Positions 1 through 64,000 of a stretch of 64,000 bases of DNA are shown in pieces. A program made the translations under genes and the position numbers. Numbering within the stretch: the first letter of the stretch is position 1; each line of letters starts with the position of its first letter. Source of the DNA: Ulva prolifera (lineage: Eukaryota > Chlorophyta > Ulvophyceae > Ulvales > Ulvaceae); assembly GCA_023078555.1 (NCBI GenBank), contig CM041197.1, positions 12,178,002 to 12,242,001 on the forward strand, read 5' to 3'. The notes beneath the pieces are model-generated. The model worked only from the letters and a program-made list of their open reading frames with translations, searched no databases and was not told where the DNA came from.

Positions 1-3000
1 TATGAGGCTACGGAGCATGCGTGTGCTGCTGAGGTGCACCTGTGGGCACGTATTTGGATGCGGAAAACGATCGAATCACAAAATCTGAGGATGCAGTGCT
101 GTTCGGAACATGCATTAATGCTAGAATACTCCCAGCTCCGTCGTTTCCATGACAGATGTATGAGGCTAGGAGCTGCGTGTGCTGCTGAGGTGCACTGTGG
201 GCACACTGTCATTTTGGATACGGAAAACGATCGAATCATCAAAATCTGAGCATGCGTTGCTGTTCGGAACATGCATAAAATGCTAGAATACTAGCACCAT
301 TTCCGTCGTTTCTGTGACAGATGTATGAGGCTACGGAGCATGCGTGTGCTGCTGAGGTGCACCTGTGGGCACTGTAATTTGGATGCGGAAAACGATCGAA
401 TCATCAAATCTGAGGATGCAGTTCTGTTCGGAACATGCATTAATGCTAGAAACTCCAGCTCCGTCGTTTCCATGACAGATGTAAGAGGCTAAGGTGCGTG
501 CGCGTCTGATAGGTGCGTGCTGCTGCGGTGCACCTGTGGGCACTGTAATTTGGATGCGGAAAACGATCGAATCATCAAAATCTGAGGATGCAGTGCTGTT
601 CGGAACATGCATAAATGCTAGAATAGTAAACACCATTTCGTTAATGAAAGATGGTATGATGTATGCAGAATGCGTGTGCTGTGAGGTGCACCTGTGGGCA
701 CTGTAATTGGATGCGGAAAACGATCGAATCATCAAAATCTGAGGATGCAGTGCTGTTCGGAACATGCAGTAGAATTACAATACTCCAGCTCCGTCGTTTC
801 CATGACAGATGTAAGAGGCTAAGGTGCGTGAGAGTCCGATGAGGTGCACTAGTGCTGCTGAGGTGCACCTGTGGGCACTGTAATCGGATGCGGAAAACGA
901 TCGAATCATCAAATCTGAGCATGCAGTGCTGTTCGAACATGTCATAAATGAAGAAGAGACCAGCTCCTTCGTTTCCATGACAGATGTATAGGCTACGGGA
1001 GCATGCGTGTGCTGCTGAGGTGCACCTGTGGGCACTGTAATTTGGATGCGGAAAACGATCGAATCATCAAAATCTGAGGATGCAGTGCTGTTCGGAACAT
1101 GCATTAATGCTAGAATACTCCAGCTCCGTCGTTTCCATGACAGATGTATGAGGCTACGGAGCATGCGTGGCTGCTGAGGTGCACCTGTGGTGGCACTGTA
1201 ATTTGGATGCGGAAACGATCGAATCATCAAAATCTGAGCATGCGTTGCTGTTCGGAACATGCATAAATGCTTAGAATACACCATTTCCGTCGTTTCGGTG
1301 AAAGATGTATGAGGCTACGGAGCATGCGTGTGCTGCTGAGGTGCACCTGTGGGCACTGTAATTTGGATGCGGAAAACGATCGAATCATCAAAATCTGAGG
1401 ATGCAGTGCTGTTCGGAACATGCTAATGCTAGAATACTCCAGCTCCGTCGTTTCCATGACAGATGTAAGAGGCTAAGGTGCTGCGCGTCCTGATGAGGTG
1501 CACTAGTGCTGCTGAGGTGCACCTGGGGCACTGTAATCTGGATGCGGAAAACATCGAATCATCAAATCTGAGCATGCAGTGCTGTTCGGAACATGTATAA
1601 ATGCTAGAAGACAGCTCCTTCGTTTCCATGACAGATGTATGAGGCTACGGAGCATGCGTGTGCTGCTGAGGTGCACCTGTGGCACTGTAATTTGGATGCG
1701 GAAAACGATCGAATCATCAAAATCTGAGGATGCAGTGCTGTTCGGAACATGCAGTAATGCTAGAATACTCCAGCTTCCGTCGTTTCCATGACCAGATGTA
1801 AGAGGTAAGGTGCGTGCGCGTCCTGATGAGGTGCACTAGTGCTGCTGAGGTGCACCTGTGGGCACTGTAATCTGGATGCGGAAAACGATCGAATCATCAA
1901 AATCTGAGCATGCAGTGCTTGTTCGGAACATGTATATGCTAGAAGAGACGCTCCTTCGTTTCCATGACAGATGTATGAGGCTACGGAGCATGCGTGTGCT
2001 GCTGAGGTGCACCTGTGGGCACTGTAATTTGGGATGCGGAAAACGATCGAATCATCAAATCTGAGGATGCAGTGCTGTTCGGAACATGTTAATGCTAGAA
2101 TAATCCAGCTCCGTCGTTTCCATGACAGATGTAAGAGGCTAAGGTGATGCGCGTCCTGATGAGGTGCACTAGTGCTGCTGAGGTGCACCTGTGGGCACTG
2201 TAATTTGGGTGCGGAAAACGATCGAATCATTCAAAATCTGAGGATGCAGTGCTGTTTCGGAACATGCATAAATGCTAGAATACACCATTTCCCGTCTTTC
2301 TGTGACAGATGTATGAGGCTACGGAGCATGCGTGTGCTGCTGAGGTGCACCTGTGGGCACTGTAATTTGGTGCGGAAAACGATCGAATCATCAAAATCTG
2401 AGCATGCAGGTGTGCTGTTCGGAACATGCATAATGCTAGAATACACCATTTCCGTCGTTTCCTGTGACAGATGTATGAGGCACGGAGCCATGCGTGTGCT
2501 GCTGAGGTGCACCTGGGGCACTGTAATTTGGATGCGGAAAACGATCGAATCATCAAAATCTGAGGATGCAGTGCTGTTCGGAACATGCATAATGCTAAAA
2601 CTCCAGCTCCGTCTTTTCCATGACAGATGTATGAGGCTACGGAGCATGCCTGTGCTGCTGAGGTGCACCTGTGGGCACTGTAATTTGGATGCGGAAAACG
2701 ATCGAATCATCAAAATCTGAGGATGCAGTGCTGTTCGGAACATGCATTAATGCTAGAATACTCCAGCTCCGTCGTTTCCATGACAGATTGTATGCGGCTA
2801 CGAGCATGCGTGTGCTGCTGAGGTGCACCTGTGGCACTGTAATTTTGGATACGGAAAACGATCGAATCATCAAAATCTGAGCATGCGTTGCTGTTCGGAA
2901 CATGCATAAATGCTAGAATACACCATTTCCGTCGTTTCTGTGACAGATGTATGAGGCTACGGAGCATGCGTGTGCTGCTGAGGTGCACCTGTGGCACTGA

Positions 3001-6000
3001 ATTTGGATGCGGAAAACGATCGAATCATCAAACTCTGAGGATGAAGTGCTGTTCGGAACATGCAGTAATGCTAGAATACTCCAGCGCCGTCGTTTCCATG
3101 ACAGATGTAAGAGGCTAAGGTGCGTGCGCGTCCTGATGAGGTGCACTAGTGCTGCTGAGGTGCACCTGTGGGCACTGTAATTGGGTGCGGAAAACGATCG
3201 AATCATCAAAATCTGAGCATGCAGTGCTGTTCGGAACATGTTCTAAATGCTAGAAGAGCACAGCTCCTTCGTTTCCATGACAGATGTATGAGGCTACGGA
3301 GCATGCGTGCTGCTGAGGTGCACCTGTGGCACTGTAATTTGGATGCGGAAACGATCGAATCATCAAATCTGAGGATGCAGTGCTGTCGGAACATGCATTA
3401 ATGCTAGAATACTCCAGCTCCGTCGTTCCATGACAGATGTATGCGGCTACGGAAGCATGCGTGTGCTGCTGAGGTGCACCTGTGGGCACTGTAATTTGGA
3501 TACGGAAAAGTCGAATCCTCAAAAATCTGAGCATGCGTGCTGTCGGAACATGCATAATGCTAGAATACACCACTTTCCGTCGTTTCTGTTGACAGATGTA
3601 TGAGGCTACGGAGCATGCGTGTGCTGCTGAGGTGCACCTGTGGGCACTGTAATTGGATGCGGAGAAAACGATCGAATCATCAAAATCTGAGGATGCAGTG
3701 CTGTTCGGCAACATGCAGAATGCTAGAATACTCCAGCTCCGTCGTTCCATGACAGATGTAAGAGCTAAGGTGGTGCGCGTCTGAGCTGCGGTGCACTAGT
3801 GCTGCTGAGGTGCACCTGTGGGCACTGTATCTGATGGGAAAACGATCGCATCATCAAAATCTGAGCATGCAGTGCTGTTCGGAAAACATGTAAATGCTTA
3901 GAAAGACCAGCTCCTTCGTTTCCATGACAGATGTATGAGGCTACGGAGCATGCGTGTGCTGCTGAGGTGCACCTGTGGGCACTGTAATTTGGATGCGGAA
4001 AAAACGATCGAATCATCAAAATCTGAGGATGCAGTGCTGTTCGGAACATGCAGTAATGCTAGAATACTCCAGCTCCGTCGTTTCCATGACAGATGTAAGA
4101 GGCAAGGTGCGTGCGCGTCCTGATGAGGTGCACTAGTGCTGCTGAGGTGCACCTGTGGGCACTGTAATCTGGATGGGAAAACGATTTTCGAATCATCAAA
4201 ATCTGAGCATGCAGTGCTGTTCGGAAACTGTATAAATGCTAGAGAGACCAGCTCCTTCGTTTCCGACAGCCGATCTATGAGGCTACGGAGCATGCGTGTG
4301 CTGCTGAGGTGCACCTGTGGGCACTGTAATTTGGATGCGGAAACGATCGATATCATCAAAACTCTGAGAGGATTTGCAGTGCGTTCGGAACATGCATTAA
4401 TGCTAGAATAATCCAGCCTCGTTTCCATGACATCTGTAAGAGGCTAAGGTGCGTGCGGTCCTGATGAGGTGCCACTAGTGCTGCTGAGGTGCACCTGTGG
4501 GCACTGTATTTGGGTGCGGAAAACGATCGAATCATTAAAATCTGAGGATGCAGTTGCTGTTCGGAACATGCTAAATGCTAGAATACACATTTCCGTCGTT
4601 CTGTGACAGATGTATGAGGCTACGGAGCTGCGTGTGCTGCTGGTGCACTGTGGGCACTGTAATTTGGATGCGGAAACGATCGAATCATCAAAATCTGAGC
4701 ATGCGGTGCTGTTCGAACATGCATAAATGCTAGATCCACCCATTTCCGTCGTTTCTTTTGACAGATGTATGAGGCTACGGAGCATGCGTTGTGCTGCTGA
4801 GGGTGCACCTGTGGGCACTGTAATTTGGATGCGGAAAACGATCGAACTCATCAAAATCTGAGGATGCAGTGCTGTTCGGAACATGCATTATTGCTAGAAA
4901 TCTCCAGCTCCGTCGTTTCCATGCAGATGTAAGAGGCTAAGGTGCGTGCGCGTCTGTGAGTGCATTGTGCTGCTGAGGTGCACCTGTGGGCACTGTAATT
5001 TGGGTGCGGACGGAAAACGATCGAATCATTAAAATCTGAGGATTGCAGTGCTGTTCGGAACATGCATAAATGCTAGAAATACACCATTTCCGTCGTTTTG
5101 AGACAGATTTATGAGGCTACGGAGCATGGTGTGCTGCTGAGGTGCACCTGTGGGCACTGTAATTTGGGTGCGGAAAACGATCGAATCATTAAAATCTGAG
5201 GGGATGCAGTGCTGTCGGAACATGAATAAATGCGCTAGAATACACCCATTTCCGTCGTTTCTGTGACAGATGTATGAGGCTACGGAGCATGCGTGTGCTG
5301 CTGAGGTGCACTGTGGCATGTAATTTGGAATTTGGGCGGAAAAGTCGATCGAATCATCAAAATCTGAGGATGCAGTGCTGTTCGGAACATGCATAAATGC
5401 TAGAATACACCATTTCCGTCGGTTTCTGTGACAGATGTATGAGGCTACGGAGCTGCGTGTGCTGCTGAGGTGCACCTGTGGCACTGTAATTTGGATGCGG
5501 AAAACGATCGAATCATCAAAATCTGAGGATGCAGTGCTGTCGGAACATGCATAATGCTAGAATACTCCAGCTCCGTCGTTTCATGACAGATGTATGAGGC
5601 TACGGAGCATGCGTGTGCTGCTGAGGTGCACCTGTGGGCACTGTAATTTGGATACGGAAAACGATCGAATCATCAAAATCTGAGCATGCGTTGCTGTTCG
5701 GAACATGCATTAAATGCTAGAATCACCCATTTCCGTCGTTTCTGTGACAGATGTATGAGGCTACGGAGAAGCGTGTGCTGTGAGGTGCACCTGTGGGCAC
5801 TGTATTTGGATGCGAAAACGATCGAATCATCAAACATCTGAGGATGCAGTGCTGCTTCGGAACTCAGTAATGCTTAGAATACCCAGCTCTCGTCGTTTCC
5901 ATGACAGATGTAAGAGGCTAAGGTGCGTGCGCGTCTGATGAGGTGCACTAGTGCTGCTGAGGTGCACCTGTGGGCACTGTAATTGATGCGGAAAACGATC

Positions 6001-9000
6001 GAATCATCAAAATCTGAGGCATGCAGTGCTGTTCGAAACATGTATAAATGCTAGAACAAGAGACCGTCCTTCGTTTCCATGGACAGATGTATGAGGCTAA
6101 GGAGCATGCGTGTGCTGCTGAGGTGCACCTGTGGGCACTGTAATTTGGATGCGGAAAACGATCGAATCATCAAAACTGAGGATGCAGTGCTGTTCGGAAC
6201 ATGCATAATGATAGAATACTCCAGCTCCGTCGTTTCTCATGACAGATGTATGAGGCTACGGAGCATGCGTGTGCTGCTGAGGTGCACTGTGGGCACTGTA
6301 ATTTAAATACGGAAACGATCGAATCATCAAAATCTGAGCATGCGTTGCTGTTCGGAACAGCATAAATGCTTAGACACACCATTTCCGTCGTTTTGGACAG
6401 ATGTATGAGGCTACGGAGGCATGCGTGTGCTGCTGAGGTGCACCTGTGGGCACTGTAATTTGGATGCGCGGAACACGATCGAATACAAAAATCTGAGGAT
6501 GCAGTGGTGCTGTTCGGAAAACATAGTATGCTAGAATACTCCAGCTCCGTCGTTTCCATGACAGATGTAGAGGTAAGGTGCTTGCGCGTCGATAGGTGCA
6601 TAGTGCTGCGGAGGTGCACCTGTGGGCACTGTAACTGGATGCGAAGGAAAACGATCGAATCATCAAAATCTGAGCATGCAGTGCTGTTCGGAACATGTAA
6701 ATGCTAGAAGAGACCAGCTCCTTCGTTCATGACAGATGTATGAGGACGGAGCATGCGTGTCTGCTGAGGTGCACTGTGGGCACTGTAATTTGGATGCGGA
6801 AAACGATCGAATCATCAAATCTGAGGATGCAGTGCTGTTGGAAACATGCAGTAATGCTAGAATACTCCAGCTCCGTCGTTTCCATGACAGATGTAAGAGG
6901 CTAAGGTGGTGCGCGTCCTGATGAGGTGCACTAGTGCTGCTGAGGTGCACCTGTGGGCACTGTAATCTGGATGCGGAAAAACGATCGAATCATCAAAATC
7001 TGAGCATGACAGTGCTGTTCGGAAACATGTATAAATGCTAGAAGAGACCAGCTCCTTCGTTTCCATGACAGATGTATGAGGCTACGGAGCATGCGTGTGC
7101 TGCTGAGGTGCACCTGTGGGCACTGTAATTGGATGCGGAAAAACGATCGAATCATCAATATCTGAGCAGCGGTGCTGTTCGGAATATGCATAAATGCTAG
7201 AATACACCATTCCGTCGTTCTGTGCCAGATGTATGAGGCTACGGAGCATGCGTGTGCTGCTGAGGTGACCTGTGGGCACTGTAATTTGGATGCGGACGGA
7301 AAAACGATCGAATCATCAAAATCTGAGATGCAGTGCTGTTCGGAACATGCATTAATGCTAGAATACTCCAGCTCCGTCGTTTCCATGACAGATGTAAGAG
7401 GCTAAGGTGCGTGCGCGTCCTGATGAGGTGCACTTGTGCTGCTGAGGTGCACTGTGGGCACTGTAATTGGGTGCGGAAAGACGATCGAATCATTAAAATC
7501 GGATGCAGTGCTGTCGGAACATGCCATAAATGCTAGAATACACCAATTTCCGTTTCGTTTCGGTGACAGATGTATGAGGCTACGGAGCATGCGTGTGCTG
7601 CTGAGGTGCACCTGTGGGCACTGTAATGTGGTGCGGAAAAACGATCGAATCATTAAAATCTGAGGATGCAGTGCTGTTCGGAACATGCATAAAATGCTAA
7701 ACACCATTCCGTCGTTTCTGTGACAGATGTATGAGGCTACGGAGCATGCGTGTGCTGCTGAGGTGCACTGTGGGCACTGTAATTTGGATGCCGGAATCGA
7801 TCGAATCATCCAAAATCTGAGGATGCAGTGCTGTTCGGAACATGCATAAATGCTAGAATACACATTCCGTCGTTTCTGGGACAGATGTATGAGGCTACGG
7901 AGCATGCGTGTGCTGCTGAGGTGCACCTGTGGGCAATGTAATTTGGATGCGGAAAACGATCGAATCATCAAAATCTGAGATGCGTTGCTGTTCGGAACAT
8001 GCATAATGCTAGAATACTCCAGCTCGTCGTTTCCATGACAGATGTATGAGGCTACGGAGCATGCGTGTGCTGCTGAGTGCACCTGTGGGCACTGTATTTG
8101 GATACGGAAAACGATTCGAATCATCAAAATGAGCATGCGTTGCTGTCGGAAACATGCATAAATGCTAGAATACACCATTTCCGTCGTTCTGACAGATGTA
8201 TGAGGCTACGGAGCATGTGTGTGCTTGGGTGCACCTGTGGGCACTGTAATCTGGATGCGGAAAACGATCGAATCATCAAAATGAGCATGCAGTGCTGTTC
8301 GGAACATGTATAAATGCTAGAAGAGACAGCTCCTTCGTTTCCATGACAGATGTATGAGGCTAGGAGCATGCGTGTGCTGCTGAGGTCACCTGTGGGCACT
8401 GTAATTGGGATGCGGAAAATCGATCGAATCATCAAATCTGAGGATGCAGTGCTGTTCGGAACATGCATAATGCTAGAATACACCATTCCGTCGTTTCTGT
8501 GACAGATGTATGAGGCTACGGAGCATGCGGTGCTGCTGTGCTGAGGTGCACCTGTGGGCACTGTAATTTGGATGCGGAAGGAAAACGATCGAATCATCAA
8601 AATCTGAGGATGCCAGTGCTGTTCGGAACATGCATTAATGCTGAATAATCAGCTCCGTCGTTTCCATGACAGATGTAAGAGGCTAAGGTGCGTGCGCGTC
8701 CTGCTTGAGGTGCACTTGTGCTGAGGTGCACTGTTGGGCACTGTAATTTGGGTGCGGAAAACGATCGAATCATAAAATCTGAGCATGCAGTGCTGTTCGG
8801 AACATGCATAAATGCTAGAATACACCATTTCCGTCGTTTCTGTGACAGATGTATGAGGCTACGGAGCATGCGTGTGCTGCTGAGGGCACCTGTGGGCCAC
8901 TGTAATTTGGATGCGGAAAACGATCGAATCATCAAAATCTGAGGATGCCAGTGCTGTCGGAAATGCATTAATGCTAGATACTCCAGCTCCGTCGTTTCCA

Positions 9001-12000
9001 TGACAGATGTATGAGGCTACGGAGCATGCGTGTGCTGCTGAGGTGCACCTGTGGGCACTGTAATTGGATGCGGAAAACGATCGAATCATCAAAATCTGAG
9101 CATGCGTTGCTGTTCGGAACATGCATAAATGCTAGAATACACCTTTCAGTCGTTCGTGACAGATGTATGAGGCTACGGAGCATGTGTGTGCTGCTGAGGT
9201 GCACCTGTGGGCACTGTAATTCTGGATGCGGAAAACGATCGAATCATCAAATCTGAGCATGCAGTGCTGTTCGGAAACATGTATAAATGCTAGAAGAGAC
9301 CAGATCCCTTCGTTCCATGACAGATGTATGAGGCTACGGAGCATGCGTGTGCTGCTGAGGTGCACTGTGGGCACTGTAATTTGGATGCGGAAATCGATCG
9401 AATCATCAAAATCTGAGGATGCAGTGCTGTTCGGAACATGCATAAATGCTAGAATACACCATTTCCGTCGTTTCTGTGACAGATGTATGAGGCTACGGAG
9501 CATGCGTGTGCTGCTGAGGTGCACCTGGGGCACTGTAATTTGGATGCGGGAAAACGATCGAATCATCAAAAATGAGGATGCAGTGCTGTTCGGAAACATG
9601 CATTAATGCTAGAATAATCCAGCTCCGTCGTTTCCATGACAGATGTAAGAGGCTAAGGTGCGTGCGGTCCTGATGAGGTGCACTTGTGCTGCTGAGGTGC
9701 ACCTGTGGGCACTGTAATTGGGGCGGAAAACGATCGAATCATCAAAATCTGAGCATGCAGTGCTGTTCGGAACATGCATAAATGCTAGATACACCATTTC
9801 CGTCGTTTCTGTGACAGATGTATGAGGCTACGGAGCATGCGGCTGTGCTGCTGAGGTGCACCTGTGGGCACTGTAATTTGGATGCGGAAAACGATCGAAT
9901 CATCAAAATCTGAGGATGCAGTGCTGTTCGGAACATGCATTAATGCTAGAATACTCCAGCTCCGTCGTTTCCATGACAGATGTAGAGGCTAAGGTGCGTG
10001 CGCGTCCTGCTGAGGTGTGTGCTGCTGAGGTGCACCTGTGGGCACTGTAATCTGGATGCGGAAACGATCGAATCATCAAAATCTGAGCATGCAGTGCTGT
10101 TCGGAACATGTATAAATGCTAGAAGAGACCAGCTCCTTCGTTTCCTGACAGATGTTATGAGGCTACGGAGCATGCGTGTGCTGCTGAGGTGCACCTGTGG
10201 GCACTGTAATTTGGATGCGGAAAACGATCGAATCATCAAAATCTGAGGAGTGCAGTGCTGTTCGGAACATGCATAAATGCTAGAATACACCATTTCCGTC
10301 GTTTCTGTGACAGATGTATGAGGCTACGGAGCATGCGTGTGCTGCTGAGGGCACCTGTGGGCACCTGTAATTTGGATGCGGAAAACGATCGAATCATCAA
10401 AATCTGAGGATGCAGGCTGTTCGGAACATGCATTAATGCTAGAATATCCAGTCCGTCGTTTCCATGCGATGTAAGAGGCTAAGGTGCGTGCGCGTCCTAT
10501 GAGGTGCACTTGTGCTGCTGATGGTGCACCTGTGGGGCACTGTAATTTGGGTGCGGAAACGATCGAATCATTAAAATCTGAGCATGCAGTGCTGTTCGGA
10601 ACATGCATAAATGCTAGAATACACCTTCCGTCGTTTCTGTGACAGATGTATGAGGCTACGGAGCATGCGTGTGCTGTGAGGTGCACCTGTGGGCACTGTA
10701 ATTTGGGTGCGGAAAACGATCGAATCATAAAATCTGAGGATGCAGTTGCTGTTCGAACATGCATTAATGCTAGATACTCCAGCTCCGTCGTTTCCATGAC
10801 AGATGTATGAGGCTACGGAGCATGCGTGTGCTGCTGAGGTGCACCTGTGGGCACTGTAATTTGATACGGAAAACGATCGAATCATCAAAATCTGAGCATG
10901 CGTTGCTGTTCGGAACATGCATAAATGCTAGAATACACCATTTCCGTCGTTTCTGTGACAGATGTATGAGGCTACGGAGCATGCGTGTGCTGCTGAGGTG
11001 CACCTGTGGCACTGTAATTTGGATGCGGAAAACGATCGAATCATCAAAATCTGAGGATGCAGTGCTGTTCGGAACATGCAGTAATGCTAGAATACTCCAG
11101 CTCCGTCGTTTCCATGACAGATGTAAGAGGCTAAGGTGCGTGCGCGTCCTGATGAGGTGCACTAGTGCTGCTGAGGTGCACCTGTGGGCACTGTAATCTG
11201 GATGCGGAAAACGATCGAATCATCAAATCTGAGCATGCAGTGCGTTCGAAACATGTATAAATGCTAGAAGAGACCAGCTCCTTCGTTTCCATGACAGATG
11301 TATGAGGCTACGGAGCATGCGTGTGCTGCTGAGGTGCACCTGTGGGCACTGTAATTTGGATGCGGAAAACGATCGAATCATCAAAATCTGAGGATGCATG
11401 CTGTTTCGGAACATGCATTAATGCTAGAATAATCCAGCTCCGTCGTTTCCATGACAGATGTAAGAGGCTAAGGTGCGTGCGCGTCCTGATGAGGTGCACT
11501 AGTGTGCGAGGTGCACCTGTGGGCACTGTAATCTGGATGCGGAAAAACGATCGAATCATCAAAATCTGAGCATGCAGTGCTGTTCGGAACATGTATAAAT
11601 GCTAGAAGAGACCAGCTCCTTCGTTTCCATGACAGATGTATGAGGCTACGGAGCATGCGTGTGCTGCTGAGGTGCACCTGTGGGCACTGTAATTTGGATG
11701 CGGAAAACGATCGAATCATCAAAATCTGAGCATGCGGTGCTGTTCGGAACATGCATAATGCTAGAATACACCATTTCCGTCGTTCTGTGACAGATGTATG
11801 AGGCTACGGAGCATGCGTGTGCTGCTGAGGTGCACCTGTGGGCACTGTAATTTGGATGCGGAAAACGATCGAATCATCAAAATCTGAGGATGCAGTGCTG
11901 TTGGAACATGCATATAATGCTAGAATCCAGCTCCGTCGTTTCCATGACAGATGTAAGAGGCTAAGGTGCGTGCGCGTCCTGATGAGGTGCACTGTGCTGC

Positions 12001-15000
12001 TGGGTGCACCTTGGGCACTGTAATTTGGGTGCGGAAAACGATCGAATCATTAAAATCTGAGGATGCAGTGTTGTTCGGAACATGCATAAATGCTAGAATA
12101 CACCATTTCCGTCGTTCTGTGACAGATGTATGAGGCTACGGAGCATGGTGTGCTGCTGAGGTGCACCTGTGGCACTGTAATTTGGGTGCGGAAAACGATC
12201 GAATCATTAAAATCTGAGGATGACAGTGCTGTTCGGAACATGCATAAATGCTAGAATACACCATTTCCGTCGTTTCTGTGACAGATGTATGAGGCTACGG
12301 AGCATGAGTGCTGCTGAGGTGCACTAGTGCTGCTGAGGTGCACTGTGGGCACCGTAATCTGATGCGGAACACGATCGAATCATCAAAATCTGAGCATGCA
12401 GTTGCTGTTCGGAACATGTATAAATGCTAGAAGGACCAGCTCCTTCGTTCCATGCAGATGTTGTAGGGCTACGGAGCATGCGTGGCTGCTGAGGTGCACC
12501 TGTGGGACACTGTAATTTGGATGCGGAAAACGATCGAATCATCAAAATCTGAGGATGCAGTGCTGTTCGGAACATGCATTAATGATAGAATACTCCGCTC
12601 CGTCGTTTCCATGACAGAGGTAAGAGGCTAAGGTGAGTGGCGCGTCCTGATGAGGTGCACTTGTGCTGCTGAGGTGCAACCTGGGGCACTGTAATTGTGG
12701 GTGCGGAAAACGATCGAATCATTAAAATCTGAGGATGCAGTGCTGTTCGGAAACATGCATAAATGCTAGAAATACACCATTTCCGTCGTTTCTGTGACAG
12801 ATGTATGAGGCTACGGAGGCATGGTGTTGCTGCTGAGGTGCACCTGTGGGCACTGTAATTTGGGTGCGGAAACGATCGAATCATTAAAATCTGAGGATGC
12901 AGTGCTGTTCGGAACATGAATAAATGCTAGAATACACCATTTCCGTCGTTTCTGTGACAGATGTATGAGGCTCGGAGCATGCGTGTGTTGCTGAGGTGCA
13001 CTAGTGCTGCGAGGTGACCTGGGGCACCATCTGGATGCGGAGAAACAGATCGAATCAAGTCAAAATCGAGCATGCAGTGCTGTTGGAACATGATAATGCT
13101 AGAAGAGACCAGCTCCTTCGTTTCCATGACAGAGTATGAGGTACGGAGCATGCGTGTGCTGCTGAGGTTGCACCTGTGGGCACTGTAATTTGGATGCGGA
13201 AAACGATCGAATCATCAAAATTCTGAGGATGCAGTGCTGTTCGGAAACATGCATATGCTAGAAATACTCAGCTCCGTCGTTTCCAGACGAGGTAAGAGGC
13301 TAAGGTGCGTGCGCGTCTGATGAGGTGCACTTGTGCTGCTGAGGTGCACCTGTGGGCACTGTAATTTGGGTGCGGAAAACGATCGAATCATTAAAATCTG
13401 AGGATGCAGTGCTGTTCGGAACATGCATAAATGCTAGAATACACCATTTCCGTCGTTTCTGTGACAGATGTATGAGGCCTACGGAGCATGCGTGTGCTGC
13501 TGAGGTGCATGTGGGCACTGTAATTTGGGTGCGGAAAAAACGATCGAATCATTAAAATCTGAGGATGCAGTGCTGTTCGGAACATGCATAAATGCTAGAA
13601 TTACACCATTTCCGTCGTTTCTGTGACAGATGTATGAGGCTACGAGCAGCGTGTGCTGCTGAGTGCACCTGTGGGCACTGTAATAATTGGATGCGGAAAT
13701 CGATCGAATCATCAAATCTGAGGATGGCAGTGCTGTTCGGGAACATGCATAATGCTAGAATTACACCATTTCCGTCGTTCTGGACAGATGTATGAGGTAG
13801 GAGCATGCGTGTGCTGTGAGGTGCACCTGTGGCAACTGTAATTGGATGCGGAAACGATCGATCATCAAAATTGAGGATGCAGTGCTGTCGGACATGCATT
13901 AATGTAGAATACTCCAGCTCCGTCGTTTCCATGACAGATGTATGAGGCTACGGAGCATGCGTGTGCTGCTGAGGTGCACCTGTGGGCACTGTAATTTGGA
14001 TGCGGAAAACGATCGAATCATCAAATCTGAGCAAGCGTGCTGTTCGGACATGCATAAATGCTAGAATCACCATTTCCGTCGTTTCTGTGACAGATGTATG
14101 AGGCTACGGAGCATGCGTGTGCTGCTGAGGTGCAGCTGTGGGCACTGTAATTGGATGGCGGAAAACGATCGAATCATCAAATCTGAGGATGCAGTGCCTG
14201 TTCGGAACATGCAGTAATGCTAGAATACTCCAGCTCCGTCGTTTCCATGACAGATGTAAGAGGCGAAGGTGCGTGCGCGTCCTGATGAGGTGCACTAGTG
14301 CTGCTGAGGTGCACCTGTGGGCACTGTAATCTGGATGCGGAAAACGATCGAATCATCAAAATCTGAGCATGCAGTGCTGTTCGGAACATGTATAAATGCT
14401 ATGAAGAGACCAGCTCCTTCGTTTCCATGACAGATGTATGAGGCTACGGAGCATGCGTGTGTGCTGAGGTGCACCTGTGCGGCACTGTAATTGGATGCGG
14501 AAAACGATCGAATCATCAAAATCTGAGGATGCAGTGCTGTTCGGAACATGCAGTAATGCTAGAATACTCCAGCTCCGTCGTTTCCATGACAGATGTAAGA
14601 GGCTAAGGTGCGTGCGCGTCCTGATGAGGTGCACTAGTGCTGCTGGTGCACCTGTGGGCACTGTAATCTGGATGCGGAAAACGATCGAATCATCAAAATC
14701 TGAGCATGCAGTGCTGTTCGAAACATGTATAAATGCTAGAAGAGACCAGCTCCTTCGTTTCCATGACAGATGTATGAGGCTACGGAGCATGCGTGTGCTG
14801 CTGAGGTGCACCTGTGGCACTGTAATTTGGATGCGGAAAACGATCGAATCATCAAAATCTGAGGATGCAGTGCTGTTCGGAACATGCATAAATGCTAGAA
14901 TACACCATTTCCGTCGTTTCTGTGACAGATGTATGAGGCTACGGAGCATGCGTGTGCTGCTGAGGTGCACTAGTGCTGCTGAGGTGCACCTGTGGGCACT

Positions 15001-17400
15001 GTAATCTGGATGCGGAAAAACGATCGAATCATCAAAATCTGAGCATGCAGTGCTGTTCGGAACATGTATAAATGCTAGAAGAGACCAGCTCTTCGTTTCC
15101 ATGACAGAGTATGAGGCTACGGAGCATGCGTGTGCTGCTGAGGTGCACGTGGGCACTGTAATTTGGATGCGGAAAACGATCGAATCATTAAAATCTGAGG
15201 AGCAGTGCTGTTCGGAACATGCATAAATGCTAGAATACACCATTTCCGTCGTTCTGTGACAGATGTATGAGGTACGGAGCATGCGTGTGCTGCTGAGGTG
15301 CACCTGTGGGCACTGTAATTTGGATGCGGAAATCGATCGAATCATCAAAATCTGAGGATGCAGTGCTGTTCGGAACATGCATAAATGCTAGAATACACCA
15401 TTTCCGTCGTTCTGTGACAGAGTATGAGGCTACGGAGCATGCGTGTGCTGCTGAGGTGCACCTGTGGGCACTGTAATTGGATGCGGAAAACGATCGAATC
15501 ATCAAAATCTGAGGATGCAGTGCTGTTCGGAACATGCATTAATGCTAGAATACTCCAGCTCCGTCGTTTCCATGACAGATGTATGAGGCTAAGGTGCGTG
15601 CGCGTCCTGATGAGGTGCACTTGTGCTGCTGAGGTGCACCTGTGGGCACTGTAATTTGGGTGCGAGGAAAACGATCGAATCATTAAAATCTGAGGATGCA
15701 GTGCTGTTCGGAACATGCATAAATGCTAGAATACACCATTTTCGTCGTTTCTGTGACAGATGTATGAGGCTACGGAGCATGCGTGTGCTGCTGAGGTGCA
15801 CCTGTGGGCACTGTAATTGGGTGCGGAAAACGATCGAATCATTAAAATCTGAGGATGCAGTGCTGTTCGGAACATGCATAAATGCTAGAATACACCATTT
15901 CCGTCGTTTCTGTGACAGATGTATGAGGCTACGGAGCATGCGTGTGCTGCTGAGGTGCACCTGTGGGCACTGTAATTTGGATGCGGAAATCGATCGAATC
16001 ATCAAAATCTGAGGATGCAGTGCTGTTCGGAACATGCATAAATGCTAGAATACACCATTTCCGTCGTTCTGTGACAGATGTATGAGGCTACGGAGCATGC
16101 GTGTGCTGCTGAGGTGCACTAGTGCTGCTGAGGTGCACCTGTGGGCACTGTAATCTGGATGCGGAAAACGATCGAATCATCAAAATCTGAGCATGCAGTG
16201 ATGTTCGGAACATGTATAAATGCTAGAAGAGACCAGCTCCTTCGTTTCCATGACAGATGTATGAGGCTACGGAGCATGCGTGGTGCTGCTGAGGTGCACC
16301 TGTGGGCACTGTAATTGGATGCGGAAAACGATCGAATCATCAAAATCTGAGGATGCAGTGCTGTTCGGAACATGCATTAATGCTAGAATACTCCAGCTCC
16401 GTCGTTCCAGACAGATGTAAGAGGCTAAGGTGCGTGCGCGTCCTGATGAGGTGCACTTGTGCTGCTGAGGTGCACCTGTGGGCACTTTAATTTGGGTGCG
16501 GAAAACGATCGAATCATTAAAATCTGAGGATGCAGTGCTGTTCGGAACATGCATAAATGCTAGAATACACCATTTCCGTCGTTTCTGTGACAGATGTATG
16601 AGGCTACGGAGCATGCGTGTGCTGCTGAGGTGCACCTGTGGGCACTGTAATTTGGATGCGGAAATCGATCGAATCATCAAAATCTGAGGATGCAGTGCTG
16701 TTCGGAACATGCATAAATGCTAGAATACACCATTTCCGTCGTTTCTGTGACAGATGTATGAGGCTACGGAGCATGGTGTGCTGCTGAGGTGCACCTGTGG
16801 GCACTGTAATTTGGATGCGGAAAACGATCGAATCATCAAAATCTGAGGATGCAGTGCTGTTCGGAACATGCATTAATGCTAGAATACTCCAGCTCCGTCG
16901 TTTCCATGACAGATGTATGAGGCTACGGAGCATGCGTGTGCTGCTGAGGTGCACCTGTGGGCACTGTAATTGGATACGGAAAACGATCGAATCATCAAAA
17001 TCTGAGCATGCGGTGCTGTTCGGAACATGCATAAATGCTAGAATACACCATTTCCGTCGTTTCTGTGACAGATGTATGAGGCTACGGAGCATGCGTGTGC
17101 TGCTGAGGTGCACCTGTGGGCACTGTAATTGGATGCGGAAAACGATCGAATCATCAAAATCTGAGGATGCAGTGCTGTTCGGAACATGCAGTAATGCTAG
17201 AATACTCCAGCTCCGTCGTTTCCATGACAGATGTAAGAGGCTAAGGTGAGTGCGCGTCCTGATGAGGTGCACTAGTGCTGCTGAGGTGCACCTGTGGGCA
17301 CTGTAATCTGGATGCGGAAAAACGATCGAATCATCAAAATCTGAGCATGCAGTGCTGTTCGGAACATGTATAAATGCTAGAAGAGACCAGCTCTTCGTTT
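1..17400 (+). repeat. 160/179-bp satellite array, distal domain I
   Basis: Head-to-tail monomers of about 160 bp, mixed with a longer ~179-bp form, all in one orientation. Each monomer carries the landmarks GCGGAAAACGATCGAATC, TGCTGTTCGGAACATGCA, TCCGTCGTTTC, GACAGATGTATGAGGCTA and GAGGTGCACCTGTGGGCAC. This stretch has its own variants: ATCATTAAAATCTGAGG, GGAAATCGATCGAATC, GGATACGGAAAACG and GAGCATGCGTTGCTG. I do not see these after about 17.4 kb. Single-base deletions and insertions occur several times per monomer, most densely in the first 14 kb, while substitutions are few. That pattern fits uncorrected long-read error better than natural decay. The boundary at about 17.4 kb is approximate. 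No gene is supported here: the short open frames are the same monomer translated repeatedly. Confidence 0.95.
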
Positions 17401-20400
17401 CCATGACAGATGTATGAGGCTACGGAGCATGCGTGTGCTGCTGAGGTGCACCTGTGGGCACTGTAATTTGGATGCGGAAAACGATCGAATCATCAAATCT
17501 GAGGATGCAGTGCTGGTTCGGAACATGCAGTAATGCTAGAATACTCCAGCTCCGTCGTTTCCATGACAGATGTAAGAGGCTAAGGTGCGTGCGCGTCCTG
17601 ATGAGGTGCACTAGTGCTGCTAGGTGCACCTGTGGGCACTGTAATCTGGATGCGGAAAACCGGATCGAATCATCAAAATCTGAGCATGCAGTGCTGTTCG
17701 GAACATGTATAAATGCTAGAAGAGACCAGCTCCTTCGTTTCCATGACAGATGTATGAGGCTACGGAGCATGCGTGTGCTGCTGAGGTGCACCTGTGGGCA
17801 CTGTAATTTGGATGCGGAAACGATCGAATCATCAACAATCTGAGCATGCGGTGCTGTTCGGAACATGCATAAATGCCTAGAATACACCATTTCCGTCGTT
17901 TCTGTGACAGATGTATGAGGCTACGGAGCATGCGTGTGCTGCTGAGGTGCACCTGTGGGCACTGTAAGTTGGATGCGGAAAACGATCGAATCATCAAAAT
18001 CTGAGGATGCAGTGCTGTTCGGAACATTGCAGTAATGCTAGAATACTCCAGCTCCGTCGTTTCCATGACAGATGTTAAGAGGCTAAGGTGCGTGCGCGGT
18101 CCTGATGAGGTGCACTAGTGCTGCTGAGGTGCCACCTGTGGGCACTGTAATCTGGATGCGGAAACGATCGAATCATCAAAATCTGAGCATGCAGTGCTGT
18201 TCGGAACATGTATAAATGCTAGAAGAGACCAGCTCCTTCGTTTCCATGACAGATGTATGAGGCTACGGAGCATGCGTGTGCTGCTGAGGTGCACCTGTGG
18301 GCACTGTAATTTGGGATGCGGAAAACGATCGAATCATCAAAATCTGAGCATGCGGTGCTGTTCGGAACATGCATAAATGCTAGAATACACCATTTCCGTC
18401 GTTTCTGTGACAGATGTATGAGGCTACGGAGCATGCGTGTGCTGCTGAGGTGCACCTGTGGGCACTGTAAGTTGGATGCGGAAAACGATCGAATCATCAA
18501 AATCTGAGGATGCAGTGCTGTTCGGAACATGCAGTAATGCTAGAATACTCCAGCTCCGTCGTTTCCATGACAGATGTAAGAGGCTAAGGGGCGTGCGCGT
18601 CTTCTGATGAGGTGCACTAGTGCTGCTGAGGTGGCACCTGTGGGCACTGTAATCTGGATGCGGAAAACGATCGAATCATCAAAAATCTGAGCATGCCAGT
18701 GCTGTTCGGAACTGATAAATGCTAGAAATACCAGCTCACTTCGTTTCCATGACAGATGTATGAGGCTACGGAGCATGCGTTGGCTGCTGAGGTGCACCTG
18801 TGGGCACTGTATTTGGATGCGGAAAACGATCGAATCCATCAAAATCTGAGGATGCAGTGCTGTTCGGAACATGCAGTAATGCTAGAATACTCCAGCTCCG
18901 TCGTTTCCATGACAGATGTACAGAGGGTAAGGTGCGGTGCGCGTCCTGATGAGGTGCACTAGTGCTGCTGAGGTGCACCTGTGGGCACTGTAATCTGGAT
19001 GCGGAAAACGATCGAATCATCAAAATCTGAGCATGCAGTGCTGTTCGGAACATGTATAAATGCTAGAAGAGACCAGCTCCTTCGTTTCCATGACCAGATG
19101 TTATGAGAGGCTACGGAGCATGCGGTGTGCTGCTGAGGTGGCACCTGTGGGCACTGTAATTTGGGTGCGGAAAACGATCGAATCATCAAAATCTGAGCAT
19201 GCAGTGCTGTTCGGAACATGCATAAATGCTAGAATACGACCATTTCCGTCGTTTCTGTGACAGATGTATGAGGCTACGGAGCATGCGTGTGCTGCTGAGG
19301 TGCACCTGTGGGCACTGTAATTTGGATGCGGAAAACGATCGGAATCATCAAAATCTGAGCATGCGGTGCTGTTCGGAACATGCATAAATGCTAGAATACA
19401 CCATTTCCCGTCGTTTCTGTGACAGATGTATGAGGCTACGGAGCATGCGTGTGCTGCTGAGGTGCACCTGTGGGCACTGTAATTTGGATGCGGAAAACGA
19501 TCGAATCATCAAAATCTGAGGATGCAGTGCTGTTCGGAACATGCATTAATGCTAGAATACTCCAGCTCCGTCGTTTCCATGACAGATGTAAGAGGCTAAG
19601 GTGCTGTGCGCGTCCTGCTGAGGTGCACTTGTGCTGCTGAGGTGCACCTGTGGGCACTGTAATTTGGGTGCGGAAAACGATCGAATCATCAAAATCTGAG
19701 CATGCAGTGCTGTTCGGAACATGCATAAATGCTAGAATACACCATTTCCGTCGTTTCTGTGACAGATGTATGAGGCTACGGAGCATGCGTGTGCTGCTGA
19801 GGTGCACCTGTGGGCACTGTAATTTGGATGCGGAAAACGATCGAATCATCAAAATCTGAGCATGCAGTGCTGTTCGGAACATGTATAAATGCTAGAAGAG
19901 ACCAGCTCCTTCGTTTCCATGACAGATGTATGAGGCTACGGAGCATGCGTGTGCTGCTGAGGTGCACCTGTGGGCACTGTAATTTGGATGCGGAAAACGA
20001 TCGAATCATCAAATCTGAGCATGCGGTGCTGTTCGGAACATGCATAAATGCTAGAATACACCATTTCCGTCGTTTCTGTGACAGATGTATGAGGCTACGG
20101 AGCATGCGTGTGCTGCTGAGGTGCACCTGTGGGCACTGTAAGTTGGATGCGGAAAAACGATCGAATCATCAAAATCTGAGGATGCAGTGCTGTTCGGAAC
20201 ATGCAGTAATGCTAGACTACTCCAGCTCCGTCGTTTCCATGACAGATGTAAGAGGCTAAGGTGCGTGCGCGTCCTGATGAGGTGCACTAGTGCTGCTGAG
20301 GTGCACCTGTGGGCACTGTAATCTGGATGCGGAAAACGATCGAATCATCAAAATCTGAGCATGCAGTGCTGTTCGGAACATGTATAAATGCATAGACGAG

Positions 20401-23273
20401 ACCAGCTCCTTCGTTTCCATGACAGATGTATGAGGCTACGGAGCATGCGTGTGCTGCTGAGGTGCACCTGTGGGCACTGTAATTGGATGCGGAGGAAAAC
20501 GATCGAATCATCAAAATCTGAGCATGCGGTGCTGTTCGGAACATGCATAAATGCTAGAATACACCATTTCCGTCGTTTTCTGTGACAGATGTATGAGGCT
20601 ACGGAGCATGCGTGTGCTGCTGAGGTGCACCTGTGGGCACTGTAAGTTGGATGCGGAAAACGATCGAATCATCAAACTCTGAGGATGCAGTGCTGTTCGG
20701 AACATGCAGTAATGCTAGAATACTCCAGCTCCGTCGTTTCCATGACAGATGTAAGAGGCTAAGGTGCGTGCGCGTCCTGATGAGGTGCACTAGTGCTGCT
20801 GAGGTGCACCTGTGGGCACTGTAATCTGGATGCGGAAAACGATCGAATCATCAAAATCTGAGCATGCAGTGCTGTTCGGAACATGTATAAATGCTAGAAG
20901 AGACCAGCTCCTTCGTTTCCATGACAGATGTATGAGGCTACGGAGCATGCGTGTGCTGCTGAGGTGCACCTGTGGGCACTGTAATTTGGGTGCGGAAAAC
21001 GATCGAATCATCAAAATCTGAGCATGCGGTGCTGTTCGGAACATGCATAAATGCTAGAATACACCATTTCCGTCGTTTCTGTGACAGATGTATGAGGCTA
21101 CGGAGCATGCGTGTGCTGCTGAGGTGCACCTGTGGGCACTGTAATTTGGATGCGGAAAACGATCGAATCATCAAAATCTGAGGATGCAGTGCTGTTCGGA
21201 ACATGCAGTAATGCTAGAATACTCCAGCTCCGTCGTTTCCATGACAGATGTAAGAGGCTAAGGTGCGTGCGCGTCCTGATGAGGTGCACTAGTGCTGCTG
21301 AGGTGCACCTGTGGGCACTGTAATCTGATGCGGAAAACGATCGAATCATCAAAATCTGAGCATGCAGTGCTGTTCGGAACATGTATAAATGCTAGAAGAG
21401 ACCAGCTCCTTCGGTTTCCATGACAGATGTATGAGGCTACGGAGCATGCGTGTGCTGCTGAGGTGCACCTGTGGGCACTGTAATTTGGATGCGGAAAACG
21501 ATCGAATCATCAAAATCTGAGCATGCGGTTGCTGTTCGGAACATGCATAAATGCTAGAATACACCATTTCCGTCGTTTCTGTGACAGATGTATGAGGCTA
21601 CGGAGCATGCGTGTGCTGCTGAGGTGCACCTGTGGGCACTGTAATTTGGATGCGGAGGAAAACGATCGAATCATCAAAATCTGAGGATGCAGTGCTGTTC
21701 GGAACATGCAGTAATGCTAGAATACTCCAGCTCCGTCGTTTCCATGACAGATGTAAGAGGCTAAGGTGCGTGCGCGTCCTGATGAGGTGCACTAGTGCTG
21801 CTGAGGTGCACCTGTGGGCACTGTAATCTGGATGCGGAAAACGATCGAATCATCAAAATCTGAGCATGCAGTGCTGTTCGGAACATGTATAAATGCTAGA
21901 AGAGACCAGCTCCTTCGTTTCCATGACAGATGTATGAGGCTACGGAGCATGCGTGTGCTGCTGAGGTGCACCTGTGGGCACTGTAATTTGGGTGCGGAAA
22001 ACGATCGAATCATCAAAATCTGAGCATGCAGTGCTGTTCGGAACATGCATAAATGCTAAAATACACCATTTCCGTCGTTTCTGTGACAGATGTATGAGGC
22101 TACGGAGCATGCGTGTGCTGCTGAGGTGCACCTGTGGGCACTGTAATTTGGATGCGGAAAACGATGGAATCATCAAAATCTGAGCATGCGGTGCTGTTCG
22201 GAACATGCATAAATGCTAGAATACACCATTTCCGTCGTTTCTGTGACAGATGTATGAGGCTACGGAGCATGCGTGTGTGCTGCTGAGGTGCACCTGTGGG
22301 CACTGTAATTTGGATGCGGAAAACGATCGAATCATCAAAATCTGAGGATGCAGTGCTGTTCGGAACATGCATTAATGCTAGAATACTCCAGCTCCGTCGT
22401 TTCCATGACAGATGTAAGAGGCTAAGGTGCGTGCGCGTCCTGCTGAGGTGCACTTGTGCTGCTGAGGTGCACCTGTGGGCACTGTAATTTGGGTGCGGAA
22501 AACGATCGAATCATCAAAATCTGAGCATGCAGTGCTGTTCGGAACATGCATAAATGCTAGAATACACCATTTCCGTCGTTTCTGTGACAGATGTATGAGG
22601 CTACGGAGCATGCGTGTGCTGCTGAGGTGCACCTGTGGGCACTGTAATTTGGATGCGGAAAACGATCGAATCATCAAAATCTGAGCATGCAGTGCTGTTC
22701 GGAACATGTATAAATGCTAGAAGAGACCAGCTCCTTCGTTTCCATGACAGATGTATGAGGCTACGGAGCATGCGTGTGCTGCTGAGGTGCACCTGTGGCA
22801 CTGTAATTTGGATGCGGAAAACGATCGAATCATCAAAGTCTGAGCATGCGGTGCTGTTCGGAACATGCATAAATGCTAGAATACACCATTTCCGTCGTTT
22901 CTGTGACAGATGTATGAGGCTACGGAGCATGCGTGTGCTGCTGAGGTGCACCTGTGGGCACTGTAAGTTGGATGCGGAAAACGATCGAATCATCAAAATC
23001 TGAGGATGCAGTGCTGTTCGGAACATGTATAAATGCTAGAAGAGACCAGCTCCTTCGTTTCCATGACAGATGTATGAGGCTACGGAGCATGCGTGTGCTG
23101 CTGAGGTGCACCTGTGGGCACTGTAATTTGGATGCGGAAAACGATCGAATCATCAAAATCTGAGCATGCGGTGCTGTTCGGAACATGCATAAATGCTAGA
23201 AGAGACCAGCTCCTTCGTTTCCATGACAGATGTATGAGGCTACGGAGCATGCGTGTGCTGCTGAGGTGCACCT

Positions 23274-23433
23274 GTGGGCACTGTAATCTGGATGCGGAAA
23301 ACGATCGAATCATCAAAATCTGAGCATGCAGTGCTGTTCGGAACATGTATAAATGCTAGAAGAGACCAGCTCCTTCGTTTCCATGACAGATGTATGAGGC
23401 TACGGAGCATGCGTGTGCTGCTGAGGTGCACCT
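23274..23433 (+). repeat. Representative 160-bp monomer
   Basis: A clean example of the basic unit, numbered from GTGGGCACTGTAAT. In order it contains GGATGCGGAAAACGATCG, an AATCATCAAAATCTGAG stretch, the TGCTGTTCGGAACATG core, a variable middle, GACAGATGTATGAGGC, CTACGGAGCATGCGTG and TGCTGCTGAGGTGCACCT. The variable middle is either AGAAGAGACCAGCTCCTTCG (as here) or AGAATACACCATTTCCGTCG. These two middles define the main 160-bp subtypes. Since 160 is not a multiple of three, the reading frame changes from unit to unit and frames close after one unit, so it is not a protein repeat. Perfect palindromes AGGTGCACCT, CGATCG and GCATGC occur in the unit. Confidence 0.95.
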
Positions 23434-24091
23434 GTGGGCACTGTAATTTGGATGCGGAAAACGATCGAATCATCAAAATCTGAGGATGCGGTGCTGTTCG
23501 GAACATGCATAAATGCTAGAATACACCATTTCCGTCGTTTCTGTGACAGATGTATGAGGCTACGGAGCATGCGTGTGCTGCTGAGGTGCACCTGTGGGCA
23601 CTGTAATTTGGATGCGGAAAACGATCGAATCATCAAAATCTGAGGATGCAGTGCTGTTCGGAACATGCAGTAATGCTAGAATACTCCAGCTCCGTCGTTT
23701 CCATGACAGATGTAAGAGGCTAAGGTGCGTGCGCGTCCTGATGAGGTGCACTAGTGCTGCTGAGGTGCACCTGTGGGCACTGTAATCTGGATGCGGAAAC
23801 GATCGAATCATCAAAATCTGAGCATGCAGTGCTGTTCGGAACATGTATAAATGCTAGAAGAGACCAGCTCCTTCGTTTCCATGACAGATGTATGAGGCTA
23901 CGGAGCATGCGTGTGCTGCTGAGGTGCACCTGTGGGCACTGTAATTTGGGTGCGGAAAACGATCGAATCATCAAAATCTGAGCATGCGGTGCTGTTCGGA
24001 ACATGCATAAATGCTAGAATACACCATTTCCGTCGTTTCTGTGACAGATGTATGAGGCTACGGAGCATGCGTGTGCTGCTGAGGTGCACCT

Positions 24092-24270
24092 GTGGGCACT
24101 GTAATTTGGATGCGGAAAACGATCGAATCATCAAAATCTGAGGATGCAGTGCTGTTCGGAACATGCAGTAATGCTAGAATACTCCAGCTCCGTCGTTTCC
24201 ATGACAGATGTAAGAGGCTAAGGTGCGTGCGCGTCCTGATGAGGTGCACTAGTGCTGCTGAGGTGCACCT
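24092..24270 (+). repeat. Representative 179-bp long monomer
   Basis: A clean example of the long variant. It shares the first two thirds with the 160-bp form, but its middle reads AGAATACTCCAGCTCCGTCG and its last third reads GTAAGAGGCTAAGGTGCGTG and then CGCGTCCTGATGAGGTGCAC before the usual GCTGCTGAGGTGCACC. The extra 19 bp are best explained as a tandem duplication of the CTGCTGAGGTGCAC segment. In a sister subtype the two copies read CTGCTGAGGTGCACTTGTG and CTGCTGAGGTGCACCTGTG, 18 of 19 identical (for example around 24896-24933). Long monomers recur every few units and help define the higher-order pattern. Confidence 0.93.
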
Positions 24271-27200
24271 GTGGGCACTGTAATCTGGATGCGGAAAACG
24301 ATCGAATCATCAAAATCTGAGCATGCAGTGCTGTTCGGAACATGTATAAATGCTAGAAGAGACCAGCTCCTTCGTTTCCATGACAGATGTATGAGGCTAC
24401 GGAGCATGCGTGTGCTGCTGAGGTGCACCTGTGGGCACTGTAATTTGGGTGCGGAAAACGATCGAATCATCAAAATCTGAGCATGCAGTGCTGTTCGGAA
24501 CATGCATAAATGCTAAAATACACCATTTCCGTCGTTTCTGTGACAGATGTATGAGGCTACGGAGCATGCGTGTGCTGCTGAGGTGCACCTGTGGGCACTG
24601 TAATTTGGATGCGGAAAACGATGGAATCATCAAAATCTGAGCATGCGGTGCTGTTCGGAACATGCATAAATGCTAGAATACACCATTTCCGTCGTTTCTG
24701 TGACAGATGTATGAGGCTACGGAGCATGCGTGTGCTGCTGAGGTGCACCTGTGGGCACTGTAATTTGGATGCGGAAAACGATCGAATCATCAAAATCTGA
24801 GGATGCAGTGCTGTTCGGAACATGCATTAATGCTAGAATACTCCAGCTCCGTCGTTTCCATGACAGATGTAAGAGGCTAAGGTGCGTGCGCGTCCTGCTG
24901 AGGTGCACTTGTGCTGCTGAGGTGCACCTGTGGGCACTGTAATTTGGGTGCGGAAAACGATCGAATCATCAAAATCTGAGCATGCAGTGCTGTTCGGAAC
25001 ATGCATAAATGCTAGAATACACCATTTCCGTCGTTTCTGTGACAGATGTATGAGGCTACGGAGCATGCGTGTGCTGCTGAGGTGCACCTGTGGGCACTGT
25101 AATTTGGATGCGGAAAACGATCGAATCATCAAAATCTGAGCATGCAGTGCTGTTCGGAACATGTATAAATGCTAGAAGAGACCAGCTCCTTCGTTTCCAT
25201 GACAGATGTATGAGGCTACGGAGCATGCGTGTGCTGCTGAGGTGCACCTGTGGGCACTGTAATTTGGATGCGGAAAACGATCGAATCATCAAAGTCTGAG
25301 GCATGCGGTGCTGTTCGGAACATGCATAAATGCTAGAATACACCATTTCCGTCGTTTCTGTGACAGATGTATGAGGCTACGGAGCATGCGTGTGCTGCTG
25401 AGGTGCACCTGTGGGCACTGTAAGTTGGATGCGGAAAACGATCGAATCATCAAATCTGAGGATGCAGTGCTGTTCGGAACATGTATAAATGCTAGAAGAG
25501 ACCAGCTCCTTCGTTTCCATGACAGATGTATGAGGCTACGGAGCATGCGTGTGCTGCTGAGGTGCACCTGTGGGCACTGTAATTTGGATGCGGAAAACGA
25601 TCGAATCATCAAAATCTGAGCATGCGGTGCTGTTCGGAACATGCATAAATGCTAGAAGAGACCAGCTCCTTCGTTTCCATGACAGATGTATGAGGCTACG
25701 GAGCATGCGTGTGCTGCTGAGGTGCACCTGTGGGCACTGTAATCTGGATGCGGAAAACGATCGAATCATCAAAATCTGAGCATGCAGTGCTGTTCGGAAC
25801 ATGTATAAATGCTAGAAGAGACCAGCTCCTTCGTTTCCATGACAGATGTATGAGGCTACGGAGCATGCGTGTGCTGCTGAGGTGCACCTGTGGGCACTGT
25901 AATTTGGATGCGGAAAACGATCGAATCATCAAAATCTGAGCATGCGGTGCTGTTCGGAACATGCATAAATGCTAGAATACACCATTTCCGTCGTTTCTGT
26001 GACAGATGTATGAGGCTACGGAGCATGCGTGTGCTGCTGAGGTGCACCTGTGGGCACTGTAATTTGGATGCGGAAAACGATCGAATCATCAAAATCTGAG
26101 GATGCAGTGCTGTTCGGAACATGCAGTAATGCTAGAATACTCCAGCTCCGTCGTTTCCATGACAGATGTATGAGGCTAAGGTGCGTGCGCGTCCTGCTGA
26201 GGTGCACTTGTGCTGCTGAGGTGCACCTGTGGGCACTGTAATTTGGGTGCGGAAAACGATCGAATCATCAAAATCTGAGCATGCAGTGCTGTTCGGAACA
26301 TGCATAAATGCTAGAATACACCATTTCCGTCGTTTCTGTGACAGATGTATGAGGCTACGGAGCATGCGTGTGCTGCTGAGGTGCACCTGTGGGCACTGTA
26401 ATTTGGATGCGGAAAACGATCGAATCATCAAAATCTGAGGATGCAGTGCTGTTCGGAACATGCAGTAATGCTAGAATAATCCAGCTCCGTCGTTTCCATG
26501 ACAGATGTATGAGGCTAAGGTGCGTGCGCGTCTGCTGAGGTGCACTTGTGCTGCTGAGGTGCACCTGTGGCACTGTAATTTGGGTGCGGAAAACGATCGA
26601 ATCATCAAAATCTGAGCATGCAGTGCTGTTCGGAACATGCATAAATGCTAGAATACACCATTTCCGTCGTTTCTGTGACAGATGTATGAGGCTACGGAGC
26701 ATGCGTGTGCTGCTGAGGTGCACCTGTGGGCACTGTAATTTGGATGCGGAAAACGATCGAATCATCAAAATCTGAGCATGCAGTGCTGTTCGGAACATGC
26801 ATAAATGCTAGAATACACCATTTCCGTCGTTTCTGTGACAGATGTATGAGGCTACGGAGCATGCGTGTGCTGCTGAGGTGCACCTGTGGGCACTGTAATT
26901 TGGATGCGGAAAACGATCGAATCATCAAAATCTGAGCATGCAGTGCTGTTCGGAACATGCAGTAATGCTAGAATACTCCAGCTCCGTCGTTTCCATGACA
27001 GATGTAAGAGGCTAAGGTGCGTGCGCGTCCTGATGAGGTGCACTAGTGCTGCTGAGGTGCACCTGTGGGCACTGTAATCTGGATGCGGAAAACGATCGAA
27101 TCATCAAAATCTGAGCATGCAGTGCTGTTCGGAACATGTATAAATGCTAGAAGAGACCAGCTCCTTCGTTTCCATGACAGATGTATGAGGCTACGGAGCA

Positions 27201-27563
27201 TGCGTGTGCTGCTGAGGTGCACCTGTGGGCACTGTAATTTGGGTGCGGAAAACGATCGAATCATCAAAATCTGAGCATGCAGTGCTGTTCGGAACATGCA
27301 TAAATGCTAGAATACACCATTTCCGTCGTTTCTGTGACAGATGTATGAGGCTACGGAGCATGCGTGTGCTGCTGAGGTGCACCTGTGGGCACTGTAATTT
27401 GGATGCGGAAAACGATCGAATCATCAAAATCTGAGCATGCAGTGCTGTTCGGAACATGCAGTAATGCTAGAATACTCCAGCTCCGTCGTTTCCATGACAG
27501 ATGTAAGAGGCTAAGGTGCGTGCGCGTCCTGATGAGGTGCACTAGTGCTGCTGAGGTGCACCT

Positions 27564-30500
27564 GTGGGCACTGTAATCTGGATGCGGAAAACGATCGAAT
27601 CATCAAAATCTGAGCATGCAGTGCTGTTCGGAACATGTATAAATGCTAGAAGAGACCAGCTCCTTCGTTTCCATGACAGATGTATGAGGCTACGGAGCAT
27701 GCGTGTGCTGCTGAGGTGCACCTGTGGGCACTGTAATTTGGGTGCGGAAAACGATCGAATCATCAAAATCTGAGCATGCAGTGCTGTTCGGAACATGCAT
27801 AAATGCTAAAATACACCATTTCCGTCGTTTTCTGTGACAGATGTATGAGGCTACGGAGCATGCGTGTGCTGCTGAGGTGCACCTGTGGGCACTGTAATTT
27901 GGATGCGGAAAACGATGGAATCATCAAAATCTGAGCATGCGGTGCTGTTCGGAACATGCATAAATGCTAGAATACTCCATTTCCGTCGTTTCTGTGACAG
28001 ATGTATGAGGCTACGGAGCATGCGTGTGCTGCTGAGGTGCACCTGTGGGCACTGTAATTTGGATGCGGAAAACGATCGAATCATCAAAATCTGAGGATGC
28101 AGTGCTGTTCGGAACATGCATTAATGCTAGAATACTCCAGCTCCGTCGTTTCCATGACAGATGTAAGAGGCTAAGGTGCGTGCGCGTCCTGCTGAGGTGC
28201 ACTTGTGCTGCTGAGGTGCACCTGTGGGCACTGTAATTTGGGTGCGGAAAACGATCGAATCATCAAAATCTGAGCATGCAGTGCTGTTCGGAACATGCAT
28301 AAATGCTAGAATACACCATTTCCGTCGTTTCTGTGACAGATGTATGAGGCTACGGAGCATGCGTGTGCTGCTGAGGTGCACCTGTGGGCACTGTAATTTG
28401 GATGCGGAAAACGATCGAATCATCAAAATCTGAGCATGCAGTGCTGTTCGGAACATGTATAAATGCTAGAAGAGACCAGCTCCTTCGTTTCCATGACAGA
28501 TGTATGAGGCTACGGAGCATGCGTGTGCTGCTGAGGTGCACCTGTGGGCACTGTAATTTGGATGCGGAAAACGATCGAATCATCAAAGTCTGAGCATGCG
28601 GTGCTGTTCGGAACATGCATAAATGCTAGAATACACCATTTCCGTCGTTTCTGTGACAGATGTATGAGGCTACGGAGCATGCGTGTGCTGCTGAGGTGCA
28701 CCTGTGGGCACTGTAAGTTGGATGCGGAAAACGATCGAATCATCAAAATCTGAGGATGCAGTGCTGTTCGGAACATGTATAAATGCTAGAAGAGACCAGC
28801 TCCTTCGTTTCCATGACAGATGTATGAGGCTACGGAGCATGCGTGTGCTGCTGAGGTGCACCTGTGGGCACTGTAATTTGGATGCGGAAAACGATCGAAT
28901 CATCAAAATCTGAGCATGCGGTGCTGTTCGGAACATGCATAAATGCTAGAAGAGACCAGCTCCTTCGTTTCCATGACAGATGTATGAGGCTACGGAGCAT
29001 GCGTGTGCTGCTGAGGTGCACCTGTGGGCACTGTAATCTGGATGCGGAAAACGATCGAATCATCAAAATCTGAGCATGCAGTCCTTTTCGGAACATGTAT
29101 AAATGCTAGAAGAGACCAGCTCCTTCGTTTCCATGACAGATGTATGAGGCTACGGAGCATGCGTGTGCTGCTGAGGTGCACCTGTGGGCACTGTAATTTG
29201 GATGCGGAAAACGATCGAATCATCAAAATCTGAGCATGCGGTGCTGTTCGGAACATGCATAAATGCTAGAATACACCATTTCCGTCGTTTCTGTGACAGA
29301 TGTATGAGGCTACGGAGCATGCGTGTGCTGCTGAGGTGCACCTGTGGGCACTGTAATTTGGATGCGGAAAACGATCGAATCATCAAAATCTGAGGATGCA
29401 GTGCTGTTCGGAACATGCAGTAATGCTAGAATACTCCAGCTCCGTCGTTTCCATGACAGATGTATGAGGCTAAGGTGCGTGCGCGTCCTGCTGAGGTGCA
29501 CTTGTGCTGCTGAGGTGCACCTGTGGGCACTGTAATTTGGGTGCGGAAAACGATCGAATCATCAAAATCTGAGCATGCAGTGCTGTTCGGAACATGCATA
29601 AATGCTAGAATACACCATTTCCGTCGTTTCTGTGACAGATGTATGAGGCTACGGAGCATGCGTGTGCTGCTGAGGTGCACCTGTGGGCACTGTAATTTGG
29701 ATGCGGAAAACGATCGAATCATCAAAATCTGAGCATGCAGTGCTGTTCGGAACATGTATAAATGCTAGAAGAGACCAGCTCCTTCGTTTCCATGACAGAT
29801 GTATGAGGCTACGGAGCATGCGTGTGCTGCTGAGGTGCACCTGTGGGCACTGTAATTTGGATGCGGAAAACGATCGAATCATCAAAGTCTGAGCATGCGG
29901 TGCTGTTCGGAACATGCATAAATGCTAGAATACACCATTTCCGTCGTTTCTGTGACAGATGTATGAGGCTACGGAGCATGCGTGTGCTGCTGAGGTGCAC
30001 CTGTGGGCACTGTAAGTTGGATGCGGAAAACGATCGAATCATCAAAATCTGAGGATGCAGTGCTGTTCGGAACATGCAGTAATGCTAGAATACTCCAGCT
30101 CCGTCGTTTCCATGACAGATGTAAGAGGCTAAGGTGCGTGCGCGTCCTGATGAGGTGCACTAGTGCTGCTGAGGTGCACCTGTGGGCACTGTAATCTGGA
30201 TGCGGAAAACGATCGAATCATCAAAATCTGAGCATGCAGTGCTGTTCGGAACATGTATAAATGCTAGAAGAGACCAGCTCCTTCGTCACCATGACAGATG
30301 TATGAGGCTACGGAGCATGCGTGTGCTGCTGAGGTGCACCTGTGGGCACTGTAATTTGGATGCGGAAAACGATCGAATCATCAAAATCTGAGCATGCGGT
30401 GCTGTTCGGAACATGCATAAATGCTAGAATACACCATTTCCGTCGTTTCTGTGACAGATGTATGAGGCTACGGAGCATGCGTGTGCTGCTGAGGTGCACC

Positions 30501-33500
30501 TGTGGGCACTGTAAGTTGGATGCGGAAAACGATCGAATCATCAAAATCTGAGGATGCAGTGCTGTTCGGAACATGCAGTAATGCTAGAATACTCCAGCTC
30601 CGTCGTTTCCATGACAGATGTAAGAGGCTAAGGTGCGTGCGCGTCCTGATGAGGTGCACTAGTGCTGCTGAGGTGCACCTGTGGGCACTGTAATCTGGAT
30701 GCGGAAAACGATCGAATCATCAAAATCTGAGCATGCAGTGCTGTTCGGAACATGTATAAATGCTAGAAGAGACCAGCTCCTTCGTTTCCATGACAGATGT
30801 ATGAGGCTACGGAGCATGCGTGTGCTGCTGAGGTGCACCTGTGGGCACTGTAATTTGGGTGCGGAAAACGATCGAATCATCAAAATCTGAGCATGCAGTG
30901 CTGTTCGGAACATGCATAAATGCTAAAATACACCATTTCCGTCGTTTCTGTGACAGATGTATGAGGCTACGGAGCATGCGTGTGCTGCTGAGGTGCACCT
31001 GTGGGCACTGTAATTTGGATGCGGAAAACGATGGAATCATCAAAATCTGAGCATGCGGTGCTGTTCGGAACATGCATAAATGCTAGAATACACCATTTCC
31101 GTCGTTTCTGTGACAGATGTATGAGGCTACGGAGCATGCGTGTGCTGCTGAGGTGCACCTGTGGGCACTGTAATTTGGATGCGGAAAACGATCGAATCAT
31201 CAAAATCTGAGGATGCAGTGCTGTTCGGAACATGCATTAATGCTAGAATACTCCAGCTCCGTCGTTTCCATGACAGATGTAAGAGGCTAAGGTGCGTGCG
31301 CGTCCTGCTGAGGTGCACTTGTGCTGCTGAGGTGCACCTGTGGGCACTGTAATTTGGGTGCGGAAAACGATCGAATCATCAAAATCTGAGCATGCAGTGC
31401 TGTTCGGAACATGCATAAATGCTAGAATACACCATTTCCGTCGTTTCTGTGACAGATGTATGAGGCTACGGAGCATGCGTGTGCTGCTGAGGTGCACCTG
31501 TGGGCACTGTAATTTGGATGCGGAAAACGATCGAATCATCAAAATCTGAGCATGCAGTGCTGTTCGGAACATGTATAAATGCTAGAAGAGACCAGCTCCT
31601 TCGTTTCCATGACAGATGTATGAGGCTACGGAGCATGCGTGTGCTGCTGAGGTGCACCTGTGGGCACTGTAATTTGGATGCGGAAAACGATCGAATCATC
31701 AAAGTCTGAGCATGCGGTGCTGTTCGGAACATGCATAAATGCTAGAATACACCATTTCCGTCGTTTCTGTGACAGATGTATGAGGCTACGGAGCATGCGT
31801 GTGCTGCTGAGGTGCACCTGTGGGCACTGTAAGTTGGATGCGGAAAACGATCGAATCATCAAAATCTGAGGATGCAGTGCTGTTCGGAACATGTATAAAT
31901 GCTAGAAGAGACCAGCTCCTTCGTTTCCATGACAGATGTATGAGGCTACGGAGCATGCGTGTGCTGCTGAGGTGCACCTGTGGGCACTGTAATTTGGATG
32001 CGGAAAACGATCGAATCATCAAAATCTGAGCATGCGGTGCTGTTCGGAACATGCATAAATGCTAGAAGAGACCAGCTCCTTCGTTTCCATGACAGATGTA
32101 TGAGGCTACGGAGCATGCGTGTGCTGCTGAGGTGCACCTGTGGGCACTGTAATCTGGATGCGGAAAACGATCGAATCATCAAAATCTGAGCATGCAGTGC
32201 TGTTCGGAACATGTATAAATGCTAGAAGAGACCAGCTCCTTCGTTTCCATGACAGATGTATGAGGCTACGGAGCATGCGTGTGCTGCTGAGGTGCACCTG
32301 TGGGCACTGTAATTTGGATGCGGAAAACGATCGAATCATCAAAATCTGAGCATGCGGTGCTGTTCGGAACATGCATAAATGCTAGAATACACCATTTCCG
32401 TCGTTTCTGTGACAGATGTATGAGGCTACGGAGCATGCGTGTGCTGCTGAGGTGCACCTGTGGGCACTGTAATTTGGATGCGGAAAACGATCGAATCATC
32501 AAAATCTGAGGATGCAGTGCTGTTCGGAACATGCAGTAATGCTAGAATACTCCAGCTCCGTCGTTTCCATGACAGATGTATGAGGCTAAGGTGCGTGCGC
32601 GTCCTGCTGAGGTGCACTTGTGCTGCTGAGGTGCACCTGTGGGCACTGTAATTTGGGTGCGGAAAACGATCGAATCATCAAAATCTGAGCATGCAGTGCT
32701 GTTCGGAACATGCATAAATGCTAGAATACACCATTTCCGTCGTTTCTGTGACAGATGTATGAGGCTACGGAGCATGCGTGTGCTGCTGAGGTGCACCTGT
32801 GGGCACTGTAATTTGGATGCGGAAAACGATCGAATCATCAAAATCTGAGCATGCAGTGCTGTTCGGAACATGTATAAATGCTAGAAGAGACCAGCTCCTT
32901 CGTTTCCATGACAGATGTATGAGGCTACGGAGCATGCGTGTGCTGCTGAGGTGCACCTGTGGGCACTGTAATTTGGATGCGGAAAACGATCGAATCATCA
33001 AAGTCTGAGCATGCGGTGCTGTTCGGAACATGCATAAATGCTAGAATACACCATTTCCGTCGTTTCTGTGACAGATGTATGAGGCTACGGAGCATGCGTG
33101 TGCTGCTGAGGTGCACCTGTGGGCACTGTAAGTTGGATGCGGAAAACGATCGAATCATCAAAATCTGAGGATGCAGTGCTGTTCGGAACATGCAGTAATG
33201 CTAGAATACTCCAGCTCCGTCGTTTCCATGACAGATGTAAGAGGCTAAGGTGCGTGCGCGTCCTGATGAGGTGCACTAGTGCTGCTGAGGTGCACCTGTG
33301 GGCACTGTAATCTGGATGCGGAAAACGATCGAATCATCAAAATCTGAGCATGCAGTGCTGTTCGGAACATGTATAAATGCTAGAAGAGACCAGCTCCTTC
33401 GTCACCATGACAGATGTATGAGGCTACGGAGCATGCGTGTGCTGCTGAGGTGCACCTGTGGGCACTGTAATTTGGATGCGGAAAACGATCGAATCATCAA

Positions 33501-33920
33501 AATCTGAGCATGCGGTGCTGTTCGGAACATGCATAAATGCTAGAATACACCATTTCCGTCGTTTCTGTGACAGATGTATGAGGCTACGGAGCATGCGTGT
33601 GCTGCTGAGGTGCACCTGTGGGCACTGTAAGTTGGATGCGGAAAACGATCGAATCATCAAAATCTGAGGATGCAGTGCTGTTAGGAACATGCAGTAATGC
33701 TAGAATACTCCAGCTCCGTCGTTTCCATGACAGATGTAAGAGGCTAAGGTGCGTGCGCGTCCTGATGAGGTGCACTAGTGCTGCTGAGGTGCACCTGTGG
33801 GCACTGTAATCTGGATGCGGAAAACGATCGAATCATCAAAATCTGAGCATGCAGTGCTGTTCGGAACATGTATAAATGCTAGAAGAGACCAGCTCCTTCG
33901 TTTCCATGACAGATGTATGA
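27564..33920 (+). repeat. Tandem higher-order repeat, period ~3,116 bp
   Basis: Two successive blocks of about 19 monomers follow each other with the same order of subtypes. Diagnostic rare variants recur at the same offset: GTCACCATGACAG at 30285 and 33401 (difference 3,116), and the TGCTAAAATACACC/ACGATGGAATC pair near 27.8 kb and 30.9 kb. Phase also matches, since monomers start at 27885 and 31001, 28224 and 31340, and 28864 and 31980. Inside each block a shorter copy at 1,299 bp is visible (28224 to 29523, 31340 to 32639). The third copy is only partly similar after about 33.9 kb. Confidence 0.8.
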
Positions 33921-35409
33921 GGCTACGGAGCATGCGTGTGCTGCTGAGGTGCACCTGTGGGCACTGTAATTTGGATGCGGAAAACGATCGAATCATCAAA
34001 ATCTGAGCATGCGGTGCTGTTCGGAACATGCATAAATGCTAGAATACACCATTTCCGTCGTTTCTGTGACAGATGTATGAGGCTACGGAGCATGCGTGTG
34101 CTGCTGAGGTGCACCTGTGGGCACTGTAATTTGGATGCGGAAAACGATCGAATCATCAAAATCTGAGGATGCAGTGCTGTTCGGAACATGCAGTAATGCT
34201 AGAATACTCCAGCTCCGTCGTTTCCATGACAGATGTAAGAGGCTAAGGTGCGTGCGCGTCCTGATGAGGTGCACTAGTGCTGCTGAGGTGCACCTGTGGG
34301 CACTGTAATCTGGATGCGGAAAACGATCGAATCATCAAAATCTGAGCATGCAGTGCTGTTCGGAACATGTATAAATGCTAGAAGAGACCAGCTCCTTCGT
34401 TTCCATGACAGATGTATGAGGCTACGGAGCATGCGTGTGCTGCTGAGGTGCACCTGTGGGCACTGTAATTTGGGTGCGGAAAACGATCGAATCATCAAAA
34501 TCTGAGCATGCAGTGCTGTTCGGAACATGCATAAATGCTAAAATACACCATTTCCGTCGTTTCTGTGACAGATGTATGAGGCTACGGAGCATGCGTGTGC
34601 TGCTGAGGTGCACCTGTGGGCACTGTAATTTGGATGCGGAAAACGATGGAATCATCAAAATCTGAGCATGCGGTGCTGTTCGGAACATGCATAAATGCTA
34701 GAATACACCATTTCCGTCGTTTCTGTGACAGATGTATGAGGCTACGGAGCATGCGTGTGCTGCTGAGGTGCACCTGTGGGCACTGTAATTTGGATGCGGA
34801 AAACGATCGAATCATCAAAATCTGAGGATGCAGTGCTGTTCGGAACATGCATTAATGCTAGAATACTCCAGCTCCGTCGTTTCCATGACAGATGTAAGAG
34901 GCTAAGGTGCGTGCGCGTCCTGCTGAGGTGCACTTGTGCTGCTGAGGTGCACCTGTGGGCACTGTAATTTGGGTGCGGAAAACGATCGAATCATCAAAAT
35001 CTGAGCATGCAGTGCTGTTCGGAACATGCATAAATGCTAGAATACACCATTTCCGTCGTTTCTGTGACAGATGTATGAGGCTACGGAGCATGCGTGTGCT
35101 GCTGAGGTGCACCTGTGGGCACTGTAATTTGGATGCGGAAAACGATCGAATCATCAAAATCTGAGCATGCAGTGCTGTTCGGAACATGTATAAATGCTAG
35201 AAGAGACCAGCTCCTTCGTTTCCATGACAGATGTATGAGGCTACGGAGCATGCGTGTGCTGCTGAGGTGCACCTGTGGGCACTGTAATTTGGGTGCGGAA
35301 AACGATCGAATCATCAAAATCTGAGCATGCAGTGCTGTTCGGAACATGCATAAATGCTAGAATACACCATTTCCGTCGTTTCTGTGACAGATGTATGAGG
35401 CTACGGAGC

Positions 35410-35412
35410 ATG
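35410..35412. repeat. Target site duplication, left copy (ATG)
   Basis: The satellite monomer normally reads GGAGCATGCGTGTGC. Here it is cut after GGAGCATG, and the same ATG reappears just after the right end of the element, followed by CGTGTGC. A 3-bp target duplication is characteristic of CACTA/EnSpm transposition. Confidence 0.9.
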
Positions 35413-35437
35413 CACTACAAGAAACCTGACCGGCCCA
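35413..35437 (+). repeat. Left terminal inverted repeat of the CACTA element
   Basis: Begins CACTACAAGAAACCTGAC and matches the reverse complement of 45073-45097 at 24 of 25 positions. The single mismatch is at position 19, C here and T in the right repeat. Similarity stops after position 25. Confidence 0.93.
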
Positions 35438-35448
35438 AGGAAGGACAA

Positions 35449-35579
35449 GGTGCCCCTTATGACTTGGGGGCTCGTTGGCAGAGGGCTGTAGTGCCCCATG
35501 CTAGTTCAGGGGCGGTTTCAGGATTCGGCAGCTGGGGGGGGTTCCGGCTCCAGGGTCACTTTGAAAGTCAGGGGCACAT
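35449..35579. repeat. Left subterminal GTGCCCC-type motifs
   Basis: Three copies of a short motif lie within about 170 bp of the left end: GTGCCCC at 35450-35456, GTGCCCC at 35491-35497, and the inverse GGGGCACAT at 35571-35579. The right end has the same ATGTGCCCC motif twice. CACTA elements usually carry short subterminal repeats in both orientations that bind a TnpA-like protein. That role is inferred here from position and repetition only. Confidence 0.45.
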
Positions 35580-36128
35580 ATGGGCCCCACGATGAGGGGG
35601 TGTTTGCTTGGGCATCCACCAAGCTGCTCCATAAGGGGCCGTATTTGTGCCACCATGCCATGGCACATTGGTGAAACGGTGCGATGCCCTGCTATGGACA
35701 ATCGGGTCGCATTGAATATTACTATCTTGACAGATAAGGCACATAATCGATTGAATGCGCGAACTGTGCACCGTGGGATGCTGATGACTGTTTCTGGCGG
35801 TTTGGTACATCGACGCACGGACATTGAGCAGGTGTCCCGTGGGTGGTGTGATGGGGCGGCTGTACAGATTCATGAATGCGTAAATCCTGGTCATGCTTCG
35901 CTTGATGTCGGCTTTCGTGGCGATCCTTGCGGCCGCCCGGAGGGAGCCAGCAGCGTTTGTAGCCGATGCATGCAGCTAACGCGGATGCGGCTTTGGGCTC
36001 GACATAATTATCGACTCGCGCAGGCCTGCACTGTGATCACGTTCCCACCGGTGCGTGTGCTCAGTCAGGTGATCCAACGGATGGCTTATGTGCTCATAGT
36101 CTTCTTCATGCGCGGAGAACGGACTTGA
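35580..36128 (+). CDS. Uncertain ORF, 182 codons, in left unique flank
   Basis: This is the longest open frame in the left unique flank. The predicted protein is rich in Cys, Arg and His, with a CSRC pair near residue 130 and a hydrophobic end (YVLIVFFM) just before the stop. I recognise no family, and an opposite-strand frame (35568-35894) overlaps it and is about equally open. No splice or promoter evidence is apparent. It may be a chance frame or part of an exon of a decayed transposon gene. The ATG is simply the first in the frame and overlaps the subterminal region, which argues weakly against a real start. Confidence 0.18.
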   Translation: MGPTMRGCLLGHPPSCSIRGRICATMPWHIGETVRCPAMDNRVALNITILTDKAHNRLNARTVHRGMLMTVSGGLVHRRTDIEQVSRGWCDGAAVQIHECVNPGHASLDVGFRGDPCGRPEGASSVCSRCMQLTRMRLWARHNYRLAQACTVITFPPVRVLSQVIQRMAYVLIVFFMRGERT

Positions 36129-36891
36129 TTAGTCGGCGTGGATTTCGCGTTGCTGCGAGTGAATCAATTAGTGACCAGCGTGCTTCCCCAGTGGCTGCCA
36201 GACGCCAATATCCGAAGCAATGTAGTACGTTCCGTTAGGCTACATGCTCATGCTTCATCTGCCATGGCTTGTGTGTTGCGCCACAGTTGCTCGTGACTGG
36301 TGTTCCATGATGACGCCTGCAGCAAAACGCCATTTGAGGTGAAAACAATGAAAACGATTGTTACACTGACATGCAGGTGATGATGCTCCACTGACGTATT
36401 CCTTCGGTGTATCGTGATCAGTGTTGCAGCGGCAGTTTGCTGCTACACTCCACCTAGCCCAAGGCATCATGATTATGGCAGCAGTAGAAGCTACTTGATC
36501 ACAAGCTACGGAAGGTGTAGTTTACGGTGCAGTGGATAGCCCATTAACGATGAGGTAGGCTGCTGGCAAGTATTATCTGTGAGTATCCACGCTGAATTCT
36601 TGATGTGTGGAGATGCTATGTCTAGCTAGGGCATGGAACTCGTGTCGTGTCCAAGTGATACAGCAAAATGCTTTGAACACCATTTGCTGGCTGCTCATGT
36701 AGGTGCTGCATTCCTGTTGGTTGTAGGTGCTCTGTGCGATAGGCATGGACCTCTATAGAAATCACATGTTGCTGTCTCGACTCATAAACTTCGTCCAGCT
36801 CGGGTAAGCCGCATTATCAGCACAAGTACCTATGGTGTTACATGGTCGTAACTGTTCAACCGAAGGTTGACAGCTTCAAAGTGGGAATGAA
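36129..36891. other. Unique non-coding left flank
   Basis: This is non-repetitive sequence between the uncertain ORF and the 175-bp array. All plus-strand frames are broken by frequent stops, and the only open frame of note is a 71-codon minus-strand one (36255-36470) with no recognisable content. No inverted similarity to the right flank is visible by eye. Confidence 0.6.
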
Positions 36892-39800
36892 AAACTGCAC
36901 AGTTCACTGCACATGTGAGTTGCCGAATGGATTTGCAGCTCAGGTGTGCCAGTGGCAGCCTCAGCTCCTTCACAAAAAATTCAGCATGCTCACAGAAGCG
37001 GGAAACCAGCATGCACGTGCGACGTATGCAGCCAGCACCCAACCCAGCCTTGGGCTGCTGGAGCTCAAACTGCACAGTTCACTGCACATGTGAGTTGCCG
37101 AATGGATTTGCAGCTCAGGTGCGCCAGTGGCAGCCTCAGCTCCTTCACAAAAAAATCAGCATGTTCACAGAAGCGGGAAACCAGCATGCACGTGCGACGT
37201 ATGCAGCCAGCACCCAACCCAGCCTTGGGCTGCTGGAGCTCAAACTGCACAGTTCACTGCACATGTGAGTTGCCGAATGGATTTGCAGCTCAGGTGCGCC
37301 AGTGGCAGCCTCAGCTCCTTCACAAAAAATTCAGCATGTTCACAGAAGCGGGAAACCAGCATGCACGTGCGACGTATGCAGCCAGCACCAAACCCAGCCT
37401 TGGGCTGCTGGAGTTCAAACTGCACAGTTCACTGCACATGTGAGTTGCCGAATGGATTTGCAGCTCAGGTGCGCCAGTGGCAGCCTCAGCTCCTTCACAA
37501 AAAAATCAGCATGTTCACAGAAGCGGGAAACCAGCATGCACGTGCGACGTATGCAGCCAGCACCCAACCCAGCCTTGGGCTGCTGGAGCTCAAACTGCAC
37601 AGTTCACTGCACATGTGAGTTGCCGAATGGATTTGCAGCTCAGGTGCGCCAGTGGCAGCCTCAGCTCCTTCACAAAAAATTCAGCATGTTCACAGAAGCG
37701 GGAAACCAGCATGCACGTGCGACGTATGCAGCCAGCACCAAACCCAGCCTTGGGCTGCTGGAGTTCAAACTGCACAGTTCACTGCACATGTGAGTTGCCG
37801 AATGGATTTGCAGCTCAGGTGCGCCAGTGGCAGCCTCAGCTCCTTCACAAAAAATTCAGCATGCTCACAGAAGCGGGAAACCAGCATGCACGTGCGCCGC
37901 AAGTAGCCAGCACCAAACCCAACCTTGAGCTTCTGAAGTTCAAACTGCACAGTTCACTGCACATGTGAGTTGCCGAATGGATTTGAAGCTCAGGTGCGCC
38001 AGTGGCAGCCTCAGCTCCTTCACAAAAAATTCAGCATGTTCACAGAAGCGGGAAACCAGCATGCACGTGCGACGTATGCAGCCAGCACCCAACCCAGCCT
38101 TGGGCTGCTGGAGTTCAAACTGCACAGTTCACTGCACATGTGAGTTGCCGAATGGATTTGCAGCTCAGGTGCGCCAGTGGCAGCCTCAGCTCCTTCACAA
38201 AAAATTCAGCATGTTCACAGAAGCGGGAAACCAGCATGCACGTGCGACGTATGCAGCCAGCACCCAACCCAGCCTTGGGCTGCTGGAGCTCAAACTGCAC
38301 AGTTCACTGCACATGTGAGTTGCCGAATGGATTTGCAGCTCAGGTGCGCCAGTGGCAGCCTCAGCTCCTTCACAAAAAATTCAGCATGTTCACAGAAGCG
38401 GGAAACCAGCATGCACGTGCGACGTATGCAGCCAGCACCCAACCCAGCCTTGGGCTGCTGGAGCTCAAACTGCACAGTTCACTGCACATGTGAGTTGCCG
38501 AATGGATTTGCAGCTCAGGTGCGCCAGTGGCAGCCTCAGCTCCTTCACAAAAAATTCAGCATGTTCACAGAAGCGGGAAACCAGCATGCACGTGCGACGT
38601 ATGCAGCCAGCACCAAACCCAGCCTTGGGCTGCTGGAGTTCAAACTGCACAGTTCACTGCACATGTGAGTTGCCGAATGGATTTGCAGCTCAGGTGCGCC
38701 AGTGGCAGCCTCAGCTCCTTCACAAAAAAATCAGCATGTTCACAGAAGCGGGAAACCAGCATGCACGTGCGACGTATGCAGCCAGCACCCAACCCAGCCT
38801 TGGGCTGCTGGAGCTCAAACTGCACAGTTCACTGCACATGTGAGTTGCCGAATGGATTTGCAGCTCAGGTGCGTCAGTGGCAGCCTCAGCTCCTTCACAA
38901 AAAATTCAGCATGTTCACAGAAGCGGGAAACCAGCATGCACGTGCGACGTATGCAGCCAGCACCAAACCCAGCCTTGGGCTGCTGGAGTTCAAACTGCAC
39001 AGTTCACTGCACATGTGAGTTGCCGAATGGATTTGCAGCTCAGGTGCGCCAGTGGCAGCCTCAGCTCCTTCACAAAAAATTCAGCATGCTCACAGAAGCG
39101 GGAAACCAGCATGCACGTGCGCCGCAAGTAGCCAGCACCAAACCCAACCTTGAGCTTCTGAAGTTCAAACTGCACAGTTCACTGCACATGTGAGTTGCCG
39201 AATGGATTTGAAGCTCAGGTGCGCCAGTGGCAGCCTCAGCTCCTTCACAAAAAATTCAGCATGTTCACAGAAGCGGGAAACCAGCATGCACGTGCGACGT
39301 ATGCAGCCAGCACCCAACCCAGCCTTGGGCTGCTGGAGTTCAAACTGCACAGTTCACTGCACATGTGAGTTGCCGAATGGATTTGCAGCTCAGGTGCGCC
39401 AGTGGCAGCCTCAGCTCCTTCACAAAAAATTCAGCATGTTCACAGAAGCGGGAAACCAGCATGCACGTGCGACGTATGCAGCCAGCACCCAACCCAGCCT
39501 TGGGCTGCTGGAGCTCAAACTGCACAGTTCACTGCACATGTGAGTTGCCGAATGGATTTGCAGCTCAGGTGCGCCAGTGGCAGCCTCAGCTCCTTCACAA
39601 AAAATTCAGCATGTTCACAGAAGCGGGAAACCAGCATGCACGTGCGACGTATGCAGCCAGCACCCAACCCAGCCTTGGGCTGCTGGAGCTCAAACTGCAC
39701 AGTTCACTGCACATGTAAGTTGCTGAATGGATTTGCAGCTCAGGTGTGCCAGTGGCTGCCTCAGCTCCTTCACAAAAAATTCAGCATGCTCACAGAAGCG

Positions 39801-41190
39801 GGAAACCAGCATGCACGTGCGCCGCAAGTAGCCAGCACCCAACCCAGCCTTGGGCTGCTGGAGCTCAAACTGCACAGTTCACTGCACATGTGAGTTGCCG
39901 AATGGATTTGCAGCTCAGGTGCGCCAGTGGCAGCCTCAGCTCCTTCACAAAAAATTCAGCATGCTCACAGAAGCGGGAAACCAGCATGCACGTGCGCCGC
40001 AAGTAGCCAGCACCAAACCCAACCTTGAGCTTCTGAAGTTCAAACTGCACAGTTCACTGCACATGTGAGTTGCCGAATGGATTTGAAGCTCAGGTGCGCC
40101 AGTGGCAGCCTCAGCTCCTTCACAAAAAATTCAGCATGTTCACAGAAGCGGGAAACCAGCATGCACGTGCGACGTATGCAGCCAGCACCAAACCCAGCCT
40201 TGGGCTGCTGGAGCTCAAACTGCACAGTTCACTGCACATGTAAGTTGCCGAATGGATTTGCAGCTCAGGTGTGCCAGTGGCTGCCTCAGCTCCTTCACAA
40301 AAAATTCAGCATGCTCACAGAAGCGGGAAACCAGCATGCACGTGCGACGTATGCAGCCAGCACCCAACCCAGCCTTGGGCTGCTGGAGCTCAAACTGCAC
40401 AGTTCTCTGCACATGTGAGTTGCCGAATGGATTTGCAGCTCAGGTGCGCCAGTGGCAGCCTCAGCTCCTTCACAAAAAAATCAGCATGTTCACAGAAGCG
40501 GGAAACCAGCATGCACGTGCGACGTATGCAGCCAGCACCCAACCCAGCCTTGGGCTGCTGGAGCTCAAACTGCACAGTTCACTGCACATGTGAGTTGCCG
40601 AATGGATTTGCAGCTCAGGTGCGCCAGTGGCAGCCTCAGCTCCTTCACAAAAAATTCAGCATGTTCACAGAAGCGGGAAACCAGCATGCACGTGCGACGT
40701 ATGCAGCCGGAACCAAACCCAGCCTTGGGCTGCTGGAGTTCAAACTGCACAGTTCACTGCACATGTGAGTTGCCGAATGGATTTGCAGCTCAGGTGCGCC
40801 AGTGGCAGCCTCAGCTCCTTCACAAAAAATTCAGCATGCTCACAGAAGCGGGAAACCAGCATGCACGTGCGACGTATGCAGCCAGCACCCAACCCAGCCT
40901 TGGGCTGCTGGAGCTCAAACTGCACAGTTCACTGCACATGTGAGTTGCCGAATGGATTTGCAGCTCAGGTGCGCCAGTGGCAGCCTCAGCTCCTTCACAA
41001 AAAAATCAGCATGTTCACAGAAGCGGGAAACCAGCATGCACGTGCGACGTATGCAGCCAGCACCCAACCCAGCCTTGGGCTGCTGGAGCTCAAACTGCAC
41101 AGTTCACTGCACATGTGAGTTGCCGAATGGATTTGCAGCTCAGGTGTGCCAGTGGCTGCCTCAGCTCCTTCACAAAAAATCCAGCATGCT
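36892..41190 (+). repeat. 175-bp tandem array inside the transposon, 24.6 copies
   Basis: Direct repeats of exactly 175 bp with landmarks AAACTGCACAGTTCACTG, GAGTTGCCGAATGGATTTG, GTGGCAGCCTCAGCTCC, TTCACAAAAAATTCAGCATG, GAAGCGGGAAACCAGCATG and CCAGCCTTGGGCTGCTGGAG. Spacing is invariant: the TGGCAGCC landmark recurs 24 periods later at exactly 4,200 bp. Copies differ only by a few substitutions, for example AAAAAATTC versus AAAAAAATC and CGACGTATGCAG versus CGCCGCAAGTAG. The unit is unrelated to the 160-bp satellite. Frames of about 163 codons span nearly three units each, because 175 is one more than a multiple of three. They are by-products, since the stop always falls in the same ACATGTGAG or ACATGTAAG. 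Minisatellites inside CACTA elements are known. Confidence 0.96.
37160..39709 (+). repeat. 1,225-bp (7 x 175) higher-order duplication within the array
   Basis: Seven-unit blocks repeat in the same order. The AAAAAAATC variant lies in the units at 37477 and 38702, CAGCACCAAACCC at 37736 recurs at 38961, and the CGCCGCAAGTAG unit at about 37896 recurs at 39121. All are 1,225 bp apart. Differences are single substitutions, such as GTGCGCC versus GTGCGTC near 38872. This implies unequal exchange after the 175-bp array had already diversified. Confidence 0.85.
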
Positions 41191-41742
41191 TGTAACAGCT
41201 GCCATGCGTAACATGTACATTTGCACCCAGGGAATGGTGGGACGTGTGGTTTGTGGACATGAAAGTGAACTCTGCGTATGGCAGGTGGACAGTGGAGAGG
41301 AGTTCATGCCGGTAGAAAAGGCAAATCTGTACAGATCAGTGTCACGAGTCGCGACACGTTTGGATTTGATGCAGTTTACATCCACGACTCTTTATTCTTC
41401 CCTAGAAAACTTTATCGAAGTATGATTTGGTGTGAAACACCGCGTCAAGCTGATTTAATTCCCACATACATTTCTGACTTGCTAGCTTTCGGGGTAAGCA
41501 TCAGCAAGGCTGATGTCCCCAATGCTTGAAAAACTAATATTCGTGGAGGCAACCTTACTCCCCGCTTCCCTCTTAATTTGAGACCTGACGAATGGGAAAT
41601 GGCATCGATTTTGCCCCTCGGCAAATGTACAGAGAGTTGGGTTTCCACCACTTCAGATTTATATCATGCTCGGATGCACCTGGCGCCTGCAAACACAGCC
41701 ACAATATATTATAATTACAGCCTCTTGACTTTTTCAGGTTAG
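41181..41742 (+). pseudogene. Broken coding-like region A (unrecognised protein)
   Basis: Just after the 175-bp array two overlapping frames look coding. One runs out of the last array unit to a TGA at 41423, with MYICTQGMVGRVVCGHESEL early in it. The other runs 41278-41742 with a single internal TGA at 41527 and includes WCETPRQADLIPTY and RPDEWEMASILPLGKC. A frameshift near 41310-41340 would join them. About 154 codons with one internal stop is fewer stops than chance gives. I do not recognise the family. It could be a decayed transposon gene, a captured host fragment, or an exon whose stop lies in an intron. Confidence 0.4.
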
Positions 41743-42187
41743 CTGTGGCGAGACACAGGTCGTGTCATTGACGAGTGCTAAAGGGCAGCAATCACAGACA
41801 CATAAAAGGAGCAGCCACCATACCGCTCGTGCCATCTTTATGATGGCGTCAACGTTGACCTTTGACTTCAGCACGATGATGTGACGGCAGACATGGACCG
41901 TCGCGACTGGATGGCGGAGCTGGGGTCTGGTGCTGCCTACGCCATCGCTGTGGGGTATCCTCCCCCTACGCCACACGCACGCGGTGGCAACGCGCCTGGA
42001 GAACTTTGTCACGCCCAGCGAACGTCACTGAATCTGGCGACGGAATCCGGTCACAAGCGAGCGCATCTCCGCAGCATTGTGGTATGACCGTCTACTCGTC
42101 GAGTGTGAGTTACTGCCAGATTTGCCACCATGCAAGCCGGCCAAGACGCTCCCGGGCTCCGGCCGTATACACTGTCTATTAAGGTGA
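41729..42187 (+). pseudogene. Broken coding-like region B (unrecognised protein)
   Basis: A second phase is open from 41729 to the TGA at 42185, broken only by TGA at 41882 and TGA at 42029 (about 152 codons). It includes ARAIFMMASTLTFDFSTMM and, near the end, ISAALWYDRLLVECELLP, which has the composition of a folded protein. It starts just after TTTTTCAG, which resembles a 3' splice site, and region A ends in the same place in the other frame. A splice or a frameshift could therefore connect A to B. Another frame is open for part of this stretch (41881-42087), so the choice of phase is uncertain. No family is recognised. Confidence 0.35.
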
Positions 42188-43461
42188 TTGACATTTACTC
42201 AGATGGCAAACTCCTCGTGACAGCCGATACGTATACGAGCAAGCCACTAGGGGTGCCAGCAGATTGCCGCAGCCACGCTGAGGAAGTAATCTTGACTATA
42301 TTGAGCGATGTCGGCAGGGCAGGGTCGAAGGAGTTCAGCGTGGAAGGCAGCTTGGAGAAGAAACAATTTAGTCTTCGGAAGATCATGGAATGAATCTACG
42401 CCATGAGACTCGAGGCAGCCGAGCCGGTGCACGAGGCGCTCACGCGACTGCAGAACACTACCCAGATTTAGGGCCACTACAAATTACGTCTGACGACGAA
42501 GAAGAAAGGTCGCGGCAAAAGCAGACCAAAGGTCGATGCGCAGCAGGCCAAGTACGAGGTACGCAGCCACTTTAAAGCTGGCATTTGCACCAAGCGCGTT
42601 TCACGTTCAATATTGGGCGCGCACTCGCGAGTGGTCGACAGTCGCATTCCGCGCCGTCTAACCGTTGGGTCTCTCGTAATGAATGGTTAACAGTGCCCCA
42701 TATTCAACGTGCAGAATCCAGCAAGGAGGGAAGCTGGGCTGGCAACTATAGCGTACATGCCATCAAGCCTGTCCAAGGTAGCTCTCAATGCAGCATTGAA
42801 GGCCAATCCCGAATATTGCGTCAAGGTCAAGTTTCTGCCAAAGGCAGTGACATTCTGGGGACCAGAAGACCGATGGTGGCTACCGAGAATGCCTGTTGCC
42901 AGGCTTGGGCTGCGGGCCAAGCTGAGCTCTGACCTGTTTATCGAGGTCCTCACCCTAGTCTGCCTTCGCTGTTTTCCACAGAATTTACATGAGCAGTACT
43001 CAGGTGATCTCTGAACAATCAACTTTAGGATGCAATGGATTGCAAATGTCAGGTGCCACTCCTTGCAGAACATTGAAGAAGACTCCATCGTTGGCTTCCA
43101 GAAGTTGCTGGCGCTCGCCTCATATGGCGAGGCAATGCGGCGCGATTTGGCGACGAAGCATCTTGATTATCAGACGAAAAAGCTGCATTTGAAAGTGCTG
43201 TCCAAGTATGACATCTTTTCCCTTTCCATGTCGGTATCCTTCGCCAATGTCACGATTCTGTCCTCTGATTACGAATATGCCTGTGTAGGGCCACAGATCT
43301 CTAGAGAACAAGCGCTCGAGATCCAGAGCAGCTTGTCTGATGGACTTTTTACTGTCTATTGGAGAGAAAGAAGCACTCGGTACACACCCAAGTGCATCCA
43401 AGTTGACAGGAGGGGGCCCCCTCCCGGGCACCTTCAGAGTGCAGTTCAAGGCTTTATTTGA
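42109..43461 (+). pseudogene. Broken coding-like region C, ~450 codons with four internal stops
   Basis: One phase stays open over 451 codons except for TGA at 42391, TAG at 42469, TAA at 42688 and TGA at 43012. About 20 stops would be expected by chance. Segments in order: YTLSIKVIDIYSDGKLLVTA; a basic stretch KLRLTTKKKGRGKSRPKVDA; then VKFLPKAVTFWGPEDRWW; then KYDIFSLSMSVSFANVTILS. The basic stretch could contact nucleic acid, but no named domain is identifiable. A second phase is also fairly open at 42390-42575 and 42585-42932, so frameshifts are possible. The ATG at 42130 is the first in the phase, but the real gene, if there was one, probably began upstream in regions A and B. The reading as a decayed transposon or captured gene is inferred. 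Confidence 0.42.
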
Positions 43462-43843
43462 CAGCAGCTGTATCAACAGCATACAGTCTAGCTGCCATGG
43501 GTACGGCCACTGCGACGTGTGTGATGTTCTTGCCCTAGCAGCAGCCTAGTGCACGTGGCGCCATGTTTGTACCCAAGATGACATGCTTCGATGTGCAGGT
43601 GCAGACATAGAATCCAACACAGAACAGTGCAACACAGACCCACAGCTAAGCTTGCCATGTGCCAAGGTGTGTCACCAAATGTTGCATGTCCCCACTCCCT
43701 GCGTTGCAGCATAAGCGTAATGAGCATGCTTGCTCGCATTGAATTCGCAGTTTTAACCATATCCAGGTTTGCTCACTGTCAATAGATGCTGTACGTAGTC
43801 GTGAGGCACTCTCTATGTCGCATTTCTGGTTTCCATTGCAATT
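43462..43843. other. Unique spacer without a supported gene
   Basis: No long plus-strand frame follows the end of region C. Short frames on both strands (43488-43785) overlap each other and show no recognisable content. Confidence 0.55.
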
Positions 43844-44370
43844 ATGGCATTTGTTGGTGTATCCTTCCCTGGCCACATCTTTCTGCTACGGCGGTCCAGC
43901 TCTGTTGCACACAACTATATGCCATCAGCAATGAGTTCTGATTTGGCATTTCATGCAGAGGAAGAGGATGTCAGGGCGGCAGAGGTCGAAGAAGTATTGA
44001 GGCTTGATGCAGAGGTGCAGAACAAGACCACAGAGAGAGGCTGCAGCACATTTGAAGATTTTGTTTTGGACCGTTTTGTGTTGCTTGCTGATTCATGTGT
44101 TGTTGTGATAGTGCAGCCCCCTCTCACCCTGCAGTGGCTTGTGCAATGGCGACCAGGTGTCATAGGAATGAGGGACGGGTATTAGCTGCCTCCAGCCTAC
44201 AGATTGTAACCTTCACAAGCCATATGAGAACAGTAGGTCGCTTATCAGTACTGTACGGCTGCATGCTACATGTTTTCGAGCTCTGGAAGCACCACCATGA
44301 TCTCCTCCTAGCAGTGCAGAGGAATGTGACCCTAATTGCATCAGTGGCAGATTCTGCCACCAGCTCATAA
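43844..44370 (+). pseudogene. Coding-like fragment D with acidic segment
   Basis: A 113-codon frame (43844-44185) contains an acidic, helix-like stretch HAEEEDVRAAEVEEVLRLDA and then CSTFEDFVLDRFVLLADSC. An overlapping frame in another phase (44095-44370) continues with LYGCMLHVFELWKHHHDLLL. One frameshift near 44100-44180 would join them into one remnant. No family is recognised. The same strand as regions A-C suggests it could be a downstream exon or fragment of the same locus, but that is inference. Confidence 0.3.
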
Positions 44371-44997
44371 TAATTGGCCCTGATACCCGTGAAACTGCCA
44401 TTGGGCCAAGGGCACTTCCAGCCCCCTGGTGGTAAGGGTCACTTCTGTGCTCACATAGGAGCAGAATCATGGTGATGTGCCACAGCCTCCTTCTGCCTAC
44501 TTCTATGCCCTGAAGCACCATCTTATAGTCACAAGGAACTCAAATTACACCAATGTTTGGTTGACACGTTTGCCACGATTTATGGCATAGGTGGAAGACT
44601 TCCAGCTCGATCCCGCCACGACGAACACCACCCACCTCGGCGACTTCCAAGCATGCATCCAGCCGTCCAGTGCCGAAATCCCATACACCACACAACGCTG
44701 CATATACTTACGCAACTACCTACATCGCCCACTGCTTTCGCATCGTTTATGCGTTATAAGCATTGCGCGTAGACCGGCTAATCATATAGTTATTGCCCCA
44801 CGGAGCTAGGCTCTGTATGATCCGAAGCGATCGCTGCACGCCAGAGTCGCCGCTTGCCACCACTAACGGACCTGTTACGTTTCATGCATACATGTACTTG
44901 ATGTATTGAATGGATCTTGTTTCTGTACAGAATAACGCCACTCAAGACCGCAGCCGGCTTCAGCCCCTTGCCAATGTCAGCCCCAGAGTTCAGGCAA
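44371..44997. other. Right unique flank, no convincing gene
   Basis: Unique sequence with two short overlapping plus-strand frames (44557-44772 and 44591-44809, 71 and 72 codons). The second begins MEDFQLDPATTNTTHLGDFQ and might be a small exon remnant. Nothing identifies either. A single TGCCCC lies at 44794-44799. Confidence 0.5.
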
Positions 44998-45061
44998 ATG
45001 TGCCCCCAGAGCTACACTCGGACTCATCCAACTGCACCAAGTGCGCCTCACAATGTGCCCC
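44998..45061. repeat. Right subterminal ATGTGCCCC motifs
   Basis: ATGTGCCCC occurs at 44998-45006 and 45053-45061, both in the opposite orientation to the left-end GGGGCACAT at 35571-35579. This is the inverted symmetry expected for subterminal transposase-binding repeats. Function is inferred from position only. Confidence 0.45.
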
Positions 45062-45072
45062 TTCTGTGAGTC

Positions 45073-45097
45073 TGGGCCAGTCAGGTTTCTTGTAGTG
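45073..45097 (-). repeat. Right terminal inverted repeat of the CACTA element
   Basis: Ends GTCAGGTTTCTTGTAGTG, which is the reverse complement of the left end. It matches at 24 of 25 bases and the element ends here at GTAGTG, mirroring CACTAC. Confidence 0.93.
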
Positions 45098-45100
45098 ATG
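45098..45100. repeat. Target site duplication, right copy (ATG)
   Basis: ATG directly follows the right terminal repeat and leads into CGTGTGCTGCTGAGG. This resumes the monomer exactly where the left flank stopped. Confidence 0.9.
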
Positions 45101-47199
45101 CGTGTGCTGCTGAGGTGCACCTGTGGGCACTGTAATTTGGATGCGGAAAACGATCGAATCATCAAAATCTGAGCATGCAGTGCTGTTCGGAACATGTATA
45201 AATGCTAGAAGAGACCAGCTCCTTCGTTTCCATGACAGATGTATGAGGCTACGGAGCATGCGTGTGCTGCTGAGGTGCACCTGTGGGCACTGTAATTTGG
45301 GTGCGGAAAACGATCGAATCATCAAAATCTGAGCATGCAGTGCTGTTCGGAACATGCATAAATGCTAGAATACACCATTTCCGTCGTTTCTGTGACAGAT
45401 GTATGAGGCTACGGAGCATGCGTGTGCTGCTGAGGTGCACCTGTGGGCACTGTAATTTGGATGCGGAAAACGATCGAATCATCAAAATCTGAGCATGCAG
45501 TGCTGTTTGGAACATGTATAAATGCTAGAAGAGACCAGCTCCTTCGTTTCCATGACAGATGTATGAGGCTACGGAGCATGCGTGTGCTGCTGAGGTGCAC
45601 CTGTGGGCACTGTAATTTGGATGCGGAAAACGATCGAATCATCAAAATCTGAGCATGCGGTGCTGTTCGGAACATGCATAAATGCTAGAATACACCATTT
45701 CCGTCGTTTCTGTGACAGATGTATGAGGCTACGGAGCATGCGTGTGCTGCTGAGGTGCACCTGTGGGCACTGTAAGTTGGATGCGGAAAACGATCGAATC
45801 ATCAAAATCTGAGGATGCAGTGCTGTTCGGAACATGCAGTAATGCTAGAATACTCCAGCTCCGTCGTTTCCATGACAGATGTAAGAGGCTAAGGTGCGTG
45901 CGCGTCCTGATGAGGTGCACTAGTGCTGCTGAGGTGCACCTGTGGGCACTGTAATCTGGATGCGGAAAACGATCGAATCATCAAAATCTGAGCATGCAGT
46001 GCTGTTCGGAACATGTATAAATGCTAGAAGAGACCAGCTCCTTCGTTTCCATGACAGATGTATGAGGCTACGGAGCATGCGTGTGCTGCTGAGGTGCACC
46101 TGTGGGCACTGTAATTTGGATGCGGAAAACGATCGAATCATCAAAATCTGAGCATGCGGTGCTGTTCGGAACATGCATAAATGCTAGAATACACCATTTC
46201 CGTCGTTTCTGTGACAGATGTATGAGGCTACGGAGCATGCGTGTGCTGCTGAGGTGCACCTGTGGGCACTGTAAGTTGGATGCGGAAAACGATCGAATCA
46301 TCAAAATCTGAGGATGCAGTGCTGTTCGGAACATGCAGTAATGCTAGAATACTCCAGCTCCGTCGTTTCCATGACAGATGTAAGAGGCTAAGGTGCGTGC
46401 GCGTCCTGATGAGGTGCACTAGTGCTGCTGAGGTGCACCTGTGGGCACTGTAATCTGGATGCGGAAAACGATCGAATCATCAAAATCTGAGCATGCAGTG
46501 CTGTTCGGAACATGTATAAATGCTAGAAGAGACCAGCTCCTTCGTTTCCATGACAGATGTATGAGGCTACGGAGCATGCGTGTGCTGCTGAGGTGCACCT
46601 GTGGGCACTGTAATTTGGATGCGGAAAACGATCGAATCATCAAAATCTGAGCATGCGGTGCTGTTCGGAACATGCATAAATGCTAGAATACACCATTTCC
46701 GTCGTTTCTGTGACAGATGTATGAGGCTACGGAGCATGCGTGTGCTGCTGAGGTGCACCTGTGGGCACTGTAATTTGGGTGCGGAAAACGATCGAATCAT
46801 CAAAATCTGAGCATGCAGTGCTGTTCGGAACATGCATAAATGCTAAAATACACCATTTCCGTCGTTTCTGTGACAGATGTATGAGGCTACGGAGCATGCG
46901 TGTGCTGCTGAGGTGCACCTGTGGGCACTGTAATTTGGATGCGGAAAACGATGGAATCATCAAAATCTGAGCATGCGGTGCTGTTCGGAACATGCATAAA
47001 TGCTAGAATACACCATTTCCGTCGTTTCTGTGACAGATGTATGAGGCTACGGAGCATGCGTGTGCTGCTGAGGTGCACCTGTGGGCACTGTAATTTGGAT
47101 GCGGAAAACGATCGAATCATCAAAATCTGAGGATGCAGTGCTGTTCGGAACATGCATTAATGCTAGAATACTCCAGCTCCGTCGTTTCCATGACAGATG

Positions 47200-50100
47200 T
47201 AAGAGGCTAAGGTGCGTGCGCGTCCTGCTGAGGTGCACTTGTGCTGCTGAGGTGCACCTGTGGGCACTGTAATTTGGGTGCGGAAAACGATCGAATCATC
47301 AAAATCTGAGCATGCAGTGCTGTTCGGAACATGCATAAATGCTAGAATACACCATTTCCGTCGTTTCTGTGACAGATGTATGAGGCTACGGAGCATGCGT
47401 GTGCTGCTGAGGTGCACCTGTGGGCACTGTAATTTGGATGCGGAAAACGATCGAATCATCAAAATCTAAGCATGCAGTGCTGTTCGGAACATGTATAAAT
47501 GCTAGAAGAGACCAGCTCCTTCGTTTCCATGACAGATGTATGAGGCTACGGAGCATGCGTGTGCTGCTGAGGTGCACCTGTGGGCACTGTAATTTGGGTG
47601 CGGAAAACGATCGAATCATCAAAATCTGAGCATGCAGTGCTGTTCGGAACATGCATAAATGCTAGAATACACCATTTCCGTCGTTTCTGTGACAGATGTA
47701 TGAGGCTACGGAGCATGCGTGTGCTGCTGAGGTGCACCTGTGGGCACTGTAATTTGGATGCGGAAAACGATCGAATCATCAAAATCTGAGGATGCAGTGC
47801 TGTTCGGAACATGCAGTAATGCTAGAATACTCCAGCTCCGTCGTTTCCATGACAGATGTAAGAGGCTAAGGTGCGTGCGCGTCCTGATGAGGTGCACTAG
47901 TGCTGCTGAGGTGCACCTGTGGGCACTGTAATCTGGATGCGGAAAACGATCGAATCATCAAAATCTGAGCATGCAGTGCTGTTCGGAACATGTATAAATG
48001 CTAGAAGAGACCAGCTCCTTCGTTTCCATGACAGATGTATGAGGCTACGGAGCATGCGTGTGCTGCTGAGGTGCACCTGTGGGCACTGTAATTTGGGTGC
48101 GGAAAACGATCGAATCATCAAAATCTGAGCATGCAGTGCTGTTCGGAACATGCATAAATGCTAAAATACACCATTTCCGTCGTTTCTGTGACAGATGTAT
48201 GAGGCTACGGAGCATGCGTGTGCTGCTGAGGTGCACCTGTGGGCACTGTAATTTGGATGCGGAAAACGATGGAATCATCAAAATCTGAGCATGCGGTGCT
48301 GTTCGGAACATGCATAAATGCTAGAATACACCATTTCCGTCGTTTCTGTGACAGATGTATGAGGCTACGGAGCATGCGTGTGCTGCTGAGGTGCACCTGT
48401 GGGCACTGTAATTTGGATGCGGAAAACGATCGAATCATCAAAATCTGAGGATGCAGTGCTGTTCGGAACATGCATTAATGCTAGAATACTCCAGCTCCGT
48501 CGTTTCCATGACAGATGTAAGAGGCTAAGGTGCGTGCGCGTCCTGATGAGGTGCACTAGTGCTGCTGAGGTGCACCTGTGGGCACTGTAATCTGGATGCG
48601 GAAAACGATCGAATCATCAAAATCTGAGCATGCAGTGCTGTTCGGAACATGTATAAATGCTAGAAGAGACCAGCTCCTTCGTTTCCATGACAGATGTATG
48701 AGGCTACGGAGCATGCGTGTGCTGCTGAGGTGCACCTGTGGGCACTGTAATTTGGATGCGGAAAACGATCGAATCATCAAAATCTGAGCATGCGGTGCTG
48801 TTCAGAACATGCATAAATGCTAGAATACACCATTTCCGTCGTTTCTGTGACAGATGTATGAGGCTACGGAGCATGCGTGTGCTGCTGAGGTGCACCTGTG
48901 GGCACTGTAATTAGGATGCGGAAAACGATCGAATCATCAAAATCTGAGGATGCAGTGCTGTTCGGAACATGCAGTAATGCTAGAATACTCCAGCTCCGTC
49001 GTTTCCATGACAGATGTAAGAGGCTAAGGTGCGTGCGCGTCCTGATGAGGTGCACTAGTGCTGCTGAGGTGCACCTGTGGGCACTGTAATCTGGATGCGG
49101 AAAACGATCGAATCATCAAAATCTGAGCATGCAGTGCTGTTCGGAACATGTATAAATGCTAGAAGAGACCAGCTCCTTCGTTTCCATGACAGATGTATGA
49201 GGCTACGGAGCATGCGTGTGCTGCTGAGGTGCACCTGTGGGCACTGTAATTTGGGTGCGGAAAACGATCGAATCATCAAAATCTGAGCATGCAGTGCTGT
49301 TCGGAACATGCATAAATGCTAAAATACACCATTTCCGTCGTTTCTGTGACAGATGTATGAGGCTACGGAGCATGCGTGTGCTGCTGAGGTGCACCTGTGG
49401 GCACTGTAATTTGGATGCGGAAAACGATGGAATCATCAAAATCTGAGCATGCGGTGCTGTTCGGAACATGCATAAATGCTAGAATACACCATTTCCGTCG
49501 TTTCTGTGACAGATGTATGAGGCTACGGAGCATGCGTGTGCTGCTGAGGTGCACCTGTGGGCACTGTAATTTGGATGCGGAAAACGATCGAATCATCAAA
49601 ATCTGAGGATGCAGTGCTGTTCGGAACATGCATTAATGCTAGAATACTCCAGCTCCGTCGTTTCCATGACAGATGTAAGAGGCTAAGGTGCGTGCGCGTC
49701 CTGCTGAGGTGCACTTGTGCTGCTGAGGTGCACCTGTGGGCACTGTAATTTGGGTGCGGAAAACGATCGAATCATCAAAATCTGAGCATGCAGTGCTGTT
49801 CGGAACATGCATAAATGCTAGAATACACCATTTCCGTCGTTTCTGTGACAGATGTATGAGGCTACGGAGCATGCGTGTGCTGCTGAGGTGCACCTGTGGG
49901 CACTGTAATTTGGGTGCGGAAAACGATCGAATCATCAAAATCTGAGCATGCAGTGCTGTTCGGAACATGCATAAATGCTAGAATACACCATTTCCGTCGT
50001 TTCTGTGACAGATGTATGAGGCTACGGAGCATGCGTGTGCTGCTGAGGTGCACCTGTGGGCACTGTAATTTGGATGCGGAAAACGATCGAATCATCAAAA

Positions 50101-53100
50101 TCTGAGCATGCGGTGCTGTTCGGAACATGCATAAATGCTAGAATACACCATTTCCGTCGTTTCTGTGACAGATGTATGAGGCTACGGAGCATGCGTGTGC
50201 TGCTGAGGTGCACCTGTGGGCACTGTACTTTGGGTGCGGAAAACGATCGAATCATCAAAATCTGAGCATGCAGTGCTGTTCGGAACATGTATAAATGCTA
50301 GAAGAGACCAGCTCCTTCGTTTCCATGACAGATGTATGAGGCTACGGAGCATGCGTGTGCTGCTGAGGTGCACCTGTGGGCACTGTAATTTGGATGCGGA
50401 AAACGATCGAATCATCAAAATCTGAGCATGCGGTGCTGTTCAGAACATGCATAAATGCTAGAATACACCATTTCCGTCGTTTCTGTGACAGATGTATGAG
50501 GCTACGGAGCATGCGTGTGCTGCTGAGGTGCACCTGTGGGCACTGTAATTAGGATGCGGAAAACGATCGAATCATCAAAATCTGAGGATGCAGTGCTGTT
50601 CGGAACATGCAGTAATGCTAGAATACTCCAGCTCCGTCGTTTCCATGACAGATGTAAGAGGCTAAGGTGCGTGCGCGTCCTGATGAGGTGCACTAGTGCT
50701 GCTGAGGTGCACCTGTGGGCACTGTAATCTGGATGCGGAAAACGATCGAATCATCAAAATCTGAGCATGCAGTGCTGTTCGGAACATGTATAAATGCTAG
50801 AAGAGACCAGCTCCTTCGTTTCCATGACAGATGTATGAGGCTACGGAGCATGCGTGTGCTGCTGAGGTGCACCTGTGGGCACTGTAATTTGGGTGCGGAA
50901 AACGATCGAATCATCAAAATCTGAGCATGCAGTGCTGTTCGGAACATGCATAAATGCTAAAATACACCATTTCCGTCGTTTCTGTGACAGATGTATGAGG
51001 CTACGGAGCATGCGTGTGCTGCTGAGGTGCACCTGTGGGCACTGTAATTTGGATGCGGAAAACGATGGAATCATCAAAATCTGAGCATGCGGTGCTGTTC
51101 GGAACATGCATAAATGCTAGAATACACCATTTCCGTCGTTTCTGTGACAGATGTATGAGGCTACGGAGCATGCGTGTGCTGCTGAGGTGCACCTGTGGGC
51201 ACTGTAATTTGGATGCGGAAAACGATCGAATCATCAAAATCTGAGGATGCAGTGCTGTTCGGAACATGCATTAATGCTAGAATACTCCAGCTCCGTCGTT
51301 TCCATGACAGATGTAAGAGGCTAAGGTGCGTGCGCGTCCTGCTGAGGTGCACTTGTGCTGCTGAGGTGCACCTGTGGGCACTGTAATTTGGGTGCGGAAA
51401 ACGATCGAATCATCAAAATCTGAGCATGCAGTGCTGTTCGGAACATGCATAAATGCTAGAATACACCATTTCCGTCGTTTCTGTGACAGATGTATGAGGC
51501 TACGGAGCATGCGTGTGCTGCTGAGGTGCACCTGTGGGCACTGTAATTTGGATGCGGAAAACGATCGAATCATCAAAATCTGAGCATGCAGTGCTGTTCG
51601 GAACATGTATAAATGCTAGAAGAGACCAGCTCCTTCGTTTCCATGACAGATGTATGAGGCTACGGAGCATGCGTGTGCTGCTGAGGTGCACCTGTGGGCA
51701 CTGTAATTTGGGTGCGGAAAACGATCGAATCATCAAAATCTGAGCATGCAGTGCTGTTCGGAACATGCATAAATGCTAGAATACACCATTTCCGTCGTTT
51801 CTGTGACAGATGTATGAGGCTACGGAGCATGCGTGTGCTGCTGAGGTGCACCTGTGGGCACTGTAATTTGGATGCGGAAAACGATCGAATCATCAAAATC
51901 TGAGCATGCAGTGCTGTTCGGAACATGTATAAATGCTAGAAGAGACCAGCTCCTTCGTTTCCATGACAGATGTATGAGGCTACGGAGCATGCGTGTGCTG
52001 CTGAGGTGCACCTGTGGGCACTGTAATTTGGATGCGGAAAACGATCGAATCATCAAAATCTGAGCATGCGGTGCTGTTCGGAACATGCATAAATGCTAGA
52101 ATACACCATTTCCGTCGTTTCTGTGACAGATGTATGAGGCTACGGAGCATGCGTGTGCTGCTGAGGTGCACCTGTGGGCACTGTACTTTGGATGCGGAAA
52201 ACGATCGAATCATCAAAATCTGAGCATGCAGTGCTGTTCGGAACATGTATAAATGCTAGAAGAGAGCAGCTCCTTCGTTTCCATGACAGATGTATGAGGC
52301 TACGGAGCATGCGTGTGCTGCTGAGGTGCACCTGTGGGCACTGTAATTTGGGTGCGGAAAACGATCGAATCATCAAAATCTGAGCATGCAGTGCTGTTCG
52401 GAACATGCATAAATGCTAGAATACACCATTTCCGTCGTTTCTGTGACAGATGTATGAGGCTACGGAGCATGCGTGTGCTGCTGAGGTGCACCTGTGGGCA
52501 CTGTAATTTGGATGCGGAAAACGATCGAATCATCAAAATCTGAGGATGCAGTGCTGTTCGGAACATGCATTAATGCAAGAATACTCCAGCTCCGTCGTTT
52601 CCATGACAGATGTAAGAGGCTAAGGTGCGTGCGCGTCCTGCTGAGGTGCACTTGTGCTGCTGAGGTGCACCTGTGGGCACTGTAATTTGGGTGCGGAAAA
52701 CGATCGAATCATCAAAATCTGAGCATGCAGTGCTGTTCGGAACATGCATATATGCTAGAATACACCATTTCCGTCGTTTCTGTGACAGATGTATGAGGCT
52801 ACGGAGCATGCGTGTGCTGCTGAGGTGCACCTGTGGGCACTGTAATTTGGATGCGGAAAACGATCGAATCATCAAAATCTGAGGATGCAGTGCTGTTCGG
52901 AACATGCATTAATGCAAGAATACTCCAGCTCCGTCGTTTCCATGACAGATGTAAGAGGCTAAGGTGCGTGCGCGTCCTGCTGAGGTGCACTTGTGCTGCT
53001 GAGGTGCACCTGTGGGCACTGTAATTTGGGTGCGGAAAACGATCGAATCATCAAAATCTGAGCATGCAGTGCTGTTCGGAACATGCATAAATGCTAGAAT

Positions 53101-54980
53101 ACACCATTTCCGTCGTTTCTGTGACAGATGTATGAGGCTACGGAGCATGCGTGTGCTGCTGAGGTGCACCTGTGGGCACTGTAATTTGGATGCGGAAAAC
53201 GATCGAATCATCAAAATCTAAGCATGCAGTGCTGTTCGGAACATGTATAAATGCTAGAAGAGACCAGCTCCTTCGTTTCCATGACAGATGTATGAGGCTA
53301 CGGAGCATGCGTGTGCTGCTGAGGTGCACCTGTGGGCACTGTAATTTGGGTGCGGAAAACGATCGAATCATCAAAATCTGAGCATGCAGTGCTGTTCGGA
53401 ACATGCATAAATGCTAGAATACACCATTTCCGTCGTTTCTGTGACAGATGTATGAGGCTACGGAGCATGCGTGTGCTGCTGAGGTGCACCTGTGGGCACT
53501 GTAATTTGGATGCGGAAAACGATCGAATCATCAAAATCTGAGGATGCAGTGCTGTTCGGAACATGCAGTAATGCTAGAATACTCCAGCTCCGTCGTTTCC
53601 ATGACAGATGTAAGAGGCTAAGGTGCGTGCGCGTCCTGATGAGGTGCACTAGTGCTGCTGAGGTGCACCTGTGGGCACTGTAATCTGGATGCGGAAAACG
53701 ATCGAATCATCAAAATCTGAGCATGCAGTGCTGTTCGGAACATGTATAAATGCTAGAAGAGACCAGCTCCTTCGTTTCCATGACAGATGTATGAGGGCTA
53801 CGGAGCATGCGTGTGCTGCTGAGGTGCACCTGTGGGCACTGTAATTTGGGTGCGGAAAACGATCGAATCATCAAAATCTGAGCATGCAGTGCTGTTCGGA
53901 ACATGCATAAATGCTAAAATACACCATTTCCGTCGTTTCTGTGACAGATGTATGAGGCTACGGAGCATGCGTGTGCTGCTGAGGTGCACCTGTGGGCACT
54001 GTAATTTGGATGCGGAAAACGATGGAATCATCAAAATCTGAGCATGCGGTGCTGTTCGGAACATGCATAAATGCTAGAATACACCATTTCCGTCGTTTCT
54101 GTGACAGATGTATGAGGCTACGGAGCATGCGTGTGCTGCTGAGGTGCACCTGTGGGCACTGTAATTTGGATGCGGAAAACGATCGAATCATCAAAATCTG
54201 AGGATGCAGTGCTGTTCGGAACATGCATTAATGCTAGAATACTCCAGCTCCGTCGTTTCCATGACAGATGTAAGAGGCTAAGGTGCGTGCGCGTCCTGAT
54301 GAGGTGCACTAGTGCTGCTGAGGTGCACCTGTGGGCACTGTAATCTGGATGCGGAAAACGATCGAATCATCAAAATCTGAGCATGCAGTGCTGTTCGGAA
54401 CATGTATAAATGCTAGAAGAGACCAGCTCCTTCGTTTCCATGACAGATGTATGAGGCTACGGAGCATGCGTGTGCTGCTGAGGTGCACCTGTGGGCACTG
54501 TAATTTGGATGCGGAAAACGATCGAATCATCAAAATCTGAGCATGCGGTGCTGTTCAGAACATGCATAAATGCTAGAATACACCATTTCCGTCGTTTCTG
54601 TGACAGATGTATGAGGCTACGGAGCATGCGTGTGCTGCTGAGGTGCACCTGTGGGCACTGTAATTAGGATGCGGAAAACGATCGAATCATCAAAATCTGA
54701 GGATGCAGTGCTGTTCGGAACATGCAGTAATGCTAGAATACTCCAGCTCCGTCGTTTCCATGACAGATGTAAGAGGCTAAGGTGCGTGCGCGTCCTGATG
54801 AGGTGCACTAGTGCTGCTGAGGTGCACCTGTGGGCACTGTAATCTGGATGCGGAAAACGATCGAATCATCAAAATCTGAGCATGCAGTGCTGTTCGGAAC
54901 ATGTATAAATGCTAGAAGAGACCAGCTCCTTCGTTTCCATGACAGATGTATGAGGCTACGGAGCATGCGTGTGCTGCTGA
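47200..54980 (+). repeat. Long-range duplicated satellite block, offset ~5,752 bp
   Basis: The region from about 47.2 to 49.2 kb recurs at about 52.95-54.98 kb. Rare variants share the offset: ATCTAAGCATGC at 47466 and 53218, then the marker pair, GTTCAGAACATG at 48803 and 54555, and TAATTAGGATGCGG at 48911 and 54663. The offset is 5,752 or 5,753 bp, the extra base being one insertion near 53795. The span given covers both copies and the sequence between them. Confidence 0.75.
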
Positions 54981-56290
54981 GGTGCACCTGTGGGCACTGT
55001 AATTTGGATGCGGAAAACGATCGAATCATCAAATCTGAGCATGCGGTGCTGTTCAGAACATGCATAAATGCTAGAATACACCATTTCCGTCGTTTCTGTG
55101 ACAGATGTATGAGGCTACGGAGCATGCGTGTGCTGCTGAGGTGCACCTGTGGGCACTGTAATTTGGGTGCGGAAAACGATCGAATCATCAAAATCTGAGC
55201 ATGCAGTGCTGTTCGGAACATGCATAAATGCTAGAATACAACCATTTCCGTCGTTTCTGTGACAGATGTATGAGGCTACGGAGCATGCGTGTGCTGCTGA
55301 GGTGCACCTGTGGGCACTGTAATTTGGATGCGGAAAACGATCGAATCATCAAAATCTGAGCATGCAGTGCTGTTCGGAACATGTATAAATGCTAGAAGAG
55401 ACCAGCTCCTTCGTTTCCATGACAGATGTATGAGGCTACGGAGCATGCGTGTGCTGCTGAGGTGCACCTGTGGGCACTGTAATTTGGATGCGGAAAACGA
55501 TCGAATCATCAAAATCTGAGCATGCGGTGCTGTTCGGAACATGCATAAATGCTAGAATACACCATTTCCGTCGTTTCTGTGACAGATGTATGAGGCTACG
55601 GAGCATGCGTGTGCTGCTGAGGTGCACCTGTGGGCACTGTACTTTGGATGCGGAAAACGATCGAATCATCAAAATCTGAGCATGCAGTGCTGTTCGGAAC
55701 ATGTATAAATGCTAGAAGAGAGCAGCTCCTTCGTTTCCATGACAGATGTATGAGGCTACGGAGCATGCGTGTGCTGCTGAGGTGCACCTGTGGGCACTGT
55801 AATTTGGGTGCGGAAAAACGATCGAATCATCAAAATCTGAGCATGCAGTGCTGTTCGGAACATGCATAAATGCTAGAATACACCATTTCCGTCGTTTCTG
55901 TGACAGATGTATGAGGCTACGGAGCATGCGTGTGCTGCTGAGGTGCACCTGTGGGCACTGTAATTTGGATGCGGAAAACGATCGAATCATCAAAATCTGA
56001 GGATGCAGTGCTGTTCGGAACATGCATTAATGCAAGAATACTCCAGCTCCGTCGTTTCCATGACAGATGTAAGAGGCTAAGGTGCGTGCGCGTCCTGCTG
56101 AGGTGCACTTGTGCTGCTGAGGTGCACCTGTGGGCACTGTAATTTGGGTGCGGAAAACGATCGAATCATCAAAATCTGAGCATGCAGTGCTGTTCGGAAC
56201 ATGCATAAATGCTAGAATACACCATTTCCGTCGTTTCTGTGACAGATGTATGAGGCTACGGAGCATGCGTGTGCTGCTGAGGTGCACCTG
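51650..56290 (+). repeat. Duplicated satellite block, offset ~3,456 bp
   Basis: About 1.1 kb at 51.65-52.8 kb is repeated at 55.1-56.29 kb. CTGTACTTTGG lies at 52184 and 55640, AGAGAGCAGCTCC follows in both, and ATGCAAGAATACTCC lies at 52573 and 56033. The offset is 3,456 bp, growing slightly after single-base insertions. The span covers both copies. Confidence 0.7.
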
Positions 56291-59200
56291 TGGGCACTGT
56301 AATTTGGGTGCGGAAAACGATCGAATCATCAAAATCTGAGCATGCAGTGCTGTTCGGAACATGCAATAATGCTAGAATACACCATTTCCGTCGTTTCTGT
56401 GACAGATGTATGAGGCTACGGAGCATGCGTGTGCTGCTGAGGTGCACCTGTGGGCACTGTAATTTGGATGCGGAAAACGATCGAATCATCAAAATCTGAG
56501 CATGCAGTGCTGTTCGGAACATGTATAAATGCTAGAAGAGACCAGCTCCTTCGTTTCCATGACAGATGTATGAGGCTACGGAGCATGCGTGTGCTGCTGA
56601 GGTGCACCTGTGGGCACTGTAATTTGGGTGCGGAAAAACGATCGAATCATCAAAATCTGAGCATGCAGTGCTGTTCGGAACATGCATAAATGCTAGAATA
56701 CACCATTTCCGTCGTTTCTGTGACAGATGTATGAGGCTACGGAGCATGCGTGTGCTGCTGAGGTGCACCTGTGGGCACTGTAATTTGGATGCGGAAAACG
56801 ATCGAATCATCAAAATCTGAGCATGCAGTGCTGTTCGGAACATGTATAAATGCTAGAAGAGACCAGCTCCTTCGTTTCCATGACAGATGTATGAGGCTAC
56901 GGAGCATGCGTGTGCTGCTGAGGTGCACCTGTGGGCACTGTAATTTGGATGCGGAAAACGATCGAATCATCAAAATCTGAGCATGCGGTGCTGTTCGGAA
57001 CATGCATAAATGCTAGAATACACCATTTCCGTCGTTTCTGTGACAGATGTATGAGGCTACGGAGCATGCGTGTGCTGCTGAGGTGCACCTGTGGGCACTG
57101 TAATTTGGATGCGGAAAACGATCGAATCATCAAAATCTGAGGATGCAGTGCTGTTCGGAACATGCAGTAATGCTAGAATACTCCAGCTCCGTCGTTTCCA
57201 TGACAGATGTAAGAGGCTAAGGTGCGTGCGCGTCCTGATGAGGTGCACTAGTGCTGCTGAGGTGCACCTGTGGGCACTGTAATCTGGATGCGGAAACGAT
57301 CGAATCATCAAAATCTGAGCATGCAGTGCTGTTCGGAACATGTATAAATGCTAGAAGAGACCAGCTCCTTCGTTTCCATGACAGATGTATGAGGCTACGG
57401 AGCATGCGTGTGCTGCTGAGGTGCACCTGTGGGCACTGTAATTTGGATGCGGAAAACGATCGAATCATCAAAATCTGAGCATGCGGTGCTGTTCGGAACA
57501 TGCATAAATGCTAGAATACACCATTTCCGTCGTTTCTGTGACAGATGTATGAGGCTACGGAGCATGCGTGTGCTGCTGAGGTGCACCTGTGGGCACTGTA
57601 ATTTGGATGCGGAAAACGATCGAATCATCAAAATCTGAGGATGCAGTGCTGTTCGGAACATGCAGTAATGCTAGAATACTCCAGCTCCGTCGTTTCCATG
57701 ACAGATGTAAGAGGCTAAGGTGCGTGCGCGTCCTGATGAGGTGCACTAGTGCTGCTGAGGTGCACCTGTGGGCACTGTAATCTGGATGCGGAAAACGATC
57801 GAATCATCAAAATCTGAGCATGCAGTGCTGTTCGGAACATGTATAAATGCTAGAAGAGACCAGCTCCTTCGTTTCCATGACAGATGTATGAGGCTACGGA
57901 GCATGCGTGTGCTGCTGAGGTGCACCTGTGGGCACTGTAATTTGGATGCGGAAAACGATCGAATCATCAAAATCTGAGCATGCGGTGCTGTTCGGAACAT
58001 GCATAAATGCTAGAATACACCATTTCCGTCGTTTCTGTGACAGATGTATGAGGCTACGGAGCATGCGTGTGCTGCTGAGGTGCACCTGTGGGCACTGTAA
58101 TTTGGATGCGGAAAACGATCGAATCATCAAAATCTGAGCATGCAGTGCTGTTCGGAACATGTATAAATGCTAGAAGAGACCAGCTCCTTCGTTTCCATGA
58201 CAGATGTATGAGGCTACGGAGCATGCGTGTGCTGCTGAGGTGCACCTGTGGGCACTGTAATTTGGATGCGGAAAACGATCGAATCATCAAAATCTGAGCA
58301 TGCGGTGCTGTTTCGGAACATGCATAAATGCTAGAATACACCATTTCCGTCGTTCTTCTGTGACAGATGTATGAGGCTACGGAGCATAGCGTGTGCTGCT
58401 GAGGTGCACCTGTGGGCACTGTAATTTGGATGCGGAAAACGATCGAATCATCAAATCTGAGGATGCAGTGCTGTTCGGAACATGCAGTAATGCTAGAATA
58501 CTCAGCTCCGTCGTTTCCATGACAGATGTAAGAGGCTAAGGTGCGTGCGCGTCCTGATGAGGTGCACTAGTGCTGCTGAGGTGCACCTGTGGGCACTGTA
58601 ATCTGGATGCGGAAAACGATTCGAATCATCAAAATCTGAGCATGCAGTGCTGTTCGGAACATGTATAAATGCTAGAAGAGACCAGCTCCTTCGTTTCCCA
58701 TGACAGATGTATGAGGCTACGGAGCATGCGTGTGCTGCTGAGGTGCACCTGTGGGCACTGTAATTTGGATGCGGAAAACGATCGAATCATCAAAATCTGA
58801 GCATGCGGGTGCTGTTCGGAACATGCATAAATTGCTAGAATACACCATTTCCGTCGTTTTCTGTGACAGATGTATGAGGCTACGGAGCATGCGTGTGCTG
58901 CTGAGGTGCACCTGTGGGCACTGTAATTTGGATGCGGAAAACGATCGAATCATCAAAATCTGAGGATGCAGTGCTGTTCGGAACATGCAGTAATGCTAGA
59001 ATACTCCAGCTCCGTCGTTTCCATGACAGATGTAAGAGGCTAAGGTGCGTGCGCGTCCTGATGAGGTGCACTAGTGCTGCTGAGGTGCACCTGTGGGCAC
59101 TGTAATCTGGATGCGGAAAACGATCGAATCATCAAAATCTGAGCATGCAGTGCTGTTCGGAACATGTATAAATGCTAGAAGAGACCAGCTCCTTCGTTTC

Positions 59201-62200
59201 CATGACAGATGTATGAGGCTACGGAGCATGCGTGTGCTGCTGAGGTGCACCTGTGGGCACTGTAATTTGGGTGCGGAAAACGATCGAATCATCAAATCTG
59301 AGCATGCAGTGTGCTGTTCGGAACATGCATAAATGCTAAAATACACCATTTCCTTCGCGTTTCTGTGACAGATGTATGAGGGCTACGGAGCATGCGTGTG
59401 CTGCTGAGGTGCACCTGGGGCACTGTAATTTGGATTGCGGAAAACGATGGAATCATCAAAATCTGAGCATGCGGTGCTGTTCGGAACATCATAATGCTAG
59501 AACACCATTTCCGTCGTTTCTGTGACAGATGTATGAGGCTACGGAGCATGCGTTGTGCTGCTGAGGTGCACCTGTGGGCACTGTAATTTGGATGCGGAAA
59601 ACGATCGAATCATCAAAATCTGAGGATGCAAGTGCTGTTCGGAACATGCATTAAATGCTAGAATACTCCAGCTCCGTCGTTTCCATGACAGATGTAAGAG
59701 GCTAAGGTGCGTGCGCGTCCTGCTGAGGTGCACTTGTGCTGCTGAGGTGCACCTGTGGGCACTGTAATTTGGGTGCGGAAAACGATCGAATCATCAAATC
59801 TTGAGCATGCAGTGCTGTTCGGAACACTGCATAAATGCTAGAATACACCATTTCCGTCGTTTTCTGTGGACAGATGTATGAGGCTACGGAGCATGCGTGT
59901 GCTGCTGAGGTGCCCCTGTGGGCACTGTAATTTGGATGCGGAAAACGATCGAATCATCAAAATCTGAGCATGCGTGCTGTTCGGAACATGTATAAATGCT
60001 AGAAGAGACCAGCTCCTTCGTTTCCATGACAGATGTATGAGGCTACGGAGCATGCGTTGTGCTGCTGAGGTGCACCTGTGGGCACTGTAATTTGGATGCG
60101 GAAAACGATCGAATCATCAAATCTGAGCATGCGGTGCTGTTCGGAACATGCATAAATGCTAGAATACACCATTTCCGTCGTTTCTGTGACCAGATGTATG
60201 AGGCTACGGAGCATGCGTGTGCTGCTGAGGTGCACCTGTGGGCACTGTAAGTTGGGATGCGGAAACGATCGAATCATCAAAATCTGAGGATGCAGTGCTG
60301 TTCGGAACATGCAGTAAATGCTAGAATACTCCAGCTCCGTCGTGTTTCCATGACAGATGTAAGAGGCTAAGGGTGCGTGCGCGTCCTGATGAGGTGCACT
60401 AGTGCTGCTGAGGTGCACCTGTGGGCACTGTAATCTGGATGCGGAAAACGATCGAATCATCAAAATCTGAGCATGCAGTGCTGTTCGGAACATGTATAAA
60501 TGCTAGAAGAGACCAGCTCCTTCGTTTCCATGACAGATGTATGAGGCTACGGAGCATGCGTGTGCTGCTGAGGTGCACCTGTGGGCACTGTAATTTGGAT
60601 GCGGAAACGATCGAATCATCAAAATCTGAGCATGCGGTGCTGTTCGGAACATGCATAAATGCTAGAATACACCATTTCCGTCGTTTCTGTGACAGATGTA
60701 TGAGGCTACGGAGCATGCGTGTGCTGCTGAGGTGCACCTGTGGGCACTGTAAGTTGGATGCGGAAAACGATCGAATCATCAAAATCTGAGGATGCAGTGC
60801 TGTTCGGAACATGCAGTAATGCTAGAATACTCCAGCTCCGTCGTTTCCATGACAGATGTAAGAGGGCTAAGGTGCGTGCGCGTCCTGATGAGGTGCACTA
60901 GTGCTGCTGAGGTGCACCTGTGGGCACTGTAATCTGGATGCGGAAAACGATCGAATCATCAAAATCTGAGCATGCAGTGCTGTTCGGAACATGTATAAAT
61001 GCTAGAAGAGACCAGCTCCTTCGTTTCCATGACAGATGTATGAGGCTACGGAGCATGCGTGTGCTGCTGAGGTGCACCTGTGGGCACTGTAATTTGGATG
61101 CGGAAAAAACGATCGAATCATCAAAATCTGAGCATGCGGTGCTGTTCGGAACATGCATAAATGCTAGAATACACCATTTCCGTCGTTTCTGTGACAGATG
61201 TATGAGGCTACGGAGCATGCGTGTGCTGCTGAGGTGCACCTGTGGGCACTGTAATTTGGATGCGGAAAACGATCGAATCATCAAAATCTGAGGATGCAGT
61301 GCTGTTCGGAACATGCAGTAATGCTAGAATACTCCAGCTCCGTCGTTTCCATGACAGATGTAAGAGGCTAAGGTGCGTGCGCGTCCTGATGAGGTGCACT
61401 AGTGCTGCTGAGGTGCACCTGTGGGCACTGTAATCTGGATGCGGAAAACGATCGAATCATCAAAATCTGAGCATGCAGTGCTGTTCGGAACATGTATAAA
61501 TGCTAGAAGAGACCAGCTCCTTCGTTTCCATGACAGATGTATGAGGCTACGGAGCATGCGTGTGCTGCTGAGGTGCACCTGTGGGCACTGTAATTTGGAT
61601 GCGGAAAACGATCGAATCATCAAAATCTGAGCATGCGGTGCTGTTCGGAACATGCATAAATGCTAGAAATACACCATTTCCGTCGTTTCTGTGACAGATG
61701 TATGAGGCTACGGAGCAATGCGTGTGCTGCTGAGGTGCACCTGTGGGCACTGTAATTTGGATGCGGAAAACGATCGAATCATCAAAATCTGAGGATGCAG
61801 TGCTGTTCGGAACATGCAGTAATGCTAGAATACTCCAGCTCCGTCGTTTCCATGACAGATGTAAGAGGCTAAGGTGCGTGCGCGTCCTGATGAGGTGCAC
61901 TAGTGCTGCTGAGGTGCACCTGTGGGCACTGTAATCTGGATGCGGGAAAACGATCGAATCATCAAAAATCTGAGCATGCAGTGCTGTTCGGAAACATGTA
62001 TAAATGCTAGAAGAGACCAGCTCCTTCGTTTCATGACAGATGTATGAGGCTACGGAGCATGCGTGTGCTGCTGAGGTGCACCTGTGGGCACTGTAATTTG
62101 GATGCGGAAAACGATCGAATCATCAAAATCTGAGCATGCGGTGCTGTTCGGAACATGCATAAATGCTAGAATACACCATTTCCGTCGTTTCTGTGACAGA

Positions 62201-63153
62201 TGTATGAGGCTACGGAGCATGCGTGTGCTGCTGAGGTGCACCTGTGGGCACTGTAATTTGGATGCGGAAAACGATCGAATCATCAAAATCTGAGGATGCA
62301 GTGCTGTTCGGAACATGCAGTAATGCTAGAATACTCCAGCTCCGTCGTTTCCATGACAGATGTAAGAGGCTAAGGTGCGTGCGCGTCCTGATGAGGTGCA
62401 CTAGTGCTGCTGAGGTGCACCTGTGGGCACTGTAATCTGGATGCGGAAAACGATCGAATCATCAAAATCTGAGCATGCAGTGCTGTTCGGAACATGTATA
62501 AATGCTAGAAGAGACCAGCTCCTTCGTTTCCATGACAGATGTATGAGGCTACGGAGCATGCGTGTGCTGCTGAGGTGCACCTGTGGGCACTGTAATTTGG
62601 ATGCGGAAAACGATCGAATCATCAAAATCTGAGCATGCGGTGCTGTTCGGAACATGCATAAATGCTAGAATACACCATTTCCGTCGTTTCTGTGACAGAT
62701 GTATGAGGCTACGGAGCATGCGTGTGCTGCTGAGGTGCACCTGTGGGCACTGTAATTTGGATGCGGAAAACGATCGAATCATCAAAATCTGAGGATGCAG
62801 TGCTGTTCGGAACATGCAGTAATGCTAGAATACTCCAGCTCCGTCGTTTCCATGACAGATGTAAGAGGCTAGAGGTGCGTGCGCGTCCTGATGAGGTGCA
62901 CTAGTGCTGCTGAGGTGCACCCTGTGGGCACTGTAATCTGGATGCGGAAAACGATCGAATCATCAAAATCTGAGCATGCAGTGCTGTTCGGAACATGTAT
63001 AAATGCTAGAAGAGACCAGCTCCTTCGTTTCCATGACAGATGTATGAGGCTACGGAGCATGCGTGTGCTGCTGAGGTGCACCTGTGGGCACTGTAATTTG
63101 GATGCGGAAAACGATCGAATCATCAAAATCTGAGCATGCGGGTGCTGTTCGGA

Positions 63154-63535
63154 NNNNNNNNNNNNNNNNNNNNNNNNNNNNNNNNNNNNNNNNNNNNNNN
63201 NNNNNNNNNNNNNNNNNNNNNNNNNNNNNNNNNNNNNNNNNNNNNNNNNNNNNNNNNNNNNNNNNNNNNNNNNNNNNNNNNNNNNNNNNNNNNNNNNNNN
63301 NNNNNNNNNNNNNNNNNNNNNNNNNNNNNNNNNNNNNNNNNNNNNNNNNNNNNNNNNNNNNNNNNNNNNNNNNNNNNNNNNNNNNNNNNNNNNNNNNNNN
63401 NNNNNNNNNNNNNNNNNNNNNNNNNNNNNNNNNNNNNNNNNNNNNNNNNNNNNNNNNNNNNNNNNNNNNNNNNNNNNNNNNNNNNNNNNNNNNNNNNNNN
63501 NNNNNNNNNNNNNNNNNNNNNNNNNNNNNNNNNNN
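63154..63535. other. Assembly gap of 382 N
   Basis: The gap starts inside a monomer after GGTGCTGTTCGGA and ends before TGCGGAAAACGATCG. The distance between the two flanking TGCGGAAAAC landmarks is 433 bp (63103 to 63536), which no sum of 160- and 179-bp units gives. The N count is therefore an estimate rather than a measured length. Confidence 0.97.
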
Positions 63536-64000
63536 TGCGGAAAACGATCGAATCATCAAAATCTGAGCATGCAGTGCTGTTCGGAACATGCATAATGCTA
63601 AAATACACCATTTCCGTCGTTTCTGTGACAGATGTATGAGGCTACGGAGCATGCGTGTGGCTGCTAGGCACCTTTGGGCACTGTATTTGGATGCGGAAAA
63701 CGATGGAATCATCAAATCTAGCATGCGGTGCTGTTCGGAACATGCATAAATGCTAGAATACACCATTTCCGTCGTTTCTTGTGACAGATGTATGAGGCTA
63801 CGGAGCATGCGTGTGCTGCTGAGGTGCACCTGTGGGCACTGTAATTTGGATGCGGAACACGATCGAATCATCAAATCTGAGGATTGCAGTGCTGTTCGAC
63901 ATGCTTAATGCTAGAATACTCCAGCTCCGTCGTTTCCATGACAGATTAAGAGGCTAGGTGCGTGCGCGTCCTGCTGAGGTGCACTTGTGCTGCTGAGGTG
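63536..64000 (+). repeat. 160/179-bp satellite after the gap
   Basis: The same family in the same orientation, including the TGCTAAAATACACC and ACGATGGAATC marker pair (about 63.6 and 63.7 kb) and then a long monomer of the GCACTTGTG subtype. Several single-base deletions occur in under 500 bp, so sequence quality is low here. The window ends inside a monomer. Confidence 0.93.

Follow-up and report, generated by a model that had tools for sequence, protein, structure and literature searches.

In the maize En/Spm system, dSpm elements are internal deletion derivatives with intact ends, which are non-autonomous and are moved in trans. Idaten is likewise a member of the CACTA superfamily. As a transposon of the green alga Volvox carteri, it is named in a title among the references of PMC4158355. 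CACTA elements with satellite arrays, as well as satellites derived from CACTA elements, have already been published (PMC8978399, PMC7320549). Among the Jozin-type CACTA elements of Chenopodium described there, one element holds an internal array of 32.5 monomers of 171 bp (PMC8978399); in these elements the array is found near the 3' end, and a Transposase_21 domain is retained (PMC8978399, PMC7320549). In the open-licence literature, we found no work on the family described below or on almost identical CACTA copies that differ in array length, and none that treats CACTA elements, Chlorophyta and centromeres together.

Here we analysed a 64,000-nucleotide stretch of Ulva prolifera DNA (G000:C2:12178002-12242001, hereafter the window), in which positions 35413–45097 hold a 9,685-bp element inside an array of 160/179-bp satellite monomers. 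At its borders the triplet ATG is found in identical form on both sides, at 35410–35412 on the left and at 45098–45100 on the right. The 25-bp 5' terminal inverted repeat (35413–35437, forward strand) begins with CACTACAAGAAACC, and the 25-bp 3' repeat (45073–45097, reverse strand) ends with TTTCTTGTAGTG; the first 25 bases differ from the reverse complement of the last 25 by a single mismatch, at position 19. The CACTA-type ends, the 25-bp inverted repeats with one mismatch and the ATG duplication reported in the initial annotation are thus correct to the base. That annotation had also stated that removing the element and one ATG leaves an uninterrupted 160-bp monomer. Indeed, when the element and 3 bp are subtracted, the satellite anchors on either side lie 320 bp apart, exactly two monomers (2 × 160). 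Once joined by a script, the flanks give uninterrupted alignments to other blocks of the array, and an element-free block at 21327–24530 shares 99.0% identity with them over 3,206 aligned columns. Thus, a paralogous empty site is present in the same satellite array. The family, boundaries and target site read from the sequence are supported, as is the empty site, and the termini recur in sister copies. The insertion is real, though of a known kind.

The host array extends over 1–35409 to the left and 45101–63153 to the right of the insertion, both on the forward strand, and resumes beyond a run of 382 N that lies within the satellite at 63154–63535 and may be either an assembly gap or a stretch that was withheld. 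Its description as homogeneous holds in part: 160- and 179-bp monomers are mixed, a conserved satellite word is matched less often near the left edge, and the remaining listed blocks are 93–97% alike. Within 1–20000, the satellite is more diverged than in the rest of the array, as expected at an array edge. In the genome, one exact 24-base word from the monomer is present in 1,124 forward and 106 reverse copies; among the matches listed, all are on contig C2, the reverse ones from 10.77 Mb and the forward ones from 12.168 Mb. At the density seen in the window, 1,124 copies would amount to about 319 kb of satellite, a size that would be compatible with an array extending towards the end of contig C2.

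The search for sister copies proposed in the initial annotation was performed against 88.9 Mb in 44 contigs. Light-harvesting genes assign this genome to the green lineage; for one of them, the best PDB match is 9vfj, followed by chlorophyll a-b binding proteins. A search for the RuBisCO large chain gave no hit. The first 300 bp of the element gave 23 matches, 14 of which cover the full 300 bp at 97–100% identity, and the last 300 bp gave 14 matches, 12 of them full-length at 93–100%. Pairing of the ends yielded 12 two-ended copies, the window copy included, which range from 5,831 to 17,887 bp; the family thus has other copies with these termini. For two more copies, c2f and c8, only the 5' end was found in the stretch examined. 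The start of the 5' repeat is identical in all 14 copies with a 5' end, and all 12 two-ended copies carry the inverted ends CACTA...TAGTG together with a perfect 3-bp target-site duplication, as is characteristic of CACTA (En/Spm) elements, with 12 different triplets. A chance origin of the ends was rejected on the basis of these matching duplications. The mismatch at position 19 recurs in every two-ended copy (c2e and c1c each have one more), so it is an ancestral feature of the family rather than decay of the window copy. Three copies, c9, c4 and c2b, diverge by only 0.07–0.15%, yet have different flanks and triplets; therefore, the family has been mobile recently. Among the other copies, c2c (G000:C2:6114433-6127312) is interrupted by a nested insert (about 4.06 kb) whose reverse-transcriptase match is weak and below the cut-off (E 6.8e-5), and its arm beyond the insert is 99.9% identical to c9. 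The copy c8 (G000:C8:6109572), near the end of contig C8, matches the family over 591 bp only and sits within a 62-bp satellite present on both sides. Inward-facing pairs of CACTACAAGAAAC at C2:70394-71092, C3:1642430-1645889 and C5:8419728-8424815, which lie 0.7, 3.5 and 5.1 kb apart, are perhaps short relatives.

Between its inverted repeats, the window copy comprises a non-repeated left arm (35438–36891), an internal tandem array with a period of 175 bp (36892–41188) and a non-repeated right arm with no recognised gene (41189–45072), all given on the forward strand. The array consists of 24.6 units with repeated multi-unit blocks and makes up 44% of the copy, which therefore has a long tandem array within the element, as Jozin does. 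Close to the ends, where subterminal repeats at close spacing would be expected of a CACTA element, the word GGGGCAC, picked after looking, occurs five times in the outer 500 bp when both strands are counted, at 35450, 35491 and 35571 in the left arm and at 45000 and 45055 in the right arm. No 7-base word reached five in 1,000 single-base shuffles, and the highest count of any 7-base word in 33 interior windows was four. The GGGGCAC positions are identical in c2e and c9, and one is absent in c1d. Among exact words of 8, 9, 10 or 12 bases, none is found three times within the outer 600 bp on either side.

The 17.9-kb relative c2e (G000:C2:10302845-10320731) is the sole two-ended copy with two segments that have no counterpart in the window copy. 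One of about 5.2 kb (c2e 1500–6700), with transposase-like exons in open stretches on the opposite strand, corresponds to 36892–36898 in the window; this transposase segment is absent in 11 of the 12 two-ended copies. The other, of about 2.5 kb (c2e ~13750–16240) with 257- and 378-aa open stretches, corresponds to 43490–43534, an edge that shifts with the BLAST task. Further c2e stretches may resemble plant TnpD, which we take as a lead only. DUF4218 is counted among the CACTA transposase domains in PMC8978399. A Pfam scan of ten c2e open stretches gave DUF4218 as the best match for one (E 0.066, below the cut-off) and no DUF4218 for the other nine. In three relatives from the same genome, the corresponding stretch gave DUF4218 at E 0.003–0.03, again below the cut-off, and a 570-aa frame in a more distant relative gave no DUF4218 match. 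Searched against the genome, the c2e stretch with the DUF4218 match yielded 120 matches, the query itself among them and several loci matched twice; many of the 120 lie within long open frames, and CACTA-like families thus seem numerous in this genome. A genome search for DUF4218 gave 60 weak hits, all below the cut-off (best E 9.7e-4, 25.0 of 27 bits). Of these, at least 31 begin within or next to a match of the c2e stretch, a lower bound obtained from 48 of the 120 matches, some of them chosen by eye. A genome search for Transposase_21 gave no hit, nor did its controls, a PDB search with one c2e stretch gave none, and a 4.5-kb piece near a relative's 1,821-aa frame yielded no frame reaching 250 aa.

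The 175-bp array is present in 13 of the 14 copies, c8 being the one without it, and starts in the same register in 12 of these 13; in c2e, it is offset and split. Its size ranges from 2.6 to 53.6 units, lengths that come from one assembly and may partly reflect assembly error. The copies c9, c4 and c2b have 23.6, 12.6 and 53.6 units, respectively, at a divergence of 0.07–0.14% in the left arm and 0.08–0.15% in the right arm, a right-arm comparison that covers the copies other than c2c, with its nested insert, and c2f and c8, whose 3' ends were not found in the stretch examined. Similarly, c1b and c2d differ in array size (14.6 versus 35.6 units) despite a divergence of 0.07 and 0.31%. For the unit-type strings, arrays were split at one anchor, so that stretches of 349–875 bases are units with a missed anchor. 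The strings of c9, c4 and c2b share their first and last members, and the differences between them are repeated blocks. The repeat inside the element would accordingly gain and lose whole units and blocks, possibly via slippage, unequal exchange or gap repair.

An alignment of ten copies with 5,351 gap-free columns assigned 31 private substitutions to the window copy, the fourth highest number after c1c (61), c1d (39) and c1a (34); the lowest is c2b with 1. In a tree built without c2c, c2f and c8, and with c2e represented by 2.3 kb of its right arm only, the branch of the window copy is 0.0066. The insertion in the window is not among the youngest of the family. The 1.0% divergence of the closest empty block would fit an insertion after the block was duplicated, a timing made weak by the homogenisation of satellites. 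The copy had been put forward as useful for dating array turnover; comparison of 31 substitutions in 5,351 columns with the 1.0% divergence permits an estimate, and only a rough one.

Satellite arrays assemble poorly, and the N run at 63154–63535 lies in this one, so that the junctions might be assembly joins without any transposition. Against this reading stand the exact duplication and two-monomer spacing at the window copy, together with 11 more two-ended copies that each have their own duplications, 6 of the 11 outside tandem arrays; we consider it hardly credible. The two intact ends and the length of 9.7 kb would agree with a complete, self-sufficient CACTA element, and the copy had indeed been called full-length-looking, a description that has to be withdrawn. 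Its longest between-stop frame is 218 aa and reads through the 175-bp repeats, and none of the 20 frames of at least 90 aa outside the array has a Pfam family above the cut-off (19 without a match at E ≤ 0.1, one at E 0.023). Frames alone would allow a gene of many small exons, but the c2e segment with the transposase-like exons is missing here. Hence the window copy lacks a recognisable transposase gene of its own, which an autonomous CACTA element should have, and the complete autonomous copy was rejected as a candidate; self-sufficiency is very improbable. The window copy is, with high probability, a non-autonomous CACTA (En/Spm) deletion derivative that entered one satellite monomer by cut-and-paste, its enzyme acting in trans. 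The insertion would have involved a 3-bp staggered cut, and the element appears to have retained its ends and lost the transposase segment. Gain of both segments by c2e, their sole two-ended carrier, instead of loss elsewhere is also conceivable. The window copy and c2e agree at 26 of 26 terminal positions on the 5' side and at 25 of 26 on the 3' side. A single enzyme could thus act on both, and the enzyme was most likely supplied by a c2e-like source.

Two further questions concern the tandem repeats around and inside this derivative. In TRF analysis of 600-bp flanks (300 bp on one side for c2f), tandem arrays border 6 of the 12 two-ended copies on both sides, with periods of 160 bp for the window copy, 53/171 for c4, 167 for c2b and c2c, which share one satellite, 32 for c1a and 92 for c2d; none were found in these flanks of c9, c1b, c3, c1d, c2e, c1c and c2f. 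With c8 in its 62-bp array, the count rises to 7 of 14 copies, in six kinds of tandem array, compared with 0 of 159 tiles from 29 other loci (Fisher P 1e-4, which is too small because the loci, 20 transposase, some overlapping, 6 light-harvesting and 3 others, are neither random nor independent). This difference, the presence of G at position −5 relative to the duplicated triplet at 10 of 12 reconstructed target sites, and the precedent of Athila retrotransposon insertions in Arabidopsis centromeric satellites, as reviewed in PMC12477314, speak for a family directed to satellite DNA or its chromatin, as opposed to chance landing or survival there. The G would arise by chance at about 1e-4 for one position (G share 0.28, uncorrected for the positions looked at), and the target sites otherwise have no clear consensus. 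However, purging of genic insertions would yield the same picture, and we regard targeting as a doubtful, though not negligible, explanation; the association may reflect targeting, survival in gene-poor DNA or a satellite-rich genome. As for the internal array, capture from a chromosomal satellite, rather than growth within the element, has a parallel in the 171-bp array of a Chenopodium CACTA element that is labelled captured satDNA in PMC8978399. Nevertheless, one 175-bp unit gave 256 matches in the genome, and among those listed all are within copies of this family; capture is thus unlikely. We likewise give little credence to a combined scheme in which the length of the internal array is reset over times comparable to those of transposition and the element prefers other satellites, thereby shuttling tandem repeats between satellite compartments.

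Near-identical copies with very unequal arrays constitute a natural experiment on array expansion within transposons and offer a test of transposition itself as its driver, and the empty paralogous block offers an approximate time marker inside a single satellite array. Apart from these two aspects, the locus represents a commonplace insertion by a defective transposon. Like maize dSpm, the window family combines internal deletion with intact ends, and it differs from dSpm by its large tandem array and its host lineage. With Idaten it shares the property of being a green-alga transposon, a likeness by description only. With Jozin-type elements it shares an internal array with units of about 170 bp, a likeness of description; in contrast to Jozin, 11 of the 12 two-ended copies here are without the transposase segment of c2e, and the array differs 20-fold in size between copies, near-identical ones included. 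This variation is reminiscent of the DNA transposon Galileo of Drosophila, whose copies also differ via internal direct tandem repeats; according to PMC4168063, Galileo belongs to the P superfamily and, unlike the window family, carries these repeats in its inverted ends.
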